Below, piece by piece: positions 1 through 64,000 of a DNA stretch of 64,000 nucleotides (positions within the stretch are counted from its first letter, which is position 1; each line of letters opens with the position of its first letter). This stretch comes from Aquilaria yunnanensis (taxonomy: Eukaryota; Streptophyta; Magnoliopsida; Malvales; Thymelaeaceae). Under the pieces are notes generated by a model. The model was not told the origin of the DNA. It did no database searches and saw only the letters and a program-made list of their open reading frames with translations. The stretch is from NCBI GenBank assembly GCA_039654915.1, contig JBDJPA010000013.1:1-64000 (forward strand). Reading direction: 5' to 3'. A program made the position numbers and the translations under genes.

Positions 1-506
1 ATGATTCGCCGTGCCACTTTTGATATGAAATTCTTCTGCATAGCATAATCCATAAAAGCTATCAGACCTGTAAAGAAATTGTTAACATTTAAAAGCCCAA
101 TGGGTTTCTTATGCAAATTAAGTTGGGCCATGGAAGCGATTTGGAAGACTTCTCCTAATGTACCAAAACCGCCGGGTAGAGCGATGAAAGCATCAGCATT
201 TAAAAGCATTTGTAGCACACGTTCTTGCAGATTTTTAACCACTAGCTCCTCTCCGATCGTGCCCCCAGAAATAAACTTCAAAGGTCCTGGGATAATGCCT
301 AGAACTTGACTTCCTCCTAAAGATGCTGCTGATGCTACGCCTCCCATTAATCCGACACTTCCTCCTCCATAAACTAAATGTATTTTTCGCTCAGCTAATA
401 CTCTACCCAAATGGTTGGCTGCCTTTAAATACTCTTCATCTTTTCCAGGAAAAGCCCCAGAAAATACACAAATACTTCGGGATTTACGAGTTGGGGTTTT
501 CTCCAT
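1..506 (-). CDS. LOG-like cytokinin riboside 5'-monophosphate phosphoribohydrolase (element B, cut by window edge)
   Basis: LOG enzymes cleave cytokinin nucleotides to the active free base in the cytosol. The N-terminal ~168 residues are present and the C-terminus lies left of the window. Visible are the Rossmann-type start (SICVFSGAFPG), the YGGGS loop near residue 46, and the family signature PGGxGTxxE as PGGFGTLGE (residues 111-119), with a conserved Arg at about 96. The start is the ATG at 504-506 (MEKTP). There is no intron, whereas ordinary plant LOG genes have several. In sense order it follows the NABP-like gene at 1008-1556. The complete identical copy is at 60892-61521. Family assignment is firm; enzymatic activity is inferred from intact motifs. 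Confidence 0.92.
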   Translation of the reverse strand, partial: MEKTPTRKSRSICVFSGAFPGKDEEYLKAANHLGRVLAERKIHLVYGGGSVGLMGGVASAASLGGSQVLGIIPGPLKFISGGTIGEELVVKNLQERVLQMLLNADAFIALPGGFGTLGEVFQIASMAQLNLHKKPIGLLNVNNFFTGLIAFMDYAMQKNFISKVARRI

Positions 507-536
507 TCCTATCCTTATCCTTGTGAGAAAAGAGGA

Positions 537-1000
537 TATATTTATAGAGATGAAGAGATAAGGCAATAATTTTATTTTCAAGAATGGATACATTATTGCC
601 AGCTATTCACAGTAGTCACGAGTACGACTCTGGTCAGGTATGGGTACACTATCGTTAAAAGAGGAGGAAAATTTTTCAAAATAGCTGCTAGCATGTACAG
701 TAGTCACTACTGTAGCTTACGTCAGGAGTGGGTACGTGATTGTTGGAAGAGAAGGAAAATTTCAAAAGTGGCAGCTATATACAGTAGTCCGTGTCAGGAG
801 TGGGTATATTATTGCCAAAGGAGAAGGAAAATTTCGAAAGCGACAGCTAGCATGTACAGTATCGTGATTATGGCTCATGTCAGGAGTGGATACATTATCG
901 CCGAAAGGGGAGGAAGATTTCAAAAGCGACAGCTAGCACGTACAGTAATCGTGACTTTGATCCTCGTCTTCCACTGGCTTTGCGTCCAGTAATGGCTTCA
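537..1000 (-). promoter_or_regulatory. Putative LOG promoter: TATA box plus ~80-bp upstream repeats (element B)
   Basis: On the minus strand a TATAAATATA box (537-546) lies 31 bases before the LOG ATG. Upstream of it (about 600-990) are four to five degenerate ~80-bp repeats. Each carries a CATGTACAGTA-type block, a TCAGGAGTGG block, a GGAGGAAAATTT block and GCGACAGCTAG (plus-strand spelling). The same arrangement precedes every other full-length LOG copy here. I infer an enhancer-plus-TATA promoter. The short TATA-ATG distance leaves almost no leader. Confidence 0.6.
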
Positions 1001-1007
1001 ATGCTTT

Positions 1008-1556
1008 CTATGAATCGGTGATTTGCATCTCATCTAGCTTTCTCACAAACTGGCAAACAGGGTCATTAAAAGTTAGATTTCCAAGACTGTAACGATCCTG
1101 TTCTTTACGGAAAGTCCACCATAAATCCATAATTTCCCATTGCACTATTTCACAAGAATGTGTTTCAAAAGTTAATAGGATATCATCCAAAGATTCCTTA
1201 CGCAGGCCATTCTTGATGAATTTTCTTTTATCTTCATGATTTCTGGAGATGTATCCTAAAAAACGACATTTAGTATTACAATTCCATCGTCCACATTTAT
1301 GACAGACACCTAGCCTCTTTGCTCTTCGCTTTTTGGCATAAGCGCTTTTACCAAAGCCGGGCATACGGGGAAAGAACGCTTCTGGAACTTCACCAGCTGA
1401 ACGAACCTTAGCTTCAATTAGCCACCGCACATTATCAGGAATGCCTTTGTGCATAAAAACTCTGATTCTTTCACATCTAGCAAGGTAGATCTTTTTAAGG
1501 ACTTTTATTGGAAGAGAAGGAAAGTATTTTCGCAGGGTAGAAAGAGTAGAATCCAT
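1008..1556 (-). CDS. NABP-like zinc-finger protein, beta/gamma mosaic type (element B)
   Basis: Intronless 182-aa ORF. Residues 70-81 form a basic run (KSAYAKKRRAKR) followed by four cysteines at 85, 88, 93 and 97 (C-x2-C-x4-C-x3-C). Further conserved cysteines lie in HSCE and DPVCQ near the C-terminus. The basic-run-plus-finger layout and the following ISxNxxDxxxFIKNGL block resemble the cysteine-rich nucleic-acid-binding proteins of carlaviruses and vitiviruses, which bind nucleic acid, suppress silencing and alter host transcription. The N-terminus and finger match the beta type seen in element D, while residues 35-84 and the C-terminal KLDEMQITDS match gamma. It sits between NABP alpha and LOG. 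A TATA box lies 81 bases upstream. Viral kinship is my recognition, not a search result. Confidence 0.82.
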   Translation of the reverse strand: MDSTLSTLRKYFPSLPIKVLKKIYLARCERIRVFMHKGIPDNVRWLIEAKVRSAGEVPEAFFPRMPGFGKSAYAKKRRAKRLGVCHKCGRWNCNTKCRFLGYISRNHEDKRKFIKNGLRKESLDDILLTFETHSCEIVQWEIMDLWWTFRKEQDRYSLGNLTFNDPVCQFVRKLDEMQITDS

Positions 1557-1804
1557 TGATGAGAGAAGAATTTGAGAGATGATGGAAAGGAATTAGTTAT
1601 TGAAGGAAACTTAGATAACCGACTGGAAAAACATGCATTTATAGCGATGAAATGGATAACGTGTCGATTACACTTAGGAGAGCATGTACATCTGTCAAAA
1701 GAAAATGCAAACTTTTCCAAATACAACAAACTGTATGTGCAGTAATTGTGACTGTGGCTCACATCTTCCACTGGTTTTACGTCCAATAACGGCATTAACG
1801 GCTT
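1557..1804 (-). promoter_or_regulatory. Spacer with TATA box between NABP alpha and NABP beta/gamma (element B)
   Basis: The 248-bp spacer carries TATAAAT (minus strand, 1637-1643), 81 bases before the ATG. A single CATGTAC...CAGTAATTGTGAC block lies further upstream, like one unit of the LOG upstream repeats. The 3' end of alpha has a short ACTGG...CCAGT dyad (about 1769-1787) just after its stop. It probably serves as 3' UTR of one gene and promoter of the next. Confidence 0.55.
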
Positions 1805-2353
1805 CTATGAGTCGAGGATTTGCTTCCCATCCAGTTTTCTTACAAGCTGGCAAACAGGGTCATTTACAGTCAGATTCCCGAGACTGTAACGGTTTCGTTC
1901 TTCATGAAAAATGCTCCACAAACCAAGTAGTTCACGTTGCACAGATCCACAAGAATGCGTCTCAAGAGTCAATTGGATATCATCCAACGAGTCCTTACTC
2001 AGGCCATTCTTAATGAATCGTATTTTATCTTCTCGATTATCAGAGATCATCCCTAAAGAACGACATTTAGTATTACAAGTCCACCGTCCACATTTATGGC
2101 AGACTTGTAACCTTTTCGCTCTTCGCTTTTTGGCATAAGAGCTTTTGCCTATACCAGGCATGTGAGACACAAATGCCTCTGGGATTTCACCTGCCAGACG
2201 AACCTTGGCTTCGATTAACCACCGTACATCTTCAGGGATTCCTTTGTGCATCAGAACTCTTAATCGTTCACAGCGAACTTGGTAGATCCTTTTGAGAATG
2301 TTCATTGGGAGAGAAGGGAAATACTTTCGCAAGGCGAAAAAAGTAGGATCCAT
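1805..2353 (-). CDS. NABP-like zinc-finger protein, alpha type (element B)
   Basis: Intact 182-aa ORF starting MDPTFFALRKYFP. The first 50 residues are a Leu/Arg/Lys-rich, probably helical region. A basic run (residues 70-81, KSSYAKKRRAKR) precedes the finger cysteines 85, 88, 93 and 97, and the C-terminal half has HSCG and DPVC. Similarity to Betaflexiviridae nucleic-acid-binding proteins rests on the basic run plus C4 finger and the block after it. Those viral proteins are usually shorter, so the N- and C-terminal extensions are unusual. This is the first cargo gene in sense order. No clear TATA box lies in the 120 bases upstream, so it may depend on the repeat block at 2495-2885 or on the LTR transcript. 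Confidence 0.82.
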   Translation of the reverse strand: MDPTFFALRKYFPSLPMNILKRIYQVRCERLRVLMHKGIPEDVRWLIEAKVRLAGEIPEAFVSHMPGIGKSSYAKKRRAKRLQVCHKCGRWTCNTKCRSLGMISDNREDKIRFIKNGLSKDSLDDIQLTLETHSCGSVQRELLGLWSIFHEERNRYSLGNLTVNDPVCQLVRKLDGKQILDS

Positions 2354-5230
2354 TTTCTAGGAGGAAGTAAAAGAAAGAAGGGGTGAAGGAATCAGTTATT
2401 ATGGGCAACTGAGAGAACCGACTTGAGAGTCACGGAGTACCGTATTCGCCGTTTAACCGGAAAAGTGGATCCTACTTCATTTTGATGTGATAGATATTTT
2501 TTTATCTTAGATATTCCATCGAGCTGACGTCGATCCAGTCCTCGATTATTGAATCCATTGTCCGCTTTTGACAAATTTTCAACGACAATATTTCTTGATG
2601 TCTGTCTTATCTTTGACCACAGCTATCTCTTATCTTGGATGCTGCTAAGCTGGCATCAATCCTGTCCTTCCAGGTGTAGCCTCGATTATTGAATCAATTG
2701 CCAGGCTTTTGACAATATTGTCTACTTTATCCTTTTTGATATGTGTCTTATCCTCGGCTATAGCTATCTCTTATCTTGGATACTACTAGCTGACGTCAAT
2801 CCTGTCCTTCCAGGTGTAGTCTCGATTATTGAATCGATTGCCAGGCTTTTGACATATTGTCTACCTTATCCTTGAATTCCTGATGCGGGTTGGTCCCGCA
2901 TATTAGCTGTGTATCCAGTGATAGATTAGTAAGAACTGATGACATTGAGATCTCAGCTTATATTGCTGTAACTGTGCTGTGAATGTGATTCCCGTTTGGT
3001 CCTTGTTATGTAAAGGCTATGTATGCATGATATGAAATGCATGAATGCAGAGCATGTGTAACTAATGGCTTTTTTTTTTTGTATGGATCTAGTTCTTTAT
3101 GTCTTTGCTTTACTGGATCCTCTTTGTGATGGCCTTCTTGGACTATCATTGAATCTCTTTATGTTTCCCCGCTCTTGTCCATTGCCTCAAAAGCCCAACT
3201 CTTTTCAAAGTCCGCTTTCTTTGACTTGTTCTTGAATTTTGGCCTCAATTTCTTTAATGTTCGCTCGCCTCATACTTTATATCTCTTCAAATACTCATCC
3301 CTTGTCATGGATTTCATACTATCAAAGGCTTAACTTTCAATGTTTCATTGTCCCTTTTCTTGTGGTCGTGTCGACACTTGTTTACCCCCATGTTACAGTC
3401 CGAATGATTGCTCTTCCTTAGACTCAGGTTCTGATCCATAAGACTTGCCCCCTTGTCTATTGAGCTTCTTTGTTGGCCGTACTCTTTTTAAGCTTCGTAG
3501 AGACTACTTTGCCCCCCTGAATATGGTGTTTATGTAGATAAAAGGTATCACCTCGCCTTTAACAGAAGGTCGAGCATTTCTAGACTTTTGTGATGGCACT
3601 TGATCGTAAATTTCTCTTACAAGAACCACATCTTCTTAAAGAAAGTCTCAAGCTATCTCCTCACTTTTAAATCTACACACATTAATGAATAATGGTTTGG
3701 CCTTAAAGAAAAACTTTCATCAATTTGCAAAGCTTGACAAAGTAATTTACGGTCTTTGTTTTTAATTAAAATATCCTGCCATTCTTCCATTTCCAACTCG
3801 AAGACATAAACTGTGCAAGGCAATAAGGTAGAAACATGATTCACAAGGATAGCCTTTTAGCTGAATGAGGATGATATCGAGAGGTAACTGTTAGGCGTGA
3901 GGAAAATTAAGTTTGAATATTTTTTTTTTGTGGCAGTCTTTTAGCTGAATGAGAATAATATTAAGAGGTAAATATTAGGTCTGAGTAAAGTTAAGTTTGA
4001 GTGGTGTGAAAGAAGGGTATTTTAATACTACTCGTGAGCAGTATTAAATAAGGTAGAAACAAGTTTCACAATGATAGTCTTTTAGCTGAATGAGGATGAT
4101 AAGTCTGAGGAAAGTTAAGTTTAAGTGGTTTGAAAGAATGGTCTTTTAATACTACTCGTGAGCAAATTTGATTATGATGAAAAACTCAATAGTGATGACC
4201 TCAAACTTGCCACTCTTTCCAGAAAGTTAAACCTCATCTGTTGCCCCCCAACTATCGTGGTCTTTATGTATGCTTGGCTTGAAAGTTGCTTTTGTGTTCT
4301 AAACCGCCTTTGCAGGTTTTCAGTCTAGAATCCATAGCTCACTTTTTTTCTTTCTTTTTTTTTTTTTTTCTAGTTTGAGCCCTTTTCCTCTTTTTTTTGT
4401 TTTTTTGTTTTTTTGTTTCCCCCTTTTTTTTTTTTTGTGAGCTATGGTGATGACATACTTGATAACTCTCTTGAAGTGAGATGACTCAAGTGGCCTTGCT
4501 TGCTCGTGCTTGTTCTCAGTTCTTTTTGGTTTTGAATTTTCCCTTGTAGGCTTTTTGATGGAAGGGATGAACTTTTTCCTTTTCGGAGTTTTTTTTTTTG
4601 TTACAGAGAACCGAGATCATAGCCTTCTTGAAATGAGATGATTCAAGTGGCCTTAGTTGCTTGTGTTTGCTCTCAGTCTCTTTTTTTTTTGTTTTGGATT
4701 TTCCCTTTAATGGCTTTTGATGGGAGGGATCAACTTCTTTCCTTTGTTGGAATTTGTGTTGTGGAAAACTGAGAATCTTTTTTTTTTTTTTTGTATTGAG
4801 CATTTGTGAGAATTGGGAGGCCACTGAAGTCATTTAATATGAGAGCTACCTTGTTTGGAAGCTAACCCCAGACTTCTTGCAAGGATGTTGATAACCACTA
4901 TGAATTCTTTTTTTGAGAGTTGGGGTGCAACATATGAAATCTTTCTTACTAGATTTGACAGCACTTTCAAGATCGCCACTATTAAATCTCCCTTAACTTT
5001 TTATTTTCACCCACGAGTAGTATCGTTTTCAAAGTAAAGTGTGATAGCAATAATGGATAGTATAATGGAAAGGAGTGAGAGATGGATATAAAAATGAAAT
5101 TTTTGGTAAGAAGTGGTAGAATGTGTAGGTGTAATAATTGAATTTTTGGTAAAAATTGGTAAAATGTGTAGAAGTAATAATGGGATTAAAAAGTGGTAGA
5201 ATGCACACGCAACATCTTTTTGTTAGAGAA

Positions 5231-5271
<41 letters not shown>

Positions 5272-5754
5272 ACCGGTTGTCGAAAAGTAAAGTGTGATGG
5301 CAATAATGGATAGTATAATGGCAAAGAGTGTAAAAATGGAAAGTAGTAGAATGCACGCATTACATCTTTTTGTTGTACCAGAAAGAATACCAGGTGTCCA
5401 TCTAACAGAGACTACACCCTAGATTCTGGACTAAATCTAGGAGATTTTTACTATTAGATTACTTTGTCAAGCTCTGAAAGATGCAAGTTTAGTAAAAGGA
5501 TTCCCTGTTATTCAAAAGTGTGTGCAAACTGTTAGATCGGATCTGACTTGGAGGCCTTCCAAAATCAATGTAATTCCAGCTCAAAATCTTCACTTTCAAT
5601 AACCAGTCACGTCGTGGCCTAGGAATTTAGACTCGACCAACTATTGGGCCTTGAGTTTCAATGCCACACAATTTTCAATTAAATGCCCGATTGAACATTT
5701 TGTATTTGGCGTTTGGGTCATTCCAACTTGGAAGAGGAGGCTACTTGATCTTTG
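2354..5754 (-). other. Non-coding pol-less stretch between NABP alpha and gag (element B)
   Basis: No gene seen. From the alpha side it holds a leader shared with elements A, C and D, then about three tandem ~140-bp repeats (2495-2885) with TGACGTC motifs. Next come three copies of a CTTTTAGCTGAATGAG block (3855-4105), a T-rich run (4340-4440), three ~120-bp degenerate repeats (4525-4770) and a run of about 40 A (5230-5270). A 90-base segment (5390-5480) resembles the gag-pol intron donor region of element D (49665-49735). Protease, RT and integrase are absent, so this looks like an internal deletion derivative. Confidence 0.7.
2495..2885 (-). promoter_or_regulatory. Tandem ~140-bp repeats with TGACGTC(A) sites upstream of NABP alpha
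   Basis: Three degenerate units share TCGATTATTGAATC, CAATATTGTCTAC and TATCTCTTATCTTGGAT blocks. Two contain TGACGTC, and one of these is the full palindrome TGACGTCA (near 2787), a classic bZIP (TGA/as-1-like) site. Related units occur at 20850-21220, 38370-38620 and 44860-45110. Position upstream of the first cargo gene suggests an enhancer, by inference only. Confidence 0.5.
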
Positions 5755-6856
5755 CTACCGTTGGTATGGGTGGTAGCAGGTTTGTAACTTGTGAAAATTG
5801 AATCGACTTGAGTAGCATTTCTTCCCATGAGTGGTATGTGGCACTGATGAGGAAGCCTTGAAGATTACAGTCTTAATAGGATATCCTTTCACTTGTAACT
5901 TGAGTGGTATTGGATCATAGGACTTGGAGATGATGTTTTGGATAGCTCCGGTTCTTTCATTGAAACATCCTTCAATTGAAGAATCGACCAGCTTTTCTGT
6001 TTTGATTCCAAATTCGATCTTTTCTCCAGATAAGACCACATTTGAAAAGCTACTTGAAGTGTTCCCAACTAGTTTTTCATAAAATGGTCTATTTAATGCT
6101 TGGGTAAACAGGGTGATCAATTCTCTTTCTATCATAGATGGTTGAACTTGTGCGGCTAAGTGTCTCCACCTTTATGCGTATTCCTTAAAGGTCTCTTGTT
6201 CCTTCTTCTCTATATTCTGGAGAATTTGGTGATCTAGGGGTAAGTCTATAACATGCTCACAGTTACTGATTAAGAGATTAAACGAGGTTATTCCAGGCTT
6301 TGATGTTTCTCAGACTTTGACTTAGATACCATTGTAGCGCTGACTTTGTAAGATTTTCTTGAAAAAGTGCTATCAACACTTTCTCGTCTCTTGTGAGTGG
6401 TTGTATTTTCCTTAGAAACAGCGTAATATAATTGATGGGATAACTTGTTCCATCATATTTCACAAAGTCAGGTACCTTAAAGTATGAGGGAATCACAACA
6501 TCTGGTATCAAGCAAAGATTGTTCATCAAAAGAGATAAAGTGCCTCTTTCAATGGTCCACAGTCTCTTTTCTATGATCTCGAGTTTTTTTAGTATTCTCT
6601 TCTTCTTTAAGCAGGAGTTTCTTTTCTTCAAAAATTGGACTGTGCCTTAGATGAATGATATCGGATGGACCTGAGTCATGAAAGAGCTTCTCTTGAACTG
6701 AGATCTGTTCTGAGTGAATTGGGGAGGATAGGTTAGATCTTGTGGGTCATTGACGGGGACTTGGGTCGCTAACTCCATTAACTGTTTCATTTGCTCAGCC
6801 ATACTTTCTATATTGGACTTCATATCTATGAGACGTCCTTTGGTTTGTTCTGCCAT
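5755..6856 (-). pseudogene. Gag pseudogene of Tat/Ogre-type Ty3 element (element B)
   Basis: Three consecutive minus-strand pieces in different frames make up a broken Gag. 6856-6647 is an N-terminal Met/Gln/Lys-rich coiled-coil-like start (MAEQTKGRLIDMKSN). 6631-6278 carries the capsid-type block FKVPDFVKYDGTSYP...ALQWYLSQSL, typical of this lineage. 6135-5755 continues with ELITLFTQALNRPFYEKLVG. In-frame stops and shifts separate them, so no full Gag can be made. It sits directly after the leader, as gag should. The copy in element A (24066-25168) has the same breaks plus another, so the breaks predate the last round of transposition. Both copies must have been mobilised in trans. Confidence 0.85.
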
Positions 6857-7791
6857 TAATCTTATTTGGAGCCGAGCTGGATATCGGTGTTGATGGCCAA
6901 TTTTACCGTTTCTAAAGTGAGATTTATTTTATTAAACTTTATATGCAATTGATTGATGTGATGGATGTATGTAATACAAAATGAGATTATGTTTTTATCA
7001 GACTTTGTATGCACATGATTGATGTAATGGATGCATGCAATAAGTGAGTTTGATTATCAATTATCGTGGAACTTCGAGATTTCTAGTTGTCATTTAGAAA
7101 GATTAAAAAGTTATTACAGTTTGACGCGTGGTTTTGATGCATGAAGAATAATTGTATAGAACAGAAGTACAATAAAAGAAAAATAAGGTTATTAATAAGT
7201 TAAATAGCAATTAACAACTCATGAACTATTATGGAAAAACGAATTACAACCATAAATATAAGATACAAAGAAAATAAAAGTGTAGAGCAACAACATACAA
7301 CAACATAGCATAACAAAGACATGCTTATGGCGTTGGTAAATGGGAGGAATACTATGGTCAGTTCTATGGTTAAGTGGGGAATTCTATATGCATAAGGTGG
7401 TTTATCAAAAAGGCTAGGGATAGTTCCCGAATCCCGTCACTAAATCATAGTGACGGCCCGATTCCTTACCCTCTAGGGTTAATGTAAGGAATGGATTAAT
7501 TCGAGTCGTAGCTTTTCGTGGGCCCATGCAGAGACTAACCGTCTCAGAAGGCAATACACTACTTTGCTACTTTGAAACCGGTGAAGGCTTGGAGACCGTG
7601 GCCTCACAAGGACAGCAACACCAATTCCGCTTAGAAAGAATCGTGTTTGATTTAAGGAAGCTCGGGTATAGAGCTTCATTTTGTGAATGCATTATGCATG
7701 TTTAGAATAAGTAAATATAACATATAAATTCACATAAAAATAAACAAAACAGAACAAAATAAATCAACTTTTAGGCTTGACTCACTAACCA
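6857..7791 (-). other. Leader (5' UTR) between PBS and gag (element B)
   Basis: About 935 bases without a credible gene. It is well matched by 25169-26095 in element A, except for a variable AT-rich stretch (7130-7320). Two perfect 9-bp hairpins lie at 7434-7456 and 7461-7492. Such leaders usually hold packaging and dimerisation signals; that role is inference here. Confidence 0.6.
7434..7492 (-). other. Pair of 9-bp hairpins in the leader
   Basis: CCGTCACTA-AATCA-TAGTGACGG (7434-7456) is followed four bases later by ATTCCTTAC...GTAAGGAAT (7461-7469 with 7484-7492). In element A the second hairpin is unchanged and the first has one mismatch. Location about 300 bases from the PBS fits a packaging or dimerisation element. 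Confidence 0.45.
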
Positions 7792-7812
7792 GGTTCCCCA
7801 GCGGAGTCGCCA
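7792..7812 (-). other. Primer-binding site (tRNA-Arg-like), element B
   Basis: On the minus strand TGGCGACTCCGCTGGGGAACC lies three bases after the LTR end (...GCCACA). Ogre/Tat elements are known to prime from tRNA-Arg, and this string begins TGG as a tRNA complement should. The exact tRNA match was not computed. Confidence 0.7.
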
Positions 7813-8089
7813 AGCTGTGGCAACGTCGGGTTTTCAGGAGTCGCCACCAATCAGTTTTCTTAGGTCGATTGGTCACCTTAAAATTGGTCTGCGAGAGTTC
7901 GGGGATCGGGAGTACGGTTACGTTAAAACAACTTTGTTAAAACGCCCAAAAATTGGCACCTTAGTTGATTTTAATTTTGTTTTGCTTTGCTTTTAAATAA
8001 TTCTCAGTTAATTTTCAAAATTAGAAATTTTAACTGGATTAGTCGAAATGTGGATTTTTAAATTAATTAATTTGTATGAAATTTTATAC

Positions 8090-8313
8090 TTCCGAACCAT
8101 GGACTCTGCCGAGTCATTTGGACACGGAAGATTTTTGATTCCGAACCATGGACTCTGCCGAGTCATTTGGACACGGAATTTGGTGAACTTTTAAATAATT
8201 TAATCCATATTGTAAATATGGATTTTTATCTTTATATTTATTTAATTTATTTAGTTAAAAAAAGGTTGATATTTTCCAAACCGTAGATCCTGACGGATCA
8301 TCCGGATATAGAA
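8090..8313. repeat. LTR hairpin motifs 1-3 (8090-8129, 8139-8178, 8274-8313)
   Basis: Each ~40-base unit folds as outer stem, CCA/TGG-type middle stem, inner 5-bp stem and a 4-base loop. Units 1 and 2: outer TTCCG/CGGAA, inner GACTC/GAGTC. Unit 3: inner GATCC/GGATC with middle CCG/CGG, a set of paired changes. Two more units lie at 9280-9320 and 10304-10344 in the same LTR. Confidence 0.7.
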
Positions 8314-9279
8314 GTTAATTTAATTTATAGTTAATTATTTAATTATTATTTTATGGAATTAATTATTAGTTTAACTTATAATTTAAAAGTTTTTTTTATT
8401 TTATGAAATTTTGGATTTTTGTTAATGATCTAAATTTTTTATTCTTTTTATATTTTTACTTCTTTTCTTTTTTTTTTTTTTTCTTTATTTCCTTTATTTT
8501 TTTTTTCTTTTAGTTTTCTTTTTGGTTTTAATGAAAGATATTTGTAAATAATTACTCAATTTATACAAAACCCAAAAATTAATTTTTATTATTTAATATC
8601 AAAATTCTTTATTTAATAAGGAAATTAAAGAGTTTAAAAAATCATGACATTTATTTTATGTTTATTCTATTTAAAGAAATTAATCAAGGTTTTATTAAAA
8701 AAAGATTTATATTTTATGTTATGTTTATTCTTTTTATTTGATAGAAGATAAACCAAAAAGGAATTACTTAATCAAGGTTTTATTTATTTAATGAAGAAAA
8801 CTAAAGATTTATATATTTATTTTAAAATAAAAGTAAAGTCTTAATATTTGATTTGTTTTATTTTTGATAAAAAAATTAACCAAAAGTGATTATTTAATAA
8901 AGAAACTAAAAAATTTATATGTATATTTGAAACAAAAAGAAAAGTTTTGATATTTATATAATTTATTTTTATGTTCTTTTTGTTTGATAAAAGATTTTTT
9001 TTTAATTTATAAGTCTAAAAATACATCTAATTAATAAGTCTAAAATATTTAAGAGAAATTTAATTCTTTTTTTATTTATTTTATTTTTGAAATCATTTGG
9101 CTTAGATTTTTATTTATTCAATAAAGGAATTAAAAATTTATATTTTAGTTTAAAAGAAATAAGTAAAATACAAAGTCTTAATTTTCATGTATTTCTTTTA
9201 ATTTTTTATTATTTTTACTGAATTAAAGTAACTATTAAAATTAATTTTATATTTTATATTTTTAAAAATATTTTTTATT

Positions 9280-9320
9280 CTCCAAACCATTGGATCCTGG
9301 CGGATCATTTGGATATGGAG
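9280..9320. repeat. LTR hairpin motif 4
   Basis: Outer stem CTCCA/TGGAG, inner stem GATCC/GGATC. Both differ from motif 1 yet stay paired. Confidence 0.65.
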
Positions 9321-10303
9321 TTTAATTTTTATTAAATTTTATTTTAGTTATTAAATTAATTATTAAATGGCATATACAAACTGAATTTTTCTAAGTATGA
9401 TTTTTTTTATTACGTCAAAACTAATTTTAGATTAATTATTAAAAATAAGTTTGTCTAATCTAATCATATAATTATGCTTGACATTAATTTCTAAACTAAT
9501 TCATAACTTTAATAATCCAAACAAAACTAAAAAAAGTAAAACAATGGCTAATTTGTAAATCAGAACAATATTAGAGTCTCAAATATACAAATCACATAAG
9601 ACCAGGGGCAAATTATGTATTAAAAATATTTATCTAACCAAATCATACGATTATGCTTAGTAATAATTCTTTAAGTTTATTCATGCTCTTAATTAAATGA
9701 ACAAACAAAGACATAAAAGAGAATAAACATTAATGGCCAAATTGCAATTCAAAACAACCTTAAAGTCTCAGACGAACAAATCAAATAAATCCGAAGATAA
9801 ATTATCTATTAAAATTACCTATCTAACCTAATCATATAATTAAGTTTAATGACAATTTCTAAGTTAGTTTATGCGTTTAATCATTTGAACAAATAAAACA
9901 CAAAATAAAGAACATAAGTAAATCAGAGATCAAGTTGTAAATCAAAACAAACTTAAAGTTTCAAATGAGCAAATCAGATAAATCCGAAGACAAATTATTT
10001 ATTTAAATTATTTATATAAGCTAATCATATAGTTAAACTTAATGTTAATTGCTAAGTGAATTTTACACCTTTAATTAACTGAATAAACAAAAACATAAAA
10101 AGGAAAATAAACATCAGTGACTAAATTGTAAGTCAAAACAAACTTAAAGTCTCAGATAAATCAAATAAATCTAGGGATTTAACTAGGATTAAGCCAAAAT
10201 TATAGACTTTCGGGTCAGATTCGGATCAACAACAGATCGATTTGCGAGCTGGGTTTCATTATTTAATTTTAATTTTTGTTTACTTTAAACAATTTTAAAT
10301 AAA

Positions 10304-10344
10304 ATCCAAACCATAGATTCTAACCGAATCATCTGGATATGGAT
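10304..10344. repeat. LTR hairpin motif 5
   Basis: Outer stem ATCCA/TGGAT, inner stem GATTC/GAATC. This is a third compatible pair set relative to motifs 1 and 4. Confidence 0.65.
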
Positions 10345-11794
10345 TTTATAACTTACTATTATCCTAAGTTCGTTTATGAGTCTTATTAAATCCACGTGAA
10401 ATAAATTCTTTTTAGATGCATCGCGAATAATAAATGAACTATCCCAAAATTAAATATATAAAAATAAAATAGACATAAAAATAAATAAAAATTCCAGATT
10501 ATACTCATACATGGATTTTATGGCTAAATTTAATGGATGGCCAAAATAGACAGATAAACGAAAGAAAATAAAAAAAAGAACAATAAAAGCTTGCTGTTAA
10601 TGCTCAATCTGCAAAGAAAATAAAGTTAGTGACTTAAATGGATAAAATAAAAAGAATTAAGGGCTAAATATGAATTTTACCCAAAAACAAATAACTTTGA
10701 CTTGGTCAAAAAATGAAAACGCGTCTGTTTTACGTTTTCAATCTTTTATTTCTTTCTTCCGGCGTCTATACGGCGGCGGTGGAGGGCTGAGTGGTGGAGG
10801 CTTGGACGCGCTGCGCCAGGAGGGAGGAGTGAGATGTGGACGGCGGAGTGAAGCGGAGGCGTAGCTAGCAGGCGTCCAGCGTCGGCCGTAGGCAGCGAGG
10901 CGCGGCCACTGTGGCGAGCTCGGTCGCGACGCGGCAGTTAGCAAGGGAGCGACGCGGAGAGAGAAGGAGGGAGGCGACGCCGGCAGGGGCAGGAGGGAGG
11001 CGACGCCGGCAGAGGCAGGAGGGCGTGGAATCGAGATGGCAGTGGGGCAAGGGAAGAGAGCAGAGAAATGAAGGAGAGAAGCGGGGAGAGAGAGGGAAGA
11101 GAAGAGAGAGATAAGGTGTGCTGAGCGTGAGAGAAGGAGAGCTGTTGCGAGAGCGAGAGAGAGTGAGAGAGAAACAGAGAGGGAGAAGGAGAGTGTACTG
11201 GGAGAGCTTAGAGGAGGGAGAAGTCTGTAGTTGGTGTTGTGAGTAGGGAGATGATGGTTTTTTCGGGAGAGGAGCAAGAGAGAGAGAGTAGAAGAGAGAG
11301 TCTGTAGGAAGAGCTGGTCGAGAGATCTCAGAGCCGGAGAGCAAGCTGAGAGAGTTTTTGAGCCAAAGAGAGAGAGCGTAGAAGCTGTGTGTGTTCTCCG
11401 TGATGGGAGAGAAAAGATAGATTAAAAAAAGAGGGCAAGAGAAGATAAGGGATAAGGGGAGGGGGAGCCTCTGTCGGCCACCCTCCCCATTTTTTATTAT
11501 TATTTTTGTTTTTTCTTCTTCTTCTTTTTAATTAATTAATTAATTAATAATTTTTAATTTTAATTAATTTAGATTTAATTTATTATTATTATTTTTTTCT
11601 TCTTCTTCCCTTTTTTTTTTAACATACAAACTAAAAAAGAATGCCCCTAAAATAATATTGCCATTATTACTATTATTATTTTTAATTAAGTAATCAATTA
11701 ATTAAGTAATTCAATAATTTTTTTTTTTAAGTTTTAATTTTTAATTTTAATTAATTTTTTTTATTTTTAAGCCGGACGAAATTGGGTGTCAACA

Positions 11795-11963
11795 GCTGAT
11801 CTTTGCTGGTAGACGGTTCAACTGCTCTACGATGCTGTATTCACTTTGCTTTATGAGTTTGAGAAACTCAGTAAACTGATTGGTGGCGACTCCAGAAAAC
11901 CCGACGTTGCCACAGCTTGGCGACTCCACTGGGGAGATGCGACGTTAGTGAGTCGAGCCAAGC
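11795..11963. other. Chimeric junction: protease-region fragment plus inverted LTR end and PBS
   Basis: 11798-11871 matches the gag-pro coding region of element D (about 50885-50960) in the same orientation. 11875-11918 is an inverted LTR terminus and 11919-11957 its PBS side, pointing toward the next LTR. The piece then joins LTR-2 through CCAAGC, the normal PBS-side flank. The result is a palindrome with ~43-bp arms (11878-11920 and 11959-12001). It looks like template switching or end joining of retroelement DNA. Confidence 0.75.
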
Positions 11964-14474
11964 TATGGCAACGTGCGGGTTTTCGGGAGTCGCCACCAAT
12001 CAGTTTTCTTAGGTCGATTGGTCACCTTAAAATTGGTCTGCGAGAGTTCGGGGATCGGGAGTACGGTTACGTTAAAACAACTTTGTTAAAACGCCCAAAA
12101 TTGGCACCTTAGTTGATTTTAATTTTGTTTTACTTTGCTTTTAAATAACTTTCAGTTAATTTAGAAATTTTAACTGAATTAGTCGAAATGTGGATTTTTA
12201 AGTTAATTTGTATAAAATTTGATACTTCCGAACCATGGACTCTGCCGAGTCATTTGGACACGGAAGATTTGATTCCGAACCATAGACTCTGCCGAGTCAT
12301 TTGGACACGGAATTTGGTGAAATTTTAAATAATTTAATCCATATTGTAAACATGGATTTTTATCTTTGTATTTATTTAATTTTAAAAGTTAATATTTTCC
12401 AAACCGTAGATCCTGCCGAATCATCCGGATATGGAATTTAATATCCAAGCCATGGATTCTAACCGAATCATCTGGACATGGATATGATCCATCTTAGGAT
12501 TTCGTTATTTAATTTAATTTTATTTTTTAATAATTTTAGCTAATATCCAAGCCGTGAATTCTAACCGAATCATTTGAACATGGATATGATCCGTCTTAGG
12601 ATTTCGTTATTTAATTTAATTTTATTTTTTAATAATTTTAGCTAATATCCAAGCCATGGATTCTAACCGAATCATTTGGACATGGATATGATCCGTCTTA
12701 GGATTTTATCAAACCATCAAGGACGGGTCTTTGAAATTTGCCAAGTGTTATAAAATAGACTCTTATTAAATCTTTTCTTAATTCCTAGATGATGAGAAAA
12801 GTAAGCATACATGAGCAATTAATTTACTAATTATTTTTATACACTATTAATATTTGTTGTTTTCAAGATGCATTATGAGATCTAAATCACAATTATAAGA
12901 ATAAGAGAATATAAAAATGAGTTAAACATTCCGAGTGACAAGCCTATATAGATTTAATGATTAAATTTTATAGATAGACAAATCAAACAAAACAAAGAAA
13001 GAAATCAAAGAAAGTAAATAAATAAAGAAGTAAGTAAATAAATAAAATAGATAGTCAAGTAAGTAAGTAAATAAATCAACCGATGAGTAAATAAAGAGAA
13101 CAAATAAAAAGAAAATAATCAAAATAAAACAAAACAGACAACGTGAAAGTAAAACATATAAGTCATATTTCATATAAATTTAATAGTTAAAGTTAATGCA
13201 AAACTCAAACAGGCAGAATAAATAAAACAAAACAATAAAAAAAAATCAATAAAAATCCCGCCATCAGTGACTAATCTGTAAAATAAAAGGATGTTAGTGA
13301 CTTGTATGAACGAAACAGGAAATCAAAAGGGCTAAACGAGGATTATACAAAAACAGAAAATCTTTGACTCGGTCAAAATAACGAAAGACGCGTAACAGGC
13401 GGTTTTCATCTTCGTCTTCTTCCTGATTCGTCTTCAACCTTCAGGCGACGAGGTGATGGTGGTTAAGGCAGGGGAGCGCGTCGGCGTGCTCAGACGGCAG
13501 AGAAGACGCGGCGGCGTGCTCGGATAGCAGGGAAGGGCGCCGGTGTGCTCGGAGACGCGACGCGGCAGGGGAGGAGGCGCAGTGGCAGCGTCGCGAAGAT
13601 CGTGACGGGAGGAGGGAGGCTTGGAGGGAGGTACGACGGCAAGAGGGGGGTGCTAGGCGCGGCGGTGTAGCAAGCAGCGTGTGGTCGTGACAGGGGCGGC
13701 GACTGGAGCGTCGAATGGAGACGTCAGAGGGTTACGTCAGAGAGAAAACGAGTGGAACGGCGGGCTGAAGAGCGAGTGATGGCGATGGTTTCGGGCTCTA
13801 CTCGTTTAGCGTGTTACATCGGGGATTGTCGTGACTCCAGAGCGACAGGGCGATGTGCGGCCGGGAGAAGGTGTGGCGGCGGCTGGCGGCAGTGACTAGG
13901 CTGAGAGGAGAGGGTTGGTGAGCAAGACGAAGGGCAGAGGTGACAGGGACAAGGCGAGGGACAGGGATTAGAGCAGCGAGGAGTGGAGCTCCTTCGAGCC
14001 GAGGTGAAGGAGAGAGTTGAGAATCAGAGAGCTCTGTATGGCGTGAGGGAGAGAGAGAGCAGAGTGAGGAAAGAGAGAGATGGCCCGAGAAGAGAGAGAA
14101 CTCGAGCCTCTATTATTGAGATGAGGGAGGTCGAGCTTAATAGAAAAGAAAAGAAGAACGGAGAAGGCTCCAGAGAGCCTCGAAGCCTCTGGAGATAAGA
14201 TTATCTATTATTATTATTACTATTTTTTTTTTTAATTAATTAATAAATTTTAATTTTAATTTAACACACACAAACAGATATATTATTATATTTTATTCAT
14301 TTTTATTTTTATTTTATTTTATTTTTTTTAACTTATAAAAATAAGAATGCCCCCTCCTAAACTAACTGTTATCAATATATAATATTATTTTTTAATTTAA
14401 TTGATTAATTTTTCTTTTAATTAATTAATATTATTTTTTTTTTAATGACAATCGGACGAAATTGGGTGTCAACA
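11964..14474 (-). mobile_element. 3' LTR of element A (2511 bp)
   Basis: The sense start TGTTGACACCC (14474) follows a PPT; the end reads GCCATA (11964), a one-base change from the usual CA-ending terminus. It is shorter than the LTRs of B and C. Positions 11964-13880 look identical to 26117-28033, the matching 5' LTR, so insertion was recent. A GC-rich island lies at 13430-13970 and a GA-rich stretch at 13970-14190. Six hairpin motifs lie at 12226-12687. Its low side has PBS-type flank (CCAAGC), so this LTR may once have been shared with a neighbouring copy. Confidence 0.85.
12226..12687. repeat. Six LTR hairpin motifs (12226, 12273, 12397, 12443, 12545, 12647)
   Basis: Units of 40-41 bases. 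The first two have TTCCG/CGGAA and GACTC/GAGTC stems. The third has TTCCA/TGGAA outside but a GATCC/GAATC inner mismatch. The last three have ATCCA/TGGAT outside and GATTC/GAATC (or AATTC/GAATC) inside. The last two sit in ~100-bp tandem units that share a GATATGATCCGTCTTAGGAT tail. Confidence 0.7.
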
Positions 14475-14490
14475 GCTGCCCCCCTTTGCA
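14475..14490 (-). other. Polypurine tract, element A
   Basis: The minus strand reads TGCAAAGGGGGGCAGC immediately before the LTR start TGTTGACACC. It fixes element A on the minus strand. Confidence 0.85.
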
Positions 14491-14569
14491 TACTTCATAG
14501 GACATGATGTATGCAAAGTCGTTACCAAATTTCGTCAGGGTCAGCTGGGCCTTGAGAACCTTCTCACCG

Positions 14570-17500
14570 CCTAAACCATAAGGTTAAGCAATCTTCCTTA
14601 GAGCCTCTGCGATAGAAACTCTCCTATCATTGAAGGGAAAATTTGATAATTTTGAGGTTAAGGGTCCTACCTTAGAACCTCGACGATAGGAACTCTCCTA
14701 TCGTTTGAAGGAAAATTGATGATTTTGAGGTTAAGGGTCCTACCTTAGAACCTCGACGATAGGAACTCTCCTATCGTTTGAAGGAAAATTAATTGTTTTG
14801 AGGTTAAGGGTCCTACCTTAGAACCTCGACGATAGGAACTCTCCTATCGTTTGAAGGAAAATTGATTGTTTTGAGGTTAAGGGCCCTACCTTAGAACCTC
14901 GATGATAGGAACTCTCCTATCGTTTGAAGGAAAATTGATGATTTTGAGGTTAAGGGTCCTACCTTAGAACCTCGACGATAGGAACTCTCCTATCGTTTGA
15001 AGGAAAATTGATGATTTTGAGGTTAAGGGTCCTACCTTAGAACCTCGACGATAGGAACTCTCCTATCGTTTGAAGGAAAATTGATTGTTTTGAGGTTAAG
15101 GGTCCTACCTTAGAACCTCGACGATAGGAACTCTCCTATCATTTGAAGGAAAATTGATTGTTTTGAGGTTAAGGGTCCTACCTTAGAACCTCGACGATAG
15201 GAACTCTCCTATCGTTTGAAGGAAAATTGATGATTTTGAGGTTAAGGGTCTTACCTTAGAACCTCGACGATAGGAACTCTCCTATCGTTTGAAGGAAAAT
15301 TGATTGTTTTGAGGTTAAGGGTCCTACCTTAGAACCTCGACGATAGGAACTCTCCTATCGTTTGAAGGAAAATTGATGATTTTGAGGTTAAGGGTCCTAC
15401 CTTAGAACCTCGACGATAGGAACTCTCCTATCGTTTGAAGGAAAATTGATTGTTTTGAGGTTAAGGGTCCTACCTTAGAACCTCGACGATAGGAACTCTC
15501 CTATCGTTTGAAGGAAAATTGATTGTTTTGAGGTTAAGGGTCCTACCTTAGAACCTCGACGATAGGAACTCTCCTATCGTTTGAAGGAAAATTGATGATT
15601 TTGAGGTTAAGGGCCCTACCTTAGAACCTCGATGATAGAAACTCTCCTATCGTTTGAAGGAAAATTGATGGTTTTGAGGTTAAGGGTCCTACCTTAGAAC
15701 CTCGACGATAGGAACTCTCCTATCGTTTGAAGGAAAATTGATTGTTTTGAGGTTAAGGGCCCTACCTTAGAACCTCTAACGATAGGAAAGGTTCTATCGT
15801 TGTAAGATGGACTGAATAATTGATTGTTTGTTTGAGGTTAAGGAAAGGTCCTTAGAACCTCTAACGATAGGAAAGGTTCTATCGTTGTAAGATGGACTGA
15901 ATGATTGATTGTTTGTTTGAGGTTTAAGGAAAGGTCCTTAGAACCTCTAACGATAGGAAAGGTTCTATCGTTGTAAGATGGACTGAATGATTGATTGTTT
16001 GTTTGAGGTTTAAGGAAAGGTCCTTAGAACCTCTAACGATAGGAAAGGTTCTATCGTTGTAAGATGGACTGAATGATTGATTGTTTGTTTGAGGTTTAAG
16101 GAAAGGTCCTTAGAACCTCTAACGATAGGAAAGGTTCTATCGTTGTAAGATGGACTGAATGATTGATTGTTTGTTTGAGGTTTAAGGAAAGGTCCTTAGA
16201 ACCTCTAACGATAGGAAAGGTTCTATCGTTGTAAGATGGACTGAATGATTGATTGTTTGAGGTTAAGGAACTCTCCTTAGAACCTCGACGATAGGAACTC
16301 TCCCATCGTTGCAAGTTTGAGGTTAAGGGCCCTACCTTAGAACCTCTGCGATAAGAACTCTCTTATCGTTTGAAGAAAAATTGATGATTGATTGTTTGAG
16401 GTTTAAGGAACTCTCCTTAGAACCTCAACGATAGGAACTCTCCTATCGTTGCAAGTTTGAGGTTAAGGGCCCTACCTTAGAACCTCTACGATAAGAACTC
16501 TCTTATCGTTTAAGAAAAATTGATGATTGATTGTTTGAGGTTTAAGGAACTCTCCTTAGAACCTTGACGATAGGAACTCTCCTATCGTTGCAAGTTTGAG
16601 GTTAAGGGCCCTACCTTAGAACCTCTGCGATAAGAACTCTCTTATCATTTGAAGAAAAATTGATGATTGATTGTTTGAGGTTTAAGGAACTCTCCTTAGA
16701 ACCTCAACGATAGGAACTCTCCTATCGTTGCAAGTTTGAGGTTAAGGGCCCTACCTTAGAACCTCTACGATAAGAACTCTCTTATCGTTTAAGAAAAATT
16801 GATGATTGATTGTTCTCGAGGCAAAGGTTCCATCCTTAAAACCTCGGATTGATTGATTGATTTCGAGGCAAAGGTTCCATCCTTAAAACCTCGAATTGAT
16901 TGATTGATGTCGAGGCAAAGGTTCCATCCTTAAAACCTTGGATTGATTGATTGATGTCGAGGCAAAGGTTCCATCCTTAAAACCTCGGATTGATAATTGA
17001 TCTCGAGGCAAAGGTTCCATCCTTAAAACCCCGGATTGATTGATTGATCTCAAGGCAAAGGTTCTATCCTTAAAACCTCGGATTGATTGATTGATCTCGA
17101 GGCAAAGGTTCCATCCTTAAAACCCCGGATTGATTGATTGATGTCGAGATAAAGGTTCCATCCTTAAAACCTCGAATTGATTGATTGATGTCGAGGTAAA
17201 GGTTCCATCCTTAAAACCTCGATGATGAAAATTGATTCTTTTCAAGGCAAAGGTTCCATCCTTAAAACCCTGATGATGAAAATTGATTATTTTCGAGGCA
17301 AAGGTTCCATCCTTACAACCCCGATGAAAATTGATTGTTTTCGAGGCAAAGGTTCCATCCTTAAAACCCCGATGATGAAAATTGATTGTTTTCGAGGCAA
17401 AGGTTCCATCCTTAAAACCTCGGATTGATTGATTGATGTCGAGGTAAAGGTTCCATCCTTAAAACCTCGATGATGAAAATTGATTATTTTCGAGGCAAAG

Positions 17501-17660
17501 GTTCCATCCTTAAAACCCCGATGATGAAAATTGATTGTTTTCGAGGCAAAGGTTCCATCCTTAAAACCCCGATGATGAAAATTGATTATTTTCGAGGCAA
17601 AGGTTCCATCCTTAAAACCCCGATGATGAAAATTGATTTTGAGGCTAAGGAGCTTTCCTT
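14570..17660 (-). repeat. 3' hairpin-repeat array of element A (four monomer types)
   Basis: R1 (about 14600-15775): ~73-bp monomers, each with two back-to-back inverted repeats, GAGGTTAAGG...CCTTAGAACCTC and CGATAGGA-ACTC-TCCTATCG (for example 14757-14776). R2 (about 15776-16245): ~75-bp monomers with AACGATAG...CTATCGTT (15778-15801). R3 (16250-16810): alternating units including CGATAAGA-ACTC-TCTTATCG (16349-16368). R4 (16815-17660): ~45-bp units with GAGGCAAAGG...CCTTAAAACCTC and TTGATTGATTGAT spacers. The stems persist although their bases differ between types. Apparent ORFs here are peptide repeats without support. The array ends next to the PPT, in the transcript's 3' UTR. Confidence 0.88.
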
Positions 17661-18182
17661 AGGACCTCGAGCGAAATTTATATAAAAGCAATTGAAATTG
17701 GAATAATTTTCTTCGAAAGTGTGAATTTTCATAATTGGCGAGCGCAAAGAATTAGGCTTCGATAAAACGAGTGAATCTTGATGATGACAATAACACTGAC
17801 AAATTATGTAAATGGAGTGGATGTTTGGAATCAATATTCAAGGTTCATCTAATATTTTCTTCAGTAAATATAGATTCCCTTGTGAGATATGTCATCCGAA
17901 TAAGGTTAAAGCTTAACTACCCCAAAATGTTATGCCTAGTAGACCTAATAGGATGCGTCTCAAGAGTAATAAAAATTACTCTTTACTCAGCCATTCCAAC
18001 CTAAAGGCATTGTCGCATGGTTTTAATATCAGCATGGACGAAACTATCTTATAAAAAGAAATTCCCTGAAAAGAAAAACTGAAACGCGAAAGAAAATGCT
18101 GATAATAAAACTAAAGGACAAGAAAAACGGATCAGATCGCTTCTTTCTTCCACAATACTTCAAAAGGGTGAGTAGAGGACCA
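17661..18182 (-). other. Conserved LOG 3' flank with a possible NABP relic
   Basis: No intact gene. The stretch is well conserved in all full copies (34291-34814, 40791-41304, 60351-60891). About 17953-17998 resembles the NABP segment coding for NGLSKDS...LETHSC (compare 20295-20350), with a stop in that frame, so it may be the relic of a further NABP copy. A 77-codon antisense ORF lacks an ATG. Confidence 0.5.
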
Positions 18183-18812
18183 TTATGGGAGTGAACTGGT
18201 CGGGAAAGACTGTCGTGTCCAGTCTATCTGAATCATTGCTGGATCTGGTTCAGGAACAAAAGCTTGTATTTTATCTAGCAATTCTTCAGCAGTTGTTGCG
18301 GATATTATGATTCGCCGTGCCACTCTTGATATAAAATTCTTCTGCATAGCATAATCCATAAAAGCTATCAGACCTGTAAAGAAATTGTTAACATTTAAAA
18401 GTCCAATGGGTTTCTTATGCAAATTAAGTTGGGCCATGGAAGCAATTTGAAAGACTTCTCCCAATGTGCCAAAACCACCTGGTAGAGCGATAAAAGCATC
18501 AGCATTTAAAAGCATTTGTAACACACGCTCTTGCAAATTTTTAACCACTAATTCTTCTCCAATCGTGCCCCCAGAAATAAATTTCAGAGGTCCAGGGATA
18601 ATGCCCAGAACTTGACTTCCTCCTAGAGATGCTGCTGATGCTACACCTCCCATTAATCCGACACTACCTCCTCCATAAACTAAATGTATTTTTCGCTCAG
18701 CTAATACTCTTCCCAAATGGTTGGCTGCTTTTAAATACTCTTCATCTTTTCCAGGAAAAGCCCCAGAAAATACACAAATACTTCGGGATTTACGAGTTGG
18801 GGTTTTCTCCAT
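18183..18812 (-). CDS. LOG-like cytokinin riboside 5'-monophosphate phosphoribohydrolase (element A)
   Basis: 209-aa protein from MEKTP to the TSSLP C-terminus, the usual LOG length. Motifs: SICVFSGAFPG (11-21), YGGGS (46-50), Arg96, PGGFGTLGE (111-119) with Glu119, then KKPIGLLNV, all diagnostic of the LOG/lysine-decarboxylase-like fold. The reaction releases free cytokinin base and ribose 5-phosphate from cytokinin nucleotide. The reading frame is open upstream to 18899, but that extension contains the TATA box and is not kept in elements C and D, so I start at 18812. It is intronless, unlike normal plant LOG genes, and lies inside the retroelement between NABP gamma and the hairpin array. 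Confidence 0.93.
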   Translation of the reverse strand: MEKTPTRKSRSICVFSGAFPGKDEEYLKAANHLGRVLAERKIHLVYGGGSVGLMGGVASAASLGGSQVLGIIPGPLKFISGGTIGEELVVKNLQERVLQMLLNADAFIALPGGFGTLGEVFQIASMAQLNLHKKPIGLLNVNNFFTGLIAFMDYAMQKNFISRVARRIIISATTAEELLDKIQAFVPEPDPAMIQIDWTRQSFPTSSLP

Positions 18813-18842
18813 TCCTATCCTTACCCTTGTGAGAAAAGAGGA

Positions 18843-19310
18843 TATATTTATAGAGATGAAGAGATAAGGCAATAATTTTATTTTCAAGAATGGATACATT
18901 ATTGCCAGCTATTCACAGTAGTCACGAGTATGACTTTGGTCAGGTATGGGTACACTATCGTTAAAAGAGGAGGAAAATTTTCAAAATAGCTGCTAGCATG
19001 TACAGTAGTCACTACTGTAGCTTACGTCAGGAGTAGGTACGTGATTGTTGGAAGAGAAGAAAAATTTTAAAAAGTGGCAGCTGTATACAGTAATCATAAC
19101 TGTATCTCATGTCAGGAGTGGGTACATTATTGGGAGGATAATTTCAAAAGCGACAGCTAGCATGTACAGTAATCGTGACTTTGGTTCACGTTAGGAGTGA
19201 ATACATTATTACCAAAAGGGGAGGAAAATTTCAAAAACGACAGCTAGCGTGTACAGTAATCGTGACCTTGTTCCATCTTCTACTGGCTTTGCGTCCAGTA
19301 ACGGCTTCAA
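18843..19310 (-). promoter_or_regulatory. Putative LOG promoter with TATA and ~80-bp repeats (element A)
   Basis: TATAAATATA (18843-18852, minus strand) lies 31 bases before the ATG. Degenerate repeats at about 18905-19270 each hold CATGTACAGTA/ATCGTGAC-like, TCAGGAGT and GAGGAAAATTT blocks. A TACTGG...CCAGTA dyad (about 19278-19298) follows the gamma stop codon. Confidence 0.6.
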
Positions 19311-19316
19311 TGCTTT

Positions 19317-19880
19317 CTATGAATCAGTGATTTGCATCTCATCTAGCTTTTTCACAAACTGGCAAACAGGGTCGTTTAGGGTCAGATTCCCAAGACTGTA
19401 ACATTCTCGTTCTTTTTGGAGAATTATCCATAATCCAACAACCTCAAATTGCACTATTCCGCAAGAATGCGCTTCAAGAACCTCTCGGATATCTTCCAGA
19501 GATTCCTTACGCAAGCCATTCTTGATGAATTTTATTCTATCATTACGATTTCTGGTGATCACTCCTGGAGAACGACATTTATTGCCGCAAATCCACCATC
19601 CACAATTGTGACAGACGCCTAGCCTCTTTGCTCTTCTCTTTTTGGCATAAATGCTTTTACCAAAGCCGGGCATACGGGGAAAGAACGCATCTGGAACTTC
19701 ACCAGCCGAACGAACTTTAGCTTCGATTAGCCATCGCACATTATCAGGAATGCCTTTGTGCATAAATAGTCGGAATCGTTCACATCTAGCTTGATAAACC
19801 TTTTTAAGAACATTTATTGGGAAAGAAGGGAAATATTTTCGTAGAGCGGAAAGAGAAGGCTCCATTGATGAATGAGGCAT
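19317..19880 (-). CDS. NABP-like zinc-finger protein, gamma type (element A)
   Basis: 187-aa ORF (MPHSSMEPSLSALRKYFPSF); a second Met at residue 6 aligns with the usual start of the family. The basic run KSIYAKKRRAKR is followed by cysteines 90, 93, 98 and 102 in C-x2-C-x4-C-x3-C, with tryptophans inside the finger (CGWWIC). The C-terminal half has AHSCG, NDPVC and the ending KLDEMQITDS. It lies between NABP alpha and LOG; element A has no beta copy. TATAAAT at 19974-19980 is 94 bases upstream, giving a plausible independent promoter. Resemblance to Betaflexiviridae cysteine-rich proteins is by motif only. Confidence 0.82.
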   Translation of the reverse strand: MPHSSMEPSLSALRKYFPSFPINVLKKVYQARCERFRLFMHKGIPDNVRWLIEAKVRSAGEVPDAFFPRMPGFGKSIYAKKRRAKRLGVCHNCGWWICGNKCRSPGVITRNRNDRIKFIKNGLRKESLEDIREVLEAHSCGIVQFEVVGLWIILQKERECYSLGNLTLNDPVCQFVKKLDEMQITDS

Positions 19881-20142
19881 TTAAGAGAAAAAGAAAGAAA
19901 TTAGTGATTGTAGGAAATGGAAATAACTGAATTTGGGAGTTATGGAGTACCGTATCCAGAAGGAAGAACACGCATTTATAGTGATGAAAAGGGATAACGT
20001 GTCGATTACACTTAGGGGAGCATGTACATCTGTCAAAAGAAAATGCAAATTTTTCCAAATATAACAAACTGTATGTACAGTAATTGTGACTGTGGCTCAC
20101 ATCTTCCACTGGTTTTACGTCCAGTAACGGCATTAACGGCTT
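19881..20142 (-). promoter_or_regulatory. Spacer with TATA box upstream of NABP gamma (element A)
   Basis: TATAAAT (19974-19980, minus strand) has one CATGTAC/CAGTAATTGTGAC block upstream. The ACTGG...CCAGT dyad after the alpha stop is conserved with other copies. Confidence 0.55.
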
Positions 20143-20691
20143 CTATGAGTCGAGGATCTGCTTCCCATCCAGCTTTCTTACAAACCGGCAAACAGGGTCG
20201 TTTAAAGTCAGATTCCCGGGACTGTAACGGTTTCGTTCTTCATGAAAAATGCTCCATAAACCCAGAAGTTCACGTTGCACAGATCCACAAGAATGCGTCT
20301 CAAGAGTCAATTGGATATCATCCAATGAGTCCTTACTCAAGCCATTCTTGATGAACCGTATTTTATCTTCTCAATTATTGGAGATCATTCCTAAAGAACG
20401 ACACCTAGTCTTACAAGTCCACCTACCACATTTATGGCAGACTTGTAATCTTTTCGCTCTTCTTTTTCTGGCATAAGAACTTTTGCCAACACCAGGCATG
20501 TGAGACACAAATGCCTCTGGGATTTCACCTGCCAGACGAACCTTGGCTTCGATTAACCACCGCACATCTTCAGGGATTCCTTTGTGCATCAGAACTCTTA
20601 ATCGTTCACAGTGAACTTGGTAGATCTTTTTGAGAATGTTCATTGGGAGAGAAGGAAAATATTTTCGTAAGACAGAAAGAGTAGGATCCAT
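20143..20691 (-). pseudogene. NABP-like alpha copy with one nonsense codon (element A)
   Basis: The frame is complete over 182 codons except for TGA at 20371-20373, where the other alpha copies have CGA (Arg, in NNREDK). The change is C to T within a CpG on the coding strand, the typical result of cytosine methylation. Codons upstream include the full basic run and all four finger cysteines, so a 106-residue product with the finger could still be made. The downstream part remains open to the normal end. It is the first cargo gene in sense order. Confidence 0.88.
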
Positions 20692-23114
20692 TTTCTAGAG
20701 GAAAGTAAAAGAAAGAAGAGAGGAAAGAATCAGTTATTATGGGCAACTGAGAGAACCGACTTGAGAGTCACGGAATACTGTATCCGCCGTTTAACCGGAA
20801 AAGTGGATCCTACTTTATTTTGATGTGAATGATATTTCTTATCTTTGATATTCCATCCAGCTGACGTCGATCGAGTCCTTGATTATTGAATCTTTTGTCC
20901 GCTTTTGACAAATTTTCAACGACAATATTTCTTGATATCTGCCTTATCTTTGACCACAGCTATCTCTTGTCTTGGATGCTACTAAGCTGGCATCAATCCT
21001 GTCCTTCCAGGTGTAGCCTCGATTATTGAATCAATTGCCAGGCTTTTGACAATATTGTCTACTTTATATTTTTTTTTTATATATGCCTTATCCTTGGCTA
21101 TAGCTATCTCTTATCTTGGATACTACTAACTGGCGTCAATCCTATCCTTCCAGGTGTAGCCTCGATTATTGAATCGGTAGCCAAGCTTTTGACAATATTG
21201 TCTACTTTATCCTTGAATTCCTGATGCGGGTTGGTCCCGCATATTAGCTGTGTATCCAGTGATAGATTGGTAAGAGCTGATGACATTGAGATCTAAGCTT
21301 ATATTGCTGTAGCTGTGCCGTAGATGTGCTTCCCGTTTGGTCCTTGTTATGTAAAGGCTATGTATGCATGATATGAAATGCATGAATGCAGGGCATGTGT
21401 AACTAATGGCTTTTTTTTTTATTTTTATGGATCTAGTTCTTTATGTCTTTGTTTTACTGGATCCTCTTTGTGATGGCCTTCTTGGACTATCATTGAATCT
21501 CTTTATGCTTTCCAGCTTTTGTTCGCTGCCTCAAAAGCCCAACTCTTTTCAAAATCCTCTTTCTTTGACTTGTTCTTTGAATTTTGGCCTCAATTTCTTT
21601 AAAGTTGGCCCGCCTCATAATTTATATCTCTTTCGGGTACTCATCCATTGTCATGGATTTGATACCATCAAAGGCTTTACTTTCAATGTCTGCTTTGCCC
21701 CTTTTCTTGTGACCATGCCGACACTTACTTATTCCCATGTTATAATCTGAATGATTGCTCTTCCTTGAACTCATGTTTTGATCCATAAGACTTGCCCCCT
21801 TGTCTATTGAACTTCTTTGTTGGCGGTACTCCTCTTACGCTTCGTAGAGACTACTTTGCCCCCCTGAATATGGTGTTTATGTGGAAAGAGATATCATCTC
21901 GCCTTTGATTTAACAGAAGGTCGAGCATTTCTAGACCTTTGTGCTGGCACTTGATCGTAAATTTCTCTTACAAGAACCACATCTTATTAAAGAAAGACTC
22001 AAGTTATCTCCTCACTTTTAAATCTACATACATTAATGAATAATGGTTTGACCTTAAAGAAAAACTTTCATCAATTTGCAAAGCTTGACAAAGTAATTTA
22101 CGGTCTTTGTTTTTAATTAAAATATCCTGTCATTCTTCTCTTTTCCAACTCAAAGACATAAACTGTGCAATGCAATAAGGTATAAACATGATTCACAAGG
22201 ATAGCCTTTTAGCTGAATGAGGATGATATCGAGAGGTAACTGTTAGGTGTGAGGAAAGTTAAGTTTGAACGTTTTCTTTTTGTGGCAGTCTTTTAGCTGA
22301 ATGAGAATAATATTAAGAGGTAAATATTAGGTCTGAGTAAAGTTAAGTTTGAATTGTGTGAAAGAAGGGTATTTTAATACTACTTGTGAGCAGTATTAAA
22401 TAAGGTAGAAACATGATTCACAATGATAGTCTTTTAACTGAATGAGGATGTTCGGTTTGAGAAAAAGTTAAATTTAAGTGGTGTGGAAGAAGGGTCTTTT
22501 AATACTACTCGTGAGCAAATTTGATTATGGTGAAAAACTCAATAGTGATGACCTCAACTTGCCACTCTTTCCAGAAAGTTAAACCTCATCTGTTGCCCCC
22601 CAACTATTGTGATCTTTATGCATGCTTGGTTTGAGGGTTGCTTTTGTGTTCTAAACCGCCTTTGCAGGTTTTCGGTCTAGAATCCATAGCTCACTTTTTT
22701 TCTTTCTTTTTTTTTTTTTTTCTAGTTTGAGCCCTTTTTCCTCTTTTTTTTTTTGTTTTTTTGTTTTTTTTTGTGTGAGCTATGGTGATAACATACTTGA
22801 TAACTCTCTTGAAGTGAGATGACTCAAGTGACCTTGCTTGCTCGTGCTTGTTCTCAGTTCTTTTTGGTTTTGAATTTTCCCTTGTTGGCTTTTTGGTGGA
22901 AGGGATGAACTTTTTCCTTTTCGGAGTTTTTGTTACAAAGAACCGAGATCATAGCCTTCTTGAAATGAGATGATTCAAGTGGCCTTACTTGCTTGTGTTT
23001 GCTCTCAGTCTCGCTTTTTTTTGGTTTTGAATTTTCCCTTGTTGGCTTTTTGATGGAAGGGATGAACTTTTTCCCCTTTTTTTTTTTGGAGTTTGTGTTG
23101 CGGAAAACTGAGAA

Positions 23115-23151
<37 letters not shown>

Positions 23152-24065
23152 CATTTATGAGAATTGGGAGGCCACTGAAGTCATTTAATACGAGAGCTAC
23201 CTTGTTTGGAAACTAACCCCAAACTTCTTGCAAGGATGTTGATAACCACTGTGAATTCTTTTTGAGGGTTGAGGTGCAACATATGAAATCTTTCTTACTA
23301 GATTTGGCAGCACTTTCAAGATCATTACTATCAAATTTTCCTTAACTTTTTTATTTTCACCCACGAGTAGTATCGTTTTCAAAGCAAAGTATGATAGCAA
23401 TAATGGATAGTATAGTGGAAAGGAGTGAGAGATGGATGTAAAAACGGAATTTTTGGTAAGAAGTGGTAGAATGTGTAGGTGTAATAATTGAATTTTTGGT
23501 AAAAATTGGTAGAATGTGTAGAAGTAATAATGGGATTAAAAAGTGGTAGAATGCACACGCAACATCTTTTTGTTAGAGAACAAAAAGAATTACCGGTTGT
23601 CGAAAAGTAAAGTGTGATGGCTATAATGGATAGTATAATGGCAAAGAGTGTAAAAATGGAAAGTAGTAGAATGCACGCATTACATCTTTTTGTTGTACCA
23701 GAAAAAGAATAGCAGGTGTCCATTTAACAAAGACTACACCCTAGATTCTGGACTAAATCTAGGAGATTTTTACTATTAAATTACTTTTGCAAGCTTTCAA
23801 AGATACAAGTTTATTCAAAGGATTCCCTGTCATTCAAAAGTGTGTGCGGACTGTTAGGTCAGATATGACTTGGAGTCCTTCCAAAATCAATGTAATTCCA
23901 GCTCGAAATCTTCACTTTCATTTACCAATCACATCATGGCCTAGGAATTTAAACTCGACCAACTATTGGACCTTGAGTTTTAGTGCCACACAAATGCCCA
24001 ATTGAACATTTTATATTTGGCGTTTGGGTCATTCCAACTTGGAAGAGGAGGCTACTTGATCTTTG
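20692..24065 (-). other. Non-coding pol-less stretch (element A)
   Basis: Counterpart of 2354-5754: tandem repeats with TGACGTC (near 20869), CTTTTAGCTGAATGAG blocks (22205-22440), long T-rich runs (22690-22770, 23115-23150), and a segment like the gag-pol intron donor (23730-23800). No pro, RT or integrase sequence was recognised. The long A run of element B is absent here (23580). Confidence 0.65.
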
Positions 24066-25168
24066 TTACCGTTGGTATGGGTGGTAGCAGGTTTGTAACT
24101 TGTGAAAATTGAATCGACTTGAGTAGCCTTTCTTCCCATGAGTGGTATGTGGCACTGATGAGGGAGCCTTGAAGATTACAGTCTCAATAGGATATCCTTT
24201 CACTTGTAACTTGAGTGGTATTGGATCATAGGACTTGGAGATGATGTTTTGGATAGCTCCGGTTCTTTCATTGAAACATCCTTCAATTGAAGAATCGACC
24301 AGCTTTTCTGTTTTGATTCCAAATTCGATCTTTTCTCCAGATAAGACCACATTTGAAAAGCTACTTGAAGTGTTCCCAACTAGTTTTTCATGAAATGGTC
24401 TATTTAATGCCTGGGTAAACAGGGTGATCAATTCTCTTTCTATCATAGATGGTTAAACTTGTGCGGCTAAGTGTCTCCGCCTTTATGCGTATTCCTTAAA
24501 GGTCTCTTGTTCCTTCTTCTCTATATTCTGGAGAATTTGGTGATCTAGGGGTAAGTCTATAACATGCTCACAGTTACTGATTGAGAGCTTAAACGAGGTC
24601 ATTCCAGGCTTTGATGTTTCTCAGACCTTGACTTAGATACCATTGTAGTGCTGACTTTATAAGATTTTTTTTGAAAAAGTGCTATCAACACTTTCTCGTC
24701 TCTTGTGAGTGGTTGTATTTTCCTTAGAAACAGCGTAATATAATTGATGGGATAACTTGTTCCATCATATTTCACAAAGTCAGGTACCTTAAAGTATGAG
24801 GGAATCACAACATCTGGTATCAAGCAAAGATTGTTCATCAAAAGAGATAAAGTGCCTCTTTCAATGGTCCACAGTCTCTTTTCTATGATCTCGAGTTTTT
24901 TTAGTATTCTCTTCTTCTTTAAGCAGGAGCTTCTTTTCTTCAAAAATTGGACTGTGCCTTAGATGAATGATATCGGATGGACCTGAGTCATGAAAGAGCT
25001 TCTCTTGAACTGAGATCTGTTCTGAGTGAATTGGGGAGGATAGGTTAGATCTTGTGGGTCATTGACGGGGACTTGGGTCGCTAACTCCATTAACTGTTTC
25101 ATTTGCTCAGCCATACTTTCTATATTGGACTTCATATCTATGAGACGTCCTTTGGTTTGTTCTGCCAT
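24066..25168 (-). pseudogene. Gag pseudogene (element A)
   Basis: Three minus-strand pieces: 25168-24959 (MAEQTKGRLIDMKSN), 24943-24599 (capsid-type FKVPDFVKYDGTSYP) and 24446-24066 (ELITLFTQALNRPFHEKL). The breaks match those of element B, plus an extra T in a T run near 24667 that shifts the middle piece earlier (ALFQKKS against ALFQENL). It cannot give a working Gag. It marks the correct gag position after leader and PBS, and shows that element A was non-autonomous when it moved. Confidence 0.85.
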
Positions 25169-26095
25169 TAATCTTATTTGGAGCCGAGCTGGATATCGGT
25201 GTTGATGGCCAATTTTACCGTTTCTAAAGTGAGATTTATTTTATTAAACTTTATATGCAATTGATTGATGTGATGGATGTATGTAATACAAAATGAGATT
25301 ATGTTTTTATCAGACTTTGTATGCACATGATTGATGTAATGGATGCATGCAATAAGTGAGTTTGATTATCAACTATCGTGGAACTTCGAGATTTCTAGTT
25401 GTCATTTAGAAAGATCAAAAGTTATTACAGTTTGGTGCGTGGTTTTGATGCATGACGAAAAATTTTACAAAACAGAAGTATAACAAAAGAATAACAAGGT
25501 TAACAACGAGTTAGATATCAATTAATAGCACATGAACTATTACGAAAAGAAGTCTGAGCCATAAATATAAAACACAAAGAAACCCAAGGATAAGGTAACA
25601 AAAATGGCATAACAATAACATGCTTATAGTGTTGGTAAATGGTAGAAATTCTATGGTCAGTTCTATGGTTAAGTGGGGAATTCTATATGCATAAGGTGGC
25701 TTATCAAAAAGGCCAGGGATAGTTCCCGAATCCCGTCACTAAATTATAGTGACAGCCCGATTCCTTACCCTCTAGGGTTAATGTAAGGAATGGATTAATT
25801 CGAGTCGTAGCTTTTCGTGGGCCCATGCAGAGACTAACCGTCTCAGAAGGCAATACACTACTTTGCTACTTTGAAACCGGTGAAGGCTTGGAGACCGTGG
25901 CCTCACAAGGACAGCAACACCAATTCCGCTTAGAAAGAATCGTGTTTGATTTAAGGAAGCTCGGGTATAGAGCTTCATTTTGTGAATGCGTTATGCATGT
26001 TTACTTAAGTAAATATAATATATAAATCCACATAATAGTAAAGCAAAGTAAATCAAAACAAATCAACTTTAGGCTCGACTCACTAACGTCGCATG
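25169..26095 (-). other. Leader (5' UTR) of element A
   Basis: Matches 6857-7791 closely. The hairpin pair is at about 25733-25791. No credible gene. Confidence 0.6.
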
Positions 26096-26113
26096 TCCCC
26101 AGTGGAGTCGCCA
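26096..26113 (-). other. Primer-binding site, element A
   Basis: The minus strand reads TGGCGACTCCACTGGGGA three bases inside the LTR. It differs from element B (CCGCTGG) at one base, so the two families may use slightly different tRNA-Arg species. Confidence 0.7.
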
Positions 26114-26116
26114 AGC

Positions 26117-28033
26117 TATGGCAACGTGCGGGTTTTCGGGAGTCGCCACCAATCAGTTTTCTTAGGTCGATTGGTCACCTTAAAATTGGTCTGCGAGAGT
26201 TCGGGGATCGGGAGTACGGTTACGTTAAAACAACTTTGTTAAAACGCCCAAAATTGGCACCTTAGTTGATTTTAATTTTGTTTTACTTTGCTTTTAAATA
26301 ACTTTCAGTTAATTTAGAAATTTTAACTGAATTAGTCGAAATGTGGATTTTTAAGTTAATTTGTATAAAATTTGATACTTCCGAACCATGGACTCTGCCG
26401 AGTCATTTGGACACGGAAGATTTGATTCCGAACCATAGACTCTGCCGAGTCATTTGGACACGGAATTTGGTGAAATTTTAAATAATTTAATCCATATTGT
26501 AAACATGGATTTTTATCTTTGTATTTATTTAATTTTAAAAGTTAATATTTTCCAAACCGTAGATCCTGCCGAATCATCCGGATATGGAATTTAATATCCA
26601 AGCCATGGATTCTAACCGAATCATCTGGACATGGATATGATCCATCTTAGGATTTCGTTATTTAATTTAATTTTATTTTTTAATAATTTTAGCTAATATC
26701 CAAGCCGTGAATTCTAACCGAATCATTTGAACATGGATATGATCCGTCTTAGGATTTCGTTATTTAATTTAATTTTATTTTTTAATAATTTTAGCTAATA
26801 TCCAAGCCATGGATTCTAACCGAATCATTTGGACATGGATATGATCCGTCTTAGGATTTTATCAAACCATCAAGGACGGGTCTTTGAAATTTGCCAAGTG
26901 TTATAAAATAGACTCTTATTAAATCTTTTCTTAATTCCTAGATGATGAGAAAAGTAAGCATACATGAGCAATTAATTTACTAATTATTTTTATACACTAT
27001 TAATATTTGTTGTTTTCAAGATGCATTATGAGATCTAAATCACAATTATAAGAATAAGAGAATATAAAAATGAGTTAAACATTCCGAGTGACAAGCCTAT
27101 ATAGATTTAATGATTAAATTTTATAGATAGACAAATCAAACAAAACAAAGAAAGAAATCAAAGAAAGTAAATAAATAAAGAAGTAAGTAAATAAATAAAA
27201 TAGATAGTCAAGTAAGTAAGTAAATAAATCAACCGATGAGTAAATAAAGAGAACAAATAAAAAGAAAATAATCAAAATAAAACAAAACAGACAACGTGAA
27301 AGTAAAACATATAAGTCATATTTCATATAAATTTAATAGTTAAAGTTAATGCAAAACTCAAACAGGCAGAATAAATAAAACAAAACAATAAAAAAAAATC
27401 AATAAAAATCCCGCCATCAGTGACTAATCTGTAAAATAAAAGGATGTTAGTGACTTGTATGAACGAAACAGGAAATCAAAAGGGCTAAACGAGGATTATA
27501 CAAAAACAGAAAATCTTTGACTCGGTCAAAATAACGAAAGACGCGTAACAGGCGGTTTTCATCTTCGTCTTCTTCCTGATTCGTCTTCAACCTTCAGGCG
27601 ACGAGGTGATGGTGGTTAAGGCAGGGGAGCGCGTCGGCGTGCTCAGACGGCAGAGAAGACGCGGCGGCGTGCTCGGATAGCAGGGAAGGGCGCCGGTGTG
27701 CTCGGAGACGCGACGCGGCAGGGGAGGAGGCGCAGTGGCAGCGTCGCGAAGATCGTGACGGGAGGAGGGAGGCTTGGAGGGAGGTACGACGGCAAGAGGG
27801 GGGTGCTAGGCGCGGCGGTGTAGCAAGCAGCGTGTGGTCGTGACAGGGGCGGCGACTGGAGCGTCGAATGGAGACGTCAGAGGGTTACGTCAGAGAGAAA
27901 ACGAGTGGAACGGCGGGCTGAAGAGCGAGTGATGGCGATGGTTTCGGGCTCTACTCGTTTAGCGTGTTACATCGGGGATTGTCGTGACTCCAGAGCGACA
28001 GGGCGATGTGCGGCCGGGAGAAGGTGTGGCGGC
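26117..28033 (-). mobile_element. 5' LTR of element A, truncated
   Basis: Sequence looks identical to 11964-13880 (offset 14153), including the hairpin motifs and most of the GC-rich island. The outer ~594 bases, which would hold the U3 start, are missing. The break at about 28033 leads into unrelated DNA, so this copy has lost its outer terminus. Confidence 0.87.
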
Positions 28034-28202
28034 GGTGGAGGGAAGACACGATGGTGAACACGCTAGGAATTTTTAATTTCTGCTTGTATATCGTTCTAAG
28101 ACGAATCAGGTTCTAAGACGGACGATGGACCCTTAACCTAGATAAAAATTGCTATACAAGCAGTTGTTCTAAGATAGGAACAATTAATTTGGTATTAAAA
28201 GA
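28034..28202. other. Unassigned filler DNA with an inverted repeat
   Basis: About 170 bases not seen elsewhere in the window. CTGCTTGTATA (near 28079) and TATACAAGCAG (near 28152) form an 11-bp inverted pair, and GTTCTAAGA occurs three times. It might be the end of another transposon. No gene. Confidence 0.4.
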
Positions 28203-28673
28203 TAAAACAAAAGCTTGTATTTTATCTAGCAATTCTTCAGCAGTTGTTGCGGATATTATGATTCGCCGTGCCACTCTTGATATAAAATTCTTCTGCATAG
28301 CATAATCCATAAAAGCTATCAGACCTGTAAAGAAATTGTTAACATTTAAAAGCCCAATGGGTTTCTTATGCAAATTAAGTTGGGCCATGGAAGCAATTTG
28401 AAAGACTTCTCCCAATGTGCCAAAACCACCTGGTAGAGCGATAAAAGCATCAGCATTTAAAAGCATTTGTAACACACGCTCTTGTAAATTTTTAACCACT
28501 AATTCTTCTCCAATCGTGCCCCCAGAAATAAATTTCAGAGGTCCAGGGATAATGCCCAAACTTGACTTCCTCCTAGAGATGCTGCTGATGCTACACCTCC
28601 CATTAATCCGACACTACCTCCTCCATAAACTAAATGTATTTTTCGCTCAGCTAATACTCTACCCAAATGGTTG
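28203..28673 (-). pseudogene. LOG fragment, truncated at both ends and frameshifted
   Basis: Matches LOG from about codon 33 to 190, including PGGFGTLGE. The first ~32 codons and the last ~20 are absent. A two-base loss near 28557 (ATGCCCAAACTT against ATGCCCAGAACTT) shifts the frame. On the N-terminal side it stops abruptly in a hairpin array (28674), and on the other side in filler DNA. It resembles the copies in A, C and D rather than B. No promoter remains, so it is not functional. Confidence 0.9.
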
Positions 28674-28903
28674 GCAAGAACCTCGACGATAGGAACTCTC
28701 CTATCGTTTGAAGTAAAATTGATGATTTTGAGGTTAAGGGTCCTACCTTAGAACCTCGACGATAGGAACTCTCCTATCGCTTGAAGTAAAATTGATGATT
28801 TTGAGGTTAAGGGCCCTACCTTAGAACCTCGACGATAGGAACTCTCCTATCGCTTGAAGTAAAATTGATTGTTTTGAGGTTAAGGGTCCTACCTTAGAAC
28901 AGC
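28674..28903 (-). repeat. Short R1 hairpin array (about three monomers)
   Basis: Three ~73-bp R1 monomers run between the LOG fragment and the LTR of element C. The array ends in AGAACAGC directly at the LTR boundary, so there is no clear target-site duplication. Confidence 0.8.
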
Positions 28904-29166
28904 TGTGGCAACGTCGGGTTTTCTGGAGTCGCCACCAATCGGTTTACTTAGGTCGATTGGTCACCTTAAAATTGGTCTGCGAGAGTTCGGGAATCGGGAG
29001 TACGGTTACGCTAAAACAATATTGTTATAGCGCCCAAAATTGGCACCTTAGTTGATTTTAATTTTGTTTTACTTTGCTTTTTAAAAATTTTCAGTTAATT
29101 TAGATATTTTAACTGAATTAGTCAAAAATGTGGATTTTGGTAATTAATTCGGGTAAAATTTTATAC

Positions 29167-29440
29167 TTCCGAACCATGGACTCTGCCGAGTCATTTGGAC
29201 ACGGAAGATTTTGATTCCGAACCATGGACTCTGCCGAGTCATTTGGACACGGAAGATTTTGATTCCGAACCATGGACTCTGCCGAGTCATTTGGACACGG
29301 AATTTTGGTGAAATTTTAAACAATTTTATCCATATTGTAAAAATATGGATTTTTATCTTTTTATTTAATTTATTTATTTTTTTAAAAAAAGTTTAATATT
29401 TTCCAAACCGTAGATCCTGCCGGATCATCCGGATATGGAA
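29167..29440. repeat. LTR hairpin motifs of element C
   Basis: Three near-identical units (from 29167, 29215 and 29264; TTCCG/CGGAA, GACTC/GAGTC) are followed by one with TTCCA/TGGAA and GATCC/GGATC (about 29401-29440). Another with GATCC/GGATC lies near 30613-30653. Confidence 0.65.
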
Positions 29441-29539
29441 ATTGATTTAATTTATCGTAATTATTTAATTCTTATTATCATGAAATTAATTTTTAAATGA
29501 TAATTTTGTTCATGAATGATTTTTAATACAAATTAAAAA

Positions 29540-29795
29540 TTTATCTTTTTTTTTTCTTTCTTTCTTTTTTCTTTTTTTTTAATTTATTTTTACTTTCTTT
29601 TTTTTTAATTTTCTTTCTTTTATCTTTCTTTATCTTTATCTTATCTTTCTTTTTTTTTTTTTTTTTTCTTTTATCTTTCTTTATCTTTTCTTTTATTTTT
29701 CTTATCTTTTCTTTTATTTCTTTCTTTTTTTATCTTTTATTTCTTTCTTTTATTATCTTTTATTTCTTTCTTTTATTTTTATCTGATTTTTCTTG
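29540..29795. repeat. Pyrimidine-rich simple-sequence tract
   Basis: Irregular TTTCTTTT/TTTATC repeats. They are longer than the equivalent tract in the LTR of B (8455-8525). Confidence 0.8.
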
Positions 29796-29925
29796 TTTAA
29801 TGAAGGATATTTATTATTTAAAGAATTACTCAATTTATAAAAGAATTAAAAAAATTATTAATTTTTATTTAATAAGAAGTTAATTTAAAGGAATTAAAGA
29901 GTTTAAAAATAAAAATTTTGATCAT

Positions 29926-30022
29926 GGTACGGGGCGTTGTTACTCAGCCAGACCCTCTTCACCAGGTGAAGCAGCTCAAAAGCGGGCACGAGACAGTTTC
30001 CAGCCAATATACCATGAACTAA
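29926..30022. other. Structured ~97-base insertion in the LTR of element C
   Basis: A balanced-composition segment stands out in AT-rich LTR. Its ends form a near-perfect inverted repeat (AAAATTTT-GATCATGGTA against its partner around TACCATG...AAAATTTT). Inside is CTTCACC-A-GGTGAAG. The LTR of B lacks it (compare 8625-8660). I could not match it to a tRNA, SINE or hammerhead ribozyme. Confidence 0.45.
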
Positions 30023-31009
30023 AATTTTTTTTTATTTTTTTTATTATTTTATTATTTTTTTATTATTATTTTTTTTTATAAAAGATTAACCAAAAGTAAT
30101 TGTTTTATTAAGAGAATCAAAAATTTATATGTATATTTTAAACAAAAGAAGAAAAGTTTTGATATTTATTTAATTTATTTTGGAATAAAAGATTATTTAA
30201 CCGAAAACTTATATGTATTTTAAAACAAAAGTCTTGATATTTTTATTTTTTTATATTCTTCTTTTTTTGATGAAAGATTTTTTTTTTTTAATTTTAATTT
30301 ATATTTCTGAAAATATATCTAATCAATAAGTCAAAAAAATTTAAGAGAAAATTCAATTATTTTTGTTTTATTTTGTATTATTTTGAAATTATTTGATTAA
30401 GATTTTTATAAAGGAAACAAAAAGTTATATCTTTTAATAAGTAAAATATTACTGAATAAAATATTAACCCAAAATTTTTATTCTTTTCATTCTTTTTATT
30501 AAAAGAGAAAATTAGAAAGTTATATTTTATTATTTTAATTATTAATATATTAGTCCAAAGTTTTTATTTTTAATAATGAAAATAAATTATTATATACTTT
30601 ATTTAAAAATGATTCCAAGCCATGGATCCTGACGGATCATTTGGTCATGGAGTTTTAATTTTTATTAGATTTTAACTATTTAATTAGTTATTAATTTTAT
30701 TTATAATTTTATTGGATTTTTCTTGAATTTTTAAAAAAAATATTTAAAAAGAATTGATTTAATCATGTTTATTTATTAATTTTAACAAAAAGTTAACTTT
30801 GTTATAATAAAACATGTATTCCAAAATAAAAATAAAATAATTGGCTTTTAAATTTTTATTAGCCTTAATAATTAATTACAAAATAATCTTCTTTTAGTTT
30901 TTTTATTTATGGGTAAAAGGTTAATTAAATAAATTAAATCATATAAAGAAAAATTAATAAAGTGGGGCTTTTTGGCCATCCACTTAAAAAAATAATAAAT
31001 GTTAGCAAC

Positions 31010-31510
31010 AATTATAAAAGTTAATTAATTAACAACAATAATAAAAATTAGCCAAGTTTAATTAAGTTAATTAATTATCAACAATAATAAAAATTAGCCA
31101 AGTTTAATTAAGTTAATTAATTATCAACAATAATAAAATTTAGCCATGTTTAATTAAGTTAATTAATTAACAACAATAATAAAAGTTAGCCAAGTTTAAT
31201 TAAGTTAATTAATTAACAACAATAAATAAAAGTTAGCCAAGTTTAATTAAGTTAATTAATTAACAACAATAAATAAAAGTTAGCCAAGTTTAATTAAGTT
31301 AATTAATTAATAACAATAATAAAAGTTAGCCAAGTTTAATTAAGTTAATTAATTAACAACAATAAATAAAAGTTAGCCAAGTTTAATTAAGTTAATTAAT
31401 TAACAACAATAAATAAAAGTTAGCCAAGTTTAATTAAGTTAATTAATTAACAACAATAAATAAAAGTTAGCCAAGTTTAATTAAGTTAATTAATTACAAC
31501 AAAAATAAAA
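31010..31510. repeat. Tandem ~57-bp AT-rich repeat in the LTR of element C
   Basis: About nine units share TTAATTAAGTTAATTAATTA, ACAACAATAA and AAAAGTTAGCCAAG. Absent from the other LTRs here. Confidence 0.8.
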
Positions 31511-32248
31511 GTTAGACAATTTAATTAATTATTAACAACAATAAAAATAAAGGTTAGTAAAAATTAGCAAGTTAGTTGTTAGTTGCAAAAAAAAAAGGTT
31601 AGTAATAATAACAATAATAAACAAATAAATAAACAAGTAAAAAAATAAATGAGTTAGTTAATTAATTTTCTGCAAAGACAAAATAAAAAGGTTAGTGACC
31701 TAATAGAAAGAAATTGAAAAGATGAAGGACTGAAAGGAGGTTTTACCCTTAAAAATTAAAATTGAATCTGGAGAAAGAATCAGAGGCGACGCGAGGGAGG
31801 AAGGGGGGGGTGACGGGGCTGGGCAGGCGGAGGCGGCAAGGGCGCAGGGCGGCCGGGCGACGGCGACGAGGGCGCGGGGCGACGGCGGCGGCCGGGACGA
31901 CGGCGGCGAGGGAGCGGGGCGACGGCGGCAGGACGGCTGGGTGCGGCGGCGCGAGACGGCAGGACTGCTGGGCGCGGCGGCGATGGTGACGGCGACGGCG
32001 TAGGAACGAGGGCAACGGCGAGACGGCGGCGGCAGGGCGACGGCAGCGGGATAGGACGGCGACAGAAAAAGAAAGAAAGAGAAAACGGAGGAAGAAGGTA
32101 GTCGAAACGTAAGAAAAAATAATTTTGGGACTGTTTTGGCAGAGGGAGGAGAGCCTAGGACTAAGGCTTCTATTTTCTCTTTTTCTAAAACGGAGCTCTG
32201 AACTTTTTTCTCTGATTTTCTATGTCTTCAGCACTGAATTTGGGGGGG

Positions 32249-32256
32249 TATTTATA
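32249..32256 (-). promoter_or_regulatory. TATA box of LTR promoter, element C
   Basis: The minus strand reads CTATAAATACCCCCC. It lies about 520 bases into the LTR in sense direction, so it would mark the U3/R boundary with transcription starting near 32220. No equally clear box was found in the LTRs of A or B. Confidence 0.65.
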
Positions 32257-32777
32257 GAAGGAGCTTAGCTGAACTGTGGACGGATAAATTAATAAAAAAT
32301 ATCAAACTTATCTTTTAAATTGGTAAAATGACAGTTTCAGTCCTTTACGTTACTCCAGCTCTGGATAAGCTCAGAAGCTTCTGATTTTGACAATTTTAAC
32401 GTTTTCTGTCAATTTGGGCTAGAAACGTCCGTTTAGGCCCAAAATTGACGCGAAAAATTACCCAAAGCTCCTGAAACTTTCAGAATTTGTCAATTTTGTC
32501 CGAAACTTCTTAATTTTGTCATTTTTACCTCAAACTTTTAATTTTTTTGTCATTTTTTTCTGAAATTTTATTTTTATTCCAAACACATACATATTCGCAC
32601 ATATATTATTTTAAATCAAATCTTCTCAAAATAAAAATATATTTTAAACTAATTAACATAATTAAAATTTTTTAGCAATAATAATAATAATAATAATAAT
32701 TTTTTTAATTAGTTTTTTTTTTTTTTTTTTTTTAAAAATTTTTTAAAAAAAAGGCCGGACGAAATTGGGTGTCAACA

Positions 32778-32793
32778 GCTGCCCCCCTTTGCA
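32778..32793 (-). other. Polypurine tract, element C
   Basis: TGCAAAGGGGGGCAGC on the minus strand immediately precedes the LTR start, identical to that of element A. Confidence 0.85.
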
Positions 32794-32889
32794 TGCTTCA
32801 TGGGACATGATGTATGCAAAGTAGTTACCAAATTTCGTCCGTCTTAGCTAGCCTTTGAGAACCTTCTCGCCGCCTAAACTATGTGGTTA

Positions 32890-34290
32890 AGGAAAATTTT
32901 TTTTAGAGCCTCTCCGATAAGAACTCTCCTATCGTTGAAGGGAAAATTTGATAATTTTGAGGTTAAGGGTCCTACCTTAGAACCTCGACGATAGGAACTC
33001 TCCTATCGTTTGAAGTAAAATTGATTGTTTTGAGGTTAAGGGTCCTACCTTAGAACTTCGACGATAGGAACTCTCCTATCGTTTGAAGGAAAATTGATGA
33101 TTTTGAGGTTAAGGGTCCTACCTTAGAACCTCGACGATAGGAACTCTTCTATCGTTTGAAGTAAAATTGATTGTTTTGAGGTTAAGGGTCCTACCTTAGA
33201 ACCTCGACGATAGGAACTCTCCTATCGTTTGAAGGAAAATTGATGATTTTGAGGTTAAGGGTCCTACCTTAGAACCTCGACGATAGGAACTCTCCTATCG
33301 TTTGAAGGAAAATTGTTTGAATGAGGTTAAGGGTCCTACCTTAGAACCTCGACGATAGGAACTCTCCTATCGTTTGAAGGAAAATTGATGATTTTGAGGT
33401 TAAGGGCCCTACCTTAGAACCTCGACGATAGGAACTCTCCTATCGTTTGAAGGAAAATTGATGATTTTGAGGTTAAGGGCCCTACCTTAGAACCTCGACA
33501 ATAGGAACTCTCCTATCGTTTGAAGGAAAATTGATGATTTTGAGGTTAAGGGCCCTACCTTAGAACCTCGACGATAGGAACTCTCCTATCGTTTGAAGGA
33601 AAATTGATTGTTTTGAGGTTAAGGGTCCTACCTTAGAACCTCGACGATAGGAACTCTCCTATCGTTTGAAGGAAAATTGATGATTTTGAGGTTAAGGGCC
33701 CTACCTTAGAACCTCGACGATAGGAACTCTTCTATCGTTTGAAGGAAAATTGATGATTTTGATGTTAAGGGTCCTACCTTAGAACCTCGACGACAGGAAC
33801 TCTCCTATCGTTTGAAGGAAAATTGTTTGAATGAGGTTAAGGGTCCTACCTTAGAACCTCGACGATAGGAACTCTCCTATCGTTTGAAGGAAAATTGATT
33901 GTTTTTGAGGTTAAGGGTCCTACCTTAGAACCTCGACAATAGGAACTCTCCTATCGTTTGAAGGAAAATTGATGATTTTGAGGTTAAGGGCCCTACCTTA
34001 GAACCTCGACGATAGGAACTCTCCTATCGTTTGAAGGAAAATTGTTTGAATGAGGTTAAGGGTCCTACCTTAGAACCTCGACGATAGGAACTCTCCTATC
34101 GTTTGAAGGAAAATTGATGATTTTGAGGTTAAGGGTCCTACCTTAGAACCTCGACGATAGGAACTCTCCTATCGTTTGAAGTAAAATTGATTGAATGAGG
34201 TTAAGGGTCCTACCTTAGAACCTCGACGATAGGAACTCTCCTATCGTTTGAAGGAAAATTGATGGAATGAGGTTAAGGAAATCTCCTTGA
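32890..34290 (-). repeat. 3' hairpin-repeat array of element C (R1 type only)
   Basis: About 18 R1 monomers of ~73 bp with linker variants (GATGATTTT, GATTGTTTT, TTTGAATGAGG). R2-R4 types are missing. Variants such as GACGACAGG and GACAATAGG recur in fixed order, as in 40285-40770 and 51687-54178, so these arrays share higher-order units. Confidence 0.88.
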
Positions 34291-34814
34291 ACCTCGAGCG
34301 AAATTTATATGAAAGCAATTAGAATTGGAATAATTTTCTTCGAAAGTGTGAATTTGCATAATAGGCGAGTGCGAAATTTTAGACTTCGATAAAATGAGTG
34401 AATCTTGATGATGACAATATCGCTAACAAATTATGTAAAGGGAACGGATGTTTGGAATCAATATCCAAGGTTCATCTAATATTTTCTTTAGTAAATATAG
34501 ATTCGCTTGAGAGATATGTCATCCAAATAAGGTTGAAGCTTAACTATCCTAAAATGTTATGCCTAGTAGACCTAATAGGATGCGTCTCAAGAGCAATAAA
34601 AATTACTCTTTACTCAGCCATTCCAACCTAAAGTCATTGTCCTATGGTTTTAATATCAGCATGGACGAGACTATCTTATAAGATAAAAAAAGAAATTCCC
34701 TGAAAGAAAAACTAAAACACGAAAGAAAATGCTGATAATAAAACTAAAGGACAAGCAAAACGGATCGGATCACTTCTTCTTCCACAATATTTCAACAGGG
34801 TTAGTAGAGGACTA
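34291..34814 (-). other. LOG 3' flank (element C)
   Basis: Conserved counterpart of 17661-18182 with the possible NABP relic near 34580-34625. No gene. Confidence 0.5.
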
Positions 34815-35444
34815 TTATGGGATCGAACTGTTCGGGAAAGACTGTCGCGTCCAGTCTATCTGAATCATTGCTGGATCTGGTTCAGGAACAAAAGCTTGTA
34901 TTTTATCTAGCAATTCTTCAGCAGTTGTTGCGGATATTATGATTCGCCGTGCCACTCTTGATATAAAATTCTTCTGCATAGCATAATCCATAAAAGCTAT
35001 CAGACCTGTAAAGAAATTGTTAACATTTAAAAGCCCAATGGGTTTCTTATGCAAATTAAGTTGGGCCATGGAAGCAATTTGAAAGACTTCTCCCAATGTG
35101 CCAAAACCACCTGGTAGAGCGATAAAAGCATCAGCATTTAAAAGCATTTGTAACACACGCTCTTGTAAATTTTTAACCACTAATTCTTCTCCAATCGTGC
35201 CCCCAGAAATAAATTTCAGAGGTCCAGGGATAATGCCCAGAACTTGACTTCCTCCTAGAGATGCTGCTGATGCTACACCTCCCATTAATCCGACACTACC
35301 TCCTCCATAAACTAAATGTATTTTTCGCTCAGCTAATACTCTACCCAAATGGTTGGCTGCTTTTAAATACTCTTCATCTTTTCCTGGAAAAGCCCCAGAA
35401 AATACACAAATACTTCGGGATTTACGAGTTGGGGTTTTCTCCAT
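34815..35444 (-). CDS. LOG-like cytokinin riboside 5'-monophosphate phosphoribohydrolase (element C)
   Basis: 209-aa protein (MEKTP...). All diagnostic motifs are present: YGGGS 46-50, Arg96, PGGFGTLGE 111-119, KKPIGLLNV. The C-terminus reads SFPNSSIP where A and B' read SFPTSSLP. The open frame upstream to 35504 differs from that of element A because of one extra T, which supports MEKTP as the true start. Identical in protein sequence to the copy in element D (41305-41934). Preceded in sense by three NABP-like genes and followed by the hairpin array. Confidence 0.93.
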   Translation of the reverse strand: MEKTPTRKSRSICVFSGAFPGKDEEYLKAANHLGRVLAERKIHLVYGGGSVGLMGGVASAASLGGSQVLGIIPGPLKFISGGTIGEELVVKNLQERVLQMLLNADAFIALPGGFGTLGEVFQIASMAQLNLHKKPIGLLNVNNFFTGLIAFMDYAMQKNFISRVARRIIISATTAEELLDKIQAFVPEPDPAMIQIDWTRQSFPNSSIP

Positions 35445-35474
35445 TCCTATCCTTACCCTTGTGAGAAAAGAGGA

Positions 35475-36020
35475 TATATTTATAGAGATGAAGAGATAAG
35501 GCAATAATTTTATTTTTCAAGAATGGATACATTATTGCCAGCTATTCATAGTAGTCACGGGTATGACTCTGGTCAGGTATGGGTACACTATCGTTAAAAG
35601 AGGAGGAAAATTTTCAAAATAGCTGCTAGCATGTACAGTAGTCGCGACTGTAGCTTATGTCAGGAGTAGGTACATGATTGTCGGATGAGAAGGAAAATTT
35701 CAAAAGTGGCAGGTATATACAGTAGTCATAATTATAGCTCATGTCAGGAGTGGGTACATTATGGGAGGAAAATTTCAAAAGCGTCAGCTAGCATGTACAG
35801 TATCGTGACTATGGCTTATGTCAAGAGTGGATACATTATCGCTGAAAGAGGAGGAAAATTTCAAAAGCGACAGCTAGCACGTACAGTAATCGTGACTTTG
35901 GTTCATGTCAGGAGTGGATACATTATTACCAAAAGGGGAGGAAAATTTCAAAAGCGACAGCTAGCACGTACAGTAATCGTGACCTTGTTCCATCTTCTAC
36001 TGGCTTTGCGTCCAGTAACG
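35475..36020 (-). promoter_or_regulatory. Putative LOG promoter with TATA and ~80-bp repeats (element C)
   Basis: TATAAATATA at 35475-35484 (minus strand). Five repeat units lie between about 35550 and 35985, better preserved than in B, with consecutive CAGCTAGCACGTACAGTAAT blocks. The TACTGG...CCAGTA dyad at about 35998-36018 follows the gamma gene. Confidence 0.6.
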
Positions 36021-36033
36021 GCTTCAATGCTTT

Positions 36034-36598
36034 CTATGAATCGGTGATTTGCATCTCATCTAGCTTTTTCACAAACTGGCAAACAGGGTCGTTTAGGGTC
36101 AGATTCCCAAGACTGTAACGTTCTCGTTCTTTTTGGAGAATTATCCATAATCCAACAACCTCAAATTGCACTATTCCGCAAGAATGCGCTTCAAGAACCT
36201 CTCGGATATCTTCCAGAGATTCCTTACGCAAGCCATTCTTGATGAATTTTATTCTATCATTACGATTTCTGGTGATCACTCCTGGAGAACGACATTTAGT
36301 GCCGCAAATCCACCATCCACAATTATGACAAACGCCTAGCCTCTTTGCTCTTCTTTTTTTTGGCATAAGCGCTTTTTCCAAAGCCAGGCATACGGGGAAA
36401 GAACGCTTCTGGAACTTCACCAGCTGAACGAACCTTAGCTTCAATTAGCCACCGCACATTATCAGGAATGCCTTTGTGCATAAATAGTCGGAATCGTTCA
36501 CATCTAGCTTGATAAACCTTTTTAAGAACATTTATTGGGAAAGAAGGGAAATATTTTCGTAGAGCAGAAAGAGAAGGCTCCATTGATGAAGGAGGCAT
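36034..36598 (-). pseudogene. NABP-like gamma copy with a homopolymer frameshift (element C)
   Basis: Two overlapping minus-strand frames (36598-36323 and 36444-36034) together cover the gamma protein. The shift lies in a run of T (about 36353-36361) inside the codons for the basic run KKRRAK, where intact copies have a shorter run broken by C. Translation from the ATG would lose the zinc finger. Everything else, including the four cysteines (CHNCGWWICGTKC), is unchanged relative to element D apart from few substitutions. TATAAAT at 36692-36698. A sequencing error in the homopolymer cannot be excluded. Confidence 0.85.
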
Positions 36599-36846
36599 TT
36601 AAGAGAAAAAGAAAGAAATTAGTGATTGTAGGAAATGGAAATAACTGACTTTGGGAGTTATGGAGTACCGTATCCAGAAGGAAGAACACGCATTTATAGT
36701 GATGAAAGGATAATGCGTTTATTACACTTACGGAAGTAAGTACATTATTGCCAAAAGAAAAGACAAATGACAGCTTATATGTACAGCAATCATGACTGTG
36801 GCTCTCATCTTCCACTAGTTTATGTCTAGTAATGGCTTTAATGCCT
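36599..36846 (-). promoter_or_regulatory. Spacer with TATA box upstream of NABP gamma (element C)
   Basis: TATAAAT at 36692-36698 (minus strand), 94 bases before the ATG. A degenerate TATGTACAGCAATCATGACTG block lies upstream (about 36776-36800), matching one unit of the LOG upstream repeats. Confidence 0.5.
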
Positions 36847-37394
36847 TCATAAGTCGGGGATTTGCTTCCCATCCAGTTTTCTCACAAACTGGCAAACAGG
36901 GTCATTAAAATCACATTCCCAAGACTGTAACGGTTTCGTTCTTTATGGTAAGTCCTCCATAAACCGATAATTTCACCTTGCACTTTTCCACAAGAATGCG
37001 TTTCAAGAGTCTCTCGGATATCTTTCAGAGACTCCTTACGCAGGCCATTCTTAATGAATTTTCTTTTATCTTCACGATTTATGGAGATGTATCCTAAAGA
37101 GCGACATTTAGTATTACAATTCCATCGCCCACATTTATAACACACGCCTAGTCTCTTTGCTCTTCGCCTTTTGGCATAACGGCTTTTACCTAAACCGGGC
37201 ATGCGGGGCATAAATGCATCTGGAACTTCACCCGCCAAACGGACCTTAGCTTCAATTATCCACTGCACATTGTCGGGAATGCCTTTGCGTGTAAAAACTC
37301 TGATTCTTTCACATCTAGCAAGGTAGATCTTTTTAAGGACTTTTAGTGGGAGGGAAGGAAAGTATTTTCGCAGTACAGAAAGAGTAGAATCCAT
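36847..37394 (-). CDS. NABP-like beta copy with altered C-terminus (element C)
   Basis: Starts MDSTLSVLRKYFPSLPLKVLKKIY. The basic run is KSRYAKRRRAKR and the finger CYKCGRWNCNTKC (cysteines 85, 88, 93, 97). Compared with the intact beta in element D, one base is missing near 36905 (GTCATTAAAA against GTCGTTTAAAA). The last ~20 residues (DPVCQFVRKL...) are therefore replaced and the frame ends at 36882. The basic run and finger are intact, so nucleic-acid binding could survive. The beta type differs from gamma in the finger and in the following YISINREDKRKF block. TATAAAT at 37515-37521 lies about 120 bases upstream. Confidence 0.8.
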
Positions 37395-37683
37395 TGATGA
37401 GAGAAGAATTTGAGAGAAGAGGGAAATGAATCAGTTATTGCAGGAAACTGGAATAATCGACTTTAGAAGTCACGGGGTATCTTATCTGTTGTTTAATCAG
37501 AAGGAAGAACACGCATTTATAGTGATGAAAAGGGATAACGTGTCGATTACACTTAGGGGAGCATGTACATCTGTCAAAAGAAAATGCAAATTTTTCCAAA
37601 TATAACAAACTGTATGTACAGTAATTGTGACTGTGGCTTACATCTTCCACTGGTTTTACGTCCAGTAACGGCATTAACGGCTT
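37395..37683 (-). promoter_or_regulatory. Spacer with TATA box upstream of NABP beta (element C)
   Basis: TATAAAT at 37515-37521 (minus strand). A CATGTAC...CAGTAATTGTGAC block lies at about 37562-37632. The ACTGG...CCAGT dyad (about 37648-37666) follows alpha. Confidence 0.5.
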
Positions 37684-38232
37684 CTATGAGTCGAGGATCT
37701 GCTTCCCATCTAGCTTTCTTACAAGCCGGCAAACAGGGTCGTTTAAAGTCAGATTCCCGAGACTGTAACGGTCTCGTTCTTCATGAAAAATACTCCATAA
37801 ATCAAGAATTTCACGTTGCACAGATCCACAAGAATGCGTCTCAAGAGTCAATTGGATATCATCCAATGAGTCCTTACTCAAGCCATTCTTGATGAACCGT
37901 ATTTTATCTTCTCGATTATTGGAGATCATTCCTAAAGAACGACACCTAGTCTTACAAGTCCACCTACCACATTTATGGCAGACTTGTAATCTTTTCGCTC
38001 TTCTTTTTCTGGCATAAGAACTTTTGCCAACACCAGGCATGTAAGACACAAATGCCTCTGGGATTTCACCTGCCAGACGAACCTTAGCTTCAATTAACCA
38101 CCGCACATCTTCAGGGATTCCTTTATGCATCAGAGCTCTTAATCGTTCACAGCGAACTTGGTAGATCTTTTTTAGGATGTTCATTGGGAGAGAAGGGAAA
38201 TATTTTCGCAAGGCGGAAAAAATAGGATCCAT
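37684..38232 (-). CDS. NABP-like zinc-finger protein, alpha type (element C)
   Basis: Intact 182-aa ORF (MDPIFSALRKYFPSLPMNILKKIY). Basic run KSSYARKRRAKR (70-81), finger CHKCGRWTCKTRC with cysteines 85, 88, 93 and 97, then NNREDKIRFIKNGLSKDSLDDI and HSCGSVQ. It is the first cargo gene in sense order and has no evident TATA box just upstream. The alpha of element D is nearly identical but frameshifted, so this is the best alpha representative of the three-gene cassette. Likely role by analogy: nucleic-acid binding, possibly silencing suppression. Confidence 0.83.
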   Translation of the reverse strand: MDPIFSALRKYFPSLPMNILKKIYQVRCERLRALMHKGIPEDVRWLIEAKVRLAGEIPEAFVSYMPGVGKSSYARKRRAKRLQVCHKCGRWTCKTRCRSLGMISNNREDKIRFIKNGLSKDSLDDIQLTLETHSCGSVQREILDLWSIFHEERDRYSLGNLTLNDPVCRLVRKLDGKQILDS

Positions 38233-39530
38233 TTTCTAGGAGGAAGTAAAAGAAAGAATGGGTGAAGGAATCAGTTATTATGGGCAACTGAGAGAACCGA
38301 CTTGAGAGTCACGGAGTACCGTATCCGCCGTTTAACCGGAAAAGTGGATCCTACTTTATTTTAGTATCATAGATATTTCTTATCTTTGATATCTCATCAG
38401 GCATGACATTGATCCAGTCCTTGATTATTGAATCCATTGTCTGCTTTCGACGACAATATTTCTCGATATCCACGCTTATCTTTGACCATAGCTATTTCTT
38501 ATCTTGGATACCGCTAAGCTGGCGTCAATTCTGTCCATCCCGGTGTAGCCTCGATTATTGAATTGATTACCAGGATTTTGACAATATTGTCTACTTTATC
38601 CTTGAATTGCTGATGGGGCTGGGTCCACTATATCAGCTGTGCATCCAGCGGTAGATTGGTAAAAACGGATGTCACTGAGACGTCAGCTTATACTGCTGTG
38701 ACTGTGCGGTGGATACGCTTCCCATTTGATCCTTGTTCTGTATGCCATGCATGCATGATGTGAAATGCATGAATGCAGAGCATGTGTAACTGATGGATTT
38801 ATTTTTTATATCTTTGCTTTACTGGATCCTCTTTGTAATTGCCTTCTATCGTTGAATCTCTTTATGCTTTCCAACTGTTGTCCATTGTTTCACTTTCCAG
38901 CTGTTGTTCATTGTCTTGCTTTCCAGCTGTTGTTCATTGTCTCGCTTTCCAGCTATTGTCCATTGTCTCAAAAGCCTAACTCTTTTCAAAAATCTTCTTT
39001 CCTTGATTTGTTCTTAAATTTTGGCTTCAATTTCCTTAATGTCCGCCTCGTACTTTATGCCTCTCTGGATAATTGTCCCTGTTGAGATATTCGTGAGTAT
39101 GATTCTTTCTTGCTGACATGGACGTGTTAAAACTTCTGAAGCGATCATTCAGGCTACCACCAAGGCTATCTCCCAAAGATTTGTTACTCCTTCTTCTTTG
39201 TTAGCCTATGTTCTGTGCCGCTCGCAAAGCAGGACCTCAATCTTACCTGTTTTAATTCATAAAGCTTATCAAAGTAATCTACGGTCTTTGTTTTTTCTAA
39301 GTTTTAATTATTACTATTCTTCCTTCAAAAGTCATAATTTATTGCACACTTAAGGCTAGTAAGAATGTGAGATTTGAAGGAAAAGAACTGGATAGAAGCG
39401 ACTTTAGCATTTTGAACGTGAGAATCTAAGGTAAGTTAAAGAAAATTGGCTTTTTATTTATGAGTAATATGAAAATCTTGGGTACAGATAGATAATGAAA
39501 GTGTAAGAGAAGAAAGCTCTCTTTGACAAC
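38233..39530 (-). other. Upstream region of NABP alpha, ending at an inversion (element C)
   Basis: Nearly identical to 44725-46035 of element D. It holds the ~140-bp repeats (38370-38620), a short CTTTCCAGCTGTTGTTCATTG repeat (38870-38970) and an AT-rich stretch. In D this region continues into the integrase end; here it switches at about 39530 to inverted pol sequence. No gene. Confidence 0.7.
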
Positions 39531-40284
39531 TTTGAAAGAATGAACTTTGATAATCCTGTAAACACTACCGACTCGGACGACGAAGATCTTCAAGTATCTC
39601 CTGAGCTATTAAAAATGATTGAGCAAGATGAAAAAGAAAGAGCAACAAGTCAAGAACCAACTGAGGTATTCAACCTAGGAGACAGTCAGGATGTAAAAGA
39701 AGTCAAGATTGGCACTTTATTCCCTCCTGAAGAAAAAGAAGAATTAGTCCATTTATTGAAAGAATATGTGGATGTATTCGCTTGGTCATACCAAGATATG
39801 CCCGGCTTAAGCTCAGACATAGTACTACACAAAATACCTTTGAAGCCTGGGGCGAAGCCTGTCAGACAGAAGTTACGAAGATTAAAGCCGGAGTTAATCT
39901 TAAGAGTAAAAGACGAGATTCGAAAGCTGTGGGATGCAGGATTTCTTGGGGTCGCTGAATATACAGAATGGGTGGTTAACATTGTCCCAGTCGAAAAGAA
40001 AGAAAGTGGGAAACTAAGAGTTTGTCAGGACTACCGGCCTTTGAACGAAGCCAGTCCTAAAGATAACTTCCCACTTCCTCATATTGATACACTGGTGGAT
40101 AATACCGCAGGAAACTCCTACTTTTCCTTCATGGATGGTTTTTCTGGATACAATCAAATCAAACTTGATCCAGATGACATGATAAAAACTGCTTTTATTA
40201 CCCTTTGGGGTACCTTCTACTATAAGGTGATGCCTTTCGGGTTAAAGAATGCTGGTGCTACATATCAAAGAGCCATGGTCACGT
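39531..40284 (+). pseudogene. Inverted 5' fragment of pol (RT N-terminal part)
   Basis: Plus-strand frame 39540-40287 encodes the first ~250 residues of the pol region of element D (48740-49489) without any amino-acid change. It stops after ...ATYQRAMVTLF, before the catalytic YVDD. It contains the RT block VCQDYRPLN and FMDGFSGYNQ. At 40285 it runs into R1 repeats. At the other end the joint lies in a short shared CTCTCTTTGA...TGAAAGAATGAA context. Orientation is opposite to all neighbours, so it is a product of rearrangement and not a gene. Confidence 0.9.
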
Positions 40285-40790
40285 TGTTCCTATCGTTTGA
40301 AGGAAAATTGATGATTTTGAGGTTAAGGGTCCTACCTTAGAACCTCGACAATAGGAACTCTCCTATCGTTTGAAGGAAAATTGATGATTTTGATGTTAAG
40401 GGTCCTACCTTAGAACCTCGACGACAGGAACTCTCCTATCGTTTGAAGGAAAATTGTTTGAATGAGGTTAAGGGTCCTACCTTAGAACCTCGACGATAGG
40501 AACTCTCCTATCGTTTGAAGGAAAATTGATTGTTTTTGAGGTTAAGGGTCCTACCTTAGAACCTCGACGATAGGAACTCTCCTATCGTTTGAAGGAAAAT
40601 TGATGATTTTGAGGTTAAGGGCCCTACCTTAGAACCTCGACGATAGGAACTCTCCTATCGTTTGAAGGAAAATTGTTTGAATGAGGTTAAGGGTCCTACC
40701 TTAGAACCTCGACGATAGGAACTCTCCTATCGTTTGAAGTAAAATTGATGATTTTGAGGTTAAGGAGCTTTCCTTAGGACCTCGAGCGAA
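40285..40790 (-). repeat. R1 hairpin array of element D (truncated)
   Basis: About seven R1 monomers; the variant order (GACAATAGG, GATGTTAAGG/GACGACAGG, TTTGAATGAGG) resembles 33700-34280. The PPT and 3' LTR that should follow are missing, replaced by the inverted pol piece. Confidence 0.87.
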
Positions 40791-41304
40791 ATTTATATGA
40801 AAGCAATTGAAATTGGAATAATTTTCTTTGAAAGTGTGAATTTTCATAATAGGCGAGCGCAAAGAATTAGGCTTCGATAAAATGAGTGAATCTTGATGAT
40901 GACAATAACACTGACAAATTATGTAAAGGGAACGGATGTTTGGAATCAATATTCAAGGTTCATCTAATATTTTCTTCAGTAAATATAGATTCCCTTGTGA
41001 GATATGTCATCCGAATAAGGTTAAAGCTTAACTACCCCAAAATGTTATGCCTAGTAGACCTAATAGGATGCGTCTCAAGAGTAATAAAAATTACTCTTTA
41101 CTCAGCCATTCCAACCTAAAGGCATTGTCGCATGGTTTTAATATCAGCATGGACGAAACTATCTTATATATAAAAAAAGAAATTCCCTGAAAAGAAAAAC
41201 TGAAACGCGAAAGAAAATGCTGATAATTAAAACTAAAGGACAAGAAAAACGGATCAGATCGCTTCTTTCTTCCACAATACTTCAACAGGGTGAGTAGAGG
41301 ACTA
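40791..41304 (-). other. LOG 3' flank (element D)
   Basis: Conserved counterpart of 17661-18182. No gene; the possible NABP relic is near 41068-41113. Confidence 0.5.
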
Positions 41305-41934
41305 TTATGGGATTGAACTGTTCGGGAAAGACTGTCGCGTCCAGTCTATCTGAATCATTGCTGGATCTGGTTCAGGAACAAAAGCTTGTATTTTATCTAG
41401 CAATTCTTCAGCAGTTGTTGCGGATATTATGATTCGCCGTGCCACTCTTGATATAAAATTCTTCTGCATAGCATAATCCATAAAAGCTATCAGACCTGTA
41501 AAGAAATTGTTAACATTTAAAAGCCCAATGGGTTTCTTATGCAAATTAAGTTGGGCCATGGAAGCAATTTGAAAGACTTCTCCCAATGTGCCAAAACCAC
41601 CTGGTAGAGCGATAAAAGCATCAGCATTTAAAAGCATTTGTAACACACGCTCTTGTAAATTTTTAACCACTAATTCTTCTCCAATCGTGCCCCCAGAAAT
41701 AAATTTCAGAGGTCCAGGGATAATGCCCAGAACTTGACTTCCTCCTAGAGATGCTGCTGATGCTACACCTCCCATTAATCCGACACTACCTCCTCCATAA
41801 ACTAAATGTATTTTTCGCTCAGCTAATACTCTACCCAAATGGTTGGCTGCTTTTAAATACTCTTCATCTTTTCCTGGAAAAGCCCCAGAAAATACACAAA
41901 TACTTCGGGATTTACGAGTTGGGGTTTTCTCCAT
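41305..41934 (-). CDS. LOG-like cytokinin riboside 5'-monophosphate phosphoribohydrolase (element D)
   Basis: 209-aa protein with intact YGGGS, Arg96, PGGFGTLGE and KKPIGLLNV; C-terminus SFPNSSIP. This copy belongs to the only element in the window with pol, and lies about 4.2 kb downstream of the integrase stop in sense direction. That shows LOG is part of the carrier element and not a chance neighbour. TATAAATATA at 41965-41974 is 31 bases upstream of the ATG. Intronless. Family certain from motifs; activity and expression unknown. Confidence 0.93.
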   Translation of the reverse strand: MEKTPTRKSRSICVFSGAFPGKDEEYLKAANHLGRVLAERKIHLVYGGGSVGLMGGVASAASLGGSQVLGIIPGPLKFISGGTIGEELVVKNLQERVLQMLLNADAFIALPGGFGTLGEVFQIASMAQLNLHKKPIGLLNVNNFFTGLIAFMDYAMQKNFISRVARRIIISATTAEELLDKIQAFVPEPDPAMIQIDWTRQSFPNSSIP

Positions 41935-41964
41935 TCCTATCCTTACCCTTGTGAGAAAAGAGGA

Positions 41965-42510
41965 TATATTTATAGAGATGAAGAGATAAGGCAATAATTT
42001 TATTTTTCAAGAATGGATACATTATTGCCAGCTATTCATAGTAGTCACGGGTATGACTCTGGTCAGGTATGGGTACACTATCGTTAAAAGAGGAGGAAAA
42101 TTTTCAAAATAGCTGCTAGCATGTACAGTAGTCGCGACTGTAGCTTATGTCAGGAGTAGGTACATGATTGTCGGATGAGAAGGAAAATTTCAAAAGTGGC
42201 AGGTATATACAGTAGTCATAATTATAGCTCATGTCAGGAGTGGGTACATTATGGGAGGAAAATTTCAAAAGCGTCAGCTAGCATGTACAGTATCGTGACT
42301 ATGGCTTATGTCAAGAGTGGATACATTATTGCTGAAAGAGGAGGAAAATTTCAAAAGCGACAGCTAGCACGTACAGTAATCGTGACTTTGGTTCATGTCA
42401 GGAGTGGATACATTATTATCAAAAGGGGAGGAAAATTTCAAAAGCGACAGCTAGCACGTACAGTAATCGTGACCTTGTTCCGTCTTCTACTGGCTTTGCG
42501 TCCAGTAACG
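41965..42510 (-). promoter_or_regulatory. Putative LOG promoter with TATA and ~80-bp repeats (element D)
   Basis: TATAAATATA at 41965-41974 (minus strand). Five upstream units lie between about 42040 and 42475, nearly identical to element C. Confidence 0.6.
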
Positions 42511-42523
42511 GCTTCAATGCTTT

Positions 42524-43087
42524 CTATGAATCAGTGATTTGCATCTCATCTAGCTTTTTCACAAACTGGCAAACAGGGTCGTTTAGGGTCAGATTCCCAA
42601 GACTGTAACGTTCTCGTTCTTTTTGGAGAATTATCCATAATCCAACAACCTCAAATTGCACTATTCCGCAAGAATGCGCTTCAAGAACCTCTCGGATATC
42701 TTCCAGAGATTCCTTACGCAAGCCATTCTTGATGAATTTTATTCTATCATTACGATTTCTGGTGATCACTCCTGGAGAACGACATTTATTGCCGCAAATC
42801 CACCATCCACAATTGTGACAGACGCCTAGCCTCTTTGCTCTTCTCTTTTTGGCATAAACGCTTTTACCAAAGCCGGGCATACGGGGAAAGAACGCATCTG
42901 GAACTTCACCAGCCGAACGAACTTTAGCTTCGATTAGCCATCGCACATTATCAGGAATGCCTTTGTGCATAAATAGTCGGAATCGTTCACATCTAGCTTG
43001 ATAAACCTTTTTAAGAACATTTATTGGGAAAGAAGGGAAATATTTTCGTAGAGCGGAAAGAGAAGGCTCCATTGATGAATGAGGCAT
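42524..43087 (-). CDS. NABP-like zinc-finger protein, gamma type (element D)
   Basis: Intact 187-aa ORF (MPHSSMEPSLSALRKYFPSF); Met6 aligns with other family starts. Basic run KSVYAKKRRAKR, finger cysteines 90, 93, 98 and 102 (CHNCGWWICGNKC), then ITRNRNDRIKFIKNGL, AHSCG and DPVCQF. Differs from the element A gamma at only a few residues. TATAAAT at 43181-43187 is 94 bases upstream. Last NABP gene before LOG in the three-gene cassette. The resemblance to carlavirus/vitivirus cysteine-rich proteins is by motif layout. Confidence 0.83.
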   Translation of the reverse strand: MPHSSMEPSLSALRKYFPSFPINVLKKVYQARCERFRLFMHKGIPDNVRWLIEAKVRSAGEVPDAFFPRMPGFGKSVYAKKRRAKRLGVCHNCGWWICGNKCRSPGVITRNRNDRIKFIKNGLRKESLEDIREVLEAHSCGIVQFEVVGLWIILQKERERYSLGNLTLNDPVCQFVKKLDEMQITDS

Positions 43088-43336
43088 TTAAGAGAAAAAG
43101 AAAGAAATTAGTGATTGTAGGAAATGGAAATAACTGAATTTGGGAGTTATGGAGTACCGTATCCAGAAGGAAGAACACGCATTTATAGTGATGAAAGGAT
43201 AATGCGTTTATTACACTTACGGAAGTAAGTACATTATTGCCAAAAGAAAAGACAAATGACAGCTTATATGTACAGCAATCATGACTGTGGCTCTCATCTT
43301 CCACTAATTCATGTCCAGTAATGGCTTCAATGCCTT
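43088..43336 (-). promoter_or_regulatory. Spacer with TATA box upstream of NABP gamma (element D)
   Basis: TATAAAT at 43181-43187 (minus strand). A TATGTACAGCAATCATGACTG-type block lies near 43267-43290. Confidence 0.5.
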
Positions 43337-43885
43337 CTATAAGTCGGGGATTTGCTTCCCATCTAGTTTTCTTACAAACTGACAAACGGGGTCGTTTAAA
43401 ATCACATTCCCAAGACTGTAACGGTTTCGTTCTTTATGGTAAGTCCTCCATAAACCGATAATTTCACCTTGCACTTTTCCACAAGAATGCGTTTCAAGAG
43501 TCTCTCGGATATCTTTCAGAGACTCCTTACGCAGGCCATTCTTAATGAATTTTCTTTTATCTTCACGATTTATGGAGATGTATCCTAAAGAGCGACATTT
43601 AGTATTACAATTCCATCGCCCACATTTATAACACACGCCTAGTCTCTTTGCTCTTCGCCTTTTGGCATAACGGCTTTTACCTAAACCGGGCATGCGGGGC
43701 ATAAATGCATCTGGAACTTCACCCGCCAAACGGACCTTAGCTTCAATTATCCACTGCACATTGTCGGGAATGCCTTTGCGTGTAAAAACTCTGATTCTTT
43801 CACATCTAGCAAGGTAGATCTTTTTAAGGACTTTTAGTGGGAGGGAAGGAAAGTATTTTCGCAGTACAGAAAGAGTAGAATCCAT
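43337..43885 (-). CDS. NABP-like zinc-finger protein, beta type (element D)
   Basis: Intact 182-aa ORF (MDSTLSVLRKYFPSLPLKVLKKIY). Beta marks: FTRKGIPDNVQWIIEAK, a strongly basic run KSRYAKRRRAKR (70-81), finger CYKCGRWNCNTKC (85, 88, 93, 97), YISINREDKRKF, and the ending KLDGKQIPDL. Middle gene of the alpha-beta-gamma series. TATAAAT at 44006-44012 lies about 120 bases upstream. It is the only full-length pure beta gene in the window and the best reference for the mosaic gene of elements B and B'. Function is inferred only from the viral-type motif. Confidence 0.83.
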   Translation of the reverse strand: MDSTLSVLRKYFPSLPLKVLKKIYLARCERIRVFTRKGIPDNVQWIIEAKVRLAGEVPDAFMPRMPGLGKSRYAKRRRAKRLGVCYKCGRWNCNTKCRSLGYISINREDKRKFIKNGLRKESLKDIRETLETHSCGKVQGEIIGLWRTYHKERNRYSLGNVILNDPVCQFVRKLDGKQIPDL

Positions 43886-44174
43886 TGATGAGAGAAGAAT
43901 TTGAGAGAAGAGGGAAATGAATCAGTTATTGCAGGAAACTGGAATAATCGACTTTAGAAGTCACGGGGTATCTTATCTGTTGTTTAATCAGAAGGAAGAA
44001 CACGCATTTATAGTGATGAAAAGGGATAACGTGTCGATTACACTTAGGGGAGCATGTACATCTGTCAAAAGAAAATGCAAATTTTTCCAAATATAACAAA
44101 CTGTATGTACAGTAATTGTGACTGTGGCTCACATCTTCCACTGGTTTTACGTCCAGTAACGGCATTAACGGCTT
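43886..44174 (-). promoter_or_regulatory. Spacer with TATA box upstream of NABP beta (element D)
   Basis: TATAAAT at 44006-44012 (minus strand), with a CATGTAC...CAGTAATTGTGAC block at 44053-44123 and the ACTGG...CCAGT dyad after alpha. Confidence 0.5.
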
Positions 44175-44724
44175 CTATGAGTCGAGGATCTGCTTCCCAT
44201 CCAGCTTTCTTACAAGCCGGCAAACAGGGTCGTTTAAAGTCAGATTCCCGGGACTGTAACGGTCTCGTTCTTCATGAAAAATACTCCATAAATCAAGAAT
44301 TTCACGTTGCACAGATCCACAAGAATGCGTCTCAAGAGTCAATTGGATATCATCCAATGAGTCCTTACTCAAGCCATTCTTGATGAACCGTATTTTATCT
44401 TCTCGATTATTGGAGATCATTCCTAAAGAACGACACCTAGTCTTACAAGTCCACCTACCACATTTATGGCAGACTTGTAATCTTTTCGCTCTTCTTTTTC
44501 TGGCATAAGAACTTTTGCCAACACCAGGCATGTAAGACACAAATGCCTCTGGGATTTCGCCTGCCAGACGAACCTTAGCTTCAATTAACCACCGCACATC
44601 TTCAGGGATTCCTTTATGCATCAGAGCTCTTAATCGTTCACAGCGAACTCGGTAGATCTTTTTTTAGGATGTTCATTGGGAGAGAAGGGAAATACTTTCG
44701 CAAGGCAGAAAAAGTAGGATCCAT
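44175..44724 (-). pseudogene. NABP-like alpha copy with N-terminal frameshift (element D)
   Basis: The start (44722-44724, MDPT) and the 148 codons from 44621 to 44175 are intact. A run of seven T at 44659-44665, where element C has six, shifts the frame after about residue 19. An internal Met at codon 35 (MHKGIPEDV) could restart and would keep the basic run and finger. All other alpha features are as in element C. The extra base lies in a homopolymer and may be a read error. Confidence 0.82.
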
Positions 44725-46090
44725 TTTCTAGGAGGAAGTAAAAGAAAGAAGGGGTGAAGGTATCAGTTATTATGGGCAACTGAGAGAACCGACTTGAGAG
44801 TCACGGAGTACCGTATCCGCCGTTTAACCGGAAAAGTGGATTCTGCTTTATTTTAGTATCATAGATATTTCTTATCTTTGATATCTCATCAGGCATGACA
44901 TTGATCCAGTCCTTGATTATTGAATCCATTGTCTGCTTTGGACGACAATATTTCTCGATATCCGCACTTATCTTTGACCATAGTTATTTCTTATCTTGGA
45001 TACCGCTAAGCTGGCGTCAATTCTGTCCATCCCGGTGTAGCCTCGATTATTGAATTGATTACCAGGATTTTGACAATATTGTCTACTTTATCCTTGAATT
45101 GCTGATGGGGCTGGGTCCACTATATCAGCTGTGCATCCAGCGGTAGATTGGTAAAAACGGATGTCACTGAGACGTCAGCTTATACTGCTGTGACTGTGCG
45201 GTGGATACGCTTCCCATTTGATCCTTGTTCTGTATGCCATGCATGCATGATGTGAAATGCATGAATGCAGAGCATGTGTAACTGATGGATTTATTTTTTA
45301 TATCTTTGCTTTACTGGATCCTCTTTGTAATTGCCTTCTATCGTTGAATCTCTTTATGCTTTCCAACTGTTGTCCATTGTTTCACTTTCCAGCTGTTGTT
45401 CATTGTCTTGCTTTCCAGCTGTTGTTCATTGTCTCGCTTTCCAGCTATTGTCCATTGTCTCAAAAGCCTAACTCTTTTCAAAAATCTTCTTTCCTTGATT
45501 TGTTCTTAAATTTTGGCTTCAATTTCCTTAATGTCCGCCTCGTACTTTATGCCTCCCTGGATAATTGTCCCTGTTGAGATATTCGTGAGTATGATTCTTT
45601 CTTGCTGACATGGACGTGTTAAGACTTCTGAAGCGATCATTCAGGCTACCACCAAGGCTATCTCCCAAAGATTTGTTACTCCTTCTTCTTTGTTAGCCTA
45701 TGTTCTGTGCCGCTCGCAAAACAGGACCTCAATCTTACCTGTTTTAATTCATAAAGCTTATCAAAGTAATCTACGGTCTTTCTTTTTTCTAAGTTTTAAT
45801 TATTACTATTCTTCCTTCAAAAGTCACAATTTATTGCACACTTAAGGCTAGTAGGAATGTGAGATTCGAAGGAAAAGAACTGGATAGAAGCGACTTTAGC
45901 ATTTTGAACGTGAGAATCTAAGGTAAGTTAAAGAGAATTGGCTTTTATTTATGGGTAAAAGAATATGAAAATCTTGGGTACAGATAGATAATGAAAGTGT
46001 AAGGGAAGAAAGCTCTCTTTGATAACTTTGATCAAATAAACTTTGGTAACCCTGTATCCACTTCTCCCCTTCTGTTCGAAAATTTCTTCA
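44725..46090 (-). other. Region between integrase and NABP alpha (element D)
   Basis: About 1.4 kb without a gene, holding the ~140-bp repeats (44860-45110), short CTTTCCAGCTGTTGTTCATTG repeats (45360-45460) and AT-rich DNA. It links the integrase stop (46091) to the first cargo gene, so it probably holds the alpha promoter. Confidence 0.6.
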
Positions 46091-49000
46091 TTATGCAAAG
46101 TATTTCTTTACTGCATCCGAATTTACTGGCTTCGGTAATTCTCGTCCATCCATTTCTGTCAGAATTAGTGCCCCTCCTGAAAATGCTTTCTTCACGACAT
46201 ATGGCCCGTCATAATTTGGTGTCCATTTTCCTCTTGAATCATGTTGCATGGGTAAAATTTTCTTGAGCACTATGTCACCTTCGTGAAATTGTCGTGGGCG
46301 AACCTTTTTGTTGTAAGCACGAATCATCCTTCTTTGATAAAGTTGCCCATGGCAGAGGGCTATCATTCTTCTTTCATCAATTAGATTTAATTGCTCGTAT
46401 CTAGCTTTGACCCATTCTGCTTCTCCTAATTGAGTATCCATTAGTACCCTTAATGAAGGAATTTCAACTTCGATAGGCAATACAGCCTCCATACCGTATA
46501 CCAGAGAAAAAGGTGTTGCTCCAGTAGAAGTACGGGTAGAAGTTCTATAAGCATGCAGTGCAAAAGGTAACATCTCATGCCAGTCCTTGTAAGTGACGAT
46601 CATCTTTTCAACAATTCTCTTGATATTTTTATTGGCCGCTTCTACTGCACCATTCATCATCGGTCGATAAGGTGCTGAATTGAGATGCTTGATTTTGAAT
46701 TGCCGGCACAAAGTCTGCATCATTGCATTATTCAGGTTCGTGGCATTGTCTGAGATGATACACTCTGGCGGTCCATAGCGACAAATGATTTCTTTCTTAA
46801 TGAACCGGCATACCACCTTTTGAGTTACGCTTGCATAAGACACAGCTTCTACCCATTTAGTAAAGTAGTCAATTGCAACTAGGATGAATTTGTGACCATT
46901 GGAAGCTTTAGGGGTAATCGCTCCAATAACATCGATTCCCCACATGGCAAAAGGCCAAGGTATTGCTGTTACATTAAGAGGAACAGGTGGAGCTTGGATC
47001 TTGTTGGCATATATTTGGCATTTGTGACATTTTCTTACGTGATTGACGCAATCACTTTCCAATGTGAGCCAATAGTAACCAGCCCTCATTATTTGTCTTG
47101 CCATAGTATGACCACTAGTGTGTGCTCCACATATTCCAGAATGAACTTCTTCCATGATCTTTCGTGCTTCATGAGTATCTACACAGCGAAGTAGCATCGA
47201 GTCTGGGGTTTTCTTGTAAAGTATGTCTAGGTTTAAAAGAAAACCCATTGACAATCTTCGTAGAAATTTCTTGTCATTTTCTGATACTTCTGGTGGATAT
47301 ACTCTTTCTTGGAGGTATTTCTTGATATCGTGATACCAAGGCTTTCCATCCAATTCTTCTTCGATGCTCATGCAATAAGCTGGAGAATCTATTATTCTCA
47401 TCTCGAATATAGGAGTATGCTCGGGGTCACTGATCTTGTACATAACAGCCAAAGTAGCTAAAGCATCCGGTATTTGATTATCTTCCCTTGGAAGATGATG
47501 GAAGCTTATACTGTTGAATTTTCGAGCCAAGTTTAGTATGAGCTTTTGGTAAGGGATCAATTTTGAATCTCTTGTCTCCCATTCTCCATTGATTTGATAT
47601 ATGACTAATGCGGAATCCCCATAGACTCGGAGATCTCGCACTTTCAAATCCAATGCCATTTGGAGTCCCATAGCACATGCTTCATACTCTACTATATTGT
47701 TGGTACAAGGAAATGTAATTTTTGCTGTGAGGGGAAACTGCTCTCCGCTTGGAGAGATGAGTATAGCTCCGATCCCTTGTCCCAAAGCATTAGATGCTCC
47801 ATCGAATGCCATTTTCCATGTTTCATTTTCTTCATCGACTTCCTGTTCTATCGTCATTATATCTCCATCAGGAAAGTCCATTCTCATGGGCCCATAATCC
47901 TCTAATGCTCTATCAGCCAGATATTCAGCGATCACACTTCCTTTTACGGCCTTTTGGGTGACATACTGTATGTCGTATTCAGATAACAGCATTTGCCATT
48001 TTGCAATCCTGCCTGATAAAGCGGGTTTCTCGAAAATGTACTTAATGGGGTCAGTCTTGGAGATCAGTAATGTTGTGTTGTTGAGCATGTAGTGTCGTAG
48101 TCGATGTGCTACCCATGCAAGGGCACAACAGGACTTTTCTACTATTGAGTATTTAGCTTCATATGTGGTAAGCTTTTTGCTCAAATAGTAAATTGCATGC
48201 TCCTTCTTGCTTGTCTCATCACGTTGACCCAATACGGATCCTAATGAAGAATCCTGTATGGATAAATATAGAATCAACGGTTCTCCGGATCGAGGTGGTA
48301 TCAAGACTGGTGGATTTGATAGATATCGTTTGATTTTCTCGAACGCTTCTTGGCATTCGTTATTCCACTCAATCGGATTGTTCTTCTTTAGTGATTTGAA
48401 AAGCGGTTCACACTTGGACGTCAATTGTGATATGAACCTTGCTATGAAGTTGATTCTACCCAGAAAACTTCTTACTTGTTTTGGAGTCTTCGGGGGTTGC
48501 ATTTCTTGTATCGCTTTGACTTTACTCGGGTCAACTCGAATCCCGTCCTTGCTGACTATGAAACCCAATAACTTTCCTGAGGAGGCTCCAAAAGTACATT
48601 TGGCAGGATTCAACTTCAATTGATATTTGCAAAGTCTATCGAATAGTTTTCTTAGCACTTTTAGATGCCCCCCAGCAGTGAAAGTTTTGGCGATCATGTC
48701 GTCCACATATACTTCAATTTCTTTATGCATCATGTCATGGAACAACGTGACCATGGCTCTTTGATATGTAGCACCAGCATTCTTTAACCCGAAAGGCATC
48801 ACCTTATAGTAGAAGGTACCCCAAAGGGTAATAAAAGCAGTTTTTATCATGTCATCTGGATCAAGTTTGATTTGATTGTATCCAGAAAAACCATCCATGA
48901 AGGAAAAGTAGGAGTTTCCTGCGGTATTATCCACCAGTGTATCAATATGAGGAAGTGGGAAGTTATCTTTAGGACTGGCTTCGTTCAAAGGCCGGTAGTC

Positions 49001-49520
49001 CTGACAAACTCTTAGTTTCCCACTTTCTTTCTTTTCGACTGGGACAATGTTAACCACCCATTCTGTATATTCAGCGACCCCAAGAAATCCTGCATCCCAC
49101 AGCTTTCGAATCTCGTCTTTTACTCTTAAGATTAACTCCGGCTTTAATCTTCGTAACTTCTGTCTGACAGGCTTCGCCCCAGGCTTCAAAGGTATTTTGT
49201 GTAGTACTATGTCTGAGCTTAAGCCGGGCATATCTTGGTATGACCAAGCGAATACATCCACATATTCTTTCAATAAATGGACTAATTCTTCTTTTTCTTC
49301 AGGAGGGAATAAAGTGCCAATCTTGACTTCTTTTACATCCTGACTGTCTCCTAGGTTGAATACCTCAGTTGGTTCTTGACTTGTTGCTCTTTCTTTTTCA
49401 TCTTGCTCAATCATTTTTAATAGCTCAGGAGATACTTGAAGATCTTCGTCGTCCGAGTCGGTAGTGTTTACAGGATTATCAAAGTTCATTCTTTCATTGT
49501 CATCAAAGAGAGTTTTGGGT
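46091..49520 (-). CDS. Retrotransposon pol exon: RT, RNase H, second RNase H, integrase (element D)
   Basis: Uninterrupted frame. Counted from the internal Met at 49489: RT with VCQDYRPLN (161-169), FMDGFSGYNQ and YVDD (261-264); a degenerate Ty3-type RNase H (about 400-510); a second, archaeal-type RNase H with D563, E603, D625 and D675; integrase HHCC finger (about 772-824) and core D853, D914, E950 with 35 residues between the last two. The tandem RNase H domains mark the Tat/Ogre branch. No chromodomain. The frame is open upstream of the Met to the 3' splice site at 49521 and joins the protease exon in frame. Reverse-transcribes and integrates the element. All catalytic residues are present, so the loss of activity seems due to the broken 5' part. 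Confidence 0.95.
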
Positions 49521-49719
49521 CTGCATTATCCAGAGAGAAAAGAAAGAGAAGAGAAAAAAAATGGCACGAATGAGATGGATGCAAACTGGTACTTTATTTA
49601 CAATGTGCATAAATCACAATTTTATTGGAATAAAAAGCAATAACTAAAAGGTTCACTTAAACAAAGACTACACCCTATTGATTGAACCTTTCTTTAGGAG
49701 GTTTTTACTATTAGATTAC
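49521..49719 (-). other. Gag-pol intron (199 bp, GT-AG) between protease and RT
   Basis: The donor CAAA/GTAATC overlaps the stop of the protease frame. The acceptor is a long pyrimidine tract ending TAATGCAG. Splicing joins ...ESFPK directly to PKTLFDDNERMNF... without a frame change. Ogre elements are known for an intron at just this place, removed from only part of the transcripts. Unspliced RNA gives Gag-Pro alone; spliced RNA gives Gag-Pro-Pol. Confidence 0.85.
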
Positions 49720-51640
49720 TTTGGAAAGCTTTCGATTATAACAGGCAGTTCTATCGCCTCCCAATTGTTCAGCACATCCCGTGGGCCACAAGGTTGAATG
49801 AGCTCCTCCTCTTCAGGTGAATCGCTGATGATTGCCTGAATAGAAAGACTTTCAAAAGACTTGTTGATGTTGATAGTCAGCTTGCCTTCATTGTCATTTT
49901 TCGGAATGAGACCACCACTCACGAACGTTTCGGTGATTTCAGGGATATCCAGATTTCTTTCCTGGAGAGGATGCCCTGTTAATCGTGCAATCCTCTTTTC
50001 TCTCTTTTCAGCTATTGCCTTCATTTTATCATGTCTTGTCGGTGTGAAGCCTAGGCCGTATTTCCCTTCATTTGCGGATATTTTCAATGGCTCTGGGATT
50101 CCTTGTAAATCTTGTCCCAAACCTAACCCTGGTGAGTATCCTTCTTTTATCATGAGTTTGGCGACCATGCGACTTGTTTTAGAGATGTTAGGAACGGGTT
50201 CTTCTCCATATTCACTGACATAAGCAGCATTGACAATCTCAAAAGACCTGAAGGAGCAATCAGGTATATTTTCATTGACCTCAACATATTGAGCATCCGC
50301 AGGTCTAGATAGCAGAATGTCTTCTTCAGCAAAGACTGTGATTATCTTTCCTTCAATGATGAATTTCATTTTTTGATGTAATGAGGAAGGAATTGCTCCA
50401 GCCATATGGATCCATGGTCTTCCCAGCAGACAAGTATAAGATGGAGAAATGTCCATGACTTGGAATGTGATATGGAAAAGACAGGGACCAATCCCAATTG
50501 GTAGCTCTATTTCTCCAACCACATCTCTCTTTGTTCCGTCAAATGCTCGAACAACAATATGACTGTTGTTGAGGTGTGATGGGTCTAAACCGATCTTATG
50601 TAAAGTTTCTAATGGCATTACATTTAGAGCTGATCCATTGTCGATCAGAACTCTAGCCATAATCCGATCTTTGTATTTAATCGAAATATGTAGAGCCTTA
50701 GAGTGACCCCTTCCTTCTGCTGGTATCTCATCGTCAGTGAATGTGATGAGATTTTGTGCCGTGATGTTGTTGACAAGGTGGTCAAAGTTGTTCACGGAGA
50801 TATCTTGTTCAACATAAGCCTTATTCAGGACTTTGAGAAGAGCTTCTCGATGGGCATCAGAACTTAAGAGTAATGAAAGTATGGAGATCTTTGCTGGCAG
50901 ACGGTTCAACTGCTCCACGATACTGTATTCACTTTGCTTTATGAGTTTGAGAAACTCAGTAGCTTGTTCATCTGTTACTGCTCGAGGCATCTCTTGCTCT
51001 TTAGATGTGTTAATAGGTCCATTTGCTGGATCCGTAACATTCTTCTCTTGTTGGAGCTTGTTCATTTGCTCGGGAGAATAACACCGACCGCTTCTAGTCA
51101 TGCCCCCAACTTCTAACGGAGTTGATGTGATGTTAGAAGTATAGCCATAGTTCCATGGAACAGTTTTGTCTGATTTGTATGGGAATGGCTTTGGAACTTG
51201 AATTCTTAAAGGCTTGAGAGCAGATTTTGAGATTGGAATGACTAGTGGCCTTGGCATGATATTGACTTCTTGTTCTTTAATTATCACATTCACGTCATCC
51301 TCTTTATCTGACATAAAAACGATGATTTGGGAGGAGTCCATGAGACTTTGTAGACTTTTACGGAATTCTGGGCATTCTTGGATAGAATGATTCTTACTGT
51401 TATGAAAGTTGCACCATTCCTCATGCTCGACTTCTTTATTTCCAGAAGACTTTCCTGTGATAATCCCTTCTTTCACAAGGCATGAATATACATGCTTAAG
51501 AGGGGTTATGATATCATTGACTGTTTTCTTCATCGGCCAGTATTCTTCCATCATATTGACTGGTTTGGCTTGATGAGGAGGCAATGGATTATGAGTGACG
51601 TTTGGTTCATCGGAAGTTCCACGATTTGGGTACCGTTTAA
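49720..51640 (-). CDS. Gag C-terminus, protease and G-patch exon (element D), 5' truncated
   Basis: Open over more than 622 codons; the frame continues upstream without an ATG to a TGA near 51640. Numbered from codon 51584: a degenerate zinc-knuckle-like CNFHNSKNHSIQEC (58-71), a retropepsin with LIDNGSALNVMP (Asp315; DNG instead of the usual DTG/DSG) and the flap-side LLGRPWIH, and a G-patch (about 470-513, GYSPGLGLGQDLQG...GLGF), a domain known in this retroelement branch. The capsid part of Gag, leader, PBS and 5' LTR are missing: at 51687 the sequence turns into hairpin repeats. The product would be incomplete, so element D now needs Gag from elsewhere. Confidence 0.88.
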
Positions 51641-51686
51641 TTGTTCAGCAGTTCTTACCAAATTAATTGTTAGTATCAATAAATTG

Positions 51687-54180
51687 TCGAGGTTAAGGGT
51701 CCTACCTTAGAACCTCGACAATAGGAACTCTCCTATCGTTTGAAGGAAAATTGATGATTTTGAGGTTAAGGGCCCTACCTTAGAACCTCGACGATAGGAA
51801 CTCTCCTATCGTTTGAAGGAAAATTGATTGTTTTTGAGGTTAAGGGTCCTACCTTAGAACCTCGACAATAGGAACTCTCCTATCGTTTGAAGGAAAATTG
51901 ATGATTTTGAGGTTAAGGGTCCTACCTTAGAACCTCGACGATAGGAACTCTCCTATCGTTTGAAGTAAAATTGATTGAATGAGGTTAAGGGTCCTACCTT
52001 AGAACCTCGACGATAGGAACTCTCCTATCGTTTGAAGGAAAATTGATGATTTTGAGGTTAAGGGCCCTACCTTAGAACCTCGACGATAGGAACTCTCCTA
52101 TCGTTTGAAGGAAAATTGATGATTTTGAGGTTAAGGGTCCTACCTTAGAACCTCGACAATAGGAACTCTCCTATCGTTTGAAGGAAAATTGATGATTTTG
52201 ATGTTAAGGGTCCTACCTTAGAACCTCGACGACAGGAACTCTCCTATCGTTTGAAGGAAAATTGTTTGAATGAGGTTAAGGGTCCTACCTTAGAACCTCG
52301 ACGATAGGAACTCTCCTATCGTTTGAAGGAAAATTGATGATTTTGAGGTTAAGGGCCCTACCTTAGAACCTCGACGATAGGAACTCTCCTATCGTTTGAA
52401 GGAAAATTGATGATTTTGAGGTTAAGGGCCCTACCTTAGAACCTCGACGATAGGAACTCTCCTATCGTTTGAAGGAAAATTGATGATTTTGAGGTTAAGG
52501 GTCCTACCTTAGAACCTCGACGATAGGAACTCTCCTATCGTTTGAAGGAAAATTGATGATTTTGAGGTTAAGGGTCCTACCTTAGAACCTCGACGATAGG
52601 AACTCTCCTATCGTTTGAAGGAAAATTGATGATTTTGAGGTTAAGGGTCCTACCTTAGAACCTCGACAATAGGAACTCTCCTATCGTTTGAAGGAAAATT
52701 GATGATTTTGAGGTTAAGGGCCCTACCTTAGAACCTCGACGATAGGAACTCTCCTATCGTTTGAAGGAAAATTGTTTGAATGAGGTTAAGGGCCCTACCT
52801 TAGAACCTCGACAATAGGAACTCTCCTATCGTTTGAAGGAAAATTGATGATTTTGAGGTTAAGGGCCCTACCTTAGAACCTCGACGATAGGAACTCTCCT
52901 ATCGTTTGAAGGAAAATTGATTGTTTTTGAGGTTAAGGGTCCTACCTTAGAACCTCGACAATAGGAACTTTCCTATCGTTTGAAGGAAAATTGATGATTT
53001 TGAGGTTAAGGGCCCTACCTTAGAACCTCGACGATAGGAACTCTCCTATCGTTTGAAGGAAAATTTTTTGAATGAGGTTAAGGGTCCTACCTTAGAACCT
53101 CGACGATAGGAACTCTCCTATCGTTTGAAGGAAAATTGATGATTTTGAGGTTAAGGGTCCTACCTTAGAATCTCGACGATAGGAACTCTCCTATCGTTTG
53201 AAGTAAAATTGATTGAATGAGGTTAAGGGTCCTACCTTAGAACCTCGACGATAGGAACTCTCCTATCGTTTGAAGGAAAATTGATGATTTTGAGGTTAAG
53301 GGCCCTACCTTAGAACCTCGACGATAGGAACTCTCCTATCGTTTGAAGGAAAATTGATGATTTTGAGGTTAAGGGTCCTACCTTAGAACCTCGACAATAG
53401 GAACTCTCCTATCGTTTGAAGGAAAATTGATGATTTTGATGTTAAGGGTCCTACCTTAGAACCTCGACGACAGGAACTCTCCTATCGTTTGAAGGAAAAT
53501 TGTTTGAATGAGGTTAAGGGTCCTACCTTAGAACCTCGACGATAGGAACTCTCCTATCGTTTGAAGGAAAATTGATGATTTTGAGGTTAAGGGCCCTACC
53601 TTAGAACCTCGACGATAGGAACTCTCCTATCGTTTGAAGAAAAATTGATGATTTGAGGTTAAGGGCCCTTCCTTAGAACCTCGACGATAGGAACTCTCCT
53701 ATCGTTTGAAGGAAAATTGATGATTTTGAGGTTAAGGGCCCTACCTTAGAACCTCGACGATAGGAACTCTCCTATCGTTTGAAGGAAAATTGATGATTTT
53801 GAGGTTAAGGGTCCTACCTTAGAACCTCGACAATAGGAACTCTCCTATCGTTTGAAGGAAAATTGATGATTTTGATGTTAAGGGTCCTACCTTAGAACCT
53901 CGACGACAGGAACTCTCCTATCGTTTGAAGGAAAATTGTTTGAATGAGGTTAAGGGTCCTACCTTAGAACCTCGACGATAGGAACTCTCCTATCGTTTGA
54001 AGGAAAATTGATGATTTTGAGGTTAAGGGCCCTACCTTAGAACCTCGACGATAGGAACTCTCCTATCGTTTGAAGAAAAATTGATGATTTGAGGTTAAGG
54101 GCCCTTCCTTAGAACCTCGACGATAGGAACTCTCCTATCGTTTGAAGGAAAATTGATGGAATGAGGTTAAGGAAATCTCC
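51687..54180 (-). repeat. Large R1 hairpin array with higher-order periodicity
   Basis: About 34 R1 monomers of ~73 bp. A marked variant pair (GATGTTAAGG with GACGACAGG, followed by TTTGAATGAGG) recurs at about 52200, 53438 and 53874, showing amplification in blocks of several monomers. It is joined on one side to truncated gag-pro of D and on the other to the LTR of B' with the outer ~20 LTR bases missing. No LOG or PPT is attached, so it is an array detached from its element. Confidence 0.88.
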
Positions 54181-54183
54181 AGC

Positions 54184-57100
54184 TTTGGAGTCGCCACCAA
54201 TCAGTTTACTTAGGTCGATTGGTCACCTTAAAATTGGTCTGCGAGAGTTCGGGGATCGGGAGTACGGTTACGTTAAAACAACTTTGTTAAAACGCCCAAA
54301 AATTGGCACCTTAGTTGATTTTAATTTTGTTTTGCTTTGCTTTTAAATAATTCTCAGTTAATTTTCAAAATTAGAAATTTTAACTGGATTAGTCGAAATG
54401 TGGATTTTTAAATTAATTAATTTGTATGAAATTTTATACTTCCGAACCATGGACTCTGCCGAGTCATTTGGACACGGAAGATTTTTGATTCCGAACCATG
54501 GACTCTGCCGAGTCATTTGGACACGGAATTTGGTGAACTTTTAAATAATTTAATCCATATTGTAAATATGGATTTTTATCTTTATATTTATTTAATTTAT
54601 TTAGTTAAAAAAAGGTTGATATTTTCCAAACCGTAGATCCTGACGGATCATCCGGATATAGAAGTTAATTTAATTTATAGTTAATTATTTAATTATTATT
54701 TTATGGAATTAATTATTAGTTTAACTTATAATTTAAAAGTTTTTTTTATTTTATGAAATTTTGGATTTTTGTTAATGATCTAAATTTTTTATTCTTTTTA
54801 TATTTTTACTTCTTTTCTTTTTTTTTTTTTTCTTTATTTCCTTTATTTTTTTTTTCTTTTAGTTTTCTTTTTGGTTTTAATGAAAGATATTTGTAAATAA
54901 TTACTCAATTTATACAAAACCCAAAAATTAATTTTTATTATTTAATATCAAAATTCTTTATTTAATAAGGAAATTAAAGAGTTTAAAAAATCATGACATT
55001 TATTTTATGTTTATTCTATTTAAAGAAATTAATCAAGGTTTTATTAAAAAAAGATTTATATTTTATGTTATGTTTATTCTTTTTATTTGATAGAAGATAA
55101 ACCAAAAAGGAATTACTTAATCAAGGTTTTATTTATTTAATGAAGAAAACTAAAGATTTATATATTTATTTTAAAATAAAAGTAAAGTCTTAATATTTGA
55201 TTTGTTTTATTTTTGATAAAAAAATTAACCAAAAGTGATTATTTAATAAAGAAACTAAAAAATTTATATGTATATTTGAAACAAAAAGAAAAGTTTTGAT
55301 ATTTATATAATTTATTTTTATGTTCTTTTTGTTTGATAAAAGATTTTTTTTTAATTTATAAGTCTAAAAATACATCTAATTAATAAGTCTAAAATATTTA
55401 AGAGAAATTTAATTCTTTTTTTATTTATTTTATTTTTGAAATCATTTGGCTTAGATTTTTATTTATTCAATAAAGGAATTAAAAATTTATATTTTAGTTT
55501 AAAAGAAATAAGTAAAATACAAAGTCTTAATTTTCATGTATTTCTTTTAATTTTTTATTATTTTTACTGAATTAAAGTAACTATTAAAATTAATTTTATA
55601 TTTTATATTTTTAAAAATATTTTTTATTCTCCAAACCATTGGATCCTGGCGGATCATTTGGATATGGAGTTTAATTTTTATTAAATTTTATTTTAGTTAT
55701 TAAATTAATTATTAAATGGCATATACAAACTGAATTTTTCTAAGTATGATTTTTTTTATTACGTCAAAACTAATTTTAGATTAATTATTAAAAATAAGTT
55801 TGTCTAATCTAATCATATAATTATGCTTGACATTAATTTCTAAACTAATTCATAACTTTAATAATCCAAACAAAACTAAAAAAAGTAAAACAATGGCTAA
55901 TTTGTAAATCAGAACAATATTAGAGTCTCAAATATACAAATCACATAAGACCAGGGGCAAATTATGTATTAAAAATATTTATCTAACCAAATCATACGAT
56001 TATGCTTAGTAATAATTCTTTAAGTTTATTCATGCTCTTAATTAAATGAACAAACAAAGACATAAAAGAGAATAAACATTAATGGCCAAATTGCAATTCA
56101 AAACAACCTTAAAGTCTCAGACGAACAAATCAAATAAATCCGAAGATAAATTATCTATTAAAATTACCTATCTAACCTAATCATATAATTAAGTTTAATG
56201 ACAATTTCTAAGTTAGTTTATGCGTTTAATCATTTGAACAAATAAAACACAAAATAAAGAACATAAGTAAATCAGAGATCAAGTTGTAAATCAAAACAAA
56301 CTTAAAGTTTCAAATGAGCAAATCAGATAAATCCGAAGACAAATTATTTATTTAAATTATTTATATAAGCTAATCATATAGTTAAACTTAATGTTAATTG
56401 CTAAGTGAATTTTACACCTTTAATTAACTGAATAAACAAAAACATAAAAAGGAAAATAAACATCAGTGACTAAATTGTAAGTCAAAACAAACTTAAAGTC
56501 TCAGATAAATCAAATAAATCTAGGGATTTAACTAGGATTAAGCCAAAATTATAGACTTTCGGGTCAGATTCGGATCAACAACAGATCGATTTGCGAGCTG
56601 GGTTTCATTATTTAATTTTAATTTTTGTTTACTTTAAACAATTTTAAATAAAATCCAAACCATAGATTCTAACCGAATCATCTGGATATGGATTTTATAA
56701 CTTACTATTATCCTAAGTTCGTTTATGAGTCTTATTAAATCCACGTGAAATAAATTCTTTTTAGATGCATCGCGAATAATAAATGAACTATCCCAAAATT
56801 AAATATATAAAAATAAAATAGACATAAAAATAAATAAAAATTCCAGATTATACTCATACATGGATTTTATGGCTAAATTTAATGGATGGCCAAAATAGAC
56901 AGATAAACGAAAGAAAATAAAAAAAAGAACAATAAAAGCTTGCTGTTAATGCTCAATCTGCAAAGAAAATAAAGTTAGTGACTTAAATGGATAAAATAAA
57001 AAGAATTAAGGGCTAAATATGAATTTTACCCAAAAACAAATAACTTTGACTTGGTCAAAAAATGAAAACGCGTCTGTTTTACGTTTTCAATCTTTTATTT

Positions 57101-58144
57101 CTTTCTTCCGGCGTCTATACGGCGGCGGTGGAGGGCTGAGTGGTGGAGGCTTGGACGCGCTGCGCCAGGAGGGAGGAGTGAGATGTGGACGGCGGAGTGA
57201 AGCGGAGGCGTAGCTAGCAGGCGTCCAGCGTCGGCCGTAGGCAGCGAGGCGCGGCCACTGTGGCGAGCTCGGTCGCGACGCGGCAGTTAGCAAGGGAGCG
57301 ACGCGGAGAGAGAAGGAGGGAGGCGACGCCGGCAGGGGCAGGAGGGAGGCGACGCCGGCAGAGGCAGGAGGGCGTGGAATCGAGATGGCAGTGGGGCAAG
57401 GGAAGAGAGCAGAGAAATGAAGGAGAGAAGCGGGGAGAGAGAGGGAAGAGAAGAGAGAGATAAGGTGTGCTGAGCGTGAGAGAAGGAGAGCTGTTGCGAG
57501 AGCGAGAGAGAGTGAGAGAGAAACAGAGAGGGAGAAGGAGAGTGTACTGGGAGAGCTTAGAGGAGGGAGAAGTCTGTAGTTGGTGTTGTGAGTAGGGAGA
57601 TGATGGTTTTTTCGGGAGAGGAGCAAGAGAGAGAGAGTAGAAGAGAGAGTCTGTAGGAAGAGCTGGTCGAGAGATCTCAGAGCCGGAGAGCAAGCTGAGA
57701 GAGTTTTTGAGCCAAAGAGAGAGAGCGTAGAAGCTGTGTGTGTTCTCCGTGATGGGAGAGAAAAGATAGATTAAAAAAAAGAGGGCAAGAGAAGATAAGG
57801 GATAAGGGGAGGGGGAGCCTCTGTCGGCCACCCTCCCCATTTTTTATTATTATTTTTGTTTTTTCTTCTTCTTCTTTTTAATTAATTAATTAATTAATAA
57901 TTTTTAATTTTAATTAATTTAGATTTAATTTATTATTATTATTTTTTTCTTCTTCTTCCCTTTTTTTTTTAACATACAAACTAAAAAAGAATGCCCCTAA
58001 AATAATATTGCCATTATTACTATTATTATTTTTAATTAAGTAATCAATTAATTAAGTAATTCAATAATTTTTTTTTTTAAGTTTTAATTTTTAATTTTAA
58101 TTAATTTTTTTTATTTTTAAGCCGGACGAAATTGGGTGTCAACA
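54184..58144 (-). mobile_element. 3' LTR of element B' (about 3.96 kb)
   Basis: Nearly identical to 7816-11794 (offset 46349-46350; differences are a few homopolymer indels). The outer terminus (GGCAACGTCGGG part) is lost at the array junction. The inner boundary TGTTGACACCC (58144) and PPT are intact. Hairpin motifs lie near 54438-54660, 55630 and 56655; the GC/GA-rich island is at 57110-57820. The spliced-looking ORFs in the island are low-complexity. Confidence 0.86.
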
Positions 58145-58160
58145 GCTGCCCCCCTTTGCA
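58145..58160 (-). other. Polypurine tract, element B'
   Basis: TGCAAAGGGGGGCAGC on the minus strand next to the LTR start, the same as in A and C. Confidence 0.85.
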
Positions 58161-58244
58161 TGCTTCATGGGACATGATGTATGCAAAGTAATTACCGAAT
58201 TTCGTCCAGCTTAGCTAGGCATTGAGAACCTTCTCGCCGCCTAA

Positions 58245-60350
58245 ACCATGAGGTTAAGGAAATCTCCTTAGAACCTCAACGATAGGAAAAGCTCCTATCG
58301 TTGTAAGATGGACTGATTGATTGATTGTTTGAGGTTAAGGAAATCTCCTTAGAACCTTGACGATAGGAACTCTCCTATCGTTGCAAGTTTGAGGTTAAGG
58401 GCCCTACCTTAGAACCTCTGCGATAAGAACTCTCTTATCGTTTGAAGAAAAATTGATGATTGATTGTTTGAGGTTTAAGGAACTTTCCTTAGAACCTCAA
58501 CGATAGGAACTCTCCTATCGTTGCAAGTTTGAGGTTAAGGGCCCTACCTTAGAACCTCTACGATAAGAACTCTCTTATCGTTTAAGAAAAATTGATGATT
58601 GATTGTTTGAGGTTTAAGGAACTCTCCTTAGAACCTCGACGATAGGAACTCTCCTATCGTTGCAAGTTTGAGGTTAAGGGCCCTACCTTAGAACCTCTAC
58701 GATAAGAACTCTCTTATCGTTTAAGAAAAATTGATGATTGATTGTTTGAGGTTTAAGGAACTTTCCTTAGAACCTCAACGATAGGAACTCTCCTATCGTT
58801 GCAAGTTTGAGGTTAAGGGCCCTACCTTAGAACCTCTACGATAAGAACTCTCTTATCGTTTAAGAAAAATTGATGATTGATTGTTTGAGGTTTAAGGAAC
58901 TTTCCTTAGAACCTCAACGATAGGAACTCTCCTATCGTTGCAAGTTTGAGGTTAAGGGCCCTACCTTAGAACCTCTACGATAAGAACTCTCTTATCGTTT
59001 AAGAAAAATTGATGATTGATTGTTTGAGGTTTAAGGAACTTTCCTTAGAACCTCAACGATAGGAACTCTCCTATCGTTGCAAGTTTGAGGTTAAGGGCCC
59101 TACCTTAGAACCTCTACGATAAGAACTCTCTTATCGTTTAAAGAAAAATTGATGATTGATTGTTTGAGGTTTAAGGAACTCTCCTTAGAACCTCGACGAT
59201 AGGAACTCTTCTATCGTTGAAAGTTTGAGGTTAAGGGCCCTACCTTAGAACCTCTGCGATAAGAATTCTCTTATCGTTTGAAGAAAAATTGATGATTGAG
59301 GTTAAGGGTCCTACCTTAGAACCTCGATGATAGGAACTCTCCTATCGTTTGAAGAAAAATTGATGATTTTGAGGTTAAGGGTCCTACCTTAGAACCTCAA
59401 TGATAGGAACTCTCCTATCGTTTGGAGGAAAATTGATGATTTTGAGGTTAAGGGTCCTACCTTAGAACCTCGACGATAGGAACTCTCCTATCGTTTGAAG
59501 GAAAATTGATTGTTTTGAGGTTAAGGGTCCTACCTTAGAACCTCAACGATAGGAACTCTCCTATCGTTTGAAGGAAAATTGATGGATGTCGAGGTAAAGG
59601 TTCCATCCTTAAAACCTCGAATTGATTGATTGATTTCGAGGCAAAGGTTCCATCCTTAAAACCTCGGATTGATTGATTGATTTCGAGGCAAAGGTTCCAT
59701 CCTTAAAACCCCGATGATGAAAATTGATTTTGAGGCAAAGGTTTCATCCTTAAAACCTCAGATTGATTGATTGATGTCGAGGCAAAGGTTCCATCCTTAA
59801 AACCTCGGATTGATAATTGATCTCGAGGCAAAGGTTCCATCCTTAAAACCCCGGATTGATTGATTGATCTCGAGGCAAAGGTTCTATTCTTAAAACCTCG
59901 GATTGATTGATTGATTTCGAGGTAAAGGTTTCATCCTTAAAACCTCGAATTGATTGATTGGTCTCGAGGCAAAGGTTCCATCCTTAAAACCTCGGATTGA
60001 TTGATTGATTTCGAGGCAAAGGTTCCATCCTTAGAACCTCGAATTGATTGATTGGTCTCGAGGCAAAGGTTCCATCCTTAAAACCTCGGATTGATTGATT
60101 GATTTCGAGGCAAAGGTTCCATCCTTAAAACCTCGGATTGATTGATTGATTTCGAGGCAAAGGTTCCATCCTTAAAACCTCGGATTGAAAATTGATTGTT
60201 TTCGAGGCAAAGGTTCCATCCTTAAAACCCCGATGAAAATTGATTGTTTTCGAGGCAAAGGTTCCATCCTTAAAACCCCGATGATGAAAATTGATTATTT
60301 TCGAGGCAAAGGTTCCATCCTTAAAACCCCGATGATGAAAATTGATTATG
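58245..60350 (-). repeat. 3' hairpin-repeat array of element B' (R3, R1, R4 types)
   Basis: R3 dimers (58250-59290) alternate CGATAGGA/TCCTATCG and CGATAAGA/TCTTATCG hairpins; a few R1 monomers follow (59295-59585), then R4 units (59590-60345) with GAGGCAAAGG...CCTTAAAACCTC. Its composition differs from the arrays of A and C, but the same hairpins persist. Confidence 0.87.
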
Positions 60351-60891
60351 ATTGTGGAGAAAAACTCTTTCCTCCTTTTTAAGTACCTCAGACAATCGAA
60401 GTTGAAATGTTCTATTCGGAAGTGTGAATTTTCATAATAGGTGAGTGCAGAAATTTATACTTCGATAAGATGAGTGAATCTTGATGACGACAATAACACT
60501 AACAAATTATGTAGAGGGAACGGATGTTTGGAATCAATATCCAAGGTTCATATAATATTTTCTTCAGTAAATGTAGATTCCCTTGTGAGATATGTCATCC
60601 GAATAAGGTTAAAACTTAACTACCCCAAAATGTTATGCCTAGTAGACCTAGTAGGATGCGTCTCAAGAGTAATAAAAATTACTCTTTACTCAGCCATTTC
60701 AACCTAAAGGCATTGCCCTATGGTTTTAATATCAGCATGGACGAAACTATCTTATATATAAAAAAAGAAATTCCCTGAAAAGAAAAACTGAAACGCGAAA
60801 GAAAATGCTGATAATAAAACTAAAGGACAAGAAAAACGGATCAGATCGCTTCTTTCTTCCACAATACTTCAAAAGGGTGAGTAGAGGACCA
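60351..60891 (-). other. LOG 3' flank (element B')
   Basis: Conserved counterpart of 17661-18182. The side next to the array differs (60351-60420). Possible NABP relic near 60657-60702. No gene. Confidence 0.5.
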
Positions 60892-61521
60892 TTATGGGAG
60901 TGAACTGGTCGGGAAAGACTGTCGTGTCCAGTCTATCTGAATCATTGCTGGATCTGGTTCAGGAACAAAAGCTTGTATTTTATCTAGCAATTCTTCAGCA
61001 GTTGTTGCGGATATTATGATTCGCCGTGCCACTTTTGATATGAAATTCTTCTGCATAGCATAATCCATAAAAGCTATCAGACCTGTAAAGAAATTGTTAA
61101 CATTTAAAAGCCCAATGGGTTTCTTATGCAAATTAAGTTGGGCCATGGAAGCGATTTGGAAGACTTCTCCTAATGTACCAAAACCGCCGGGTAGAGCGAT
61201 GAAAGCATCAGCATTTAAAAGCATTTGTAGCACACGTTCTTGCAGATTTTTAACCACTAGCTCCTCTCCGATCGTGCCCCCAGAAATAAACTTCAAAGGT
61301 CCTGGGATAATGCCTAGAACTTGACTTCCTCCTAAAGATGCTGCTGATGCTACGCCTCCCATTAATCCGACACTTCCTCCTCCATAAACTAAATGTATTT
61401 TTCGCTCAGCTAATACTCTACCCAAATGGTTGGCTGCCTTTAAATACTCTTCATCTTTTCCAGGAAAAGCCCCAGAAAATACACAAATACTTCGGGATTT
61501 ACGAGTTGGGGTTTTCTCCAT
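60892..61521 (-). CDS. LOG-like cytokinin riboside 5'-monophosphate phosphoribohydrolase (element B')
   Basis: 209-aa protein, complete and identical over the shared part to the gene cut off at 1-506. Motifs YGGGS (46-50), Arg96 and PGGFGTLGE (111-119) are intact. It has many synonymous differences from the copies in A, C and D but only about two protein differences (such as ISKVARR against ISRVARR), a pattern that suggests purifying selection. TATAAATATA at 61552-61561 is 31 bases upstream. Followed in sense by the hairpin array. Confidence 0.93.
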   Translation of the reverse strand: MEKTPTRKSRSICVFSGAFPGKDEEYLKAANHLGRVLAERKIHLVYGGGSVGLMGGVASAASLGGSQVLGIIPGPLKFISGGTIGEELVVKNLQERVLQMLLNADAFIALPGGFGTLGEVFQIASMAQLNLHKKPIGLLNVNNFFTGLIAFMDYAMQKNFISKVARRIIISATTAEELLDKIQAFVPEPDPAMIQIDWTRQSFPTSSLP

Positions 61522-61551
61522 TCCTATCCTTATCCTTGTGAGAAAAGAGGA

Positions 61552-62010
61552 TATATTTATAGAGATGAAGAGATAAGGCAATAATTTTATTTTCAAGAAT
61601 GGATACATTATTGCCAGCTATTCACAGTAGTCACGAGTACGACTCTGGTCAGGTATGGGTACACTATCGTTAAAAGAGGAGGAAAATTTTTCAAAATAGC
61701 TGCTAGCATGTACAGTAGTCACTACTGTAGCTTACGTCAGGAGTGGGTACGTGATTGTTGGAAGAGAAGGAAAATTTCAAAAGTGGCAGCTATATACAGT
61801 AGTCCGTGTCAGGAGTGGGTATATTATTGCCAAAGGAGAAGGAAAATTTCGAAAGCGACAGCTAGCATGTACAGTATCGTGATTATGGCTCATGTCAGGA
61901 GTGGATACATTATCGCCGAAAGGGGAGGAAGATTTCAAAAGCGACAGCTAGCACGTACAGTAATCGTGACTTTGATCCTCGTCTTCCACTGGCTTTGCGT
62001 CCAGTAATGG
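61552..62010 (-). promoter_or_regulatory. Putative LOG promoter with TATA and ~80-bp repeats (element B')
   Basis: Identical to 537-1000: TATAAATATA at 61552-61561 plus four to five repeat units up to about 62000. Confidence 0.6.
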
Positions 62011-62022
62011 CTTCAATGCTTT

Positions 62023-62571
62023 CTATGAATCGGTGATTTGCATCTCATCTAGCTTTCTCACAAACTGGCAAACAGGGTCATTAAAAGTTAGATTTCCAAG
62101 ACTGTAACGATCCTGTTCTTTACGGAAAGTCCACCATAAATCCATAATTTCCCATTGCACTATTTCACAAGAATGTGTTTCAAAAGTTAATAGGATATCA
62201 TCCAAAGATTCCTTACGCAGGCCATTCTTGATGAATTTTCTTTTATCTTCATGATTTCTGGAGATGTATCCTAAAAAACGACATTTAGTATTACAATTCC
62301 ATCGTCCACATTTATGACAGACACCTAGCCTCTTTGCTCTTCGCTTTTTGGCATAAGCGCTTTTACCAAAGCCGGGCATACGGGGAAAGAACGCTTCTGG
62401 AACTTCACCAGCTGAACGAACCTTAGCTTCAATTAGCCACCGCACATTATCAGGAATGCCTTTGTGCATAAAAACTCTGATTCTTTCACATCTAGCAAGG
62501 TAGATCTTTTTAAGGACTTTTATTGGAAGAGAAGGAAAGTATTTTCGCAGGGTAGAAAGAGTAGAATCCAT
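62023..62571 (-). CDS. NABP-like zinc-finger protein, beta/gamma mosaic (element B')
   Basis: Same 182-aa protein as 1008-1556: beta-like N-terminus (LARCERIRVF), gamma-like middle (MHKGIPDNVRWLIEAKVRSAGEVPEAFFPRMPGFGKS), beta-like finger (CHKCGRWNCNTKC, cysteines 85, 88, 93, 97) and gamma-like end (KLDEMQITDS). Intact, intronless, with TATAAAT at 62652-62658. Lies between alpha and LOG. The mosaic may come from unequal exchange between beta and gamma, which would also explain why B carries two NABP genes and C/D three. Confidence 0.82.
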   Translation of the reverse strand: MDSTLSTLRKYFPSLPIKVLKKIYLARCERIRVFMHKGIPDNVRWLIEAKVRSAGEVPEAFFPRMPGFGKSAYAKKRRAKRLGVCHKCGRWNCNTKCRFLGYISRNHEDKRKFIKNGLRKESLDDILLTFETHSCEIVQWEIMDLWWTFRKEQDRYSLGNLTFNDPVCQFVRKLDEMQITDS

Positions 62572-62819
62572 TGATGAGAGAAGAATTTGAGAGATGATGG
62601 AAAGGAATTAGTTATTGAAGGAAACTTAGATAACCGACTGGAAAAACATGCATTTATAGCGATGAAATGGATAACGTGTCGATTACACTTAGGAGAGCAT
62701 GTACATCTGTCAAAAGAAAATGCAAACTTTTCCAAATACAACAAACTGTATGTGCAGTAATTGTGACTGTGGCTCACATCTTCCACTGGTTTTACGTCCA
62801 ATAACGGCATTAACGGCTT
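62572..62819 (-). promoter_or_regulatory. Spacer with TATA box upstream of the NABP mosaic gene (element B')
   Basis: TATAAAT at 62652-62658 (minus strand); otherwise as 1557-1804. Confidence 0.55.
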
Positions 62820-63368
62820 CTATGAGTCGAGGATTTGCTTCCCATCCAGTTTTCTTACAAGCTGGCAAACAGGGTCATTTACAGTCAGATTCCCGAGACT
62901 GTAACGGTTTCGTTCTTCATGAAAAATGCTCCACAAACCAAGTAGTTCACGTTGCACAGATCCACAAGAATGCGTCTCAAGAGTCAATTGGATATCATCC
63001 AACGAGTCCTTACTCAGGCCATTCTTAATGAATCGTATTTTATCTTCTCGATTATCAGAGATCATCCCTAAAGAACGACATTTAGTATTACAAGTCCACC
63101 GTCCACATTTATGGCAGACTTGTAACCTTTTCGCTCTTCGCTTTTTGGCATAAGAGCTTTTGCCTATACCAGGCATGTGAGACACAAATGCCTCTGGGAT
63201 TTCACCTGCCAGACGAACCTTGGCTTCGATTAACCACCGTACATCTTCAGGGATTCCTTTGTGCATCAGAACTCTTAATCGTTCACAGCGAACTTGGTAG
63301 ATCCTTTTGAGAATGTTCATTGGGAGAGAAGGGAAATACTTTCGCAAGGCGAAAAAAGTAGGATCCAT
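62820..63368 (-). CDS. NABP-like zinc-finger protein, alpha type (element B')
   Basis: Identical to the gene at 1805-2353: 182 aa, MDPTFFALRKYFP start, basic run 70-81, finger cysteines 85, 88, 93 and 97, HSCG and DPVC in the C-terminal half. Intact. First cargo gene in sense order of element B', whose gag side lies beyond the window end. Related viral proteins act in silencing suppression and transcription; transfer of that role to this protein is inference. Confidence 0.82.
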   Translation of the reverse strand: MDPTFFALRKYFPSLPMNILKRIYQVRCERLRVLMHKGIPEDVRWLIEAKVRLAGEIPEAFVSHMPGIGKSSYAKKRRAKRLQVCHKCGRWTCNTKCRSLGMISDNREDKIRFIKNGLSKDSLDDIQLTLETHSCGSVQRELLGLWSIFHEERNRYSLGNLTVNDPVCQLVRKLDGKQILDS

Positions 63369-64000
63369 TTTCTAGGAGGAAGTAAAAGAAAGAAGGGGTG
63401 AAGGAATCAGTTATTATGGGCAACTGAGAGAACCGACTTGAGAGTCACGGAGTACCGTATTCGCCGTTTAACCGGAAAAGTGGATCCTACTTCATTTTGA
63501 TGTGATAGATATTTTTTTATCTTAGATATTCCATCGAGCTGACGTCGATCCAGTCCTCGATTATTGAATCCATTGTCCGCTTTTGACAAATTTTCAACGA
63601 CAATATTTCTTGATGTCTGTCTTATCTTTGACCACAGCTATCTCTTATCTTGGATGCTGCTAAGCTGGCATCAATCCTGTCCTTCCAGGTGTAGCCTCGA
63701 TTATTGAATCAATTGCCAGGCTTTTGACAATATTGTCTACTTTATCCTTTTTGATATGTGTCTTATCCTCGGCTATAGCTATCTCTTATCTTGGATACTA
63801 CTAGCTGACGTCAATCCTGTCCTTCCAGGTGTAGTCTCGATTATTGAATCGATTGCCAGGCTTTTGACATATTGTCTACCTTATCCTTGAATTCCTGATG
63901 CGGGTTGGTCCCGCATATTAGCTGTGTATCCAGTGATAGATTAGTAAGAACTGATGACATTGAGATCTCAGCTTATATTGCTGTAACTGTGCTGTGAATG
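63369..64000 (-). other. Start of the region upstream of NABP alpha (element B')
   Basis: Identical to 2354-2985, with the ~140-bp repeats carrying TGACGTC (63540-63900). No gene; continues beyond the window. Confidence 0.65.

Follow-up and report, generated by a model that had tools for sequence, protein, structure and literature searches.

An NABP-LOG gene cassette as a probable internal part of Ogre/Tat-type LTR retrotransposons in Aquilaria yunnanensis

We consider it probable that the window, meaning the whole stretch of 64,000 nucleotides analysed here, contains several copies of one LTR retrotransposon family, of Ogre/Tat type, with an internal cassette of NABP and LOG genes upstream of the polypurine tract (PPT), and that the proteins of this cassette act on the host cell. 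The copies are referred to as A to E, and their features are listed in Table 1.

Table 1. Features of the element copies in the window
Element	Feature	Position	Strand	Remark
A	LOG	1..506	-	open up to window edge
A	second NABP, open	1008..1556	-	
A	first NABP, open	1805..2353	-	
A	broken gag remnant	5977..6580	-	
A	primer binding site TGGCGACTCCGCTGGGGA	7795..7812	-	
A	5' LTR, about 4.0 kb	7816..11794	-	within gag-like target
B	3' LTR, about 2.5 kb	11964..14474	-	
B	tandem arrays (14596-17627) and PPT AAAGGGGGGC (14487-14478)	14478..17627	-	
B	LOG, open	18183..18812	-	
B	NABP-gamma, open	19317..19880	-	
B	NABP-alpha	20146..20691	-	one premature stop
B	broken gag remnant	24288..24892	-	
B	primer binding site TGGCGACTCCACTGGGGA	26096..26113	-	
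B	5' LTR	26117..28035	-	without first about 0.6 kb
C	3' LTR, TGTTGACACC...TTGCCACA	28904..32777	-	array piece adjoins at 28900
C	73-bp array (32903-34278) and PPT AAAGGGGGGC (32790-32781)	32781..34278	-	
C	LOG, open	34815..35444	-	
C	NABP-gamma, frameshifted	36037..36598	-	
C	NABP-beta	36850..37394	-	frameshift close to C-terminus
C	NABP-alpha, open	37684..38232	-	
D	73-bp tandem array	40288..40785	-	cut at 40288
D	LOG, open, 209 aa from the ATG aligning with other LOGs	41305..41934	-	TATA-like TATAAATATA at 41974-41965
D	NABP-gamma, open, 187 aa	42524..43087	-	TATA-like TATAAATGCG at 43187-43178
D	NABP-beta, open, 182 aa	43337..43885	-	TATA-like TATAAATGCG at 44012-44003
D	NABP-alpha	44175..44724	-	frameshift near N-terminus; acceptor-like CTAG immediately before ATG
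D	pol, RT-RNaseH-second RNaseH (RVT_3)-integrase, 1132 aa	46091..49489	-	Pfam
D	C-terminal gag, protease-like region, G-patch; 622 aa open frame	49716..51584	-	N-terminal gag absent
E	3' LTR	54187..58144	-	final stretch absent at array junction
E	tandem arrays (58266-60328) and PPT AAAGGGGGGC (58157-58148)	58148..60328	-	
E	LOG, open	60892..61521	-	
E	second NABP, open	62023..62571	-	
E	first NABP, open	62820..63368	-	

The genes of D all read in the same direction on the minus strand (40285-51640), in a series running from the gag C-terminus, protease-like region and G-patch through pol and three NABP-type genes to LOG and an array; an earlier note had proposed this series, and the Pfam domains and their order agree with it. 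The G-patch was matched with an E-value of 8e-8, the protease-like match (17.7 bits) lies under the Pfam cut-off of 24.3, and the domain order in pol is RVT_1, RT_RNaseH (residues 403-505), RVT_3 (570-680), H2C2 and rve (846-943). The best matches of this pol, from Durio, Theobroma, Hibiscus and others, are plant gypsy proteins that share these domains. As an element, however, D is a fragment: no LTR of it was found within the 64-kb window, its NABP-alpha is frameshifted, its gag ends near 51640, where an array adjoins (junction 51640-51689), and an inverted pol piece (39513-40290) interrupts its 3' array at 40288. The intron claimed for D is putative; gag-pro and pol lie in separate frames and a pyrimidine tract with AG ends, acceptor-like, at 49521, but a simple donor pattern (GT, A/G, A/T/G, G) gave no hit upstream as far as 49830. 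The region as a whole is heavily rearranged, D gag and arrays ending at breakpoints, and neither Rfam nor tRNA searches gave a match in the window.

In B, C and E the cassette is followed by a PPT and the start of an LTR; the LTRs fall into three kinds, measuring about 2.5, 3.9 and 4.0 kb. This bears out the proposal that LTR elements inherit the cassette as an internal component. These LTRs start with TGTTGACACCC, with AAAGGGGGGCAGC just before, at 58144, 32777 and 14474; the 5' LTR of A starts with TGTTGACACCC at 11794, without a preceding AAAGGGGGGCAGC tract. The sequence TGGCGACTCC(A/G)CTGGGGA, located by a motif search, directly follows the LTR end at 7812 (A) and 26113 (B). In B, two LTRs, a primer binding site and a PPT enclose the cassette (the 5' LTR being short by about 0.6 kb, and pro-pol missing); A/E and C add two LTR variants. 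The B pair aligns with 1917 matches, no mismatches and one gap, and this near-identity suggests that the insertion is recent. Between the 5' LTR of A and the 3' LTR of E there is one mismatch in 3961, with 23 gap columns. We also considered a cassette lying inside an LTR that would begin at a purine run and TG just past D pol (46073-46051, of which 46073-46061 is PPT-like); this was rejected because AAAGGGGGGCAGC-preceded LTR starts were found beyond the arrays in B, C and E.

The same cargo order had been claimed for A, B and C. The cassette does recur there, but the number of NABP genes is two each in A, B and E and three only in C and D, and between the primer binding site and the NABP genes A and B hold a broken gag and no pro-pol, so that the cassette is present in copies without pro-pol. 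The window has no complete autonomous element combining gag-pol, the cassette and two LTRs: D is without LTRs, B without pro-pol and C without pol. The sequence of B is mosaic, A-like in some stretches and D-like in others.

All three D NABPs score above the Pfam cut-offs for Viral_NABP (26.6-32.7 bits, cut-off 23) and Carla_C4 (21.9-27.6 bits, cut-off 20.9), and these models match 75/80 and 74/80, respectively, of the aligned family members (E 0.01). The structure prediction was weak (mean pLDDT 64.7, pTM 0.33). When this weak model was used in a BFVD fold search, the best 7 of 43 matches were flexivirus proteins, six of them named RNA silencing suppressor, with a best E-value of 0.032 and none of the 43 at 0.001; a PDB profile search gave a single match, a ribosomal protein (E 0.75). 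The window NABPs resemble carlavirus/flexivirus NABPs (e.g. chrysanthemum virus B p12) in the Pfam match, zinc-finger-like cysteines, basic stretch and weak fold matches, and differ from them in being encoded by retrotransposons in a plant genome, in tandem copies and with a longer N-terminus. For p12, both transcription activation and suppression of silencing are reported (PMC7588395).

The D LOG matches PF03641 with 106.4 bits (cut-off 27, E 1.6e-30) and TIGR00730 with 149.2 bits (cut-off 96.35); it falls under the cut-off of the NCBIfam equivalog NF058542 (98.3 bits vs 300), a model made for bacterial/archaeal annotation. It aligns with Arabidopsis At2g37210 over 199 residues (E 8e-52). The PGGxGTxxE motif and the conserved arginine, which we take to be catalytic, are retained, and the residue after this arginine is valine where two Arabidopsis LOGs have lysine.

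The pattern of substitutions shows that purifying selection acts on both genes, LOG as well as NABP. The same substitutions were placed at random in 5000 draws and the amino-acid changes counted. Between the LOGs of B and E there are 26 nucleotide differences and one amino-acid difference (random mean 16.5), and between those of D and E 29 and 3 (mean 18.8); for NABP the counts were 43 and 15 between A first and C alpha (mean 29.0) and 76 and 37 between A second and D beta (mean 49.8). Not one of the 5000 draws was as low in any of these four comparisons. For LOG, dN/dS was 0.01 (B-E) and 0.03 (C-E, D-E), and for NABP 0.13-0.36 in those 25 out of 28 comparisons that yielded a ratio; 14 of the 25 are different, the A and E copies being identical. 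Since B is a mosaic, its LOG differences from E largely repeat those between the D and E lineages and give no sign of selection after pol loss.

We infer that NABP is a silencing suppressor or transcription factor and LOG a local activator of cytokinin. NABP-alpha is predicted to be expressed via the splice acceptor just before its ATG, and beta, gamma and LOG each from its own TATA-like promoter. TATA-like sites were seen in 4/4 LOGs, 7/7 beta/gamma-type rows and 0/5 alpha, counts that come from copies of one family and are hence not independent; a bacterial promoter scan, not meant for plants, was at chance. NABP would bind nucleic acid and either weaken silencing or turn on host genes; LOG would release active cytokinin locally, so that cells with an active element go on dividing. 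The presumed benefit to the element is a larger number of new insertions arriving in the germ line. Elements lacking pro-pol would make use of proteins from autonomous relatives.

An unlikely alternative is that the cassette serves the element directly, NABP being a nucleocapsid- or Rev-like helper for RNA packaging or export and LOG a hitch-hiker of little use. The CX2CX4CX3C motif, present in 105/120 of the NABP matches listed and lying beside a basic stretch, would suit such a helper, as would the proposal that the extra ORFs of Retand elements are regulators (PMC11963269). LOG is, however, more strongly constrained than NABP, the opposite of what a hitch-hiker would display. We think it very improbable that the genes stem from one capture and now drift as decaying passengers: four of the 12 window NABP copies are disrupted or shortened (alpha in B and D, beta and gamma in C), but the LOG frame is intact in 4/4 full copies (B, C, D, E) and the amino-acid differences in both genes lie far under random placement; the gag remnant common to A and B has no third-position excess (6, 2 and 2 differences by codon position). 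Least credible is that elements landed by chance in and around a host or viral locus, a view that the heavy rearrangement and the breakpoints ending D gag and arrays would fit, but not the cassette's position before PPT and LTR start with three LTR kinds and after the primer binding site in A and B, nor its relatives behind integrase elsewhere.

The cassette is carried by elements of a known kind, Ty3/gypsy elements with extra ORFs. D pol has a second RNaseH between RH and INT, the mark of Ogre/Retand-type Tat elements (PMC6317226), and so does not fit Athila, which is without it. Ogre elements are described with a tRNA-Arg primer binding site and an intron between gag-pro and pol (PMC9289625), and Retand elements with tandem arrays ahead of the 3' LTR (PMC11963269). 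The window elements share with Ogre/Retand Tat Ty3/gypsy elements the second RNaseH, separate gag-pro and pol frames, G-patch, LTRs of 2.5-4.0 kb and arrays before the 3' LTR (PMC6317226, PMC9289625); unlike them, as described in those sources, they carry NABP and LOG as a sense-strand cassette placed between pol and the PPT. Ogre-related elements of orchids that contain a 2-ODD RNA demethylase are likewise of Tat/Ogre type and hold an additional gene that may counter host surveillance, but have captured other genes (PMC9289625).

The arrangement had been called undescribed, which holds only in part. LOG-type (YgdH) domains, a finding credited to Steinbauerova et al. 2011, are already reported in LTR retrotransposons of Citrus and Populus, as is the G-patch in gypsy elements (PMC9289625). 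Those elements are like ours in carrying a LOG-type gene as extra cargo; they differ in that no NABP is mentioned for them in the accessible part of PMC9289625, and in that the window pol has a second RNaseH and selection on LOG is seen here. No report of NABP in a retrotransposon was found in the literature searched, most subscription papers and supplementary files being outside it; PMC4535378, on Eucalyptus LTR elements, contains the words retrotransposon, nucleic acid-binding and Athila.

The NABP family has 146 database relatives beyond the window. A scan of genome contigs for relatives of the cassette gave one locus (L001, Athila-like), in which NABP lies directly behind an integrase without second RNaseH and D pol residues 550-693 find no match. 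The LOG/YgdH-bearing elements of Citrus and Populus are reportedly Athila-like. Viral contig scans with NABP, the NABP alignment, pol and two LOGs gave no relative. The LOG tree of 51 rows (45 of the 120 listed LOG matches, the LOG part of P0094, three window and two Arabidopsis sequences) was rooted on the two Arabidopsis host LOGs, too few to show a single capture; the NABP tree (64 of 120 listed matches and six window rows, none a virus NABP) was midpoint-rooted.

One possible wider reading, which we put forward tentatively, is that NABP-LOG is an old, self-contained host-reprogramming module that elements of the Athila and Ogre/Tat types share across eudicots and keep even after gag/pol loss, and that the flexivirus suppressor gene and the retrotransposon gene come from one pool, given to or taken from plant RNA viruses. 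If the proposed action of the cassette on the host is real, plant retrotransposons would carry a selection-held toolkit with two parts, one familiar from RNA viruses (silencing suppression, host gene activation) and one from hormone biology (cytokinin release). The idea that transposable elements raise cytokinin as a route into the germ line becomes open to testing, as does the origin of the flexivirus NABP gene. Some annotated plant LOG/LOGL genes may be element genes, e.g. many Reevesia loci and Populus LOGL10. In Rhamnella, one NABP relative is fused to LOG.

The genes of the window mark it as plant DNA, and most of it consists of several kindred copies of one LTR retrotransposon family, all on the minus strand (A to E). 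The gene list that the earlier note had given for copy D was borne out by Pfam, which detected a G-patch ORF, pol, three proteins matching Viral_NABP and Carla_C4 over the curated cut-offs (virus-type nucleic-acid-binding proteins, NABP) and LOG, of the cytokinin-activating-enzyme type; gene order and sense were also as claimed. NABP-alpha of D is frameshifted, and beta, gamma and LOG are open. Its gag adjoins an array of tandem repeats, and its 3' array is cut at 40288. The joining of an Ogre-type pol to the NABP-LOG cassette is represented by one instance, D, in one assembled, rearranged region. At 39513-40290 the segment 48739-49516, from the 5' end of pol, recurs in inverted form (99.4%) and links the cut array of D with the post-pol region of C.

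Features of copies B and D and the additional LOG fragment
Feature	Position	Strand	Remark
B 5' LTR	28035-26117	-	~0.6 kb short; followed by PBS
B gag remnant	24892-24288	-	broken
B 3' LTR	14474-11964	-	
LOG fragment	28182-28675	-	truncated and frameshifted; between array piece and 5' LTR of B
D G-patch ORF	51584-49716	-	Pfam
D pol	49489-46091	-	RT, RNaseH, second RNaseH (RVT_3), H2C2, integrase core; Pfam

The cassette is internal to the element, in the order pol or leader, NABPs, LOG, arrays, polypurine tract (PPT), LTR, since LTRs start after the PPT and end before a sequence resembling a primer binding site (PBS). AAAGGGGGGCAGC followed by TGTTGACACCCAATT was found at three sites, with the TG at minus-strand positions 58144, 32777 and 14474; the opposite LTR end is GTTGCCACAGCT or GTTGCCATAGCT, with TGGCGACTCC(A/G)CTGGGGA directly after it at 7812 and 26113. 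The same LTR start, without the purine tract, lies at 11794, the start of the 5' LTR of A, directly preceded by gag-like DNA (11798-11873, 96% like 50886-50961 of D). Placement of the cassette inside an LTR, an idea drawn from a purine run after pol, was dropped given these mapped boundaries. Three LTR kinds (7816-11794, 11964-14474, 28904-32777) have their first bases and last ~490 bp in common and differ in their middles, which contain internal repeats and are in places very rich in AT (GC as low as 19% in 2-kb windows). At 11867-12012, beside the 3' LTR end of B, there is an LTR end inverted head-to-head, together with a PBS fragment, as after aberrant integration or a template switch.

A search of B for pro or pol by sequence match gave no match; its NABP-alpha has one premature stop, NABP-gamma and LOG are open, and arrays and PPT follow. 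The LTR pair of B aligns with 1917 matches, no mismatches and one gap. C is without pol and has an inverted piece in its place; alpha and LOG are open, beta is frameshifted near its end and gamma is frameshifted, followed by an array, the PPT and a 3.9-kb 3' LTR adjoining an array. A (a 5' part at the left window edge) and E (a 3' part at the right edge) each have two open NABPs, with LOG open in E and open to the window edge in A. Across 3961 bases their 4.0-kb LTRs have a single mismatch, plus 23 gap columns. Positions 1-2985 are identical to 61016-64000 over 2985 bp (period 61015 bp), which may be due to tandem duplication on a large scale, to a pair of near-identical elements or to wrap-around of the assembly. 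Overall, LOG is open in all four full copies, as are 8 of the 12 NABP gene copies, four being broken or shortened; an extra LOG fragment lies at 28182-28675. Arrays at 14596-17627, 32903-34278, 51689-54172 and 58266-60328 have units of 73, 86, 140 and 47 bp; the 73-bp unit is hairpin-forming (CGATAGGA...TCCTATCG), and a 221-nt stretch folds with a z of -3.66.

Between B and E, the LOG genes show 26 differences in 627 bases and one amino-acid difference (D-E, 29 and 3; C-E, 30 and 3; B-C, 8 and 2; B-D, 7 and 2; C-D, 1 and 0). Random placement of the same substitutions yielded a mean of 16.5 amino-acid changes for B-E and 18.8 for D-E, and in neither pair was any of 5000 draws as low as the observed count. 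Against E, dS was 0.19-0.21 and dN 0.002-0.006; non-coding neighbours of LOG were 88.7-94% alike in pairs with E. For NABP, dN/dS was 0.13-0.36 in the 25 of 28 comparisons giving a ratio, only 14 of which differ, A and E being identical; the others were two identical pairs and one pair without synonymous change. As a control, gag remnants were compared between A and B: 10 differences fell 6, 2 and 2 by codon position, and stops were in common. From gamma to the LOG flank, 13 of 17 windows of B are at least 97% like D and a few are nearer E, and towards its 5' end B resembles A (88-100%); because B is thus a mosaic, selection after loss of pol is not claimed.

The NABP search returned 146 database proteins (best 120 listed), with Xanthoceras, Acer, Rhamnella and Orobanche as named sources. 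One of them, P0094 (Rhamnella), contains NABP and then LOG in one protein (PF03641 at 57.7 bits), and the equal longest contigs (8723, 4511) of the NABP/LOG pairs P0009/P0138 and P0010/P0170 hint at linkage. The stretches before NABP in P0082 (Rhamnella) and P0114 (Orobanche) may correspond to the C-terminus of an integrase and to a protease; Pfam found no match in them. On a 3330-bp contig (DAIEQH010000041.1), an NABP of 186 amino acids starts 192 bases past the stop of an integrase (rve, H2C2). Residues 463-549 and 694-1131 of D pol match this contig on adjoining DNA, and residues 550-693 (second RNaseH) gave no match to it, for which reason its element is presumably Athila-like. The database assigns this contig to a Candidatus Nomurabacteria MAG; it is plant-like in content (plant-type gypsy integrase and NABP), and is likely contamination.

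The NABPs of the window group with P0001, P0002 and P0071 (support 98), which places the origin of the tandem NABP copies within this lineage. For LOG, 7700 relatives were found among 7999 scored (best 120 listed), the named sources among the matches listed being Xanthoceras, Reevesia (many loci), Paulownia, Diplodiscus, Populus and Parasponia; a tree with two Arabidopsis LOGs as its root places the LOGs of the window together with P0121 on a long branch. The best named relatives of D pol include Durio, Theobroma, Hibiscus, Malania, Cicer and Vigna. An LxLxL, which we take to resemble the EAR repression motif, occurs within the last 14 residues of 99 of the 120 LOG matches listed (P0121-P0240), often behind a basic stretch, and is absent from the window LOGs.

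The earlier note had held the arrangement to be undescribed. Published reports describe YgdH/LOG and G-patch domains carried by gypsy elements of plants, and orchid elements related to Ogre that contain a 2-ODD gene (PMC9289625); Retand elements have antisense ORFs as well as arrays in the region from pol to the 3' LTR (PMC11963269); and extra ORFs and the second RNaseH are the subject of PMC7264820 and PMC6317226. Both LOG cargo and extra ORFs are thus already known. Literature searches on NABP in retrotransposons yielded no paper with a title on that subject, and as far as these searches reach, the NABP cargo, the NABP-LOG cassette, its position next to an Ogre-type pol and the selection acting on the cassette appear to be new.

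Among 80 aligned NABP members, 75 matched Viral_NABP and 74 Carla_C4 at E 0.01; four also matched SHQ1, weakly. The NABP fold model is weak, and none of its 43 BFVD matches reached E 0.001; the seven best, all above that value, are six proteins labelled RNA silencing suppressor and one 15kDa protein, presumably all from flexiviruses. We infer that NABP and LOG could act as an anti-silencing and proliferation pair.

As to expression, TATAAATATA lies 40 nt upstream of the LOG ATG in all four copies, and TATAAATGC(A/G) 87-127 nt upstream of all seven beta/gamma-type genes (A and E identical); the TATAWA background in the D region is 0.22 per 300 bases. Because the copies are related, these amount to about two independent sites, from which expression of the cassette genes is predicted. 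No similar site was found within 300 nt upstream of alpha (five of five); there, CTTCCTCCTAG or CTTTCCTCTAG stands immediately 5' of AAAATGG in all five, a putative splice acceptor-like sequence.
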